DNA from: Aphelocoma coerulescens
Taxonomy: Eukaryota > Chordata > Aves > Passeriformes > Corvidae
Length of the DNA stretch: 64,000 bases
Direction: 5' to 3'
Assembly (NCBI RefSeq): GCF_041296385.1
Contig: NW_027183520.1
Coordinates: forward strand, 186,001-250,000
The notes beneath the pieces are model-generated. The model saw only the letters and a program-made list of their open reading frames with translations, did no database searches and was not told where the DNA came from. Both the position numbers and the translations under genes were made by a program. Each line of letters starts with the position of its first letter. The stretch's first letter is position 1. Of the stretch, positions 1-64,000 are shown piece by piece.

Positions 1-2193
1 AAGAATCATGTTGCACAGGGAACAGGGAAGGTCAGCAAATGTTTCCTGTCCTGGCACATCTCTCAGTCTGAACTGCAGCTGCAGATGCTTCACTTCCGCC
101 AAGGACTCTGCCACCTTGAGAGAAGGATGCGCTCTATGGAGTTGAGAAAGAAAGTGCGTCTCACTAGCTTCTTTCCTCTACTTCATAGACAGCAAAGGGG
201 CTATGAAAGGCAGCACTGGCTTTTTGTTCTAGGACTTCTTCTTTACAAGCAGCTGCTGGATGTTTGGAAGGGGGTTTGGGATATGCAAAAATGAGAGGCT
301 AAGATGGTAAGAGGGTAAGATGGAAGTCATCTGGCAAAAGCAGAGCTCACAAAAGGGCCAGCTGAGAAAGCTCTTGCTGCCTACAACTTCAACTGCACCC
401 CTCAAAGCAGCAGCACACACGCTGCTCTCGGCACTTTCCTTCTCAGCTCTACGCACCATCCTAAGCCTTGCCTCTCCCACACTCAGGATCCAAAGACAAC
501 GGCACCAGGGACTGCTCACACACTAAAGGCACCAGGACAAAAGGCTCACCAGCTTGGCCTTTGCATTCCCGCTGACAGCTCCACAGCTTGAACCCAGAGA
601 ACTGCCTGCTGCCAACAGCCTTTCCAATCACTCTGAGCACCTCATGACAAGGAGTGTGGGGAATGAATCTCCAGCAGCCTCCTGCCCCAGGCTGTCCCCC
701 GGGAGCAGCCCTGCTCCAGGCCGTGACTGCCACCTGCACAGCCAAAGGACCCAGAGCCGGTGTTACACACCACGGCTGTGCCTGGCACAGAGACACCAGT
801 GGCCACACAAGTGGCCATGGCACTGTCCACACACAGTCCCTGCTGCTGCTCCCCCAGCCGCTGGCACCAACTCCCAGCCACCCACTCCTAAAGCCACGGG
901 GCCCACTGGGACACTGCGGGGGCTCGTGGAAGCCAGCGGCCATTGTGACACAGCGGGGCTGCACAGAGCCCACGGTGCTTTGTGACCCGTGGCTCCCAGG
1001 AGAGCCTTTGTGATGCTGGGGAACTACAAGGAAGCCTGGCTCCTCTGTGACACCACCACAGAAGCTCAGGGGAGCCCTGGAGACCGTGGTGATGCTATTG
1101 AACCTGATGCAACCCTGCCTCCTCTGTGACACCACAGAACCTCTGGGAGCCCTGGAGACCGTGCTGATGCTATGGAACCTGATGCAACCCTGCCTCCACT
1201 GTGACACCACAGAAGCTCAGGGAGCCCTGGAGACTGTGGTGATGCTATGGAACCTGATGCAACCCTGCCTCCACTGTGACACCACAGAACCTCTGGGAGC
1301 CCTGGAGACCGTGCTGATGCTATGGAACCTGATGCAACCCTGCCTCCACTGTGACACCACAGAAGCTCGGGGAGCTCTGCAGACCGTGGGGATGCTGGCG
1401 AAGCTGACGGAACCCTGGGCACCACAGTGACGCTATGGAACCTGGTGGAACCGAGGGGCCACAGTGACACTGTGGGGCCTTTTGGAAGCAACAGGACCCT
1501 GGTGGGAAGCCACGGGATGATTAATCCTGCACGAACCTGCTCCAGGTGGGCTCCTCTCTCCCGGCTTCCACAGGTGCTGCTAGGATCCCACTCCGGCACT
1601 GGCTTGGCACGGGCTCACGGCTTCCTTTGGCAATGGCTCTGCTCCAGGATGGCATGCTGCAGAGAATGCAGGTAGATTTTGTGCTCACTCCTGGCATGCA
1701 GCTGGACAATAAAGCCTGATCCAGCCCCCCCTCAGCATATGTCCGGCTCTGGCATTGGGGCGGGGCAACTTTGGGAGCAGCCCCAGCCCTGCTCCTGCTC
1801 CCGGCTGGGCACCCAGCTGCTGGGACACAGGTGTGTCCTGATGCCACCGTCTACTCCTTTGAGAAGGGGAGGACAGAGTGCATCAGGGAGTTTGGTGTGG
1901 CTTACATGCGGCAAGGAGAAGGTGCAGCCCCAAACTGGCTTTCACTTCTAGAACCTTTTGCTATTGCGGGAGCAGCTGCTGGAGCTTTTCAACCGAGCTG
2001 CAAGAGTGAAAAGTGTGATGGCATGTCTATCTGAGAAGGAAGGTTCGGTGCCGCAGCCTGTTGTGCACAATTTATATGCTGATAAGAGAAGGGGGTGCTT
2101 TTGGAACGTTTTCCTTCCTGACACTTCTGTCTCTGTGAGCTTTAGCTGCTTGGACTCAGGGATACCGAAGGTATGTGAAAGTGACTGGGATGC
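1..2193. repeat. Array I unit 1 (haplotype B, one minisatellite repeat short)
   Basis: The minisatellite block at 1047-1430 follows the B pattern but lacks one 75-bp repeat. The ending CTCGGGGAGCTCTGCAGACC and the C in ATCCCACTCC near 1588 mark haplotype B. The unit begins at an arbitrary phase because the window cuts the array. Confidence 0.9.
1047..1430. repeat. 75-bp minisatellite block (one per array I unit)
   Basis: A 75-bp repeat, 25 codons long, that keeps one frame open on each strand through the block. Equivalent blocks lie at 3240-3698, 5508-5966, 7776-8234, 10044-10502, 12312-12770, 14580-15038 and 16853-17236. Each repeat contains ATGGAACCTGATGCAACC and TGTGACACCACAGAA. Its two halves look like a diverged dimer of the roughly 37-bp motif seen at 45-47 kb. 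Confidence 0.9.
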
Positions 2194-4461
2194 GAGAATC
2201 ATGTTGCACAGGGAACAGGGAAGGTCAGCAAATGTTTCCTGTCCTGGCACATCTCTCAGTCTGAACTGCAGCTGCAGATGCTTCACTTCCGCCAAGGACT
2301 CTGCCACCTTGAGAGAAGGATGCGCTCTATGGAGTTGAGAAAGAAAGTGCGTCTCACTAGCTTCTTTCCTCTACTTCATAGACAGCAAAGGGGCTATGAA
2401 AGGCAGCACTGGCTTTTTGTTCTAGGACTTCTTCTTTACAAGCAGCTGCTGGATGTTTGGAAGGGGGTTTGGGATATGCAAAAATGAGAGGCTAAGATGG
2501 TAAGAGGGTAAGATGGAAGTCATCTGGCAAAAGCAGAGCTCACAAAAGGGCCAGCTGAGAAAGCTCTTGCTGCCTACAACTTCAACTGCACCCCTCAAAG
2601 CAGCAGCACACACGCTGCTCTCGGCACTTTCCTTCTCAGCTCTACGCACCATCCTAAGCCTTGCCTCTCCCACACTCAGGATCCAAAGACAACGGCACCA
2701 GGGACTGCTCACACACTAAAGGCACCAGGACAAAAGGCTCACCAGCTTGGCCTTTGCATTCCCGCTGACAGCTCCACAGCTTGAACCCAGAGAACTGCCT
2801 GCTGCCAACAGCCTTTCCAATCACTCTGAGCACCTCATGACAAGGAGTGTGGGGAATGAATCTCCAGCAGCCTCCTGCCCCAGGCTGTCCCCCGGGAGCA
2901 GCCCTGCTCCAGGCCGTGACTGCCACCTGCACAGCCAAAGGACCCAGAGCCGGTGTTACACACCACGGCTGTGCCTGGCACAGAGACACCAGTGGCCACA
3001 CAAGTGGCCATGGCACTGTCCACACACAGTCCCTGCTGCTGCTCCCCCAGCCGCTGGCACCAACTCCCAGCCACCCACTCCTAAAGCCATGGGGCCCACT
3101 GGGACACTGCGGGGGCTCGTGGAAGCCAGCGGCCATTGTGACACAGCGGGGCTGCACAGAGCCCACGGTGCTTTGTGACCCGTGGCTCCCAGGAGAGCCT
3201 TTGTGATGCTGGGGAACTACAAGGAAGCCTGGCTCCTCTGTGACACCACCACAGAAGCTCAGGGGAGCCCTGGAGACCGTGCTGATGCTATTGAACCTGA
3301 TGCAACCCTGCCTCCTCTGTGACACCACAGAAGCTCTTGGAGCCCTGGAGACCGTGCTGATGCTATGGAACCTGATGCAACCCTGCCTCCTCTGTGACAC
3401 CACAGAACCTCTGGGAGCCCTGGAGACCGTGCTGATGCTATGGAACCTGATGCAACCCTGCCTCCACTGTGACACCACAGAAGCTCAGGGAGCCCTGGAG
3501 ACTGTGGTGATGCTATGGAACCTGATGCAACCCTGCCTCCACTGTGACACCACAGAAGCTCAGGGAGCCCTGGAGACTGTGGTGATGCTATGGAACCTGA
3601 TGCAACCCTGCCTCCACTGTGACACCACAGAACCTCTGGGAGCCCTGGAGACCGTGGGGATGCTGGCGAAGCTGACGGAACCCTGGGCACCACAGTGACG
3701 CTATGGAACCTGGTGGAACCGAGGGGCCACAGTGACACTGTGGGGCCTTTTGGAAGCAACAGGACCCTGGTGGGAAGCCACGGGATGATTAATCCTGCAC
3801 GAACCTGCTCCAGGTGGGCTCCTCTCTCCCGGCTTCCACAGGTGCTGCTAGGATCCCATTCCGGCACTGGCTTGGCACGGGCTCACGGCTTCCTTTGGCA
3901 ATGGCTCTGCTCGAGGATGGCATGCTGCAGAGAATGCAGGTAGATTTTGTGCTCACTCCTGGCATGCAGCTGGACAATAAAGCCTGATCCAGCCCCCCCT
4001 CAGCATATGTCCGGCTCTGGCATTGGGGCGGGGCAACTTTGGGAGCAGCCCCAGCCCTGCTCCTGCTCCCGGCTGGGCACCCAGCTGCTGGGACACAGGT
4101 GTGTCCTGATGCCACCGTCTACTCCTTTGAGAAGGGGAGGACAGAGTGCATCAGGGAGTTTGGTGTGGCTTACATGCGGCAAGGAGAAGGTGCAGCCCCA
4201 AACTGGCTTTCACTTCTAGAACCTTTTGCTATTGCGGGAGCAGCTGCTGGAGCTTTTCAACCGAGCTGCAAGAGTGAAAAGTGTGATGGCATGTCTATCT
4301 GAGAAGGAAGGTTCGGTGCCGCAGCCTGTTGTGCACAATTTATATGCTGATAAGAGAAGGGGGTGCTTTTGGAACGTTTTCCTTCCTGACACTTCTGTCT
4401 CTGTGAGCTTTAGCTGCTTGGACTCAGGGATACCGAAGGTATGTGAAAGTGACTGGGATGC
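2194..4461. repeat. Array I unit 2 (haplotype A)
   Basis: The minisatellite block at 3240-3698 ends in the A-type repeat (ACCTCTGGGAGCCCTGGAGA). The T in ATCCCATTCC near 3855 is the linked A marker. It carries private changes, for example CTCGAGG near 3912 where the other units have CTCCAGG. Confidence 0.9.
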
Positions 4462-6729
4462 GAGAATCATGTTGCACAGGGAACAGGGAAGGTCAGCAAA
4501 TGTTTCCTGTCCTGGCACATCTCTCAGTCTGAACTGCAGCTGCAGATGCTTCACTTCCGCCAAGGACTCTGCCACCTTGAGAGAAGGATGCGCTCTATGG
4601 AGTTGAGAAAGAAAGTGCGTCTCACTAGCTTCTTTCCTCTACTTCATAGACAGCAAAGGGGCTATGAAAGGCAGCACTGGCTTTTTGTTCTAGGACTTCT
4701 TCTTTACAAGCAGCTGCTGGATGTTTGGAAGGGGGTTTGGGATATGCAAAAATGAGAGGCTAAGATGGTAAGAGGGTAAGATGGAAGTCATCTGGCAAAA
4801 GCAGAGCTCACAAAAGGGCCAGCTGAGAAAGCTCTTGCTGCCTACAACTTCAACTGCACCCCTCAAAGCAGCAGCACACACGCTGCTCTCGGCACTTTCC
4901 TTCTCAGCTCTACGCACCATCCTAAGCCTTGCCTCTCCCACACTCAGGATCCAAAGACAACGGCACCAGGGACTGCTCACACACTAAAGGCACCAGGACA
5001 AAAGGCTCACCAGCTTGGCCTTTGCATTCCCGCTGACAGCTCCACAGCTTGAACCCAGAGAACTGCCTGCTGCCAACAGCCTTTCCAATCACTCTGAGCA
5101 CCTCATGACAAGGAGTGTGGGGAATGAATCTCCAGCAGCCTCCTGCCCCAGGCTGTCCCCCGGGAGCAGCCCTGCTCCAGGCCGTGACTGCCACCTGCAC
5201 AGCCAAAGGACCCAGAGCCGGTGTTACACACCACGGCTGTGCCTGGCACAGAGACACCAGTGGCCACACAAGTGGCCATGGCACTGTCCACACACAGTCC
5301 CTGCTGCTGCTCCCCCAGCCGCTGGCACCAACTCCCAGCCACCCACTCCTAAAGCCACGGGGCCCACTGGGACACTGCGGGGGCTCGTGGAAGCCAGCGG
5401 CCATTGTGACACAGCGGGGCTGCACAGAGCCCACGGTGCTTTGTGACCCGTGGCTCCCAGGAGAGCCTTTGTGATGCTGGGGAACTACAAGGAAGCCTGG
5501 CTCCTCTGTGACACCACCACAGAAGCTCAGGGGAGCCCTGGAGACCGTGCTGATGCTATTGAACCTGATGCAACCCTGCCTCCTCTGTGACACCACAGAA
5601 GCTCTTGGAGCCCTGGAGACCGTGGTGATGCTATGGAACCTGATGCAACCCTGCCTCCTCTGTGACACCACAGAACCTCTGGGAGCCCTGGAGACCGTGC
5701 TGATGCTATGGAACCTGATGCAACCCTGCCTCCACTGTGACACCACAGAAGCTCAGGGAGCCCTGGAGACTGTGGTGATGCTATGGAACCTGATGCAACC
5801 CTGCCTCCACTGTGACACCACAGAACCTCTGGGAGCCCTGGAGACCGTGCTGATGCTATGGAACCTGATGCAACCCTGCCTCCACTGTGACACCACAGAA
5901 GCTCGGGGAGCTCTGCAGACCGTGGGGATGCTGGCGAAGCTGACGGAACCCTGGGCACCACAGTGACGCTATGGAACCTGGTGGAACCGAGGGGCCACAG
6001 TGACACTGTGGGGCCTTTTGGAAGCAACAGGACCCTGGTGGGAAGCCACGGGATGATTAATCCTGCACGAACCTGCTCCAGGTGGGCTCCTCTCTCCCGG
6101 CTTCCACAGGTGCTGCTAGGATCCCACTCCGGCACTGGCTTGGCACGGGCTCACGGCTTCCTTTGGCAATGGCTCTGCTCCAGGATGGCATGCTGCAGAG
6201 AATGCAGGTAGATTTTGTGCTCACTCCTGGCATGCAGCTGGACAATAAAGCCTGATCCAGCCCCCCCTCAGCATATGTCCGGCTCTGGCATTGGGGCGGG
6301 GCAACTTTGGGAGCAGCCCCAGCCCTGCTCCTGCTCCCGGCTGGGCACCCAGCTGCTGGGACACAGGTGTGTCCTGATGCCACCGTCTACTCCTTTGAGA
6401 AGGGGAGGACAGAGTGCATCAGGGAGTTTGGTGTGGCTTACATGCGGCAAGGAGAAGGTGCAGCCCCAAACTGGCTTTCACTTCTAGAACCTTTTGCTAT
6501 TGCGGGAGCAGCTGCTGGAGCTTTTCAACCGAGCTGCAAGAGTGAAAAGTGTGATGGCATGTCTATCTGAGAAGGAAGGTTCGGTGCCGCAGCCTGTTGT
6601 GCACAATTTATATGCTGATAAGAGAAGGGGGTGCTTTTGGAACGTTTTCCTTCCTGACACTTCTGTCTCTGTGAGCTTTAGCTGCTTGGACTCAGGGATA
6701 CCGAAGGTATGTGAAAGTGACTGGGATGC
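4462..6729. repeat. Array I unit 3 (haplotype B)
   Basis: The block at 5508-5966 has the B ending, and ATCCCACTCC near 6121 is the linked B marker. Full length, 2268 bp. Confidence 0.9.
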
Positions 6730-8997
6730 GAGAATCATGTTGCACAGGGAACAGGGAAGGTCAGCAAATGTTTCCTGTCCTGGCACATCTCTCAGTCTGA
6801 ACTGCAGCTGCAGATGCTTCACTTCCGCCAAGGACTCTGCCACCTTGAGAGAAGGATGCGCTCTATGGAGTTGAGAAAGAAAGTGCGTCTCACTAGCTTC
6901 TTTCCTCTACTTCATAGACAGCAAAGGGGCTATGAAAGGCAGCACTGGCTTTTTGTTCTAGGACTTCTTCTTTACAAGCAGCTGCTGGATGTTTGGAAGG
7001 GGGTTTGGGATATGCAAAAATGAGAGGCTAAGATGGTAAGAGGGTAAGATGGAAGTCATCTGGCAAAAGCAGAGCTCACAAAAGGGCCAGCTGAGAAAGC
7101 TCTTGCTGCCTACAACTTCAACTGCACCCCTCAAAGCAGCAGCACACACGCTGCTCTCGGCACTTTCCTTCTCAGCTCTACGCACCATCCTAAGCCTTGC
7201 CTCTCCCACACTCAGGATCCAAAGACAACGGCACCAGGGACTGCTCACACACTAAAGGCACCAGGACAAAAGGCTCACCAGCTTGGCCTTTGCATTCCCG
7301 CTGACAGCTCCACAGCTTGAACCCAGAGAACTGCCTGCTGCCAACAGCCTTTCCAATCACTCTGAGCACCTCATGACAAGGAGTGTGGGGAATGAATCTC
7401 CAGCAGCCTCCTGCCCCAGGCTGTCCCCCGGGAGCAGCCCTGCTCCAGGCCGTGACTGCCACCTGCACAGCCAAAGGACCCAGAGCCGGTGTTACACACC
7501 ACGGCTGTGCCTGGCACAGAGACACCAGTGGCCACACAAGTGGCCATGGCACTGTCCACACACAGTCCCTGCTGCTGCTCCCCCAGCCGCTGGCACCAAC
7601 TCCCAGCCACCCACTCCTAAAGCCACGGGGCCCACTGGGACACTGCGGGGGCTCGTGGAAGCCAGCGGCCATTGTGACACAGCGGGGCTGCACAGAGCCC
7701 ACGGTGCTTTGTGACCCGTGGCTCCCAGGAGAGCCTTTGTGATGCTGGGGAACTACAAGGAAGCCTGGCTCCTCTGTGACACCACCACAGAAGCTCAGGG
7801 GAGCCCTGGAGACCGTGCTGATGCTATTGAACCTGATGCAACCCTGCCTCCTCTGTGACACCACAGAAGCTCTTGGAGCCCTGGAGACCGTGCTGATGCT
7901 ATGGAACCTGATGCAACCCTGCCTCCTCTGTGACACCACAGAACCTCTGGGAGCCCTGGAGACCGTGCTGATGCTATGGAACCTGATGCAACCCTGCCTC
8001 CACTGTGACACCACAGAAGCTCAGGGAGCCCTGGAGACTGTGGTGATGCTATGGAACCTGATGCAACCCTGCCTCCACTGTGACACCACAGAAGCTCAGG
8101 GAGCCCTGGAGACTGTGGTGATGCTATGGAACCTGATGCAACCCTGCCTCCACTGTGACACCACAGAACCTCTGGGAGCCCTGGAGACCGTGGGGATGCT
8201 GGCGAAGCTGACGGAACCCTGGGCACCACAGTGACGCTATGGAACCTGGTGGAACCGAGGGGCCACAGTGACACTGTGGGGCCTTTTGGAAGCAACAGGA
8301 CCCTGGTGGGAAGCCACGGGATGATTAATCCTGCACGAACCTGCTCCAGGTGGGCTCCTCTCTCCCGGCTTCCACAGGTGCTGCTAGGATCCCATTCCGG
8401 CACTGGCTTGGCACGGGCTCACGGCTTCCTTTGGCAATGGCTCTGCTCCAGGATGGCATGCTGCAGAGAATGCAGGTAGATTTTGTGCTCACTCCTGGCA
8501 TGCAGCTGGACAATAAAGCCTGATCCAGCCCCCCCTCAGCATATGTCCGGCTCTGGCATTGGGGCGGGGCAACTTTGGGAGCAGCCCCAGCCCTGCTCCT
8601 GCTCCCGGCTGGGCACCCAGCTGCTGGGACACAGGTGTGTCCTGATGCCACCGTCTACTCCTTTGAGAAGGGGAGGACAGAGTGCATCAGGGAGTTTGGT
8701 GTGGCTTACATGCGGCAAGGAGAAGGTGCAGCCCCAAACTGGCTTTCACTTCTAGAACCTTTTGCTATTGCGGGAGCAGCTGCTGGAGCTTTTCAACCGA
8801 GCTGCAAGAGTGAAAAGTGTGATGGCATGTCTATCTGAGAAGGAAGGTTCGGTGCCGCAGCCTGTTGTGCACAATTTATATGCTGATAAGAGAAGGGGGT
8901 GCTTTTGGAACGTTTTCCTTCCTGACACTTCTGTCTCTGTGAGCTTTAGCTGCTTGGACTCAGGGATACCGAAGGTATGTGAAAGTGACTGGGATGC
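6730..8997. repeat. Array I unit 4 (haplotype A)
   Basis: The block at 7776-8234 matches unit 2 in repeat order, and ATCCCATTCC near 8391 is the linked A marker. Full length, 2268 bp. Confidence 0.9.
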
Positions 8998-11265
8998 GAG
9001 AATCATGTTGCACAGGGAACAGGGAAGGTCAGCAAATGTTTCCTGTCCTGGCACATCTCTCAGTCTGAACTGCAGCTGCAGATGCTTCACTTCCGCCAAG
9101 GACTCTGCCACCTTGAGAGAAGGATGCGCTCTATGGAGTTGAGAAAGAAAGTGCGTCTCACTAGCTTCTTTCCTCTACTTCATAGACAGCAAAGGGGCTA
9201 TGAAAGGCAGCACTGGCTTTTTGTTCTAGGACTTCTTCTTTACAAGCAGCTGCTGGATGTTTGGAAGGGGGTTTGGGATATGCAAAAATGAGAGGCTAAG
9301 ATGGTAAGAGGGTAAGATGGAAGTCATCTGGCAAAAGCAGAGCTCACAAAAGGGCCAGCTGAGAAAGCTCTTGCTGCCTACAACTTCAACTGCACCCCTC
9401 AAAGCAGCAGCACACACGCTGCTCTCGGCACTTTCCTTCTCAGCTCTACGCACCATCCTAAGCCTTGCCTCTCCCACACTCAGGATCCAAAGACAACGGC
9501 ACCAGGGACTGCTCACACACTAAAGGCACCAGGACAAAAGGCTCACCAGCTTGGCCTTTGCATTCCCGCTGACAGCTCCACAGCTTGAACCCAGAGAACT
9601 GCCTGCTGCCAACAGCCTTTCCAATCACTCTGAGCACCTCATGACAAGGAGTGTGGGGAATGAATCTCCAGCAGCCTCCTGCCCCAGGCTGTCCCCCGGG
9701 AGCAGCCCTGCTCCAGGCCGTGACTGCCACCTGCACAGCCAAAGGACCCAGAGCCGGTGTTACACACCACGGCTGTGCCTGGCACAGAGACACCAGTGGC
9801 CACACAAGTGGCCATGGCACTGTCCACACACAGTCCCTGCTGCTGCTCCCCCAGCCGCTGGCACCAACTCCCAGCCACCCACTCCTAAAGCCACGGGGCC
9901 CACTGGGACACTGCGGGGGCTCGTGGAAGCCAGCGGCCATTGTGACACAGCGGGGCTGCACAGAGCCCACGGTGCTTTGTGACCCGTGGCTCCCAGGAGA
10001 GCCTTTGTGATGCTGGGGAACTACAAGGAAGCCTGGCTCCTCTGTGACACCACCACAGAAGCTCAGGGGAGCCCTGGAGACCGTGCTGATGCTATTGAAC
10101 CTGATGCAACCCTGCCTCCTCTGGGACACCACAGAAGCTCTTGGAGCCCTGGAGACCGTGGTGATGCTATGGAACCTGATGCAACCCTGCCTCCTCTGTG
10201 ACACCACAGAACCTCTGGGAGCCCTGGAGACCGTGCTGATGCTATGGAACCTGATGCAACCCTGCCTCCACTGTGACACCACAGAAGCTCAGGGAGCCCT
10301 GGAGACTGTGGTGATGCTATGGAACCTGATGCAACCCTGCCTCCACTGTGACACCACAGAACCTCTGGGAGCCCTGGAGACCGTGCTGATGCTATGGAAC
10401 CTGATGCAACCCTGCCTCCACTGTGACACCACAGAAGCTCGGGGAGCTCTGCAGACCGTGGGGATGCTGGCGAAGCTGACGGAACCCTGGGCACCACAGT
10501 GACGCTATGGAACCTGGTGGAACCGAGGGGCCACAGTGACACTGTGGGGCCTTTTGGAAGCAACAGGACCCTGGTGGGAAGCCACGGGATGATTAATCCT
10601 GCACGAACCTGCTCCAGGTGGGCTCCTCTCTCCCGGCTTCCACAGGTGCTGCTAGGATCCCACTCCGGCACTGGCTTGGCACGGGCTCACGGCTTCCTTT
10701 GGCAATGGCTCTGCTCCAGGATGGCATGCTGCAGAGAATGCAGGTAGATTTTGTGCTCACTCCTGGCATGCAGCTGGACAATAAAGCCTGATCCAGCCCC
10801 CCCTCAGCATATGTCCGGCTCTGGCATTGGGGCGGGGCAACTTTGGGAGCAGCCCCAGCCCTGCTCCTGCTCCCGGCTGGGCACCCAGCTGCTGGGACAC
10901 AGGTGTGTCCTGATGCCACCGTCTACTCCTTTGAGAAGGGGAGGACAGAGTGCATCAGGGAGTTTGGTGTGGCTTACATGCGGCAAGGAGAAGGTGCAGC
11001 CCCAAACTGGCTTTCACTTCTAGAACCTTTTGCTATTGCGGGAGCAGCTGCTGGAGCTTTTCAACCGAGCTGCAAGAGTGAAAAGTGTGATGGCATGTCT
11101 ATCTGAGAAGGAAGGTTCGGTGCCGCAGCCTGTTGTGCACAATTTATATGCTGATAAGAGAAGGGGGTGCTTTTGGAACGTTTTCCTTCCTGACACTTCT
11201 GTCTCTGTGAGCTTTAGCTGCTTGGACTCAGGGATACCGAAGGTATGTGAAAGTGACTGGGATGC
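8998..11265. repeat. Array I unit 5 (haplotype B)
   Basis: The block at 10044-10502 matches unit 3 except for a private T-to-G change (CTCTGGGACACC) near 10,124. ATCCCACTCC near 10,659 is the B marker. Confidence 0.9.
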
Positions 11266-13533
11266 GAGAATCATGTTGCACAGGGAACAGGGAAGGTCAG
11301 CAAATGTTTCCTGTCCTGGCACATCTCTCAGTCTGAACTGCAGCTGCAGATGCTTCACTTCCGCCAAGGACTCTGCCACCTTGAGAGAAGGATGCGCTCT
11401 ATGGAGTTGAGAAAGAAAGTGCGTCTCACTAGCTTCTTTCCTCTACTTCATAGACAGCAAAGGGGCTATGAAAGGCAGCACTGGCTTTTTGTTCTAGGAC
11501 TTCTTCTTTACAAGCAGCTGCTGGATGTTTGGAAGGGGGTTTGGGATATGCAAAAATGAGAGGCTAAGATGGTAAGAGGGTAAGATGGAAGTCATCTGGC
11601 AAAAGCAGAGCTCACAAAAGGGCCAGCTGAGAAAGCTCTTGCTGCCTACAACTTCAACTGCACCCCTCAAAGCAGCAGCACACACGCTGCTCTCGGCACT
11701 TTCCTTCTCAGCTCTACGCACCATCCTAAGCCTTGCCTCTCCCACACTCAGGATCCAAAGACAACGGCACCAGGGACTGCTCACACACTAAAGGCACCAG
11801 GACAAAAGGCTCACCAGCTTGGCCTTTGCATTCCCGCTGACAGCTCCACAGCTTGAACCCAGAGAACTGCCTGCTGCCAACAGCCTTTCCAATCACTCTG
11901 AGCACCTCATGACAAGGAGTGTGGGGAATGAATCTCCAGCAGCCTCCTGCCCCAGGCTGTCCCCCGGGAGCAGCCCTGCTCCAGGCCGTGACTGCCACCT
12001 GCACAGCCAAAGGACCCAGAGCCGGTGTTACACACCACGGCTGTGCCTGGCACAGAGACACCAGTGGCCACACAAGTGGCCATGGCACTGTCCACACACA
12101 GTCCCTGCTGCTGCTCCCCCAGCCGCTGGCACCAACTCCCAGCCACCCACTCCTAAAGCCACGGGGCCCACTGGGACACTGCGGGGGCTCGTGGAAGCCA
12201 GCGGCCATTGTGACACAGCGGGGCTGCACAGAGCCCACGGTGCTTTGTGACCCGTGGCTCCCAGGAGAGCCTTTGTGATGCTGGGGAACTACAAGGAAGC
12301 CTGGCTCCTCTGTGACACCACCACAGAAGCTCAGGGGAGCCCTGGAGACCGTGCTGATGCTATTGAACCTGATGCAACCCTGCCTCCTCTGTGACACCAC
12401 AGAAGCTCTTGGAGCCCTGGAGACCGTGCTGATGCTATGGAACCTGATGCAACCCTGCCTCCTCTGTGACACCACAGAACCTCTGGGAGCCCTGGAGACC
12501 GTGCTGATGCTATGGAACCTGATGCAACCCTGCCTCCACTGTGACACCACAGAAGCTCAGGGAGCCCTGGAGACTGTGGTGATGCTATGGAACCTGATGC
12601 AACCCTGCCTCCACTGTGACACCACAGAAGCTCAGGGAGCCCTGGAGACTGTGGTGATGCTATGGAACCTGATGCAACCCTGCCTCCACTGTGACACCAC
12701 AGAACCTCTGGGAGCCCTGGAGACCGTGGGGATGCTGGCGAAGCTGACGGAACCCTGGGCACCACAGTGACGCTATGGAACCTGGTGGAACCGAGGGGCC
12801 ACAGTGACACTGTGGGGCCTTTTGGAAGCAACAGGACCCTGGTGGGAAGCCACGGGATGATTAATCCTGCACGAACCTGCTCCAGGTGGGCTCCTCTCTC
12901 CCGGCTTCCACAGGTGCTGCTAGGATCCCATTCCGGCACTGGCTTGGCACGGGCTCACGGCTTCCTTTGGCAATGGCTCTGCTCCAGGATGGCATGCTGC
13001 AGAGAATGCAGGTAGATTTTGTGCTCACTCCTGGCATGCAGCTGGACAATAAAGCCTGATCCAGCCCCCCCTCAGCATATGTCCGGCTCTGGCATTGGGG
13101 CGGGGCAACTTTGGGAGCAGCCCCAGCCCTGCTCCTGCTCCCGGCTGGGCACCCAGCTGCTGGGACACAGGTGTGTCCTGATGCCACCGTCTACTCCTTT
13201 GAGAAGGGGAGGACAGAGTGCATCAGGGAGTTTGGTGTGGCTTACATGCGGCAAGGAGAAGGTGCAGCCCCAAACTGGCTTTCACTTCTAGAACCTTTTG
13301 CTATTGCGGGAGCAGCTGCTGGAGCTTTTCAACCGAGCTGCAAGAGTGAAAAGTGTGATGGCATGTCTATCTGAGAAGGAAGGTTCGGTGCCGCAGCCTG
13401 TTGTGCACAATTTATATGCTGATAAGAGAAGGGGGTGCTTTTGGAACGTTTTCCTTCCTGACACTTCTGTCTCTGTGAGCTTTAGCTGCTTGGACTCAGG
13501 GATACCGAAGGTATGTGAAAGTGACTGGGATGC
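11266..13533. repeat. Array I unit 6 (haplotype A)
   Basis: The block at 12312-12770 is A type, and ATCCCATTCC near 12,926 is the linked marker. Full length, 2268 bp. Confidence 0.9.
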
Positions 13534-15800
13534 GAGAATCATGTTGCACAGGGAACAGGGAAGGTCAGCAAATGTTTCCTGTCCTGGCACATCTCTCAGT
13601 CTGAACTGCAGCTGCAGATGCTTCACTTCCGCCAAGGACTCTGCCACCTTGAGAGAAGGATGCGCTCTATGGAGTTGAGAAAGAAAGTGCGTCTCACTAG
13701 CTTCTTTCCTCTACTTCATAGACAGCAAAGGGGCTATGAAAGGCAGCACTGGCTTTTTGTTCTAGGACTTCTTCTTTACAAGCAGCTGCTGGATGTTTGG
13801 AAGGGGGTTTGGGATATGCAAAAATGAGAGGCTAAGATGGTAAGAGGGTAAGATGGAAGTCATCTGGCAAAAGCAGAGCTCACAAAAGGGCCAGCTGAGA
13901 AAGCTCTTGCTGCCTACAACTTCAACTGCACCCCTCAAAGCAGCAGCACACACGCTGCTCTCGGCACTTTCCTTCTCAGCTCTACGCACCATCCTAAGCC
14001 TTGCCTCTCCCACACTCAGGATCCAAAGACAACGGCACCAGGGACTGCTCACACACTAAAGGCACCAGGACAAAAGGCTCACCAGCTTGGCCTTTGCATT
14101 CCCGCTGACAGCTCCACAGCTTGAACCCAGAGAACTGCCTGCTGCCAACAGCCTTTCCAATCACTCTGAGCACCTCATGACAAGGAGTGTGGGGAATGAA
14201 TCTCCAGCAGCCTCCTGCCCCAGGCTGTCCCCCGGGAGCAGCCCTGCTCCAGGCCGTGACTGCCACCTGCACAGCCAAAGGACCCAGAGCCGGTGTTACA
14301 CACCACGGCTGTGCCTGGCACAGAGACACCAGTGGCCACACAAGTGGCCATGGCACTGTCCACACACAGTCCCTGCTGCTGCTCCCCCAGCCGCTGGCAC
14401 CAACTCCCAGCCACCCACTCCTAAAGCCACGGGGCCCACTGGGACACTGCGGGGGCTCGTGGAAGCCAGCGGCCATTGTGACACAGCGGGGCTGCACAGA
14501 GCCCACGGTGCTTTGTGACCCGTGGCTCCCAGGAGAGCCTTTGTGATGCTGGGGAACTACAAGGAAGCCTGGCTCCTCTGTGACACCACCACAGAAGCTC
14601 AGGGGAGCCCTGGAGACCGTGCTGATGCTATTGAACCTGATGCAACCCTGCCTCCTCTGTGACACCACAGAAGCTCTTGGAGCCCTGGAGACCGTGCTGA
14701 TGCTATGGAACCTGATGCAACCCTGCCTCCTCTGTGACACCACAGAACCTCTGGGAGCCCTGGAGACCGTGCTGATGCTATGGAACCTGATGCAACCCTG
14801 CCTCCACTGTGACACCACAGAAGCTCAGGGAGCCCTGGAGACTGTGGTGATGCTATGGAACCTGATGCAACCCTGCCTCCACTGTGACACCACAGAAGCT
14901 CAGGGAGCCCTGGAGACTGTGGTGATGCTATGGAACCTGATGCAACCCTGCCTCCACTGTGACACCACAGAACCTCTGGGAGCCCTGGAGACCGTGGGGA
15001 TGCTGGCGAAGCTGACGGAACCCTGGGCACCACAGTGACGCTATGGAACCTGGTGGAACCGAGGGGCCACAGTGACACTGTGGGGCCTTTTGGAAGCAAC
15101 AGGACCCTGGTGGGAAGCCACGGGATGATTAATCCTGCACGAACCTGCTCCAGGTGGGCTCCTCTCTCCCGGCTTCCACAGGTGCTGCTAGGATCCCATT
15201 CCGGCACTGGCTTGGCACGGGCTCACGGCTTCCTTTGGCAATGGCTCTGCTCCAGGATGGCATGCTGCAGAGAATGCAGGTAGATTTTGTGCTCACTCCT
15301 GGCATGCAGCTGGACAATAAAGCCTGATCCAGCCCCCCCTCAGCATATGTCCGGCTCTGGCATTGGGGCGGGGCAACTTTGGGAGCAGCCCCAGCCCTGC
15401 TCCTGCTCCCGGCTGGGCACCCAGCTGCTGGGACACAGGTGTGTCCTGATGCCACCGTCTACTCCTTTGAGAAGGGGAGGACAGAGTGCATCAGGGAGTT
15501 TGGTGTGGCTTACATGCGGCAAGGAGAAGGTGCAGCCCCGAACTGGCTTTCACTTCTAGAACCTTTTGCTATTGCGGGAGCAGCTGCTGGAGCTTTTCAA
15601 CCGAGCTGCAAGAGTGAAAAGTGTGATGGCATGTCTATCTGAGAAGGAAGGTTCGGTGCCGCAGCCTGTTGTGCACAATTTATATGCTGATAAGAGAAGG
15701 GGGTCTTTTGGAACGTTTTCCTTCCTGACACTTCTGTCTCTGTGAGCTTTAGCTGCTTGGACTCAGGGGTACCGAAGGTGTGTGAAAGTGACTGGGATGC
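13534..15800. repeat. Array I unit 7 (haplotype A; the A/B alternation stops here)
   Basis: The block at 14580-15038 is A type, directly after another A unit. Near 15,703 one G is missing (GGGGGTCTTTTGG instead of GGGGGTGCTTTTGG). This deletion and several substitutions are shared with unit 8 and mark the start of the diverged right edge. Confidence 0.9.
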
Positions 15801-17998
15801 AAGAATCATGTTGCACAGGGAACAGGGAAGGTCAGCAAATGTTTCCTGTCCTGGCACATCTCTCAGTCTGAACTGCAGCTGCAGATGCTTCACTTCCGCC
15901 AAGGACTCTGCCACCTTGAGAGAAGGATGCGCTCTATGGAGTTGAGAAAGAAAGTGCGTCTCACTAGCTTCTTTCCTCTACTTCATAGACAGCAAAGGGG
16001 CTATGAAAGGCAGCACTGGCTTTTTGTTCTAGGACTTCTTCTTTACAAGCAGCTGCTGGATGTTTGGAAGGGGGTTTGGGATATGCAAAAATGAGAGGCT
16101 AAGATGGTAAGAGGGTAAGATGGAAGTCATCTGGCAAAAGCAGAGCTCACAAAAGGGCCAGCTGAGAAAGCTCTTGCTGCCTACAACTTCAACTGCACCC
16201 CTCAAAGCAGCAGCACACACGCTGCTCTCGGCACTTTCCTTCTCAGCTCTACGCACCATCCTAAGCCTTGCCTCTCCCACACTCAGGATCCAAAGACAAC
16301 GGCACCAGGGACTGCTCACACACTAAAGGCACCAGGACAAAAGGCTCACCAGCTTGGCCTTTGCATTCCCGCTGACAGCTCCACAGCTTGAACCCAGAGA
16401 ACTGCCTGCTGCCAACAGCCTTTCCAATCACTCCGAGCACCTCATGACAAGGAGCTGCAGCGTGTGGGGAATGAATCTCCAGCAGCCTCCTGCCCCAGGC
16501 TGTCCCCCGGGAGCAGCCCTGCTCCAGGCCGTGACTGCCACCTGCACAGCCAAAGGACCCGGAGCCGGTGTTACACACCACGGCTGTGCCTGGCACAGAG
16601 ACACCAGTGGCCACACAAGTGGCCATGACTGTCCACACACAGTCCCTGCTGCTGCTCCCCCAGCCGCTGGCACCAACTCCCAGCCACCCACTCCTAAAGC
16701 CACGGGGCCCACTGGGACACTGCGGGGGCTCGTGGAAGCCAGCGGCCATTGTGACACAGCGGGGCTCCACAGAGCCCATGGTGCTTTGTGACCCGTGGCT
16801 CCCAGGAGAGCCTTTGTGATGCTGGGGAACTACAAGGAAGCCTGGCTCCTCTGTGACACCACCACAGAAGCTCAGGGGAGCCCTGGAGACCGTGCTGATG
16901 CTATGGAACCTGATGCAACCCTGCCTCCTCTGTGACACCACAGAAGCTCTTGGAGCCCTGGAGACCGTGCTGATGCTATGGAACCTGATGCAACCCTGCC
17001 TCCTCTGTGACACCACAGAAGCTCTTGGAGCCCTGGAGACCGTGGTGATGCTATGGAACCTGATGCAACCCTGCCTCCACTGTGACACCACAGAACCTCT
17101 GGGAGCCCTGGAGACCGTGCTGATGCTATGGAACCTGATGCAACCCTGCCTCCACTGTGACACCACAGAAGCTCGGGGAGCCCTGGAGACTGTGGGGATG
17201 CTGGCGAAGCTGACGGAACCCTGGGCACCACAGTGACGCTATGGAACCTGGTGGAACCGAGGGGCCACAGTGACACTGTGGGGCCTTTTGGAAGCAACAG
17301 GACCCTGGTGGGAAGCCACGGGATGATTAATCCTGCACGAACCTGCTCCAGGTGGGCTCCTCTCTCCCGGCTTCCACAGGTGCTGCTAGGATCCCACTCC
17401 GGCACTGGCTTGGCACGGGCTCACGGCTTCCTTTGGCAATGGCTCTGCTCCAGGATGGCATGCTTCAGAGAATGCAGGTAGATTTTGTGCTCACTCCTGG
17501 CATGCAGCTGGACAATAAAGCCTGATCCAGCCCCCCCTCAGCATATGTCTGGCTCTGGCATTGGGGCGGGGCAACTTTGGGAGCAGCCCCAGCCATGCTC
17601 CTGCTCCCGGCTGGGCACCCAGCTGCTGGGACACAGGTGTGTCCTGATGCCACCGTCTACTCCTTTGAGAAGGGGAGGACAGAGTGCATCAGGGAGTTTG
17701 GTGTGGCTTACATGCGGCAAGGAGAAGGTGCAGCCCCGAACTGGCTTTCACTTCTAGAACCTTTTGCTATTGCAGGAGCAGCTGCTGGAGCTTTTCAACC
17801 GAGCTGCAAGAGTGAAAAGTGTGATGGCATGTCTATCTGAGAAGGAAGGTTCAGTGCCGCAGCCTGTTGTGCACAATTTATATGCTGATAAGAGAAGGGG
17901 GTCTTTTGGAACGTTTTCCTTCCTGACACTTCTGTCTCTGTGAGCTTTAGCTGCTTGGACTCAGGGGTACCGAAGGTGTGTGAAAGTGACTGGGATGC
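15801..17998. repeat. Array I unit 8 (diverged edge type)
   Basis: 2198 bp. The minisatellite block at 16853-17236 has one repeat fewer and a repeat order unlike A or B. A short insertion (GGAGCTGCAGCGTGTGG) near 16,452 and a small deletion near 16,625 are absent from units 1-7. The insertion recurs in unit 9. Confidence 0.9.
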
Positions 17999-18965
17999 AA
18001 GAATCATGTTGCACAGGGAACAGGGAAGGTCAGCAAATGTTTCCTGTCCTGGCACATCTCTCAGTCTGAACTGCAGCTGCAGATGCTTCACTTCCGCCAA
18101 GGACTCTGCCACCTTGAGAGAAGGATGCGCTCTATGGAGTTGAGAAAGAAAGTGCGTCTCACTAGCTTCTTTCCTCTACTTCATAGACAGCAAAGGGGCT
18201 ATGAAAGGCAGCACTGGCTTTTTGTTCTAGGACTTCTTCTTTACAAGCAGCTGCTGGATGTTTGGAAGGGGGTTTGGGATATGCAAAAATGAGAGGCTAA
18301 GATGGTAAGAGGGTAAGATGGAAGTCATCTGGCAAAAGCAGAGCTCACAAAAGGGCCAGCTGAGAAAGCTCTTGCTGCCTACAACTTCAACTGCACCCCT
18401 CAAAGCAGCAGCACACACGCTGCTCTCGGCACTTTCCTTCTCAGCTCTACGCACCATCCTAAGCCTTGCCTCTCCCACACTCAGGATCCAAAGACAACGG
18501 CACCAGGGACTGCTCACACACTAAAGGCACCAGGACAAAAGGCTCACCAGCTTGGCCTTTGCATTCCCGCTGACAGCTCCACAGCTTGAACCCAGAGAAC
18601 TGCCTGCTGCCAACAGCCTTTCCAATCACTCCGAGCACCTCATGACAAGGAGCTGCAGCGTGTGGGGAATGAATCTCCAGCAGCCTCCTGCCCCAGGCTG
18701 TCCCCCGGGAGCAGCCCTGCTCCAGGCCGTGACTGCCACCTGCACAGCCAAAGGACCCGGAGCCGGTGTTACACACCACGGCTGTGCCTGGCACAGAGAC
18801 ACCAGTGGCCACACAAGTGGCCATGGCACTGTCCTCACACAGTCCCTGCTGCTTCTCCCCCAGCTGCTGGTGGGGCACCAACTCCCAGCCACCCACTCCT
18901 AAAGCCACGGGCCCACTGGGACACTGCGGGGGCTCGTGGAAGCCAGCGGCCATTTTGACACAGCG
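17999..18965. repeat. Array I unit 9 (truncated at the array edge)
   Basis: It follows the unit consensus for about 960 bp, with edge-type variants shared with unit 8 and extra changes (near 18,832 and 18,867). It stops after GACACAGCG, before the minisatellite block, where LTR-like sequence begins. Confidence 0.88.
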
Positions 18966-19309
18966 TGTGGAAGGATGGCTGCAATAAAGAGGACATGAAA
19001 CCTAAGAACTGCCGAGAGCTGCTGCAAGCTCGGCAGCTAACCACAAGAATGATCATGGTCAGCAGGACCGTGAGCCTGCCTGCTAGACAATGATACGATC
19101 TTGCGGTTAGTTAAACACAGATGTGAGTTACAGCCCTAACCACAGCTGGGCAGAGCTAAGAAAATTTAACATTTAAGAATTATCCAATCAACTAAAGACA
19201 ACTATGATTAGCTAATAAAGCCGGCTATAAATGTAACCGCTGAATCACTAATAAACGAAGCTTGCCTACCAATCATATTGATTGTCCGCATCTTCCCTCA
19301 TCCTTCGCA
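18966..19309 (+). mobile_element. Probable solo LTR (avian ERV)
   Basis: About 344 bp starting with TG and ending with CA. It contains a TATA-like GGCTATAAATG near 19,222 and AATAAA near 19,251, followed by a short U5-like tail; this order is typical of avian ERV LTRs. No primer-binding site or internal sequence follows. The six bases on each side (ACAGCG and GAGGAC) do not match, so there is no target duplication; the junction may be a later rearrangement. It sits exactly at the edge of array I. Recognised by overall resemblance, not by search. Confidence 0.5.
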
Positions 19310-19740
19310 GAGGACAAGGAGGAGGAGGAGGTGGCAGAGGACGAGGAGGAGGACGAGGAGGAGGAGGAGGAGGAGGACGAGGAGGACGAGGACAAGGAGG
19401 ACGAGGACAAGGAGGACGAGGACAAGGAGGATGAGGAGGAGGAGGAGGAGGAGGAGGAGGAGGAGGAGGAGGAGGAGGAGGAGGAGGAGGAGGAGGAGGA
19501 GGACGAGGACGAGGAGGAGGACGAGGAGGACGAGGAGGACGAGGAGGACGAGGAGGACGAGGAGGACGAGGAGGAGGACGAGGAGAATGAGGAGGACGAG
19601 GAGAATGAGGAGGACGAGGAGGAGGTGGATGAGGATTAGGAGGAGGACAAGGAGGAGGACAAGGAGGAGCAGGATGAGGAGGAGGATGAGGAGGAGGAGG
19701 CGGTGGACGAGGTGCTGGAGGACGAGGAGGAGGAGGGTTA
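19310..19740. repeat. Purine-rich (GGA/GAC)n low-complexity tract
   Basis: About 430 bp almost entirely of GAGGAG, GAGGAC and GACGAG triplets. It yields an apparent Glu/Asp-rich ORF on the plus strand and a Pro/Arg-rich one on the minus strand, neither of which I regard as a gene. The strand asymmetry and mirror symmetry could favour triplex (H-DNA) formation. Length is likely to vary between individuals. Confidence 0.9.
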
Positions 19741-19744
19741 AGGG

Positions 19745-20076
19745 TGGAGATGAGATCTTCCTCATCCTGCTCCTCCACTGCTGATGTCAGGGAATTCCCT
19801 GCAGCTGCCAACATCTGCCTTTCCTGCTGCAGGATCTGGTCTGGCAGCTCTCTCAGGCTCTTCACCTTTGGCAGCGCCGCAGCATCCTTGGAGTCATGGA
19901 CTGGCAACTGGCACCTCCAGGTCACTTGCTGCTGGGATGCTTTTCTCTGGGGAAATCTTCTTGGACACGGCCTGGCTCCAGTTCTTACTTCCAGCCCTTT
20001 CCTGCCCATCTGCATCCTCAGCCACGAGCCGCTTCTTTACATCGCCGTGCCTCTGGGGGAGCAGGGACTCCTGTCT
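19745..20076 (-). pseudogene. Exon-like segment, tandem copy I
   Basis: Read on the minus strand, the segment begins after a good 3' splice site (TTTGTTTGCCCAG, exon high end about 20,076). It contains a stretch ending LTSAVEEQDEEDL, near 19,765, that recurs in copies II and III. The homology then runs into the purine tract. The two halves of the segment appear to lie in different frames, which suggests a frameshift. The composition is polar and glutamine-rich. I do not recognise the family. It may be a decayed exon of a multi-exon gene duplicated locally. Confidence 0.5.
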
Positions 20077-20443
20077 CTGGGCAAACAAAACAAAGACAAC
20101 TTGTAAGAAGAGAACCTGCAGCTTCTAGTTAGAAGAGAAAGGACTATTCAATCAAGGCAGGGCCGATGGAGAAACTTTCTAAAATGGAACAAGCAGCAGA
20201 AGCACAGGAGTTTTGCAGAAGAAATTCCCCTCCCAGCACTTGGCTTAGGGAAAAAGCCTGATGTTGCTAGGAGAGACTTGAGTTCATGTCTACTATTGGG
20301 TAGCAGACATCTGAACATTTAGACTATTGGCTTTCCAGGCTCATGCTATTCAAACCTGAGAGTGAAACTATTCTAAAAGCCAGAGATGCTTGGAAGAAAT
20401 GTTCCTGCTCACACCACGACTGGGGACCATGCATCATTCTTAC

Positions 20444-20868
20444 CTTGCACCTGTCCAAAGGCCTTCCTCCGTCTGTGCTCCGGCAGTTCTCACCGGGCCT
20501 CTGGCAAGGATGGAGGCTCCTGCCACAAGTATCCCAAGTGTGGAGATCCTCCTCATTCTGCTCCTCCACTGCTGACATCAGGGAATTCCCTGCAGCTGCA
20601 AACACCTGCCTTTGCTGCGCGAGGACCTTCTCTAGCACCATGGAGTTGGCCAAAGGCCTTCTCCTATGGCAGCGCCACAGCATCCTGCAAGTCACGGACT
20701 GGAACTGGCACCTCCAGCAAAGTTGCTGCTGGCAAACATCCCTCAGCCATTCCCTGACTGCAATGAGCTGGACTCCTACTCCTCTGCAAGCCTCTTCCTG
20801 GCCAGGTGCATCCTCAGCAATGAGCCGCTTCTGCTGAGAGCTGCGGCTCTGAGGGAGCAGCCAGTCCT
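20444..20868 (-). pseudogene. Exon-like segment, tandem copy II
   Basis: Minus-strand paralogue of copy I, sharing AAGCGGCTC-type codons near 20,830 and the stretch LMSAVEEQNEEDL near 20,575. It ends at a plausible 5' splice site (GTGCAAG followed by GTAAGA) at 20,443/20,444. It has no intron or splice acceptor at its high end; instead it is fused directly to copy III. Frame is not maintained between copies III and II, so the pair is probably not coding now. Family unrecognised. Confidence 0.5.
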
Positions 20869-21194
20869 GTCCAAAGGGCTTCCTCTGTCTCCAGTCCTGC
20901 AGCTCTCACAGGGTACTGGCTATGGTCAAATCTCCTGCCAGGAGGATCCGACCTGTGCAATTCATCCTCATCCTTCTTCTCCATTGCTGATGGCTCTAAG
21001 TGCCCTGCAGATGGGTACATCTGCCTTTGCTGCTGGAGGCTTTTGTCCAGCACCACACCCAAAGTCTTCTCCTCTGGTACCGCCCCATCCTTCTTGGAAC
21101 CTCGGTCAGGGAACTGGCAGCTCCAGGACAATCGCTGCTCTGCCTCTGGCTTCTGGGAGCGCCTTACTGGAGGCCTCCTCTTTTCTCTATCCTG
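20869..21194 (-). pseudogene. Exon-like segment, tandem copy III
   Basis: Third minus-strand paralogue. It starts after a splice-acceptor-like TTGTTTCAG at about 21,195 and encodes a charged segment with KSLQQQRQM (compare LQQERQM in copy I) and MEKKDEDEL. At its low end the CTTTGGACAG that precedes the donor region in copy II is joined straight to copy II. The junction looks like an exon-exon fusion or an unequal crossover. No family recognised. Confidence 0.5.
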
Positions 21195-23208
21195 CTGAAA
21201 CAAGAAAGGCTTCGTAACTCGACTGCTCTATGCCAGCCATGAGTTCATCATCTCTTCTGGAACTCTTTTACAGTGGACACAGAGTTTGTTTCAGCTCATT
21301 CTCACAACTTTTATCGTGACTATGCCTCATAACTCTTACAACTCTTATTAGTTCATAACCTGGATTACACATTGTCTCTGTCCAGATTAGAATTTTAAAA
21401 TATACAATACAATTCTCAAGATCCTCTAGCTACAAGATGTAACCACACATCTTTGTCCTTCTTTTATTTTTGCAAAAACATTGGCAATTGTTTCTCTCTT
21501 TTATACTTTTCCCTTCGGAACTCATTGTTTCCTGTTTTCACTCCCTCTTCTCAGAAGACTTTCCTTTGGTTTATTCTTGTACTGATTCTCCAATCTTTCC
21601 AGGCTACTTTATAGAGATGTAGCTGGTGCAACAGACACTTACTAGATTAGTTTTTGTTGGTTTGATTTATACTACAGGAAGATGATAAAACACACGTTTT
21701 ACATTTCCTCGGACGGCAAAAATTTTTTGCATTTTTAATGGAAAATATATTTTTCAAGTTTGGATAGCATCATTTAAAATAAATAGTTTCATTACCTGCC
21801 CACTAGCCATAACATAGATCTGTATCCATCATCTAAAAGTAAAGCCAGCTTTTGATTTGATACACACATTGAGACTTTACCCTGTAGGAAATAAAGCAGA
21901 AAAAAGATGCTATTACAGTTTTATCTTCAACTGCACATCACTTCTAACCTTGAGTGAAGGCTCTGCATTATTGAATAGAACCAATTGAGGCAGTGCAGCT
22001 CTCGGTTAACACATGATCAGAACCTCAGACTGCTAAGGAAGAGCAGCAAATAGTTTGGCTGCCACCACGAGGCAACAGCACATTCTCCTGTTGACATTCT
22101 CACGGTCAGAGTGAAACTGGAACCGAGCAATCCCATTCCTTTGCAACCACCCTTATGCTGCAGAGATGGAGCCCTGAGCTCAGAAATGCCATTTGTGACA
22201 GAGCTTTCCCAGGTGGGAAGGCATCCTCCCTTCCCAGAGGTATTGCAAGTTCCCCTCTCCCCACTCCATTCCATCCGGAAATGGAATGCTGACAATCCAC
22301 AATGGTTATACACCACAGCACTGGCATGGATTCTTTTCCTTAGGCAGATCTAAGGCAGTCTGGGAGTTGCTCAGCCTCTTGTGCCCTCCTCAAGGGAGCA
22401 TTTGTAACTTTTCTTCCTACAATCATCCAACCAAACAACTTGGTTACTGCTCCAAGTAATTACCGGAAGCTTTGGCTGTGTTTTCCCATTCGATTTTAGT
22501 TAACCCAATCTTTTGCAAATATTGACACTTCTATATTTGAAATTCCCAGCATACTACAGAGATTTGAGAGGGGATCTTCAAACTTGAGCGGTGACATTGA
22601 CCACAGAGTAGCAATAAATAGGAAATATCAGGACAAAAGTTAATCCAATACACACCCCCAACAATCCTCCAATTTTTTTTTTTTTTTTAATTCTGGAAGA
22701 AACAAATTTAACAGCACTGCCATGCATGCAACAAAGGGACCCAGGCATGAAGATGAGCAAGCTGTTGGTCCTTCACATTCCAGTTTTCAAGGGTGACATT
22801 AGTGGGACACTGCTTGGAGCACTGCAATGATATCAAAGTAATCCCTTAAACTTCCTGCTAACTGGAAATTTCTTTTAAGATGCATAGATAATATACAGCT
22901 CATTACTTACACATACAGGCAAAAGGAAAAAACAAGTTTCACCACATTCTCATAAACCTCTGGAAATAAAATCCTGTAAACTTAACTGCCATTCTTAATT
23001 TGACAAATTGCTACTGCTATAACATTACCTGTACTGCACCTTGTCAATTAGATGCTTTTGCCCAGACTCCTTGCTCCATATATGTCATTTACGCCACAGA
23101 AAACAAGATAGAATCCCATCCCAGCAAAAATCAGTGGGAATGGAGAGTGACTTACTCGGCAACACCTGATTCTCTCTGTGCAACATGCACTACAGCTTTC
23201 TTTCGTTC
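21195..23208. other. Intergenic, no gene recognised
   Basis: AT-richer than its surroundings, with short ORFs only. A run of 16 T lies at about 22,673-22,688. I saw no LINE tail, LTR, tRNA or convincing exon on either strand. Confidence 0.6.
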
Positions 23209-23212
23209 TGAT

Positions 23213-23678
23213 TGTAATAAATGAGGGTATTTTGTTCATTGAAAAGAGCTGACACAGGCCACAATGTACATAACAGGAAATGTCTTAACAAATCTATATG
23301 TAAAGGTTGTAAGTGCTGTAAGTGTACTATTGTTTAAGCTCCAGGAAGAAAAGCAGGGGATACTAACTGACCAAATATGGAAAAGGTCACCCAGAGGGCA
23401 CTTGAAGAAGACTACTAGCCTTCAGCCATCGACCACCAGAAGGCAAAAAACGACCCCCTAGCAACAAGTTCACACATGCGCAGAGTACTCCCTTAAAGAA
23501 GAGTTAACAGGAAACGATCCTGCATAAAAGAAGGACTGAAATTTGCAAACCCCTGCAGCAATTCGGTGGAGCGGGGACTCCCCTGTCGCCCAGCGCTGAT
23601 TTTGCTTATGCCTTGCTTGCTGTAATTAATAAATTCTCTAATTTGATTAAACCTCTTTGTCTGCCTCCATCAATCACA
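23213..23678 (+). repeat. 5' LTR (466 bp)
   Basis: Starts TGTAATAA and ends AATCACA. It is the same length as the 3' LTR and differs from it at five positions, all transitions. A TATA-like element lies at 23,524-23,530 and AATAAA at 23,628-23,633, so R spans roughly 23,550-23,650 and U5 is very short. Confidence 0.96.
23524..23530 (+). promoter_or_regulatory. TATA-like element of the 5' LTR
   Basis: ATAAAAG about 100 bp upstream of the LTR poly(A) signal. Transcription would be expected to start about 25-30 bp downstream. The same element is at 31,977-31,983 in the 3' LTR, where it could drive flanking host DNA. Confidence 0.65.
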
Positions 23679-23681
23679 ATT

Positions 23682-23699
23682 TGGTGCCGTGACTCGGAT
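23682..23699 (+). promoter_or_regulatory. Primer-binding site, tRNA-His
   Basis: TGGTGCCGTGACTCGGAT, three bases after the LTR end, is complementary to the 3' end of animal tRNA-His including CCA. This primer defines H-type ERVs and differs from the Pro or Trp primers usual in classical gamma and avian leukosis viruses. Confidence 0.9.
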
Positions 23700-24085
23700 G
23701 GGAATGGTACGGTAAGACAGAGATATCGGGGAGGCGCCCCACCTCTGGTGGCCTCGGTATCTTCAGTCTTTACCTCGCTCCCACCGACGAACCTAAACTC
23801 AAGGCATTAAGCAAAGGGAACCGGTCGACCCCATAAACTTTGTGCACAGAGGTCCGGACGAAGACGCTGGAAGCGTGAGTATTTGCGGAAAAGGGATCCG
23901 TTCGGTCGGGGTCGGGTATCCTGGAGTGTGGCGAGTGTGGTGTGTGAGAGGGGGGCCGGCAGCCAGACTCCCCAAGCGAGTGTGGACCCTCAGTAGTGCG
24001 GCTCCCATTGCCCGCGAGGGCGTGGGCCACGAACCAGGGGAAGCGAGTGATTCCACACACAGAACGCCTGAAGGCACTCCAGAGG
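23700..24085 (+). other. Retroviral leader with candidate splice donor
   Basis: Untranslated region between the primer site and gag. CGGTAAGA at about 23,711-23,718 is a good 5' splice site (GT at 23,712-23,713) and the best candidate for making subgenomic mRNAs. The packaging signal would be expected here but cannot be recognised by eye. An open frame continues upstream of the gag ATG from about 23,996, without an ATG. Confidence 0.6.
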
Positions 24086-25525
24086 ATGGGACAGGGGAAA
24101 AGCAAGCCCTCTAGTTCCATAAGGTTTCCCCCAGTACCTGAGGATAGTCCGTTAGGGCTTTTATTGAATAATTGGAGGCATTATTCGAGTACACAGAATA
24201 AAGATAAGGCCAAGATGATTTATTATTGCATAGAGGTCTGGGGAGGAAAGCAGATATCACGAAACGTATTTTGGCCTATATTTGGGTCCTACGAGGACTG
24301 GGTGAGACAGGATTTGAATTTATGGGTAAAAACCAAAACTCCTTTTAGTCGAGAAGAGAGTGAATATGCAAAAATATGGATAGAGACCCCTGGGGTACTC
24401 CTGTTTACTTTAAAGGAAAAATCTGAAGACTCAGGGGCAAGAAGAAAAGATAAAAAGAAAGAGGAAGTTCCGATGATTCCACCCCCCTATATACCTCCGC
24501 AGGCCCCACAGGCACCCCCACTCCCACTCCCTGAGCAGCCCCTAGAGGAAGAAGAAGGGAATCCTGAACCTGAACGGGAGGGACCAATGACAAGGAGCAG
24601 AGCTAGACGTCATAACCTTTATCCATTAAGAGAAATGCCTATGGGGGGACCCCAACCAGGAATTGGCTTTATTTCAGTTCCCCTTAGCTCTGGAGATGTG
24701 CGGGACTTTAAGAAGGAAATGGGGAACCTATTAGAAGACCCCCTGGGAGTTGCAGAGAAGCTAGATCAATTTTTAGGCCCTAATATATACACCTGGGATG
24801 AGCTGCAGTCAATTCTAAATATTCTTTTTACTGCAGAAGAAAAGAACATGATTAGGCGAGCGGGAATGCGAATTTGGGATGCCCAACATGCTCAGGGCCC
24901 ACAGGCAGATATCAAATGGCCTTTACAAAACCCTAATTGGGATCATCAGGATCCAGCACACAGAACTCATATGCAGAACTTAAGGACAATAGTTATACAA
25001 GGGGTCCGAGAGGCAGTACCAAAAGGACAAAACATAAATAAGGCCTTTAATGAGAGGCAGAGAAAGGAGGAAACTCCAACAGATTGGCTAGAAAGAGTAA
25101 GAAAGAATCTACAGCTGTATTCAGGCCTGGACCCAGATACACAGTTGGGTCAGGCACTTCTGAAAACTCAATTTGTAGCCAAATCATGGGATGACATCAG
25201 GAAGAAGCTAGAAAAACTAGAAAATTGGCAGGAGAGAGGATTAGATGAATTGTTGAGAGAAGCACAGAAAGTATATGTCAGGAGGGATGAAGAGAATCAC
25301 AAGAGACAAGTCAGAATGATGGTGGCAGCAGTAAGGGAAAGCAGAAAACAAGACTCTCCCCGCCGAATGGGGCAGATGCCCAGAAAGGCCCCTAGGAACA
25401 CAGAGGGAAATCAGAGGGTAGAAAGGAGGGAAGCAGTCGTATGTTTTTATTGTGGGGAGAAGGGACACATCAGAAGGGATTGCAGAAAGAGGATAAGAGA
25501 TGAAAAGATGTTTAAAGAAGATTAG
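24086..25525 (+). CDS. ERV Gag polyprotein (479 aa)
   Basis: Structural polyprotein that would assemble the core and package RNA. The ATG at 24,086 is chosen because it gives an N-terminal Met-Gly (MGQGK), a myristoylation signal; the frame extends upstream but has no other ATG. From N to C: a matrix region; a proline-rich linker with a PPPY late-domain motif at residues 132-135, which recruits NEDD4-type ligases for budding; a capsid region from about residue 180 with a major-homology-like stretch (ETPTDWLERV); and a nucleocapsid with one CCHC zinc knuckle at about 453-466 (C-X2-C-X4-H-X4-C). A single knuckle and this order fit gammaretroviruses. The frame is open throughout and ends in UAG. 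No activity can be inferred. Confidence 0.95.
   Translation: MGQGKSKPSSSIRFPPVPEDSPLGLLLNNWRHYSSTQNKDKAKMIYYCIEVWGGKQISRNVFWPIFGSYEDWVRQDLNLWVKTKTPFSREESEYAKIWIETPGVLLFTLKEKSEDSGARRKDKKKEEVPMIPPPYIPPQAPQAPPLPLPEQPLEEEEGNPEPEREGPMTRSRARRHNLYPLREMPMGGPQPGIGFISVPLSSGDVRDFKKEMGNLLEDPLGVAEKLDQFLGPNIYTWDELQSILNILFTAEEKNMIRRAGMRIWDAQHAQGPQADIKWPLQNPNWDHQDPAHRTHMQNLRTIVIQGVREAVPKGQNINKAFNERQRKEETPTDWLERVRKNLQLYSGLDPDTQLGQALLKTQFVAKSWDDIRKKLEKLENWQERGLDELLREAQKVYVRRDEENHKRQVRMMVAAVRESRKQDSPRRMGQMPRKAPRNTEGNQRVERREAVVCFYCGEKGHIRRDCRKRIRDEKMFKED
25523..25525 (+). promoter_or_regulatory. UAG stop between gag and pol, likely readthrough site
   Basis: Gag ends in UAG and pol continues in the same frame with no further stop. 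The next bases, AGGGGTCAGGGG, form a purine-rich spacer resembling the one after the murine leukaemia virus gag stop, where a pseudoknot promotes readthrough. A pseudoknot here is inferred, not folded. Confidence 0.75.
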
Positions 25526-28500
25526 AGGGGTCAGGGGCTCTACTTACTGGGGACCAAGAAACATCCAGAGCCCTTGATAAAAATAAAAGTCGGTCCCCAA
25601 TGCCAGGAATTTGAATTCCTGGTAGATACGGGAGCAGAAAGATCAACTATCCAAGTTTTACCATCTGGGTGTAAAGTCTCCCGAGACACTGCCCTTGTAG
25701 TGGGTGCCAAGGGTGAACCTTTTGAGGTCCCTGTTATTAAAGATGTCCTAATAGAAACCGAATCAAAAATAGGAATAGGAAGCCTTTTGTTGGCACCAGA
25801 AGCAGAGTATAACCTCATGGGTAGAGATCTCATAGTAGAATTGGAAATAAACCTAGAGGTAATTAATAAAGAATTGAGAATCAAACTATGCCCCCTTAGA
25901 GTAGAGGATGAAAAGGAGATTAACCCTGAGGTATGGTACACACCTGACAGTGTGGGCCAACTGAACATTCCGCCCTTCTCCGTAACCATAAAAGATCCAG
26001 AAATTCCAATAAGGATCAAGCAGTATCCCATATCCCCAGAAGGGAAACGAGGACTAAAGCCTGAAATAGACAGACTAATAAGCAAGGGACTCCTAGAGCC
26101 CTGTATGTCCCCTTTTAATACACCCATTTTACCAGTAAAGAAACCAGATGGATCCTATCGATTAGTGCATGATTTAAGAGAAATTAATAAGAGGACAGTG
26201 GCCCGGTTCCCGGTGGTTGCTAACCCATACACCCTATTAAGTAGACTAGGGCCAGAAAATCACTGGTATAGTGTAATTGATCTAAAAGATGCATTTTGGG
26301 CCTGCCCCTTAGACGAAAATAGTAGAGATTATTTTGCCTTTGAATGGGAGGACCCAGATACTCATAGGCGACAACAGTTGCGGTGGACCGTGCTGCCACA
26401 AGGGTTCACAGAATCACCAAATTTATTTGGACAAGCATTAGAACAAATCCTCCAAGAATATCAAACAAGAGAAAACATTACTTTGATTCAGTATGTGGAT
26501 GACCTCCTGATTGCAGGAAGAAAAGAAGAAGAAGTTCGGGAGGAGAGCATTAAACTGTTAAACTTTCTAAGCTTGAAGAGACTAAAAGTATCAAAGGCAA
26601 AATTACAGTTTGTAGAAGAAGAAGTAAAATATTTAGGCCATTATTTGAGTAAAGGAGAGAAGAAAATAGACCCCGAAAGAGTGAAAGGAATCCTCTCACT
26701 CCCGCCACCAAGGAGCAAGAGACAAGTAAGGCAATTGCTAGGATTAGTAGGCTACTGTAGACAATGGATTGATAATTATAGTACCAAGGTCAAATTTCTG
26801 TATAACAAGCTCAGTCATGACGGGTTATTGAAATGGAGCAGAGAGGATGAGAGGAATTTAGAACAACTGCAACAGGATTTAATTAATGCTCCAGTACTAA
26901 GTTTACCTGATTTAAAAAGACCATTTTATCTATTTGTAAACATTGAAAATGGGACAGCATATGGAGTATTAACTCAAGATTGGGCTAGGAGAAAGAAACC
27001 GGTAGGATACTTGTCAAAGCTATTAGATCCAGTAAGCAAGGGATGGCCTACATGCCTACAGGCAGTGGTAGCCTGTGCTCTCTTAGTAGAAGAAGCACGT
27101 AAAATAACTTTTAATGGGGAACTCAAGGTATTATCTCCACATAACATTAGGGGAATATTGCAACAAAAAGCTGAAAAATGGATAACAGATTCGAGACTTT
27201 TAAAGTATGAAGGGATCTTATTAGATTCCCCAAAGCTAACACTAGAGGTCACTACACTACAAAATCCGGCCCAGTTCTTATACGGAGAACCAAATGAGAA
27301 TAAATTAGCCCATGATTGCATGTTAACTATAAAAGAACAAACCAAAATCCGACCGGACTTAGAAGAAGAAGAATTAGAAGAAGGGGAGAGGCTGTTTGTA
27401 GACGGATCATCTCGGGTAATAGAGGGAAAGAGAGTATCTGGCTATGCAATCATTAAAGAGGAAGGGTCAGAAGTCTTAGAGTCAGGACCTCTAAGTAGAT
27501 CCTGGTCAGCTCAAGCTTGTGAATTGTATGCAGTCTTACGAGCTCTGAGATTGCTGAAAAATAAAACAGGGACAATATATACAGACTCCAAATATGCATA
27601 TGGAGTGGTACATACATTTGGGAAAATATGGGAAGAACGAGGGTTAATAAACTCTCAAGGGAAAGACTTAGTCCATCAGGAGCTAATAAGACAGCTACTC
27701 CAGGCCTTACAGGAGCCTAGAAGAATTGCTGTAGTACATCTCAGAGGTCACCAGAAAGGAATAGATTTTAGAAGTAGAGGTAATAACGCAGCAGACCAAG
27801 AAGCAAAAAGGGCAGCACTTTTGGTTATACGACAAGTTCAGGATAAGAACCAACCAAAGGAGAAATTCCCCAATAAAACTAGGTGCATTTATAGTTTTAC
27901 AGAACAAGAAAAAGAGAAACTATCACAAATGGGGCTAAAAGAAAATTCAGAAGGAGAATGGAAACTCCCAGATGGAAGAGTAGCACTACCTAAATCAATA
28001 GCAGTGGAAATTTTACAAAGGATACATAGCCAAACTCATTGGGGAACACAAGCACTAGCAGACCAGTTTGCCGCTAAGTATATGTGTATTGGAATATATA
28101 ATTTGGCAAAACAAATTGTTAAAGGCTGCATAACTTGCCTTAAAGTGAATAAGGCTTATTTAAGAGAACGCCCATTGGGAGGGAGACCACTAGCACACAG
28201 GCCCTTTGCTAACATACAACTAGATTTCACCGAATTGCCCAAAGTAAGAAGAAGTAAATACTTATTAGTTATAGTAGACCATCTAACGCATTTTGTCGAA
28301 GCATTTCCCACAGCAAGGGCAACAGCACAGACAGTGGTCAAAGTTCTATTAGAAAATATTATCCCTAGATATGGAATAATTGAGACTATTGACTCCGACC
28401 GAGGACCCCACTTTGTATCTAAAATCATCAAAGAAGTAATGGGAATTATGGGAATAAAGTGGAAATATCATACCCCCTGGCATCCCCAAAGTTCAGGACG

Positions 28501-29047
28501 AGTAGAAAGAATGAATGGAGAAATAAAGAAGCAATTGACAAAGCTTATGCTTGAAACCAAGTTGTCGTGGGTGAAATGTCTACCATTAGCTTTGTTAAAC
28601 ATACGGACTCAACCAAGATCTGACATGGGAATCTCCCCTTTTGAGATGCTGTATGGAATGCCTTATAATGTGGGGGAACCTCAAGATCACCCAAATCTAA
28701 GAGACCAAAACATGAATCATTACATTATTACCTTAATGAGATATAGAGAAGAATTATGGAAAAAGGGCATGATAACTCAAAGGCCCCCGCTAGAACTTAA
28801 ACTACATCGAATTCAACCAGGAAATTGGGTATTAATCAAATCATGGAAAGAAACCTCATTAACCCCACAATGGGAGGGACCTTATCTTGTTCTACTTACT
28901 ACAAAAACAGCAATAAGAACAGCTGAAAGAGAATGGACGCATGCAAGCAGAATTAAAGGACCTGTGGAAAAGCCATCCCCCCAGTGGCAAGTAACCAGTC
29001 CTCCTGGAGACTTAAAATTGAAAATTCAAAGAAAAGACTGTAAATGA
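25526..29047 (+). CDS. ERV Pol: protease, RT, RNase H, integrase (1173 codons)
   Basis: Enzymatic polyprotein, made as a Gag-Pol extension. Numbering from the codon after UAG: aspartic protease with LVDTGA from residue 32; reverse transcriptase with YVDD at 323-326; RNase H with its four acidic residues at D626, E666, D687 and D757; integrase with an HHCC zinc site (H834, H838, C868, C871) and the catalytic triad D900, D958, E994, which has 35 residues between the last two. The C-terminus has a GPY/F-like segment (WEGPYLVLL). Every signature I checked is present and no frame break is seen, which is unusual for an avian ERV and agrees with the young LTRs. Its stop overlaps the next ORF as ATGA. 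Confidence 0.96.
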   Translation, partial: RGQGLYLLGTKKHPEPLIKIKVGPQCQEFEFLVDTGAERSTIQVLPSGCKVSRDTALVVGAKGEPFEVPVIKDVLIETESKIGIGSLLLAPEAEYNLMGRDLIVELEINLEVINKELRIKLCPLRVEDEKEINPEVWYTPDSVGQLNIPPFSVTIKDPEIPIRIKQYPISPEGKRGLKPEIDRLISKGLLEPCMSPFNTPILPVKKPDGSYRLVHDLREINKRTVARFPVVANPYTLLSRLGPENHWYSVIDLKDAFWACPLDENSRDYFAFEWEDPDTHRRQQLRWTVLPQGFTESPNLFGQALEQILQEYQTRENITLIQYVDDLLIAGRKEEEVREESIKLLNFLSLKRLKVSKAKLQFVEEEVKYLGHYLSKGEKKIDPERVKGILSLPPPRSKRQVRQLLGLVGYCRQWIDNYSTKVKFLYNKLSHDGLLKWSREDERNLEQLQQDLINAPVLSLPDLKRPFYLFVNIENGTAYGVLTQDWARRKKPVGYLSKLLDPVSKGWPTCLQAVVACALLVEEARKITFNGELKVLSPHNIRGILQQKAEKWITDSRLLKYEGILLDSPKLTLEVTTLQNPAQFLYGEPNENKLAHDCMLTIKEQTKIRPDLEEEELEEGERLFVDGSSRVIEGKRVSGYAIIKEEGSEVLESGPLSRSWSAQACELYAVLRALRLLKNKTGTIYTDSKYAYGVVHTFGKIWEERGLINSQGKDLVHQELIRQLLQALQEPRRIAVVHLRGHQKGIDFRSRGNNAADQEAKRAALLVIRQVQDKNQPKEKFPNKTRCIYSFTEQEKEKLSQMGLKENSEGEWKLPDGRVALPKSIAVEILQRIHSQTHWGTQALADQFAAKYMCIGIYNLAKQIVKGCITCLKVNKAYLRERPLGGRPLAHRPFANIQLDFTELPKVRRSKYLLVIVDHLTHFVEAFPTARATAQTVVKVLLENIIPRYGIIETIDSDRGPHFVSKIIKEVMGIMGIKWKYHTPWHPQSSGRVERMNGEIKKQLTKLMLETKLSWVKCLPLALLNIRTQPRSDMGISPFEMLYGMPYNVGEPQDHPNLRDQNMNHYIITLMRYREELWKKGMITQRPPLELKLHRIQPGNWVLIKSWKETSLTPQWEGPYLVLLTTKTAIRTAEREWTHASRIKGPVEKPSPQWQVTSPPGDLKLKIQRKDCK

Positions 29048-29694
29048 GCAAATACAAAATCGAGTATTTACCCAATCCTCTGTATACAGATGAAGGACTA
29101 ATTTTTAAAAATGATGTTAGAATAAGGTGTGGGAATTCTAATTGTAGATGTTATCCTTTTGTTTGTTATATATGTATAGTATGCAGGGAAAAGTGGTGGA
29201 GTCATTGTGAAAGGGGAACTCCCCCCAGAGGTGTTTGCATCCCCTGCCGGAAGCTTCAAGGTCAATTTACTAATTGGGCTCTAGCACATGCAGTATCACG
29301 AGGAATTCTAAAAAAGGGGTCAAGTGAATGGTGGGAAATAGTATTTAAGGGAATTAATCCCCATTATTATTGTTACAACTTTAACTTACCGGCCCCCTTT
29401 GTAGCTGACATCTGTGACAGCATTTGTCGCAAACGCCTGAGGGGAGTCCAGTGTAACACTCCAGAAGTTAAGAACCGTAATTGGAACTCCTACATTAAGA
29501 GGCAAGAAACCCGACAGGCTCGATCCCAAGGACCTCCTGAAGAATACTCCTGCTGCCGAGAAGATAGTACCCCTCGTGGCCCGAAGCAACCGGGTCGACG
29601 AGCGAGGCAGAGGAGTAAAAAGCTGTGGAGGAAAGAACCCCTGTATTGGGATACTAGAGCAATGCTTGCAGAACTGCCTCAGGAGTGGGACTAG
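29044..29694 (+). CDS. Unassigned 216-aa Cys-rich, basic ERV protein
   Basis: An open frame between pol and env, in a frame different from both. Its ATG overlaps the pol stop (ATGA, 29,044-29,047). Classical alpha- and gammaretroviruses have no gene here. Residues 29-68 hold nine Cys and one His, including C-X2-C pairs at 41/44, 44/47 and 65/68, which suggests metal binding. More Cys lie at 110, 124, 128, 137, 170 and 171. Residues 185-197 form an Arg/Lys-rich patch (GRRARQRSKKLWRK) that could be a nuclear-localisation or RNA-binding motif. A Cys-rich part followed by a basic part recalls complex-retrovirus regulators in layout only. I see no signal peptide. It could be an accessory protein, a displaced env leader, or captured sequence. 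Expression route unknown: termination-reinitiation or splicing. Confidence 0.7.
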   Translation: MSKYKIEYLPNPLYTDEGLIFKNDVRIRCGNSNCRCYPFVCYICIVCREKWWSHCERGTPPRGVCIPCRKLQGQFTNWALAHAVSRGILKKGSSEWWEIVFKGINPHYYCYNFNLPAPFVADICDSICRKRLRGVQCNTPEVKNRNWNSYIKRQETRQARSQGPPEEYSCCREDSTPRGPKQPGRRARQRSKKLWRKEPLYWDTRAMLAELPQEWD

Positions 29695-29818
29695 AAAGCC
29701 TCAGTGTGACCCACCACATGTGAAAGGGGGAAAGACACCACCAAACTATAGTAACCAAATAACTATTACCACAAATCGACTCCACCATTTAGCCTAGCGT
29801 AGTATTTTTCTACTAATC
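29695..29818 (+). other. Segment between the 216-aa ORF and env
   Basis: The env frame is open upstream of 29,795 (back to at least 29,576) but has no ATG there and is closed by TAG at 29,795-29,797. A hydrophobic stretch straddles the env ATG (SIFLLIMLCLI), as though the signal peptide began upstream of the present start. Confidence 0.5.
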
Positions 29819-31645
29819 ATGCTTTGCTTAATTAAATTGAACGGGGTTGAGACTTTAGAAGAGACACACTTTCCACACGAACCCTTTAAACGGTCATTAG
29901 TTAGGTTAAGTGATAATAGGATACTACAAACAAATACCACTGTAGGGGCACCAAGTTTTCGAGCGGGATTATGTGATCTAACAGCTATTGAACACTGTGG
30001 AAAAGAACTAAACCTAACAGGATTTTATATGTGTCCAACCGCTAATCGAGGGAAATCATACTGTAATTATCCAGGAGAATATTTCTGTGGATATTGGGGG
30101 TGTGAGACAATAGCCTCCGACTGGATCCCGGGAGGGGGACCAGACAAATTTCTGAAAGCTGGGTTCGGGCCCGTAGGGTGCACTAAGCCACGAAGAGGAC
30201 CTTCTGGAGAGACGACATATATGGGGACCTGTTCCTTTATATATATAAATATAATGCAACCCACTAATCCGGATTGGTTACTGGGGAAAATCTGGGGAAT
30301 CAGACACTGGGAACCCGAGAAAGATAGAGGAAACCTAATAATGATTAAGAAAGAACACGCACCCCCTGATCCAGAACTAGTTGGACCAAACCAGGGTCTA
30401 GGGGAACTAGAGGAAATAGGCAATATAAACAAAACTCAGCAAGTTGGTAGTATAACAATTACTCCCCAGAGCGAGAATCCAACTGATGTTAAAACAAATT
30501 TAGAATATAGTGCTCTATGGAAGATCATGCAAGCTAGTTATGGTGTAATAAATAAGACCAATCCAGAGCTAACTAAGGAATGCTGGTTATGTTACAACAT
30601 CAGGCCGCCTTTTTATGAAGGAATAGGTGTGACTGCAAAGGCTAGAAGAATTAACGGCACAAACCCAGCACAATGTCTTTGGAAACAGAGAAAAGAATCA
30701 ATTCAAGGACTGACTTTGTCTCAAGTAACTGAGAAAGGAAGATGTATAGGAAACATTCCAAAACATAAAGAACATTTGTGTGAGGTAAAGATATCACCTA
30801 AAGAAGATGAAAAACCTGCAGATTGGTTGCTCCCAGCCGCAAATACTAAATGGGTGTGTAACAATATAAGAATCACACCCTGCCTTTCACTCAAACTATT
30901 TAATTACACCCACGATTATTGTATTCAAGTGTCCATCATACCTCGAATCACGTATCATCCTAGTGAATACATGTACCAACAACACACCACAGCAGATCAT
31001 CACCTAGTAAAAAGAGAACCTTTTACTGCATTAACCATAGCAACCCTTCTCACTATAGGAGGAGTTGGGGCAGGAACTGGAACAGCATCCTTAGTCACCC
31101 AGCAAAAAGAGTTAAGAGCACTAAGGGTCTCAGTAGATGAAGATCTAAGCCGAATAGAACAAGCAATTGATGGCCTAGTAAAATGAGTAAGATCTCTATC
31201 AGAAGTAGTCCTACAAAATAGGAGGGGTTTAGACTTATTATTCCTTCAGCAGGGAGGACTGTGTGTAGCACTCAAAGAAGAATGCTGTGTCTACGCAGAC
31301 CACACTGGGGTAGTGATAGACACCATGACTGAACTAAGAAAACGGCTAGAACAACGGAAAAGAGAAAGAGAGGCACAACAGAGCTGGTATGAATCCTGGT
31401 TTAACCATTCACCCTGGTTAACCACTTTGTTATCTACCATCGCAGGGCCTCTACTTCTGTTAGTCCTAGGACTCACATTTGGGCCGTGTATACTTAATAA
31501 GTTGATCTCCATAGTAAAAGGGCGCTTAGAAGTAGCACATTTAATGCTCCTTAGGGCTAAATACCAGCAGATATCAGAAAATCATGAAGAAGAAATGTTA
31601 GAATTAGCTAAACAGGAGCTAAAAAGATTCAATGAACAAAAATGA
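29819..31645 (+). pseudogene. ERV env, interrupted by one in-frame TGA
   Basis: Envelope glycoprotein gene, 608 codons if the break is ignored. The surface part has several N-X-S/T sites and a CXXC (CWLC, codons 255-258). The subunit boundary is a weak basic site (LVKR, codons 396-399) followed by a hydrophobic, Gly/Ala-rich segment that looks like a fusion peptide. TGA at 31,184-31,186 (codon 456) stops translation within the ectodomain of the transmembrane subunit. Beyond it the same frame stays open with CX6CC (Cys 482, 489, 490), a membrane segment at about 31,421-31,496 and a tail of roughly 50 residues. CXXC plus CX6CC is the gamma-type covalent envelope signature. As it stands the product would lack the membrane anchor. 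The signal peptide at the N-terminus is also short or incomplete. Confidence 0.9.
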
Positions 31646-31650
31646 ACAAG

Positions 31651-31664
31651 AGAAAAAGGGGGGA
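31651..31664 (+). promoter_or_regulatory. Polypurine tract
   Basis: AGAAAAAGGGGGGA immediately before the 3' LTR; this is the primer site for plus-strand DNA synthesis. Confidence 0.92.
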
Positions 31665-31665
31665 T

Positions 31666-32131
31666 TGTAATAAATGAGGGTATTTTGTTCATTGAAAAGA
31701 GCTGACACAGGCCACAACGTACATAACAGGAAATGTCTTAACAAATCTATATGTAAAGGTTGTAAGTGCTGTAAGTGTACTATTGTTTAAGCTCCAGGAA
31801 GAAAAGCAGGGGATACTAACTGACCAAATATGGAAAAGGTCACCCAGAGGGCACTTGAAGAAGACTACTAGCCTTCAGCCACCGACCACCAGAAGGCAGA
31901 AAACGACCCCCTAGCAACAAGTTCACACACGCGCAGAGTACTCCCTTAAAGAAGAGTTAACAGGAAACGATCCTGCATAAAAGAAGGACTGAAATTTGCA
32001 AACCCCTGCGGCAATTCGGTGGAGCGGGGACTCCCCTGTCGCCCAGCGCTGATTTTGCTTATGCCTTGCTTGCTGTAATTAATAAATTCTCTAATTTGAT
32101 TAAACCTCTTTGTCTGCCTCCATCAATCACA
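31666..32131 (+). repeat. 3' LTR (466 bp)
   Basis: Full-length partner of the 5' LTR, beginning TGTAATAA and ending AATCACA, followed by the TGAT target duplication. It keeps CpG at three of the five sites where the two LTRs differ. Confidence 0.96.
32081..32086 (+). terminator. Poly(A) signal of the 3' LTR
   Basis: AATAAA at the same LTR offset as 23,628-23,633 in the 5' copy. It would direct 3'-end formation of proviral transcripts. Confidence 0.75.
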
Positions 32132-32135
32132 TGAT

Positions 32136-32399
32136 CAAACACTTCTTACGGTAAAGATCACCATCCTATAGTCTGAACTACGCACTGACTTCCCTCATGG
32201 CCGCCACCCTGATCCATTCTCTGCACATTGACTGAGCCTGACCGTACCCTCTGCAACCACCACCTCCCTGGGCAACCTGTGCCAACGCCTGACCACCCCA
32301 ACAGCGAAAAAACAACGTTAATCTGTCATCCCAATCCCCACTGTCTCATTTGAAGGCCACTCCCTCTAGTAGTCCCTGGGCTTCTTTGCAGAAGCCATG
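32136..32399. other. Flank between ERV and CpG island, no gene seen
   Basis: Mixed-composition sequence with no recognised exon or repeat. Confidence 0.5.
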
Positions 32400-32960
32400 T
32401 GACGGGAAGGCGGCTCGCCGCTCTCCTTTGCCCACGCGGCTGGCTTCCTTCCAGGCCCGATCCCACCCCCGGCAAGGAAGGAACGCACCCACCCACACGC
32501 CCGGGGCCGCTCCTCCCCGGGGCTCTGTCAGTCCCCCGCCGGGGGCCGGTCACTCCCTCACCGGGGCTCTGTCAGTCCCCCGCCGGGGCTCGGTCACTCC
32601 CTCGCCGGGGGTCACTCCCCCACCGCAGCCCGCTGCCCGCGCCCGCCCCGCCGCCGCCGCTCCCGCTCTGCCGCCCCCGCGGCCCCTCAGCGGCCCCGGC
32701 CCCTCCGGGCCCCGCCCCCGCCCCGCGGCCCCGCTCAATCCCCGCCGAGCCCCGCCCGTCCCGCGGCTCCCCATTGGTGGCGCGCGCTGCGCCCGCGGCC
32801 CGAGCGGCGCGAGCGGCGCAGGCTCCGCCCCCTGTCCCTCTGCGCGCGCCGAGCGCTCGGCCGGGCCCTGGGGAGCGGCGGCCGCGGGGCCCGCGCGGAG
32901 CGGCCGCTCCTCCGGGGCTGCGCCGCCAGCACGGCCGGGCAGGAGGGATCGCTGCAGAAA
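32400..32960. promoter_or_regulatory. CpG island with an internal GC minisatellite
   Basis: Very GC- and CpG-rich for about 560 bp. From about 32,510 to 32,625 it holds imperfect repeats of 30-40 bp built on CCCCGCCGGGG and CGGTCACTCCCT. It could be the promoter of a gene on either strand, but no following exon is recognised. The GC-boxes (CCCCGCCCC types) near 32,705-32,735 are compatible with a housekeeping promoter. Confidence 0.6.
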
Positions 32961-33062
32961 CCCAAACGTTCTGCAAGAGCGGGAATCGGTGTCCAAGGAC
33001 ATCGTTTACACCTGCACTTGGCTCACAACATCCCCCTGCAGCGCTACGGGCTGGTTACTTTA

Positions 33063-33165
33063 GGCGGCCACAGAGCCCTTCAGGGGAACTGGGCCGCCTT
33101 GACTTGTTAGCAAAGCGGCCACAGAGTCCCTAAATCCGATTGGGCTGCCTGCAGTTGTTACTAAA
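33063..33165. repeat. Two imperfect tandem repeats of about 50 bp
   Basis: GCGGCCACAGAG occurs at about 33,063 and 33,114, each followed by a similar GGGCYGCCT...GTTR sequence. A simple two-copy duplication; function unknown. Confidence 0.6.
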
Positions 33166-33224
33166 CTCCCCACATTGCACTGACCGTTCTGTGCAATTTC
33201 CAATGGCCCCGCAGAAAAAGACCG

Positions 33225-33585
33225 GGGGTGCTGGCCAAGAGCTGCTGAACACGAGCCCAGGTGTGCCCACGTGGCCAAGAAGGACATTGGCATCCTGGCC
33301 TGGGTCAGCAACAGTGCGGCCAGCAGGACCAGGGCAGTGACTGTCCCACTGTTTTGGGCACCGCTGAGGCCCCACTCGAATCATGGGGTCAGTTTTGGGT
33401 CCCTCACTGCAAGAAAGACTTTGAGGTGCTGGAGCGTGTCCAGAGAAGGGAACTGAGCTGGGGCAGGCTCTGGAGCACAAGTCTGAGGAGAAGCTGCTGA
33501 GGGAGATGGGGGGGCTCAGCCTGGAGAAAAGGAGGCTCGGGGAGGGCCTTCCCTCTCTCTCCAACTCCCTGGAAGGACACCGGCT
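33225..33585 (+). mobile_element. CR1 LINE fragment (3' region)
   Basis: Sense-strand match to the familiar 3' end of avian CR1: GGCCAAGAAGGACATTGGCA, then GTGGAGCGTGTCCAGAGAAG-like sequence, then CAGCCTGGAGAAAAGGAGGC. It is 5'-truncated, as most copies are, and degraded by substitutions and small deletions, so it is old. This is the clearest single marker that the host is a bird. Confidence 0.9.
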
Positions 33586-33589
33586 TGGG

Positions 33590-34120
33590 GGGGTTCCTAA
33601 CCATAAGGTATCTATCCCATGATCTTTTGCGCCAAAAAGATTGTCGCTGTATCTTTAGGTTTGGCAGCCGGGAAACCTTGGGGAGGATGGAGGGCTTTGC
33701 TTTAGGGCACGTGTTTTTAAAGGCTGCCCAGGCAGCCGCACATCGTGCAAAAGGTGTACGCTCTGGGTGAGACTTACGGCAATCCTGGAATTCAGTGACT
33801 GTGGTGTAAAACTGCCTGCTTCCCTTCCGCCGGCGGATCACGGCAGTCGCTTGCGTGGTTGCTGCGGGAGCTTTTGTGCATTCGGCTTCGGGACTTTGCT
33901 AGGCTGCAATTCGGCAATGGGATCGAATGTGCCTGCTTTCCCTGCCTCCCTGCCGCTCGGGAACGCACAGACGGTGCACGGTGTTCCGCCTGGAGCCGGG
34001 CTGTGCCCGCCGTGCCCTGAGTGCCCGGGCAATCGCTCCCTCGGCTCCGTTGTGTCCGAGCTGCCGCTGCCCCCGCCCCGCTGAGGGTCCAAGCGTCCAA
34101 GCGCCCCGCTGAGGGTCCAC
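33590..34120. other. GC-rich intergenic segment, nothing recognised
   Basis: No family or splice-bounded exon could be supported. Near 34,080-34,120 a short motif (CCGCTGAGGGTCCA) is duplicated just before the ERV pol remnant. Confidence 0.45.
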
Positions 34121-34980
34121 ATCTCAGATTTTTCCATAATTGCCGGACCTCTTTATGACTTGTTGAGAAAAGGGTAAAATGGGAATGGAGTGCTTCTCAA
34201 GAAGAAGCATTGCAATTGTTGGTTTTTGAAGCAACAGCTCACCAAGCCCTGGGCCCTATTCACCCTACAGATCCTTTCCAGGTGGAATGGGGATTTGCCT
34301 CCTCAGGGCTGTCAGTACACATATGGCAGCGGGGTCCTGAGGGTCCGACGAGGCCTGTAGGTTTTTACTCCTGTGGCTTCAAAGATGCTGAAAAAAGATA
34401 CACTACCGGGGAGAAAGGATTGCTTGTGGTTAGCTTAGCTCTCCTAGAAGTGGAGAAGATTGCACAACAACAACCAATTGTTTTGAGAGGCCCTTTCAAA
34501 GTTATTAAGGCAGTCTCTACTGGGACCCCCCCACCTGACGGGGTGGCCCAGAGGGCCTCAGGAAGGGAGTGGTATGCTCAGATTGAACATTATTGTAGCG
34601 TCTTCTCAGTAACTGAAGGAGCTGTAAAAGATCTGGCAATCCAACAGACTGAAAACTTGGGTAGCAGCAAGGACAAACCTGCCTCAGCCATTAAAGTAGC
34701 CCCTCCTTTTTCCCCTGAACAGTCAGCAAATTCTTGGTTTACAGATGCTTCTGCCAAGCGAGAAGGAAAGGTGTGGAAATACAAGGCTGTAGCCCTGCAC
34801 ACCTCCTCAGGTGAAGGAATTATCACAGAGGGGAAGGCAGCGCCCAAGCTGGCGAGCTGAGAGCTGTTTGGAGTGTTTTCCAACGTGAGGCACAGAATAC
34901 TTCTCCTGTCTGTATCTACACCGATTCCTATGCTGTGTTTAAGGGATGGACTGAGTGGTTTCCTTTTTGGTAGCAAAATG
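34121..34980 (+). pseudogene. ERV pol remnant (RT thumb/connection and RNase H)
   Basis: Unlike the 23-32 kb provirus, this is an isolated pol piece without LTRs. The first open stretch resembles the RT thumb (ending PLYDLLRKG), then a stop and frameshift near 34,174, then a longer open stretch to 34,860 covering the connection and the start of RNase H (SWFTDAS, near 34,735). A second frame change near 34,850 moves the reading to a frame containing YTDSYAVF near 34,920. It stops at 34,972. At least two frame changes and truncation at both ends make it nonfunctional. It is probably from an older avian ERV lineage; the exact class is uncertain. Confidence 0.8.
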
Positions 34981-35014
34981 ATTGGGAAGTTAACAGATTA
35001 ATGTGAAACCAACA

Positions 35015-35702
<688 letters not shown>

Positions 35703-35759
35703 TTCTGCAGTGCATAAACTAAGGAAAAAAGTCAATCTCTACTTCCCATTAGCAGCAAT

Positions 35760-35995
35760 GTTTGGACCCTTCCCGGCAAGCTGGGCTTCAGCACAGGGAA
35801 TGGTTTCTCCAGGAGGCAAACGTTGAGGAATCACGAAAGCCCCCCCACACCCTTCCTCCTCTCTCCCTTAGCTTCAGCTATCTGAGCTGGAGTCATACGG
35901 TATGGAACATCCCCTTGGCTAATTGGGGTCAGCTGGCCTGCTTGTGTTCCCTGCCAGGATCTTCTAAATGCTGCTGCTCCCTTTAGCTCTTGGAC
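35760..35995 (-). mobile_element. Avian ERV LTR fragment
   Basis: Minus-strand sequence containing AGCCAAGGGGATGTTCCATA, followed by a CCCCC-rich stretch, resembles a very common avian ERV LTR type. It lacks clear ends, primer site or TATA and is probably degraded. Recognised from general familiarity only. Confidence 0.5.
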
Positions 35996-37336
35996 ACCTA
36001 CTGACACAGAGCTGGGAAAAAACATCCCCTGGCCGCCAGCTTACAAGGTGAGTTACGCCAAAGTAAGAGCTCTGTGGGAAATCTCTATCCATGCCCATCC
36101 TTTTAATCCATCTGTGCACATAGGGGCTGCCCATAGATGTGTCTGGTATCTGAAGAAGGAGTGCACAAGCACCGGGACTGACACTTTCCCTCTCCATGTG
36201 CGTTCCACAGCTATGGGTACACAGACGTGATGGAAAGCCTGGTACAGCCAGAGCCTTCTGTCCCTGCAGAAGGGAGCGCGGCGGGTGGGGGCGGTTGGCG
36301 GGCAGCGAGCCCCGGACAGCGGGCGAGATCCGGCTCCACAGCTGCCAGGCCCCGCTAAGGCTCCATGCCGGCTCCTCGGCAACAGCAAAGACCTTCAGCC
36401 GTGTCACTGCCCAGAGGGGCAGTGCTGGCCCGGCCGCACAGCTCCTTTTCCCCACAAGTTGCAGGAGGTGAGAACGCAACACTTGCAAACACCGACTGCG
36501 AGCCACAGCGCCGGCTGCGCACCATGAACCTCAGCTCTGGGACCACTGTCTGCCCCAAGCTCCGGGGGATGCAGTGGGAGCCGGGCTGGGCTCTGCCCTG
36601 GGGCCATCCTCCAGGGACAGCTGCAGACAGGGAGCATTTTAGTTGCCACCAAGAGCCCAGCCACGCGTGGAGGGGAGCCGGTGCAGGTGCGGCCTGCGCT
36701 GTTGCCTGCTGTGCTCTGGGGCTGCTGCTCCCCGCAGAGGGAACTGCACTGGCGTGCCAGAGGAGACAAAGAAGCTTCAGCTTAAGCCAAACTGAGCTGG
36801 GTGGCTGGGCTGGCAGGAGTGGGGAGGGTCAAGGGCATTCACAGAGCTCATCCTGCTGGAAGGACGAGGAAAAGGGGCAGTGGGAAGCTAACAGTGAGGA
36901 GAGCTGAGGCCTGGAGGGCAGCTCTTGAATGACACTCAGGTCTCACCGGACCTCTGAGACATTGCTGTTCTTCTGCCAGTGACAGGATGAGTCCCTAAAC
37001 CCGGGGCTCGCTCCTCCTCGTGGTCAAAGGCATCAAGGAAGGCTACAGTGCGACAGAGACTGCCCTGAGCTGGCAACTCACTGGGGGAAAAGAGGGAGCA
37101 CTTGTGAAGTAAAAGGCAGGCGGGGCAGAGAACTGTTCAGAGAAGGGCTGAGCTAAAGCTTGAGCAAGCTGAGAAATGTCATTTGGGGTCATCCCAGATT
37201 GATTTCATTTCACAAGTTATTGAACAAGTTTATTTTGGGGGCGGGGGGGGTGTCATGTTTTCCCCTGGAGGCGTGCACTCTGCAGGCTTGAGCTGCGTTG
37301 CCGAAATGCTCGAGCACGTCTCTGCTGCGGCTCACA
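35996..37336. other. GC-rich intergenic segment, no gene recognised
   Basis: Scattered short ORFs on both strands and no supported exon. The G-run near 37,238-37,250 is a short homopolymer tract. Confidence 0.5.
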
Positions 37337-38600
37337 CCGGTTCTTCTTTGGCTTCTTCCGGCCCGGTGCTGAGCCGCAGCAGAGCCCTGGCGGAGCCCAG
37401 AGCAGCCTCAGCATCCACAGAGCCCGGCTGCAAGGAGAGAAAGCAGAAACCGCCCGTCACTTGAAGGCTGCTGTCCCCCTTGTCCCAGCCGCCCGCGGTG
37501 CCCAGGCCGTGCTGGCCGCGCTCAGAGCGGAGCCCGAAGCCGCCCGTCACTGCTGCCTTTGGCAGGAGAGCAGGATGGCAGGACACGTGCCACCGCCCGC
37601 AGCCAGCCGTGGCAGATCCACCTCCTCAGCAGCTGCCCAGAGCGGGATGCTCCTGTGCTCGCTGCCATCTCCCAAAAGCCCTTATCCCAGCCGTGCCAAG
37701 AAGACGGGGACCCACCGCACGCCACCCGCCGCCGGAAGAAAAGCTGCTCCCAAGCGATGTCCTCGGCCTTCTCCAAGGCCCCGTCCCATCCACGCCGCAG
37801 CTGGTCCCAAGCACTTCCCGTTCCAGACTGGACACCACCTACAACGCTTCCTTTAAGGAAAACCAACAACAAATTAATGAAAAGGGATTACAGACAAAAA
37901 GGAGAAACAAGAAAAAAGGTAAAAAGTCTTCTCTCTGTCGGGGGCCTGAGGAAGGCCCAACCTTCCCTACATGCTGGGGAAAAACCCACCCTCGGGCGAG
38001 GGAAGCCCACACTTTCTCCCCTCCCCCCCGCACTGATCCCCAACAGGCACAGCGAGCCCAAAGCAAACAAGCGGAGTGGAGCAGCCCAAGCCCTTCCTTT
38101 CCTGCAAAACAAAGCAGCCCGTGCACAGCTCCTGGAGTGCCACCTCTGCTCCTGCCATGGGGGCTTGTTTGTGTCGGGCTGGCTGCCCCAGCCCCAGCCC
38201 CAGCCCGGGGAGCAGTGGGTGGTGGGGGCTGTTGGCAGGGCCAGGGGCCAACTCCCATTTCCTAAGCACCCCAGCCCATCCCGCCCGCCCTGCCGAAAAG
38301 CAGCTTGGCAGCCGGCTGAAGAATTAGTTGCATCCGCCCCAGCCAAGGGGGGAACCTTTGCTTCCCGGCCAGGCCGTGCAATGCCCAAATCCGGGAGCAT
38401 CCCCCTGGCTGTGGACTCATCTGTAAATTCGCTGTGGAGCCTGGCTTTGAAGAAGGTGCCAGAATCGAAGCCCATCATCTTCAGCTTGCCGGTGGCCAGG
38501 TCGAGGAAGAGCTTGCCATCCTTGACGTCGTCCTCCATGTCTCCAGCAGCAGCAGGAGTACAGCTTCTCCAGGGGCTCCTTCTTCCCTGCGGCTGAGAGC
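37337..38600 (-). pseudogene. PIM-like kinase pseudogene (3' half)
   Basis: A decayed tandem copy of the neighbouring PIM-like gene, in the same orientation. The segment at 38,421-38,590 corresponds to the 3' part of the catalytic exon: it keeps LDLATGKLK, but the DFG position reads GFD, and the splice donor GTGAGTC is changed to ATGAGTC (38,414-38,420). The segment at about 37,719-37,860 resembles the next exon (DIAWEQLFFRRRV) with frame damage. A possible last exon lies near 37,337-37,436 but is weak. The introns also align with those of the intact gene (for example GCTGCCCCAGCCCCAGC near 38,183 and 39,836), so this is a DNA-level duplication, not a retrocopy. No first exon or Gly-rich loop is seen. 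Confidence 0.75.
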
Positions 38601-38862
38601 AGGCTGTCAGTGCCCCACCCAGGGCCCCGGCTGTCAGTGAAGCAGGACAAGCAAAAGCAGCTTGCACGGAGGCCACCAGTGCTGGGAAGAGCAGCTCAGC
38701 GCCAGCACAAGGGCTGCGGGTCCCCATCTGACGACCCCTGCGCAGCGATACAGGCAGGGCAAAAAAGCCTGCGTTTCTTGGCTTCTTCTGGCCAAGGCAC
38801 GTGTGGAGCTGTAACTTACTGGCTCCCTGGATCAAAGTGTGCCTGTGGCTCTCTCCCTTCTT

Positions 38863-41418
38863 CTATGGATGATGAATATCCTGCAGCCAAGGATCACACG
38901 ACAGGTCTTCTAATGAGGGCCTGTCCAAGGAGTGCAGGGACAGACACCATCTGATCAGTTCCTTGCAGTCTGTGGGGAGAAACCAGAAAGCGCCGGTCAG
39001 TTGCAGAAGGCTCCTGTCCGCTTTGCCCCACTATTGCCATGCCCAGGCCATGCCATGGGGGCTCCGAGCTGTGCCTGAACTTTCCCATCCATTCTTTGTT
39101 TTGGAGGAGAGCAGGAGAGCGGGGCATGTGCCACCTCCTCGGCACCTGCCAGAGCGGGATGCTCATGAGCCCGCTGCTGTCTCCCAGTACTGCAATTCCC
39201 CCCGTGCCGCAGGGATGAGCATCCACCTTGAGAGAGCCGTTCTGGGAGCGACAGCTGGCCCCAGCTGATGTTCCGGCCCTTCGGGAACGGGTGCCGCCCG
39301 CAGACCATCTGGTGCAGCACGATGCCCAGGGACCAGACGGTAGCTGCCTCGCTGTAGTACCAGCCAAAATGGGTCCATTCCGGGGGGCTGTACGATGGTG
39401 TTCCTACGGAATAGAGAGGCACTTCATTAGCGGGATGCTGCCTGCTCCCGGAGCCTCGCCCCAGCATCCCTGGGCACGCGGGGCCGCACCAGTGGCACGC
39501 GGCATGACCCGCTGCCCTCTCGCCAGCGCCTGTGACTTGTGGACAAACTGGGGGTTGTAAAAGAAGCCACCGGTGTCACAAGAGGGCAGCGGAAGCCCTG
39601 GCAAGGCCCGAGCATTCCATGCAAAGGGAAAACCCGCTCAGTGCCGGGGGTGGGAAAACCATGCCTTCACCCTCCCTGCCTGCATTGCCCCAAAAAAACA
39701 TTCTGAAGCCAAGGCAAACAAGGCGAGCTGAGCAGTCCAAGCCGGTTCTCGCCTGCACACCAAACCGGCGGGTGCACAGCTTCTGGCCCCCCCCTCTCTG
39801 CTACCCCCACCCACGGGTGTGTTTTTGTCACACTGGCTGCCCCAGCCCCAGCGCCAGTCCTGGGCAGAGTGGCTGGCAAAGGCTGCCAGCAGGGCTGGAA
39901 GATGGCCCCCCCGGCCACCCGCACTCAAAAGCAACTGGGCTGAAAACTCGGTCCCATGACTGGCATCAAAAGGGAGAATCCCCGCTGCCACAGCCAGGTT
40001 GGGCCGCGAGATGCCGGCACCGGGAGCCTACCCCGGCGAGGACTCACCTGCAAAGCTGGTGTAGGCTGTGTCTTGCAGGTAGGTGCCGCAGCCAAAGTCA
40101 ATCAATTTGGCCTGGCCCGTGGCCAGGTCAACCAGGATGTTCTCTGGTTTCAGGTCCCTGTGAAGGACCCCGCAGCTGGTGCAGTGCCGCACGGCCTCCA
40201 GGACCTGGCGGAACAGCTCCCGTGCCACCTCCTCGGACAGGAAGCCCCGCGCTCGAATGAAATGGAGCAGGTCCTGAGACTGCTCCGGCCGCTCCATCAC
40301 CAGCACCACGTTGCTGGGGAGCTCGAGCCACTCGAGGAGCTGCACCACACCAGGGAAGCCGGTGGACACCTTGTCCAGCAGCACGACCTCGAGTGGTGCG
40401 CTGGTGCCGTTGGGCTGCGGGAGGAGCACGATGCCGTCAGTGGGGCTGATGCCGTGCCAGGGCTCGGGAAGCCCTCGCCCAGCCCGGGATGCTCTGCGCC
40501 CTCCGCTGCCCCCACGCCCGCTCTCCCCCGAGGCGTCCTGGCGCCTTCCACCCTCCCGGGCCTCGGCTTATCCCCGCCCGTCATGCCCCGCCTTCTCCCG
40601 CTGCCCACCACCCCCACCCCACCCCCCCCCGCTCACTCACCAGCTCGCCCCAATGACGGATGCGGGTCCGTGGCACCCATTTGATGGCCACCTGCAAGCC
40701 AAGGGGAGCGGCGGGCTGAGCTCGCCGCCCGCCCTGCCGAGCCCCATCCTCCTTCTCCTGCGCCCTCCTCCGCCCCCCTCCTCCTGCGCCCGCCGCCGGC
40801 CCCGCCACTCACCGGGGCGCCGTCCGAGAGCCGCGTGGCCGCGAAGACGCTGCCGAAGCCGCCGCGCCCCAGCAGCGAGCCCTCCAGGTAGCGCTCCCTT
40901 AGGCCCTGCAGCGCATTCCCTGCCGGCGAGACGCGGCTGTCAGCGCTCGGCCCGGGGCCAGGAACGGCCGCCGGGCGCTCCTCAACCGCCCCGGGCCGGG
41001 TATCCCCAGATGTTGCCTCTTTCGAAGGGGACACCGGCGGCTCGGGGGCGGGGGCCGCGCTGCCGAGCGGAAGAGCTCGGACCGGGGAAGACGCCGCGGA
41101 CGCGGCGGGAGCGGCCGCGCCGTCTGTCTCCTCGGCGGGTCCCGGGAGGAGCGGGGGCCGGGGCCGGGGCCGGGGCCGGGGCCGGGGCCGGGGCCTGGGC
41201 CGGGCCAGCCGGGGCCGGGCCAGCCGGGGCCGGGCCAGCCGGAGCCAGAGGCTAACAGTGCTGCCCAAGAGGCAGGCACTGATGCCCGCCCAGCGGCGCC
41301 ACCGCCAGTAGGGCAAGAGCCGGGCGGAGGCGAGACCGCGGCGGGACGCCCGGGGGCGGGGAGGGCGCAGTCCCGCCCGGGGCCGGGGGCGGGCCGGGGG
41401 CATGGCCCCGCCTGGCAT
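38863..41418 (-). CDS. PIM-like serine/threonine kinase (five coding exons, 435 aa)
   Basis: Minus-strand exons 41418-40813, 40691-40641, 40414-40048, 39403-39227 and 38969-38863 give 1308 bp in frame. The internal sizes 51, 367 and 177 bp follow the PIM plan as I know it. Splice sites are GT-AG, with a weak donor GTGGAT after exon 4. Kinase signatures: GRGGFGSV loop (about 184-191), VAIK lysine (206), PIM-type hinge ERPE (260-263), HRDLKPEN (304-311), DFG (325-327), YSPPEW in the activation segment. All catalytic residues are present, so an active, constitutively folded kinase is likely. About 175 residues precede the kinase domain, many more than in mammalian PIM1 (about 313 aa overall), and are Pro/Arg/Ala-rich. 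The start at 41,418 is the first ATG of a run of two (the other at 41,403); the frame is also open further upstream. Substrates unknown; PIM kinases promote survival and growth. Confidence 0.9.
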
Positions 41419-42150
41419 GGGGAGAGGGAGGCCGCGGAAGGGGCGGAGGGGGTGGAGCACTGAAGGGAGAGCGGGACAGGGGATGCGGGACACTGGGAGA
41501 AGGAGAGGAGGAACAGGAAAAGGAACGCAGAGGGTCTGGAAGAACCGCTGCTCCTGTATTGCTCTTCTGCTGCTGCCGCTGCTGCCGCTGCTGCCGCTGC
41601 CGCCGCTGCCGCTGAAGCGCTGGGAGCGTTGGTCCGCGTGTCCGTGTGTCTGTTGCCCGGGTGTCCGTTTTTCCCCCGCGCGCCCCACGGCCGAGCCCCG
41701 CGCGCCCCGGGCCAGCACGGGCCGCTCCGGGGCCGAAGCGGAGTCCCGGAGCATCTCTTCCTCCCGCAGCCGCGCCAAACGCACCGTCTTGTTTAGCTTC
41801 TTCTTCACCAGATTGTAACTCTTCCTTGCGGCAATCTTGCAACTTGCCCCTGCTGCTGCTGGCTCGCCCCGCGCCGCGGTCTCTTGCTCGCGAGCAACCA
41901 AAGCGCTGTCCGCGCTTTTCGCCTGGAGCAGAGCAAAGTGCTGAATGAGGAGCCTGCCAGCGCCAGGCAGAGGCAGCCCCGTGGGAGGGCAGAGCAGGAC
42001 GTGAGGAGGGAGACGTGCAGACCCTGCGCGGTGCAGCGCTGCTCCCCGGCCGCTCGGCGTGGGCAGTGCGAGCGGCGGGGCCGTGCCCGGCGCGGTGCCC
42101 TCGTCGCCAGGGCTGTTGCTGTTTTCTTGTCCGGTTCCAGGTGAAAATCG
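40430..42150. promoter_or_regulatory. CpG-rich island over the kinase 5' end
   Basis: GC- and CpG-dense from exon 2 through at least 700 bp upstream of the chosen ATG. The minus-strand kinase promoter most likely lies within about 41,420-42,150. No TATA box was seen at a clear position. A (GCTGCC)n tract lies at about 41,571-41,612. Confidence 0.6.
41160..41242. repeat. GGGGCC-type repeat in kinase exon 1
   Basis: Tandem CCGGGG and GGCCAGCCGGGGCCG units that encode the Arg-Pro and Leu-Ala-Arg-Pro repeats of the kinase N-terminus on the minus strand. Unit length is a multiple of three, so copy number can change without a frameshift. Confidence 0.85.
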
Positions 42151-44010
42151 GAGACTGCCGATAGGAGGCTTCAAATAAAAGAATGGAAACACTCTTTTTG
42201 CTGAGTTCTGATGCCGGTCCAATAGAGCAGCTAAGCTCTCAGCTGTTTGCCTCCTCCCTGCCAATCCAGCACTTTCAGCCTGGAGCAAAGGCCCTCTCTG
42301 CAAAGAAACTGCTGGCTGGTTTCCTTCTCCTGCTGTTCATTGACACAGGTAGAAAAGCAGACTAGTTTGGATGCTGAGTCTGTCCAAACAGACAGTGAGC
42401 TTTGCCATGTGAAGCCAAGACACGGAGTCTTGAGCCCTGCGACAGTGTCATGGGAATCGCCTTTGTTGCTGCTGCTGTCTATTGTCACTGCTGAGGGTGC
42501 AGTCCCATGGGAGCACATGCCCTGTCTCTAGAAGCCAGAGCCGATCAAGGCACTGGGCTCTAAAATCTTCCCTTGGCAGGCTTCTGGGGTCTCCAGCATT
42601 GCTTTCAAAGCCAAACAGGGAGAAGGCAAGCTGTGTGTAGCTCTTGGTATTGTAGAGTGTCTCAAACTTGCTAAGTCCTAGGTGTTTGAGGTAAGATCAG
42701 TTTGGAAGGACTGTGAGGTAGAACTAGTGCAAGACAGAAAAGGGGAGCATAGAAGGGAAGCAATTAATAGTATACGGGAACATCTTGGGTTGTTTCTTTC
42801 CGTTTGCATGTCCCTTCTGGGAAGCTGTTTTGCTTTTGCAAGAATCTTGTCCACAGTGATGTTTGCTCTTTTCAAGACCCTTTCCTGGAGACCGAGCTGG
42901 AGCTCCTGTCACAAGATGTGCCATCACATGCAGCTTCTCTTGGCTTGCCACACTGTGCGTGCAGCAGGACTCTTGCAGCAAAGCAGGACCAAGGTTTTGA
43001 GAGCTTGACAACTTGTTCTTTCTCCTCCTGGTGGACTAGCGAGTTGTGCCGTGGGTAAGGTTTTCGTCGTTACTGTTGTAGGCTAAGGAAACAGGAGGAG
43101 GGGGTAGCAGCAATTGTTAGGCTGGCTGAATGGAGAGAAAGAATCTCCGGAGCCTGCAGCCAGAAGTGGAGAGCTGGGGGCTAATCCTTCCAAGCTCTCA
43201 GTGGACATCTTGCAAGTGAGCTGGACTGTGAAAATGGTCTGACAGAGGCAGTTGGTTTCTGAGTTCAGCGTAGATACTTGCACATCTGGTGCGTTGGTGC
43301 TCAAATCGAGAGTGCAATCGGTTCACAGGAAGCAGCAGAAGAAGCTGGAGCCCGCCGAGCAGGCGACTGAAAGAATCTGCAAAGGAGAAATGCGGGAAAT
43401 GACTTGGTGTACCTTGCCTGGAAGAAGGGTAGTTTTTTCGAATAATTCCTAATCCGTTCCCTTGGCTTTTGACTTTCTTAACAAGGCCATTTGCATCCCC
43501 GATTCAGCACGAAGCGAGAGGCCCGGGCTTACGGAAGTGCGCCAAAGATTCCTCCGCAGTGACGCTCAGGTGGAAAGAGGAGCGGGGCGCCTGAGCAGCC
43601 TCCGGGGAAGCATCCCGCGAGGTGCAATTTGCGCCGTGCTGGGAGAGGAGGAGGGGGAGAAGGATGGGCCTTGCGTAGCAGCAGCAGCAGCAGCAGCAAG
43701 TTTGGGCCGCAGGACATTGGGCCTGCGCCGCTGCCCCACAATGGGCGGGCGTGTTCCCGGGGCTGCGGCCCTGGCACCGCGTCCGCTGAGCTGCCGACGC
43801 TGCGGGAGCTCCCCGGGCTGGGCTCGGGTTCCCGCTGGGACTGGGCAGCAGGCTGTGCTCTCACTGTGGTCAGCAGCAGCGGGACGTACCTCTGGACATC
43901 CACGTCTCCTGCTGCTGGGAAGAAGCAATGAAGCGAGTGCAGAAGTTCTGCTTCCTCTTTCTCCCGGTGGATTTTTTTGTTTCATTCCACACTCCAGAGG
44001 CAATTTCTGT
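42151..44010. other. Intergenic, no gene recognised
   Basis: Several short ORFs, with GC-rich sequence at about 43,500-43,920 that contains a CAG run near 43,677-43,697. A possible plus-strand exon with a donor-like ACAGGTAGAAA near 42,346 cannot be supported by any protein match. It may hold the upstream end of the RNF-like remnant or a second promoter. Confidence 0.4.
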
Positions 44011-44024
44011 GCTGGCCTCTGGCA

Positions 44025-44340
44025 GCTGATTCTATTTCAAGAGCACCAGCAACAGGGCTGTGTTTGAGCGCTGTGAATGTGGCCTGTATGGCTTTCATTC
44101 TCCTCGACTTTTTGCTTATAGACCTGTGAACATTTCAAGATCTGCTAATCAGGATGCCTGCAACAAAACATCTGAATTGCCCATCAGAAAAGCACTGTGG
44201 CTAGCACCGATCAAAAGAGGCAATTGCAGTTTTTCAGATAAAATTCAAGTGGCAACCAGAAGAGGGGGAAGAGCAGCCATGATCTGTAATTCCCAAGGCA
44301 AATGCAAGAAAAGCCTCCTGCTGTCACCTGAGGATGAGTG
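44025..44340 (+). pseudogene. PA-domain E3 ubiquitin ligase remnant (RNF128/133/148-like)
   Basis: An open stretch containing CECGLYGFHSP, DACN, LWLAPIKRGNCSFSDKI and VATRRGG matches the protease-associated (PA) domain of the PA-TM-RING ligases (RNF128/GRAIL, RNF133, RNF148): the CxxGLYG motif, the ACN motif and the 'W-L-A-x-I-x-R-G-x-C-x-F' core are in the right order and spacing. The frame is closed by stops upstream (near 44,027) and at 44,339, before the rest of the PA domain, the membrane helix and the RING. It is probably a pseudogene fragment or one exon of a broken gene. Without introns in the piece, a retrocopy is possible. Confidence 0.65.
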
Positions 44341-44847
44341 AAACGGTGCTGGGAACAGTGCTGGAACCCGATCCTTTCTTTCTCTGAAGGTTGCATCAGG
44401 GCAGCACAGCCGGGCTCTGAGGAATCAGGTCTGTTTGTGGCTGATTGTGTCTCTAGTCCAGAAATTCACCGGGAAAAACCTCTTGGGAAGCCGAGGCACA
44501 AGCAGGTGGGAAGGGGCTGGCGCTGCTGCTGCTCTTGGCCAGGAGCCCCGGCTGTGCCGGTACAGGGCCCACTGCGCGGTGGCTCCTGCTGCTGCCAGAG
44601 CTGGGCGGGTCTCAGGGACCGGGAATGGACACGGGGGACAGCAAAGGCTGTGGGGGGCTGCAGCGATGTTCACACATGGGCCAGCGCCAGCACAGAGCTT
44701 CAGCCCCGCAATTATCCCAGAGGGAAATGCTGGGGAAAGGCTCCATTTCAGCTTTCCTTTACTCATCACTGTGAAGTGACCAAAATAAAAGGAGAACAAG
44801 CAGAGCCCGATCTCTTCTCCTTCGGAAGGAGTCCCACGCCTTGGGCT
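44341..44847. other. Intergenic, nothing recognised
   Basis: Short ORFs only. The G-rich stretch near 44,575-44,680 has no recognised role. Confidence 0.45.
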
Positions 44848-45122
44848 GTGAGAGGCCATGAGGGTTTGTTAGGGGCTGTGAAGGGTCATGAGGAGTCGTG
44901 AGGGGCCGTGAGGGGCCATGAGGGGCCGTGAGGGGCCATGCGGGGCCGTGAGGTGCTGTGAGGGGCCATGAGAGATTGTTAGGGGCTGTGAGGGGCCATG
45001 AGGGGCCATGAACTGTGAGGGACTGTGAGCTGCCATGAGGGGCCCTGGGGAGCTGTGAGGGGCATTGAGGGGTCATGAGGGGCTGTGAGGGGCCTTGAGG
45101 GGCCATAAGGGTCTCTTAGAGG
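44848..45122. repeat. Minisatellite with a 10-bp core
   Basis: Many imperfect copies of TGAGGGGCCR, often as pairs (GAGGGGCCGTGAGGGGCCAT). The units drift gradually into the 37-bp repeat that follows. Confidence 0.9.
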
Positions 45123-45455
45123 CTGTTGGAGGCCAGGCGCCTCATGGAACCAAGGGTCAGTTATGACACTGTGCAAGCAAGGAGATCATGGTTGACAGTA
45201 CAGAACTTCATGGAACCACAGGCCCATTGTTACACAGCAGGGCCGCAGAAGCAAGGAGATCATTGTGACACTACACAACCTCATGGAATCAAGGCGTCCA
45301 TGTTACGCTACTGAACCTCATGGAGCCAAGGGTCCATTGTGACACTGCAGACCCAAGGAGACTGTTGCTGACAGTACGAAAGTTCATGGAACCAAAAGTC
45401 CATTGTGACATCGTGGGGCCTCATGGAAGTGTGGAGACCATTATGACACTTTGTT
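45123..45455. repeat. Minisatellite of about 37-45 bp, block 1
   Basis: Repeats of CATGGAACCAAGGGTCCATT plus GTGACACTG with a spacer of AAGGAGA type. Plus orientation, same motif family as 46,265-47,160. Confidence 0.88.
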
Positions 45456-46264
45456 ACTATCCGATTTACACCCAGAAGGGCAAAGAAAACAAAATCTCTG
45501 CGTATAAAAAGGAAAGAACTTTGAAGGTTGAAAATATTCCCAGAGACGAGATTAAAACCAAACGAGATTAAATGTTGGTGCCAAAAAAATGGGTATCTGT
45601 TTATCTAATGGTAAGAGAGGCAAAGAGAAAGAAGGAGAAAAGTAGAGAAGAGTTAGAAAAAGCCAAGGTTACTCTAAAAGCATAGGATAAGTCACCACCA
45701 CACTGTGCTACCTTTGTTGCTGCTGAGACAGGGTGGGGGAAGTGGAGAAGTTTTTGCCTTTTTTTTTTCTGCTGTTTGAAGCGTCTTATCTGCCTCTTCC
45801 CATCTCTGGAGCAGTTTGGCTGGAAAGCGGCGGCCCGTCCTCCGAGATGCAGGCTCCATGCTTGCAGCTGAACCTCGGTCCGCCTGGGACGAAGGAGCAG
45901 GGGTAGGGGTTGCACAGCTCACTCGGGATTTCAGTCCAGGGTGAAGGATTGGGGGGTTCTCCCCAGGCGGGCGGCGTCGGCTCCCGGAGGCCTCAGGGTG
46001 TCTCGTGGCTGGCGATGGTGGTGGTGTGGGGAAAGGCAAAGGGCAGGGATTCTACCTTTCGCTTTCGCCTCCACATTTTGCGCCAGTTTTGCCTTCCTTT
46101 TTATGGGCCTCGAGGCGGGCTATGCACGGCCCGTACGGCACGTAGTTTCCAGGCGTTCAAAAGTGATTATGATAAGCAGCCATAATGACGAAGCACTTTT
46201 GAAGCCTTTCTGGTGTTGAGCAGTGATAATGACAAAGCATTTTTTGGAGCCTTTCTCCTATGAT
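45456..46264. other. Spacer between two minisatellite blocks
   Basis: Mixed sequence with a short poly-T at about 45,759-45,768 and a GC-rich middle. On the minus strand CCCATAAAAAGG near 46,103 is TATA-like. The features are LTR-like but I cannot identify a family or ends. Confidence 0.35.
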
Positions 46265-47160
46265 TAGACTCTTGCACACTTCAGAACCAAGGGGCCATTG
46301 TGACACTGCAGGGCCTTGTATAACCAAGGGGTCATTGTAGCACGGCAGGGCCTCGTGGAATCAAGGGGATCGCAGTGACACTGTGGGGCTCCATGAGGCC
46401 ACGGGGCCATTCTGACTGTGTGGAAGCAAGGATACCATTGTTACGCTACGGGGCATCATGGAACCAAGGAGGCCATTGTGAAGCAGCGGGGGAACCCGCT
46501 GAGACTATTATGACACTTCAAGGCCTTGTGACACCGAAGGGCCATTGTGGACCTGCAGGGCCTCGTGGAACCAATGAGACCATTGTGACATCACAGGGCC
46601 TCATGGGAGCCAGGGGCCATTGTGACACAGCCAGGCCTCATAGAACCAAGGGGCCCTTGTGACACTGCGTGGCACCATGGGGCCAAGGAGACCACTGTGA
46701 CACTACAGGGCATCACGGAACTAAGAACTACGTAACAGTAAGAGGCCCAATGGAATCAAGGGGCCATTGTGACACCACAGGGCCTCATAGAACCAAGGAA
46801 ACCATTGTGGCACTGCAAGGTCTCATGGAAGCAAAGGGCCAGTGTGACACAGCCAGGCCTTGTGGAACCAAGGGGCCATTGTGATCCTGGGGAGCCCAAT
46901 AGAACCAAGGAGCCATTGTGACACTGCAGGACCTTATGGAATCATGGAGACCACTGTGACACTCTGTGACCTCATGGAACCAGTGGGCCATAGTGGTATT
47001 TTGCAGCCCCATGGAAGCAAGGAAACCGTTTGGACACAGCAAGGCCTCATGGAAGCAAGGGGCCTTTGTGCCACTGTAGAGCCAAGGAGACCACTGTGAT
47101 ATTGCTGGGCCTCAGGGGAACAAAATTGTGATGCTGCAGGGCCCCAAGGATCCAAAGAAC
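46265..47160. repeat. Minisatellite of about 37-45 bp, block 2
   Basis: Twenty or so imperfect copies of a unit built from CATGGAACCAAGGGGCCATT, GTGACACTGCAGGGCCTC and AAGGAGACCATTGTGACA. Copies are well diverged, so the block is older than arrays I and II. Confidence 0.9.
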
Positions 47161-47224
47161 ATGGAACAGGACTGGTTGGCTTGGCCTCCTGGGGCCACCT
47201 GCCTGGTCTGGCTGACCTTGGCAT

Positions 47225-48060
47225 GTTGAGGGTTGCTTCTCATCTGCCCCTGAAATGCTGGAGTTCCTTCCTTTCCTTTCTGTGGGAAAGAACTGCCCTT
47301 CTCCTCCAGGGACCCATGGCTGAAATTAGGATTCTACCTCCAAATTTGATTCTATCCGAGGACTGTTCCCATGTGAAACCTGCCAGGACAGACAGCTCAG
47401 GCTGGCCTTGGCCTCTTAGGGGCCACCTCTCATCTGCCTTCAAAACACGGGGCGGCTGTGCTTTTCTTCCCATGGAAAAAAACATCTTTCAAGTCCAGCC
47501 ATCCCTGGCCAAAACTGGGAATCCACCTCTGAAATTCCATATATCCAAGGAATAGCTCCCAGACAAAAGCTGCCAGGAATGTCCAGCTTCCCTTGCATTC
47601 CTGAGGGCCAGCTCTCATCTGCCTTTGAAACACTGGGGCTCCTCACTTTTCTGCCAATGGAAAAGAACTGTCCTTCTTGGCCAGACGTCCATGGACAAAA
47701 CTGGGATTTGGCCTCCCAAATTCCCTCTATCCAAGGATCGCTCCAAGACAAAAGCTGCCAAGACAAACAGGTCTGGCTGGCCTTGGCCTCCTTGAGCCAC
47801 CACTAATCAGCCTTTGAAACCCTGGGGCTCTGCCCTTTCCTTCCTGGGGAGAAGAGCTGTCATTCCGGTCCAGGCACCCACAGCTGAAATGGAACTCCAC
47901 CTCCAAAACTCCCCATATGTCCAAGGGTTGCTTTCAGACAGAAGCTGCAAGGACAGACAGGTCTGACTTGCCTTGGCCTCTGGTGGCTGCCTCTCATCTG
48001 CCTTCAAAACACTGGGGTTCTGTGATTTCCTTCCTGTAGAAAAGAACCGACCTTCTTGTC
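47225..48060. repeat. Tandem repeat, about 188-bp unit, five copies
   Basis: The landmark CTCATCTGCC-like sequence occurs near 47,241, 47,431, 47,616, 47,806 and 47,993, spaced 185-190 bp apart. Each unit also has GAAAAGAACTGxCCTTC and GACAAAAGCTGCCA-like parts. Units are diverged at many sites. This size is in the nucleosome-length range typical of satellites; I do not recognise the family. Confidence 0.85.
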
Positions 48061-48898
48061 CAGGTGCCCGTGGCCTCAAGCACGTGATCACTACATAGGG
48101 ACAAAGGGGCTCTGTGCTCAGTGGAGTGGAGCCTGAGGAGAGTGGAGGAGAGTCCTGGGAGGGCTTGAAGGGTGGTTTCAGAGATGGTGGATCCTTTTGA
48201 CATAGTAGAGAACAGCCGGCAAAAGAAAGAATTAATGCAAAGGGCAGCTGGGGAGGTCCAGACTGGACACAAGGAGAAAGGAATTTCACTCCCAGGGCAG
48301 TGCTGTGGTGCCACGTGTCCCCCAGAAGGAGTCTGGAGCAGCCCAAGGCTTTGCGTGCCAAGGCAGAGGCAGGCAGGACGCAGAGCCATCAGCAAAGGAA
48401 GTGGCCGGGGAGGTGGGGCAGCCGGGGGGATGAGGACAGCCTGCAGGGACAGAGACACAGGGCACGGACACTGTAGGACAGCCTGGGCCGGAGAGGGCAG
48501 AGGGATGTGCAGAAGCTGCAAGGCCCTGACAGAGGCAACTTCTGCAGCACTTTGGCCAGGGCTGCTGTCCCTGCCCCTGGGGCCAGTTGGGAGACAAGTG
48601 ACCCTTGCAGCCCTGGGGGCTCATTGCCTCTTTTTTCCTGCTCAGCAGCATAGCAGGGGCCACCCCATGGTCCTGCCCTTGGCATTGCACATGCCCACAT
48701 CCCAGTGCCCCGGGAAGAGTCCCGAGCAATGAGGGAGGGACAGGATCTGCCTTTCCGGCGGCTGGGGCACTGCCTGCAGCCAGCCCGGGCACGGCACAGA
48801 GGCACAGAGGGGTTCCATCAGTTAGGGCTGGGAAGATGCTGACAAGTGACCGGGGGAGAATCATTCCCAGCCCTTGACACAGGAAGCCGGTTGGCACA
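48061..48898. other. Spacer before array II, no gene recognised
   Basis: GC-moderate sequence with short ORFs and no supported exon. The last approximately 30 bp before 48,899 differ from the sequence that precedes the other array II units, which fixes the array edge. Confidence 0.5.
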
Positions 48899-51080
48899 GG
48901 CTGTGCTGGTTTGGACAAATTTGGAGGAAAATATCCTCTGATAGAAGGCAGGTTACACCCAGCCCTCCCCCATCAGGTTTGGGAAAAAAGAATTTTCCTG
49001 GGAAGAAAGTGAAAGAGATAAAACCTATTTTTTTAACAAACACACAGGAAAAGGATAACAATGCTAAATATTAAAACCTCTCGCTGTGCAGAGAAACCTG
49101 GGATAATTTGAGAGTCCTTCTGTGTTTCGGTGGGGTCTCCTGAAACATCCATAGACAGCGAGGCCCGTGCAAAGAAATAGGGACGGATTCTTAAAAGAAG
49201 TTTCAGAGCTCTTTCTTCTCCAGCCACACGGGCGGGGCACTGCCAAAGAACTGAGCAATCACGGCACAACCAGGGCCCTCCTTGCACAGGGCAACACAAA
49301 ATAAGCAGTGCTGAACAGGATTAGGGCACATGTGAGCAGGGAGCAGGGAGACCCCCCGTTCCCAGGCCATGCCTCTACCCCAGGGTCCCCTCTCCCATGA
49401 CCTCATGGCAGGGGGGAGGAACCCCAACACTTCCGTAGGTGCAGTCTCTCTCCTCCTCCTTGCAGCTGGCTCATGGGCCCACATTCAGGGCCCCCACCTC
49501 GGGAGAAAATTCTCCCAATGTGGTCTGATGTGGAAACAGTCAAGAAGAGAAGAAGGGAAAAAAACCCCCAAAGTCCCAGGAAAACAAAGTTCAACTCTCC
49601 ATCTCCCCCCAGAGAAAAGGAGCTGAAAACTGGCTAAAAAGAAACCAAGTTGCTTCCTCTGCTCTTGCTGCAAGCAGGATGCAGAGGAGTGTGTATGTGT
49701 GTCCTTGAACAAACGCTCTGAGAAGTTTGTCCGGTTTTTTTTCCTCTCCCCCCTCTCAGGCTCAGTTGAAAGGCACAGAAATGCACAAAGTTCACTTCTG
49801 GGCATAGAGCAGCGATAGGGGATACACATGATAAAGTCACCCCAAGACACAGGGAGAGAGAATTCAGTGGAAAGACTCCGAGAATTCTGCTCCCAGAGAT
49901 CATTCATTCCTGCTCACACTGACCCTTGTAGAAAGGGGACATCGTTCCCGGCAGCCTGTACTGAGCATGTGGCTCCTGAGTAGGGTTTGTTGTTTAGGAA
50001 ACCTGCTCCGGCTTTTCCATTCTTTCCTTCCAAACAGGAAAACTTCTCCTGGGGCTGTGTGCAGGCAGAGCCCTGAGGAGAGCAGGTGGCACATGGTGCG
50101 CTGGGCTGGGACAGCCAGCTGCAGAGCTCAAGGGAAGAAGCCCAAAGTGTCACAATGGCTCCTTGCCTTCACATGCAACACCTGGGTCACAATGGTCTCC
50201 TTGATTCCATGAGGCCCCACTGTGTCACAATGGCTCCTTGGTTCCATCAGGTTCCGCAGTGTCACCATGGTCTCCTTTGATCCGCACTGTCATCATGGAC
50301 AATTGGTTCCATGAGGCCCCGCAGTGTCACAATGGTCCCTTGCTTCCATAGCTTTGATGTTGTAACAATGGACTCCTTGCTTCTATGAGCTAGCCTGCTT
50401 TTTGCAGAGGTGTCTTTGGTTCCCACAAGGCCCCGCTGTGTCTCAGTGCACCCTGGCTTCCATGTGGATCTGGAGTATCACAAAGGCTCCTTGGTTCCAC
50501 CAGGTCCTGCTGTGTCACAATGGGTCCTGTGGTCCCTGAGGCCCTCCAAAGTCATCATGGAGGCTTGCTTCCATGAGGTTCCATGATGTGCCAGTGGTCA
50601 TCTTGGTTCCAGGAGTTTCCTTAGTGTCACAATGCTCTCCATGCTTCCATTAGGCCCTGCTTTGCCACAATGGTCCCCTTGTTTCCATGAGGCCCCGCTG
50701 TGTCACAATGGACGTACGGTTCCATGATGTTGCGTGGTGTCACCGTGCTCTTCTTGAATCCGCAGTGTAACCATGGACCATTGGTTCCATGTGGCCTGGC
50801 TGTGTCACAATGGGCTCCTTGATTCCATGATTCCCCACGGTGTCACAATGGAGCCTTGTTTCTAGGAGGTTCTGTACTGTCACAATGGTCTCCTTGATGC
50901 CATCAGCCCCTGCAGTGTCACAATGGCTCCTTGGTTCCATGAGGAACACAATAGCTTGGCATAAGCATTGAGCAACAGCTGCTGAACACACCTGGCAACA
51001 TCTGCTTGCATCAAAAGAGGGCTTCAAGCTGACAATGGCACCAGCAGCTTCCATCTGCAACAGAGACCCAGGAAAGGACA
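48899..51080. repeat. Array II unit 1 (edge unit, alpha-like)
   Basis: Minisatellite part at about 50,146-50,945. It is 2182 bp because one minisatellite repeat (about 35 bp, CTTCCATGATTCCCCACAAT) present in the other units is missing near 50,640. It carries CTCCTTGCAGCTGG, the alpha form, near 49,460, but GATGTGGAAAC as in the beta units. Confidence 0.88.
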
Positions 51081-53301
51081 GGCTGTGCCGGTTTGGACAA
51101 ATGTGGAGGAAAATATCCTCTGATAGAAGGCAGGATACACCCAGCCCTCCCCCACCAGGTTTGGGAAAAAAGAATTTTCCTGGGAAGAAAGTGAAAGAGA
51201 TAAAACCTATTTTTTTAACAAACACACAGGAGAAGGATAACAATGCTAAATATTAAAACCTCTCGCTGTGCAGAGAAAGCTGGGATAATTTGAGAGTCCT
51301 TCCGTGTTTCGGTGGGGTCTCCTGAAACATCCATAGACAGCGAGGCCCGTGCAAAGAAACAGGGAGCGATTCTTGAGAGAAGTTTCAGAGCTCTTTCTTC
51401 TCCAGCCACATGGGCGGGGCACTGCCAAAGAACTGAGCAGCCACGGCACAACCAGGGCCCTCCTGGCACAGGGCAACACAAAATAAGCAGTGCTGAACAG
51501 GATTAGGGCACATGTGAGCAGGGAGCAGGGAGACCCCGTGCCCAGGCCATGCCTCTACCCCAGGGTCCCCTCTCCCATGACCTCATGGCAGGGGGGAGGA
51601 ACCCCAACACTTCCGTAGGTGCAGTCTCTCTCCTCCTCCTTGCAGCTGGCTCATGGGCCCACATTCAGGGCTCCCACCTCGGGAGAAAATTCTCCCAATG
51701 TGGTCTGATGTTGAAACAGTCAAGAAGAGAAGAAGGGAAAAAAACCCCCAAAGTCCCAGGAAAACAAAGTTCAACTCTCCATCTCCCTTCAGAGAAAAGG
51801 AGCTGAAAACTGGCTAAAAAGAAACCAAGTTGCTTCCTCCGCTCTTGCTGCAAGCAGGATGCAGAGGAGTGTGTATGTGTGTCCTTGAACAAACGCTCTG
51901 AGAAGTTTGTCCGGTTTTTTTTCCTCTCCCCCCTCTCAGGCTCAGTTGAAAGGCACAGAAATGCACAAAGTTCACTTCTGGGCATAGAGCAGCAATAGGG
52001 GATACACACAATAAAGTCACCCCAAGACACAGGGACAGAGAATTCAGTGGAAAGACTCCGAGAATTCTGCTCCCAGAGATCATTCATTCCTGCTCACCCT
52101 GACCCTTGTAGAAAGGGGACATCGTTCCAGGCAGCCTGTACTGAGCATGTGGCTCCTGAGTGGGGTTTGTTGTTTAGGAAACCTGCTCCGGCTTTTCCAT
52201 TCTTTCCTTGCAAACAGGAAAACTTCTCCTGGGGCTGTGTGCAGGCAGAGCCCTGAGGAGAGCAGGTGGCACATGGTGCGCTGGGCTGGGACAGCCAGCT
52301 GCAGAGCTCAAGGGAAGAAGCCCAAAGTGTCACAATGGCTCCTTGCCTTCACATGCAACACCTGGGTCACAATGGTCTCCTTGATTCCATGAGGCCCCAC
52401 TGTGTCACAATGGCTCCTTGGTTCCATCAGGTTCCGCAGTGTCACCATGGTCTCCTTTGATCCGCATTGTCATCATGGACAATTGGTTCCATGAGGCCCC
52501 GCAGTGTCACAATGGTCCCTTGCTTCCATAGCTTTGATGTTGTAACAATGGACTCCTTGCTTCTATGAGCTAGCCTGCTTTTTGCAGAGGTGTCTTTGGT
52601 TCCCACAAGGCCCCGCTGTGTCTCAGTGCACCCTGGCTTCCATGTGGATCTGGAGTATCACAAAGGCTCCTTGGTTCCACCAGGTCCTGCTGTGTCACAA
52701 TGGGTCCTGTGGTCCCTGAGGCCCTCCAAAGTCATCATGGAGGCTTGCTTCCATGAGGTTCCATGATGTGCCAGTGGTCATCTTGGTTCCAGGAGTTTCC
52801 TTAGTGTCACAATGCTCTCCATGCTTCCATGATTCCCCACAATGTCCCAATGCTCTCCAGGCTTCCATTAGGCCCTGCTTTGCCACAATGGTCCCCTTGT
52901 TTCCATGAGGCCCCGCTGTGTCACAATGGACCTATGGTTCCATGATGTTGCGTGGTGTCACCGTGCTCTTCTTGAATCCGCCGTGTAACAATGGATCATT
53001 GGTTCCGTGCGGCCTGGCCGTGTCACAATGGGCTCCTTGATTCCATGATTCCCCACGGTGTCACAATGGAGCCTTGTTTCTAGGAGGTTCTGTACTGTCA
53101 CAATGGTCTCCTTGATGCCATCAGCCCCTGCAGTGTCACAATGGCTCCTTGGTTCCATGAGGAACACAATAGCTTTGCATAAGCATTGAGCAACAGCTGC
53201 TGAACACACCTGGCAACATCTGCTTGCATCAAAAAAGGGGGGGTCAAGCTGAGAATGGCAGCAGCAGCTTCCATCTGCAACAGACACCCAGGGAAAGGAC
53301 A
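51081..53301. repeat. Array II unit 2 (alpha)
   Basis: Alpha markers: GATGTTGAAACAG near 51,708, CTCCTTGCAGCTGG near 51,640, GCAGGGAGACCCCGTG near 51,525, preceded by AAAAGAGGGCTTCAAGC. The minisatellite part is about 52,326-53,165. Confidence 0.88.
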
Positions 53302-55514
53302 GGCTGTGCCGGTTTGGACAAATTTGGAGGAAAATATCCTCTGATAGAAGGCAGGTTACACCCAGCCCTCCCCCACCAGGTTTGGGAAAAAAGAATTTTC
53401 CTGGGAAGAAAGTGAAAGAGATAAAACCTATTTTTTTAACAAACACACAGGAGAAGGATAACAATGCTAAATATTAAAACCTCTCGCTGTGCAGAGAAAG
53501 CTGGGATAATTTGAGAGTCTTTCCGTGTTTCGGTGGGGTCTCCTGAAACATCCATAGACAGCGAGGCCCGTGCAAAGAAACAGGGAGCGATTCTTGAGAG
53601 AAGTTTCAGAGCTCTTTCTTCTCCAGCCACACGGGCGGGGCACTGCCAAAGAACTGAGCAATCAAGGGACAACCAGGGCCCTCCTGGCACAGGGCAACAC
53701 AAAATAAGCAGTGCTGAACAGGATTAGGGCACATGTAAGCAGGGAGACCCCCGTGCCCAGGCCATGCCTCTACCCCAGGGTCCCCTCTCCCATGACCTCA
53801 TGGCAGGGGGGAGGAACCCCAACACTTCCGTAGGTGTAGTCTCTCTCCTCCTCCTCGGAGCTGGCTCATGGGCCCGCATTCAGGGCCCCCACCTGGGTAG
53901 AAAATTCTCCCAATGTGGTCTGATGTGGAAACAGTCAAGAAGAGAAGAAGGGAAAAAAACCCCCAAAGTCCCAGGAAAACAAAGTTCAACTCTCCATCTC
54001 CCTCCAGAGAAAAGGAGCTGAAAACTGGCTCAAAAGAAACAAGGTTGCTTCCTTCGCTCTTGCTGCAAGCAGGATGCCGAGGAGTGTGTATGTGTGTCCT
54101 TGAACAAACGCTCTGAGAAGTTTGTCCGGTTTTTTTTCCTCTCCCCCCTCTCAGGCTCAGTTGAAAGGCACAGAAATGCACAAAGTTCACTTCTGGGCAT
54201 AGAGCAGCGATAGGGGATACACATGATAAAGTCACCCCAAGACACAGGGACAGAGAATTCAGTGGAAAGACTCTGAGAATTCTGCTCCCAGAGATCATTC
54301 ATTCCTGCTCACACTGACCCTTGTAGAAAGGGGACATCGTTCCAGGCAGCCTGTACTGAGCATGTGGCTCCTGAGTGGGGTTTGTTGTTTGGGAAACCTG
54401 CTCCGGCTTTTCCATTCTTTCCTTCCAAACAGGACAACTTCTCCTGGGGCTGTGTGCAGGCAGAGCCCTGAGGAGAGCAGGTGGCACATGGTGCGCTGGG
54501 CTGGGACAGCCAGCTGCAGAGCTCAAGGGAAGAAGCCCAAAGTGTCACAATGGCTCCTTGCCTTCACATGCAACACCTGGGTCACAATGGTCTCCTTGAT
54601 TCCATGAGGCCCCACTGTGTCACAATGGCTCCTTGGTTCCATCAGGTTCCGCAGTGTCACCATGGTCTCCTTTGATCCGCATTGTCATCATGGACAATTG
54701 GTTCCATGAGGCCCCGCAGTGTCACAATGGTCCCTTGCTTCCATAGCTTTGATGTTGTAACAATGGACTCCTTGCTTCTATGAGCTAGCCTGCTTTTTGC
54801 AGAGGTGTCTTTGGTTCCAACAAGGCCCCGCTGTGTCTCAGTGCACCCTGGCTTCCATGTGGATCTGGAGTATCACAAAGGCTCCTTGGTTCCACCAGGT
54901 CCTGCTGTGTCACAATGGGTCCTGTGGTCCCTGAGGCCCTCCAAAGTCATCATGGAGGCTTGCTTCCATGAGGTTCCATTATGTGCCAGTGGTCATCTTG
55001 GTTCCAGGAGTTTCCTTAGTGTCACAATGCTCTCCATGCTTCCATGATTCCCCACAATGTCACAATGCTCTCCATGCTTCCATTAGGCCCTGCTTTGCCT
55101 CAATGGTCCCCTTGTTTCCATGAGGCCCCGCTGTGTCACAATGGACCTATGGTTCCATGATGTTGCGTGGTGTCACCGTGCTCTTCTTGAATCCGCCGTG
55201 TAACCATGGACCATTGGTTCCATGCGGCCTGGCCGTGTCACAATGGGCTCCTTGATTCCATGATTCCCCACGGTGTCACAATGGAGCCTTGTTTCTAGGA
55301 GGTTCTGTACTGTCACAATTGCCTCCTTGATGCCATCAGCCCCTGCAGTGTCACAATGGCTCCTTGGTTCCATGAGGAACACAATAGCTTGGCATAAGCA
55401 TTGAGCAACAGCTGCTGAACACACCTGGCAACATCTGCTTGCATCAAAAGAGGGCTTCAAGCTGACAATGGCACCAGCAGCTTCCATCTGCAACAGACAC
55501 CCAGGGAAAGGACA
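53302..55514. repeat. Array II unit 3 (beta)
   Basis: Beta markers: GGTGTAGTCTC and CTCCTCGGAGCTGG near 53,835-53,865, CAAGGTTGCTTCCTTCGC near 54,041, preceded by AAAAAAGGGGGGGTC at its start. Minisatellite part about 54,541-55,375. Confidence 0.88.
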
Positions 55515-57735
55515 GGCTGTGCCGGTTTGGACAAATGTGGAGGAAAATATCCTCTGATAGAAGGCAGGTTACACCCAGCCCTCCCCCACCAGCTTCGGGA
55601 AAAAAGAATTTTCCTGGGAAGAAAGTGAAAGAGATAAAAACCATTTTTTTAACAAACACCCAGGAAAAGGAGAACAATGCTAAATATTAAAAGCTCTCGC
55701 TGTGCAGAGAAAGCTGGGATAATTTGAGAGTCCTTCCGTGTTTCGGTGGGGTCTCCTGAAACATCCATAGACAGCGAGGCCCGTGCAAAGAAATAGGGAG
55801 CCATTCATGAGAGAAGTTTCAGAGCTCTTTCTTCTCCAGCCACATGGGCGGGGCACTGCCAAAGAACTGAGCAGCCACGGCACAACCAGGGCCCTCCTGG
55901 CACAGGGCAACACAAAATAAGCAGTGCTGAACAGGATTAGGGCACATGTGAGCAGGGAGCAGGGAGACCCCGTGCCCAGGCCATGCCTCTACCCCAGGGT
56001 CCCCTCTCCCATGACCTCATGGCAGGGGGGAGGAACCCCAACACTTCCGTAGGTGCAGTCTCTCTCCTCCTCCTTGCAGCTGGCTCATGGGCCCACATTC
56101 AGGGCTCCCACCTCGGGAGAAAATTCTCCCAATGTGGTCTGATGTTGAAACAGTCAAGAAGAGAAGAAGGGAAAAAAACCCCCAAAGTCCCAGGAAAACA
56201 AAGTTCAACTCTCCATCTCCCCCCAGAGAAAAGGAGCTGAAAACTGGCTAAAAAGAAACCAAGTTGCTTCCTCTGCTCTTGCTGCAAGCAGGATGCAGAG
56301 GAGTGTGTATGTGTGTCCTTGAACAAACGCTCTGAGAAGTTTGTCCGTTTTTTTTTCCCTCGCCCCCTCTCAGGCTCAGTTGAAAGGCACAGAAATGCAC
56401 AAAGTTCACTTCTGGGCATAGAGCAGCAATAGGGGATACACACGATAAAGTCACCCCAAGACACAGGGAGAGAGAATTCAGTGGAAAGACTCCGAGAATT
56501 CTGCTCCCAGAGATCATTCATTCCTGCTCACACTGACCCTTGTAGAAAGGGGACATCGTTCCCGGCAGCCTGTACTGAGCATGTGGCTCCTGAGTGGGGT
56601 TTGTTGTTTGGGAAACCTGCTCCGGCTTTTCCATTCTTTCCTTCCAAACAGGAAAACTTCTCCTGGGGCTGTGTGCAGGCAGAGCCCTGAGGAGAGCAGG
56701 TGGCACATGGTGCGCTGGGCTGGGACAGCCAGCTGCAGAGCTCAAGGGAAGAAGCCCAAAGTGTCACAATGGCTCCTTGCCTTCACATGCAACACCTGGG
56801 TCACAATGGTCTCCTTGATTCCATGAGGCCCCACTGTGTCACAATGGCTCCTTGGTTCCATCGGGTTCCGCAGTGTCACCATGGTCTCCTTTGATCCGCA
56901 TTGTCATCATGGACAATTGGTTCCATGAGGCCCCGCAGTGTCCCAATGGTCCCTTGCTTCCATAGCTTTGATGTTGTAACAATGGACTCCTTGCTTCTAT
57001 GAGCTAGCCTGCTTTTTGCAGAGGTGTCTTTGGTTCCAACAAGGCCCCGCTGTGTCTCAGTGCACCCTGGCTTCCATGTGGATCTGGAGTATCACAAAGG
57101 CTCCTTGGTTCCACCAGGTCCTGCTGTGTCACAATGGGTCCTGTGGTCCCTGAGGCCCTCCAAAGTCATCATGGAGGCTTGCTTCCATGAGGTTCCATTA
57201 TGTGCCAGTGGTCATCTTGGTTCCAGGAGTTTCCTTAGTGTCACAATGCTCTCCATGCTTCCATGATTCCCCACAATGTCACAATGCTCTCCATGCTTCC
57301 ATTAGGCCCTGCTTTGCCTCAATGGTCCCCTTGTTTCCATGAGGCCCCGCTGTGTCACAATGGACCTATGGTTCCATGATGTTGCGTGGTGTCACCGTGC
57401 TCTTCTTGAATCCGCCGTGTAACCATGGACCATTGGTTCCATGCGGCCTGGCCGTGTCACAATGGGCTCCGTGATTCCACGATTCCCCACGGTGTCACAA
57501 TGGAGCCTTGTTTCTAGGAGGTTCTGTACTGTCACAATTGCCTCCTTGATGCCATCAGCCCCTGCAGTGTCACAATGGCTCCTTGGTTCCATGAGGAACA
57601 CAATAGCTTGGCATAAGCATTGAGCAACAGCTGCTGAACACACCTGGCAACATCTGCTTGCATCAAAAAAGGGGGGGTCAAGCTGACAATGGCACCAGCA
57701 GCTTCCATCTGCAACAGACACCCAGGGAAAGGACA
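55515..57735. repeat. Array II unit 4 (alpha)
   Basis: Alpha markers as in unit 2, including GATGTTGAAACAG near 56,142, and preceded by AAAAGAGGGCTTCAAGC. Minisatellite part about 56,760-57,595. Confidence 0.88.
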
Positions 57736-59957
57736 GGCTGTGCCGGTTTGGACAAATGTGGAGGAAAATATCCTCTGATAGAAGGCAGGTTACACCCAGC
57801 CCTCCCCCACCAGGTTTGGGAAAAAAGAATTTTCCTGGGAAGAAAGTGAAAGAGATAAAACCTATTTTTTTAACAAACACACAGGAGAAGGATAACAATG
57901 CTAAATATTAAAACCTCTCGCTGTGGAGAGAAACCTGGGATAATTTGAGAGTCCTTCCGTGTTTCGGTGGGGTCTCCTGAAACATCCATAGACAGCGAGG
58001 CCCGTGCAAAGAAACAGGGAGCGATTCTTGAGAGAAGTTTCAGAGCTCTTTCTTCTCCAGCCACACGGGCGGGGCACTGCCAAAGAACTGAGCAATCACA
58101 GCACAACCAGGGCCCTCCTGGCACAGGGCAACACAAAATAAGCAGTGCTGAACAGGATTAGGGCACATGTGAGCAGGGAGCAGGGAGACCCCCGTGCCCA
58201 GGCCATGCCTCTACCCCAGGGTCCCCTCTCCCATGACCTCATGGCAGGGGGGAGGAACCCCAACACTTCCGTAGGTGTAGTCTCTCTCCTCCTCCTCGGA
58301 GCTGGCTCATGGGCCCGCATTCAGGGCCCCCACCTCGGGAGAAAATTCTCCCAATGTGGTCTGATGTGGAAACAGTCAAGAAGAGAAGAAGGGAAAAAAA
58401 CCCCCAAAGTCCCAGGAAAACAAAGTTCAACTCTCCATCTCCCTCCAGAGAAAAGGAGCTGAAAACTGGCTCAAAAGAAACAAGGTTGCTTCCTTCGCTC
58501 TTGCTGCAAGCAGGATGCCGAGGAGTGTGTATGTGTGTCCTTGAACAAACGCTCTGAGAAGTTTGTCCGGTTTTTTTTCCTCTCCCCCCTCTCAGGCTCA
58601 GTTGAAAGGCACAGAAATGCACAAAGTTCACTTCTGAGCATAGAGCAGCGATAGGGGATACACATGATAAAGTCACCCCAAGACACAGGGAGAGAGAATT
58701 CAGTGGAAAGACTCCGAGAATTCTGCTCCCAGAGATCATTCATTCCTGCTCACACTGACCCTTGTAGAAAGGGGACATCGTTCCAGGCAGCCTGTACTGA
58801 GCATGTGGCTCCTGAGTAGGGTTTGTTGCTTAGGAAACCTGCTCAGGCTTTTCCATTCTTTCCTTCCAAACAGGAAAACTTCTCCTGGGGCTGTGTGCAG
58901 GCAGAGCCCTGAGGAGAGCAGGTGGCACATGGTGCGCTGGGCTGGGACAGCCAGCTGCAGAGCTCAGGGGAAGAAGCCCAAAGTGTCACAATGGCTCCTT
59001 GCCTTCCCATGCAACACCTGGGTCACAATGGTCTCCTTGATTCCATGAGGCCCCACTGTGTCACAATGGCTCCTTGGTTCCATCAGGTTCCGCAGTGTCA
59101 CCATGGTCTCCTTTGATCCGCACTGTCATCATGGACAATTGGTTCCATGAGGCCCCGCAGTGTCACAATGGTCCCTTGCTTCCATAGCTTTGATGTTGTA
59201 ACAATGGACTCCTTGCTTCTATGAGCTAGCCTGCTTTTTGCAGAGGTGTCTTTGGTTCCCACAAGGCCCCGCTGTGTCTCAGTGCACCCTGGCTTCCATG
59301 TGGATCTGGAGTATCACAAAGGCTCCTTGGTTCCACCAGGTCCTGCTGTGTCACAATGGGTCCTGTGGTCCCTGAGGCCCTCCAAAGTCATCATGGAGGC
59401 TTGCTTCCATGAGGTTCCATGATGTGCCAGTGGTCATCTTGGTTCCAGGAGTTTCCTTAGTGTCACAATGCTCTCCATGCTTCCATGATTCCCCACAATG
59501 TCACAATGCTCTCCAGGCTTCCATTAGGCCCTGCTTTGCCACAATGGTCCCCTTGTTTCCATGAGGCCCCGCTGTGTCACAATGGACGTACGGTTCCATG
59601 ATGTTGCGTGGTGTCACCGTGCTCTTCTTGAATCCGCCGTGTAACAATGGACCATTGGTTCCGTGCGGCCTGGCCGTGTCACAATGGGCTCCTTGATTCC
59701 ATGATTCCCCACGGTGTCACAATGGAGCCTTGTTTCTAGGAGGTTCTGTACTGTCACAATGGTCTCCTTGATGCCATCAGCCCCTGCAGTGTCACAATGG
59801 CTCCTTGGTTCCATGAGGAACACAATAGCTTTGCATAAGCATTGAGCAACAGCTGCTGAACACACCTGGCAACATCTGCTTGCATCAAAAAAGGGGGGGT
59901 CAAGCTGAGAATGGCACCAGCAGCTTCCATCTGCAACAGACACCCAGGGAAAGGACA
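57736..59957. repeat. Array II unit 5 (beta)
   Basis: Beta markers (GGTGTAGTCTC, CTCGGAGCTGG near 58,275-58,305), preceded by AAAAAAGGGGGGGTC. Minisatellite part about 58,984-59,820. Confidence 0.88.
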
Positions 59958-62172
59958 GGCTGTGCCGGTTTGGACAAATGTGGAGGAAAATATCCTCTGA
60001 TAGACGGCAGGTTACACCCAGCCCTCCCCCACCAGGTTTGGGAAAAAAGAATTTTCCTGGGAAGAAAGTGAAAGAGATAAAACCTATTTTTTTAACAAAC
60101 ACACAGGAGAAGGATAACAATGCTAAATATTAAAAGCTCTCGCTGTGGAGAGAAACCTGGGATAATTTGAGAGTCCTTCCGTGTTTCGGTGGGGTCTCCT
60201 GAAACATCCATAGACAGCGAGGCCCGTGCAAAGAAACAGGGAGCGATTCTTGAGAGAAGTTTCAGAGCTCTTTCTTCTCCAGCCACACGGGCGGGGCACT
60301 GCCAAAGAACTGAGCAATCAAGGGACAACCAGGGCCCTCCTGGCACAGGGCAACACAAAATAAGCAGTGCTGAACAGGATTAGGGCACATGTGAGCAGGG
60401 AGACCCCCGTGCCCAGGCCATGCCTCTACCCCAGGGTCCCCTCTCCCATGACCTCATGGCAGGGGGGAGGAACCCCAACACTTCCGTAGGTGTAGTCTCT
60501 CTCCTCCTCCTCGGAGCTGGCTCATGGGCCTGCATTCAGGGCCCCCACCTCGGTAGAAAATTCTCCCAATGTGGTCTGATGTGGAAACAGTCAAGAAGAG
60601 AAGAAGGGAAAAAAACCCCCAAAGTCCCAGGAAAACAAAGTTCAACTCTCCATCTCCCTCCAGAGAAAAGGAGCTGAAAACTGGCTCAAAAGAAACAAGG
60701 TTGCTTCCTTCGCTCTTGCTGCAAGCAGGATGCAGAGGAGTGTGTATGTGTGTCCTTGAACAAACGCTCTGAGAAGTTTGTCCGGTTTTTTTTCCTCTCC
60801 CCCCTCTCAGGCTCAGTTGAAAGGCACAGAAATGCACAAAGTTCACTTCTGGGCATAGAGCAGCGATAGGGGATACACATGATAAAGTCACCCCAAGACA
60901 CAGGGAGAGAGAATTCAGTGGAAAGACTCCGAGAATTCTGCTCCCAGAGATCATTCATTCCTGCTCACACTGACCCTTGTAGAAAGGGGACATCGTTCCA
61001 GGCAGCCTGTACTGAGCATGTGGCTCCTGAGTGGGGTTTGTTGTTTAGGAAACCTGCTCAGGCTTTTCCATTCTTTCCTTCCAAACAGGAAAACTTCTCC
61101 TGGGGCTGTGTGCAGGCAGAGCCCTGAGGAGAGCAGGTGGCACATGGTGCGCTGGGCTGGGACAGCCAGCTGCAGAGCTCAGGGGAAGAAGCCCAAAGTG
61201 TCACAATGGCTCCTTGCCTTCACATGCAACACCTGGGTCACAATGGTCTCCTTGATTCCATGAGGCCCCACTGTGTCACAATGGCTCCTTGGTTCCATCA
61301 GGTTCCGCAGTGTCACCATGGTCTCCTTTGATCCGCACTGTCATCATGGACAATTGGTTCCATGAGGCCCCGCAGTGTCCCAATGGTCCCTTGCTTCCAT
61401 AGCTTTGATGTTGTAACAATGGACTCCTTGCTTCTATGAGCTAGCCTGCTTTTTGCAGAGGTGTCTTTGGTTCCCACAAGGCCCCGCTGTGTCTCAGTGC
61501 ACCCTGGCTTCCATGTGGATCTGGAGTATCACAAAGGCTCCTTGGTTCCACCAGGTCCTGCTGTGTCACAATGGGTCCTGTGGTCCCTGAGGCCCTCCAA
61601 AGTCATCATGGAGGCTTGCTTCCATGAGGTTCCATTATGTGCCAGTGGTCATCTTGGTTCCAGGAGTTTCCTTAGTGTCACAATGCTCTCCATGCTTCCA
61701 TGATTCCCCACAATGTCCCAATGCTCTCCAGGCTTCCATTAGGCCCTGCTTTGCCACAATGGTCCCCTTGTTTCCATGAGGCCCCGCTGTGTCACAATGG
61801 ACGTACGGTTCCATGATGTTGCGTGGTGTCACCGTGCTCTTCTTGAATCCGCCGTGTAACAATGGACCATTGGTTCCGTGCGGCCTGGCCGTGTCACAAT
61901 GGGCTCCTTGATTCCATGATTCCCCACGGTGTCACAATGGAGCCTTGTTTCTAGGAGGTTCTGTACTGTCACAATGGTCTCCTTGATGCCATCAGCCCCT
62001 GCAGTGTCACAATGGCTCCTTGGTTCCATGAGGAACACAATAGCTTTGCATAAGCATTGAGCAACAGCTGCTGAACACACCTGGCAACATCTGCTTGCAT
62101 CAAAAAAGGGGGGGTCAAGCTGAGAATGGCACCAGCAGCTTCCATCTGCAACAGACACCCAGGGAAAGGACA
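59958..62172. repeat. Array II unit 6 (beta)
   Basis: Beta markers near 60,490-60,520. TAGACGGCAGG near 60,001 replaces TAGAAGGCAGG and is shared only with unit 7. Minisatellite part about 61,199-62,035. Confidence 0.88.
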
Positions 62173-64000
62173 GGCTGTGCCGGTTTGGACAAATGTGGAG
62201 GAAAATATCCTCTGATAGACGGCAGGTTACACCCAGCCCTCCCCCACCAGGTTTGGGAAAAAAGAATTTTCCTGGGAAGAAAGTGAAAGAGATAAAACCT
62301 ATTTTTTTAACAAACACACAGGAGAAGGATAACAATGCTAAATATTAAAACCTCTCGCTGTGGAGAGAAACCTGGGATAATTTGAGAGTCCTTCCGTGTT
62401 TCGGTGGGGTCTCCTGAAACATCCATAGACAGCGAGGCCCGTGCAAAGAAACAGGGAGCGATTCTTGAGAGAAGTTTCAGAGCTCTTTCTTCTCCAGCCA
62501 CACGGGCGGGGCACTGCCAAAGAACTGAGCAATCAAGGGACAACCAGGGCCCTCCTGGCACAGGGCAACACAAAATAAGCAGTGCTGAACAGGATTAGGG
62601 CACATGTGAGCAGGGAGACCCCCGTGCCCAGGCCATGCCTCTACCCCAGGGTCCCCTCTCCCATGACCTCATGGCAGGGGGGAGGAACCCCAACACTTCC
62701 GTAGGTGTAGTCTCTCTCCTCCTCCTCGGAGCTGGCTCATGGGCCCGCATTCAGGGCCCCCACCTCGGTAGAAAATTCTCCCAATGTGGTCTGATGTGGA
62801 AACAGTCAAGAAGAGAAGAAGGGAAAAAAAACCCCAAAGTCCCAGGAAAACAAAGTTCAACTCTCCATCTCCCTCCAGAGAAAAGGAGCTGAAAACTGGC
62901 TAAAAAGAAACAAGGTTGCTTCCTTCGCTCTTGCTGCAAGCAGGATGCCGAGGAGTGTGTATGTGTGTCCTTGAACAAACGCTCTGAGAAGTTTGTCCGG
63001 TTTTTTTTCCTCTCCCCCCTCTCAGGCTCAGTTGAAAGGCACAGAAATGCACAAAGTTCACTTCTGGGCATAGAGCAGCGATAGGGGATACACATGATAA
63101 AGTCACCCCAAGACACAGGGAGAGAGAATTCAGTGGAAAGACTCCGAGAATTCTGCTCCCAGAGATCATTCATTCCTGCTCACACTGACCCTTGTAGAAA
63201 GGGGACATCGTTCCAGGCAGCCTGTACTGAGCATGTGGCTCCTGAGTGGGGTTTGTTGCTTAGGAAACCTGCTCAGGCTTTTCCATTCTTTCCTTCCAAA
63301 CAGGAAAACTTCTCCTGGGGCTGTGTGCAGGCAGAGCCCTGAGGAGAGCAGGTGGCACATGGTGCGCTGGGCTGGGACAGCCAGCTGCAGAGCTCAGGGG
63401 AAGAAGCCCAAAGTGTCACAATGGCTCCTTGCCTTCACATGCAACACCTGGGTCACAATGGTCTCCTTGATTCCATGAGGCCCCACTGTGTCACAATGGC
63501 TCCTTGGTTCCATCAGGTTCCGCAGTGTCACCATGGTCTCCTTTGATCCGCACTGTCATCATGGACAATTGGTTCCATGAGGCCCCGCAGTGTCACAATG
63601 GTCCCTTGCTTCCATAGCTTTGATGTTGTAACAATGGACTCCTTGCTTCTATGAGCTAGCCTGCTTTTTGCAGAGGTGTCTTTGGTTCCCACAAGGCCCC
63701 GCTGTGTCTCAGTGCACCCTGGCTTCCATGTGGATCTGGAGTATCACAAAGGCTCCTTGGTTCCACCAGGTCCTGCTGTGTCACAATGGGTCCTGTGGTC
63801 CCTGAGGCCCTCCAAAGTCATCATGGAGGCTTGCTTCCATGAGGTTCCATTATGTGCCAGTGGTCATCTTGGTTCCAGGAGTTTCCTTAGTGTCACAATG
63901 CTCTCCATGCTTCCATGATTCCCCACAATGTCCCAATGCTCTCCAGGCTTCCATTAGGCCCTGCTTTGCCACAATGGTCCCCTTGTTTCCATGAGGCCCC
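62173..64000. repeat. Array II unit 7 (beta, cut by the window end)
   Basis: Beta markers and TAGACGGCAGG as in unit 6. The minisatellite part starts at about 63,414 and runs off the window, so the array continues to the right. Confidence 0.88.

What the first reader, a model, noticed from the sequence alone, without database searches (positions are those of the whole stretch)
29044..29694. Unexplained 216-codon gene between pol and env of a young ERV
Seen: an open frame overlapping the pol stop by ATGA, nine Cys and one His in residues 29-68, then an Arg/Lys patch at 185-197. Known: classical alpha- and gammaretroviruses carry no gene at this site, although complex retroviruses do carry extra regulatory genes. 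Inferred: it may be an accessory or regulatory protein of an undescribed avian ERV lineage, perhaps metal- and RNA- or DNA-binding. In a provirus with intact gag and pol, an open 651-bp frame with this composition is unlikely to be chance.
Basis: partly seen in the sequence, partly recalled or inferred. Interest (0 to 1): 0.82.

Follow-up and report, generated by a model that had tools for sequence, protein, structure and literature searches.

The report
Extra gene in bird endogenous retroviruses
A young bird endogenous retrovirus of the mouse-leukaemia-virus type carries an extra protein gene between pol and env that related proviruses have kept under selection, so at least some viruses of a type usually regarded as simple appear to have an accessory protein whose job is still unknown.

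Summary
Frame 29044-29694 ("X", 216 codons) lies in a gammaretrovirus-like provirus (LTRs 23213-23678, 31666-32131). Protein searches found 29 relatives, 35-98% identical, one a goshawk database protein. The host genome gives 143 match rows, including a second ERV family with X at the same place. The X core is under purifying selection: dN/dS 0.27-0.29 in the window's family, 0.11-0.13 in the second. AlphaFold2 models the core of a relative confidently; Foldseek finds no match at E<=0.001.

Corrections: copy number is weak evidence, because 26 of 39 sampled near-identical copies are duplicates of two insertions. The end of X overlaps the probable env start in another frame. The Arg-rich patch lies in that overlap and one sub-lineage lacks it. 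Env is broken in the window.

Best mechanism (inferred, about 0.4): a zinc-stabilised nuclear RNA-binding regulator made from spliced mRNA. Main rival: a host-factor antagonist placed like lentiviral vif. Expression and biochemistry could not be tested.

The parts
23209..23212 (.). target-site duplication TGAT, 5' copy (3' copy at 32132-32135)
   Evidence: LTR and flank alignment
23213..23678 (+). 5' LTR (466 nt)
   Evidence: 5 mismatches, all transitions, to the 3' LTR
23682..23699 (+). primer-binding site (tRNA-His type by recall, no call)
   Evidence: sequence; identity of the tRNA recalled
23711..23716 (+). candidate splice donor of subgenomic mRNAs
   Evidence: stretch found in 8 of 10 leader segments fetched from other copies, one of them with a changed donor base. 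Not tested by RNA
23948..25525 (+). gag frame (stop to stop)
   Evidence: Gag_p30 6.3e-29, one CCHC zinc knuckle
25526..29047 (+). pol frame, same frame as gag after a stop
   Evidence: protease, RT, RNase H, integrase, MLVIN_C; RT piece closest to MLV/XMRV-type RT in PDB
28983..28984 (+). candidate splice acceptor for X (C-rich stretch then AG)
   Evidence: read by eye, where the AG is kept in the copies shown; it was not among the top rows of the scan; untested
29044..29694 (+). X: accessory gene, 216 codons
29128..29247 (+). X residues 29-68: Cys/His cluster, proposed zinc-binding core
   Evidence: C34, C36, C44, C47, H54, C55, C68 in at least 90% of the 27 rows of A4; metal binding inferred
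29404..29404 (+). candidate splice acceptor inside X for an env mRNA (last base of AG)
   Evidence: pyrimidine-rich scan; untested
29564..29797 (+). env leader frame overlapping the 3' end of X in another frame; its start codon is present in 10 of 17 loci read, absent in the window
29593..29634 (+). X residues 184-197: Arg/Lys patch, within the overlap
29798..31186 (+). env, SU and first part of TM, ended by an in-frame stop; with the missing leader start, env is broken here
   Evidence: TLV_coat 2.3e-49
31187..31645 (+). rest of env TM
   Evidence: TLV_coat 6e-56
31666..32131 (+). 3' LTR

Best explanation
X is a genuine accessory gene of an avian gammaretrovirus-like lineage. Shown: it sits at the pol-env junction in two ERV families of this genome, is kept open and under purifying selection, and its closest relatives are other predicted proteins of the same kind. 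Inferred: it is translated from a spliced mRNA (donor at about 23,712, acceptor just upstream of 29,044); eight or nine Cys/His hold one or two zinc ions and stabilise a core of about 155 residues; and in the lineages that keep it, the C-terminal Arg-rich patch carries the protein into the nucleus and onto RNA, most likely viral RNA, so that X regulates viral RNA expression or export, a job like that of Tat or Rev but done by an unrelated protein.
For: 29 relatives at 35-98% identity; near-invariant C34, C36, C44, C47, H54, C55, C68. dN/dS of the X core 0.27-0.29 (95% bootstrap range 0.15-0.49; 3 of 6 diverged copies used) and 0.11-0.13 (0.06-0.25; 3 second-family pairs); the selected lineage includes copies whose synonymous divergence in X (0.6) is like that of the neighbouring pol end (0.5), so X is as old there as pol. 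Neutral simulation rejected. RRxRQR kept in X in 13 of 15 loci read while the overlapping env-frame residues change; RRARQR in 13 of the 16 rows of A4 that reach it. Low dN/dS argues for a conserved partner rather than an arms race. Donor stretch in 8 of 10 leader segments.
Against: No expression, splicing, localisation or metal data. The patch is absent in P0014, P0019 and P0028 and in one decayed second-family copy (L022). Across the whole 30-codon overlap of the second family the env frame, not the X frame, looks constrained (X frame dN/dS 0.8-1.9, env frame 0.2-0.6, 10 pairs). No outstanding RNA structure in the provirus: lowest z -2.9 among 85 windows. The C-terminal part of the model is of low confidence. 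No Pfam or PDB sequence relative.
Confidence: 0.4

Rival explanations
1. X is an antagonist of a host restriction factor or an adaptor to a host complex: same kind of gene, another job. It is placed like lentiviral vif, right behind integrase.
For: Position after integrase; X changes faster than integrase (X 76% against IN 91% identity, window against L009; dN/dS 0.28 against 0.09-0.21). Birds' LTR elements are said to be edited by APOBEC proteins (passage in PMC6523648), and Trp-to-stop changes recur in X copies (residue 51 and residue 147).
Against: dN/dS 0.11 between second-family clades is lower than usual for arms-race genes (general knowledge). No Pfam Vif match at E<=1. Trp-to-stop changes in a few copies do not show editing.
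Confidence: 0.3
2. X is a captured host gene or domain kept for a signalling role, as CrocERV29 captured KIT-ligand between pol and env.
For: Precedent at the same genomic site in crocodilian ERVs (passages of PMC4299795).
Against: No host protein relative: Pfam nothing for 20 of 20 members beyond chance hits; the one named database relative is a LOC entry of goshawk at ERV-like identity. The protein search only sees proteins 0.55-1.75 times the length of X.
Confidence: 0.1
3. X is not a separate gene but an env leader, or a by-product of env-frame constraint.
For: The last ~130 bases overlap an env-frame leader; in the second family the overlap is constrained in the env frame.
Against: The X core (first ~137-170 codons) lies outside the env frame and is itself under purifying selection. 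Around X the divergence is a mosaic: pol end and X core are old, X end and env young, so X core travelled with pol.
Confidence: 0.04
4. X is a chance frame preserved only because the insertions are young and were copied by segmental duplication.
For: 26 of 39 sampled near-identical copies are duplicates of two insertions; LTRs differ at 5 of 466 sites.
Against: Relatives at 35-59% identity with the same length and Cys framework, and dN/dS results.
Confidence: 0.01

Closest known systems
Gammaretrovirus-like (class I) endogenous retroviruses; murine leukaemia virus as type
   Same: gag and pol in one frame separated by a stop, MLV-type RT and integrase C-terminal domain, one CCHC knuckle, TLV_coat env with CWLC and CX6CC, 4-bp target duplication
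Lentiviral Vif
   Same: position right behind integrase; Cys/His-rich; conserved Trp
   Different: no Pfam match at E<=1; Arg-rich tail; virus backbone is gamma-like
Lentiviral Tat and Rev
   Same: Cys cluster followed by an Arg-rich stretch (Tat), Arg-rich stretch (Rev) - by recall
   Different: single exon between pol and env, about 155-residue structured core, no sequence match
Rec, Rem and other betaretroviral env signal peptides (HERV-K, MMTV)
   Same: a long N-terminal leader in front of env in the window's family, near an Arg-rich stretch
   Different: the Arg-rich stretch is in the X frame, not in the env frame
CrocERV29 with captured KIT-ligand between pol and env
   Same: extra gene at the same site, under purifying selection (passages of PMC4299795)
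   Different: KIT-ligand is a recognisable host gene; X has no host relative found here

Membership tests
Gammaretrovirus-like ERV (the provirus) | gag and pol in the same frame separated by a stop | tested here: met
   23948-25525 and 25526-29047 in one frame
Gammaretrovirus-like ERV (the provirus) | MLV-type RT and integrase | tested here: met
   RT piece best to MLV/XMRV-type RT, 3e-47 against 2.5e-16 for foamy-type RT (names of viruses behind the entries recalled); MLVIN_C 1.9e-10
Gammaretrovirus-like ERV (the provirus) | gamma-type Env (CXXC in SU, CX6CC in TM) | tested here: met
   TLV_coat hits; CWLC, CVALKEECC
Gammaretrovirus-like ERV (the provirus) | no accessory gene between pol and env | tested here: not met
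   X present; classical absence is general knowledge
Vif | sequence match to the Vif family | tested here: not met
   no Vif match at E<=1 for P0001 or any of 20 members
Vif | recruits a ubiquitin ligase against an APOBEC protein | not testable with these tools
   needs protein interaction assays
Tat / Rev | sequence match to Tat or Rev families | tested here: not met
   no match at E<=1
Tat / Rev | Arg-rich stretch in all functional members | tested here: not met
   three of the relatives end before it (P0014, P0019, P0028)
Tat / Rev | acts on a structured viral RNA | tested here: inconclusive
   85-window fold scan shows no outstanding element, lowest z -2.9
Betaretroviral Rec/Rem (env leader) | encoded in the env frame | tested here: not met
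   X core is in another frame and outside env
Captured host gene | recognisable host homologue | tested here: inconclusive
   none, but length limits and no cellular fold library
Any solved fold | structural match to a known fold | tested here: inconclusive
   Foldseek: no match at E<=0.001 in PDB or BFVD; model is of relative P0004

The most novel reading that the evidence does not exclude
A whole lineage of avian gammaretrovirus-like viruses is 'complex': it carries an accessory protein family with no relative among known viral or host proteins, with a core fold not yet solved, kept for long evolutionary time and partly overlapping the env start.
Probability: 0.7. Interest if true: 0.85.

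Novelty: new variant of a known kind. Interest (0 to 1): 0.74.

Why it matters
Retroviruses are divided into simple and complex by their accessory genes, and gammaretroviruses stand for the simple kind. A selected accessory gene in a bird lineage of that type gives a new place to ask why such genes arise, which host barrier or RNA-handling step in birds they answer to, and why some ERV lineages spread. The 2005 survey of Jern and colleagues states that unknown accessory genes are hard to recognise and absence hard to ascertain (passage of PMC1224870); this is such a case, and the protein is small enough to test directly.

Tried and rejected

Rejected: my first idea that the env initiator comes from a leader ATG spliced onto 29,803. 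The acceptor it needs is not kept in the other copies, and most of them have an env-frame start inside X instead. Also rejected: high copy number as evidence of function. Of 74 full-length rows at 94% identity or more, 63 are stop-free, but of 39 whose 5' flank I read, 18 share the window's insertion site, 8 share a second site (X broken there), 2 share a third, 7 have their own, 3 were unresolved and 1 (C27) matches the window flank only partly. Of the 10 sites so resolved (the window's included), X is open at 8.

Rows dropped: A4 leaves out P0002, P0016 and P0024 of 29 relatives; A3 leaves out P0002, P0016, P0021 and P0024 of the 23 then known; dN/dS counts skip stop codons and gapped codons and use 3 of 6 diverged copies and 3 second-family pairs (all six, whole X: 0.29-0.40; all 10 pairs tried: 0.07-0.14, one not computable).

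Literature: 8 searches of an open-licence library found no description of this gene; subscription papers, preprints and repeat libraries were not searched. Read: passages only of PMC4299795, PMC6523648, PMC1224870; all others seen as listings.

Full report
What is there. The window carries a provirus from 23213 to 32131 with 466-nt LTRs that differ at 5 sites, all transitions, and a TGAT target duplication. With an avian rate near 2e-9 per site per year (recalled) that is roughly two to three million years. gag (23948-25525) and pol (25526-29047) are open and share a frame across a stop; Pfam finds Gag_p30, one CCHC knuckle, protease, RT, RNase H, integrase and the MLV integrase C-terminal domain, and env is TLV_coat. 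The RT piece is far closer to MLV/XMRV-type RT (3e-47) than to foamy-type (2.5e-16) or HIV RT. It is a gammaretrovirus-like ERV.

The frame. 29044-29694 is open, 216 codons, and starts in the pol stop. The nine Cys and one His in residues 29-68 and the Arg/Lys patch at 185-197 are as described.

Relatives. Three protein searches gave 29 distinct relatives at 35-98% identity, nearly all nameless predictions from sequence-archive assemblies; one is annotated as an uncharacterised protein, LOC126043156, of the goshawk Accipiter gentilis. Over 27 rows (26 relatives and the window), C34, C36, C44, C47, H54, C55, C68, W51, W97, P106 and others are kept in at least 90%, and P61, T76, L80, G103 and C128 in all. 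The database holds predicted frames only, so broken copies are under-represented.

The host genome. Of 143 match rows (150 of 198 candidates scored, so a lower bound), 74 span residues 1-216 at 94% identity or more, 63 of them stop-free. This number misleads. Of 39 whose 5' flank was read, 18 share the window's insertion site, 8 share a second site where X has a stop at residue 51, and 2 share a third. They are duplicated pieces of genome. Counting insertion sites resolved by their junction, X is open at 8 of 10; five of the eight sites (C1, C4, C7, C38, C642) encode one identical protein. A more diverged group (L009-L013, X 74-77% identical; L014, 66-69%) has X open in L009 and L010 and frameshifted or stopped in the others. 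A second family (L015-L024, integrase about 58-62% identical in the longest matches, X about 29-41%) carries X at the same place, overlapping the end of pol. Most of its copies are decayed; X of L015 and L016 is open.

Selection. Between the window and L009, L010 and L012, the X core (29044-29553) has dN/dS 0.27-0.29 (bootstrap 0.15-0.49), with dS 0.62-0.67 against 0.47-0.48 for the pol end. Over the whole of X, all six diverged copies give 0.29-0.40. Between the two clades of the second family the X core has 0.11-0.13 (0.06-0.25), integrase 0.065; dS there is above 1.5 and so uncertain. A simulation without selection, matched for 77 transitions and 34 transversions, gives a mean of 5.1 stops and 67 nonsynonymous codons; observed are 0 and 51, and 0.46% of 20,000 runs have no stop.

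A mosaic, and the overlap with env. Divergence between the window and L009-L013 is 2-8% up to about 28.55 kb, 9-35% from there to about 29.54 kb, and 1-7% beyond. So a tract with the pol end and the X core was exchanged as a block, apart from the X tail and env. The env frame is open upstream into X. In 10 of 17 loci read, an ATG in that frame lies inside the X codons for CCREDG; it is absent in the window, in five other copies of the window's insertion and in L014. In 7 of the 10 the frame then runs open through a leader of about 77 codons to a hydrophobic stretch and SU; L009, L011 and L013 have a stop in it. In the second family 6 of 10 copies have the ATG, followed by a short leader and hydrophobic stretch. 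Three relatives, P0014, P0019 and P0028, end their X frame just past this point and form, with P0030, a supported clade (100/99). I take this ATG as the ancestral env start; no RNA supports it yet. The window's env is broken by the missing start and by in-frame stops; copies with an open leader exist.

The Arg-rich patch. It lies in the overlap. Over the whole overlap (about 30 codons) of the second family the env frame is constrained (0.21-0.56) and the X frame is not (0.83-1.90), in 10 pairs. Within the patch it is the other way: RRxRQR is kept in 13 of 15 loci read, by synonymous changes in the X frame that alter the env-frame residues. RRARQR stands in 13 of the 16 rows of A4 that reach it. 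So the patch looks selected in the lineages that have it, but it is not part of every X.

Structure. With the deep alignment, relative P0004 is modelled at mean pLDDT 83.8, block means 85-98 for residues 1-160, 46-69 beyond. Foldseek gives no match at E<=0.001 in PDB or viral models. No library of predicted cellular structures was on hand, so a host fold is not excluded.

How it may work. Shown: a selected gene at the pol-env junction of two ERV families. Inferred: expression from a spliced mRNA; zinc binding; for the lineages with the patch, nuclear entry and RNA binding, and so a Tat- or Rev-like task. Low dN/dS favours a conserved partner. Against this, a scan of 85 windows shows no outstanding RNA element (lowest z -2.9), and one clade does without the patch. 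A Vif-like antagonist remains a serious rival because of position and of faster change than integrase. The core, shared by all, is where the common function must lie.

What is known. In the open-licence library, 8 searches found no such gene. Precedents: CrocERV29 with KIT-ligand between pol and env (passages of PMC4299795); accessory genes of delta-, lenti-, epsilon-, spuma- and some betaretroviruses, with the caution that absence is hard to ascertain (passages of PMC1224870).

Limits. No RNA, no protein, no named relatives' DNA; host species not identified; the search for the patch-less clade in this genome did not complete.

Noticed in passing
23213-32131 with flanks; G000 contigs listed: The provirus and its 5' flank are part of a genome segment copied many times, often on short contigs: 18 of 39 sampled copies share the insertion site; a second insertion (X stopped at residue 51) is copied at least 8 times.
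   Followed up: partly
28050-30400 against L009-L013: Recombinant mosaic: pol end and X core are diverged, X tail and env are nearly identical, with switches near 28.55 and 29.54 kb.
   Followed up: partly
1054-17223: Tandem array of a 2268-bp unit (exact spacing between inner 75-bp minisatellites at 3247, 5515, 7783, 10051, 12319, 14587); 2268 is a multiple of three and open frames of 276 and 207 codons recur on the minus strand.
   Followed up: no
50182-64000: A second large array with units of about 2.2 kb and an inner 37-bp minisatellite.
   Followed up: no
X residues 51 and 147; P0010 and P0012 end before residue 147: Stops in X recur at Trp codons: residue 51 in one insertion, residue 147 in C35; two database relatives end just where residue 147 would be. 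Could be editing or chance.
   Followed up: no
29564-29797: A long env leader (about 77 codons in copies where it is open) precedes the hydrophobic stretch; long env signal peptides have regulatory roles in betaretroviruses (abstracts).
   Followed up: no
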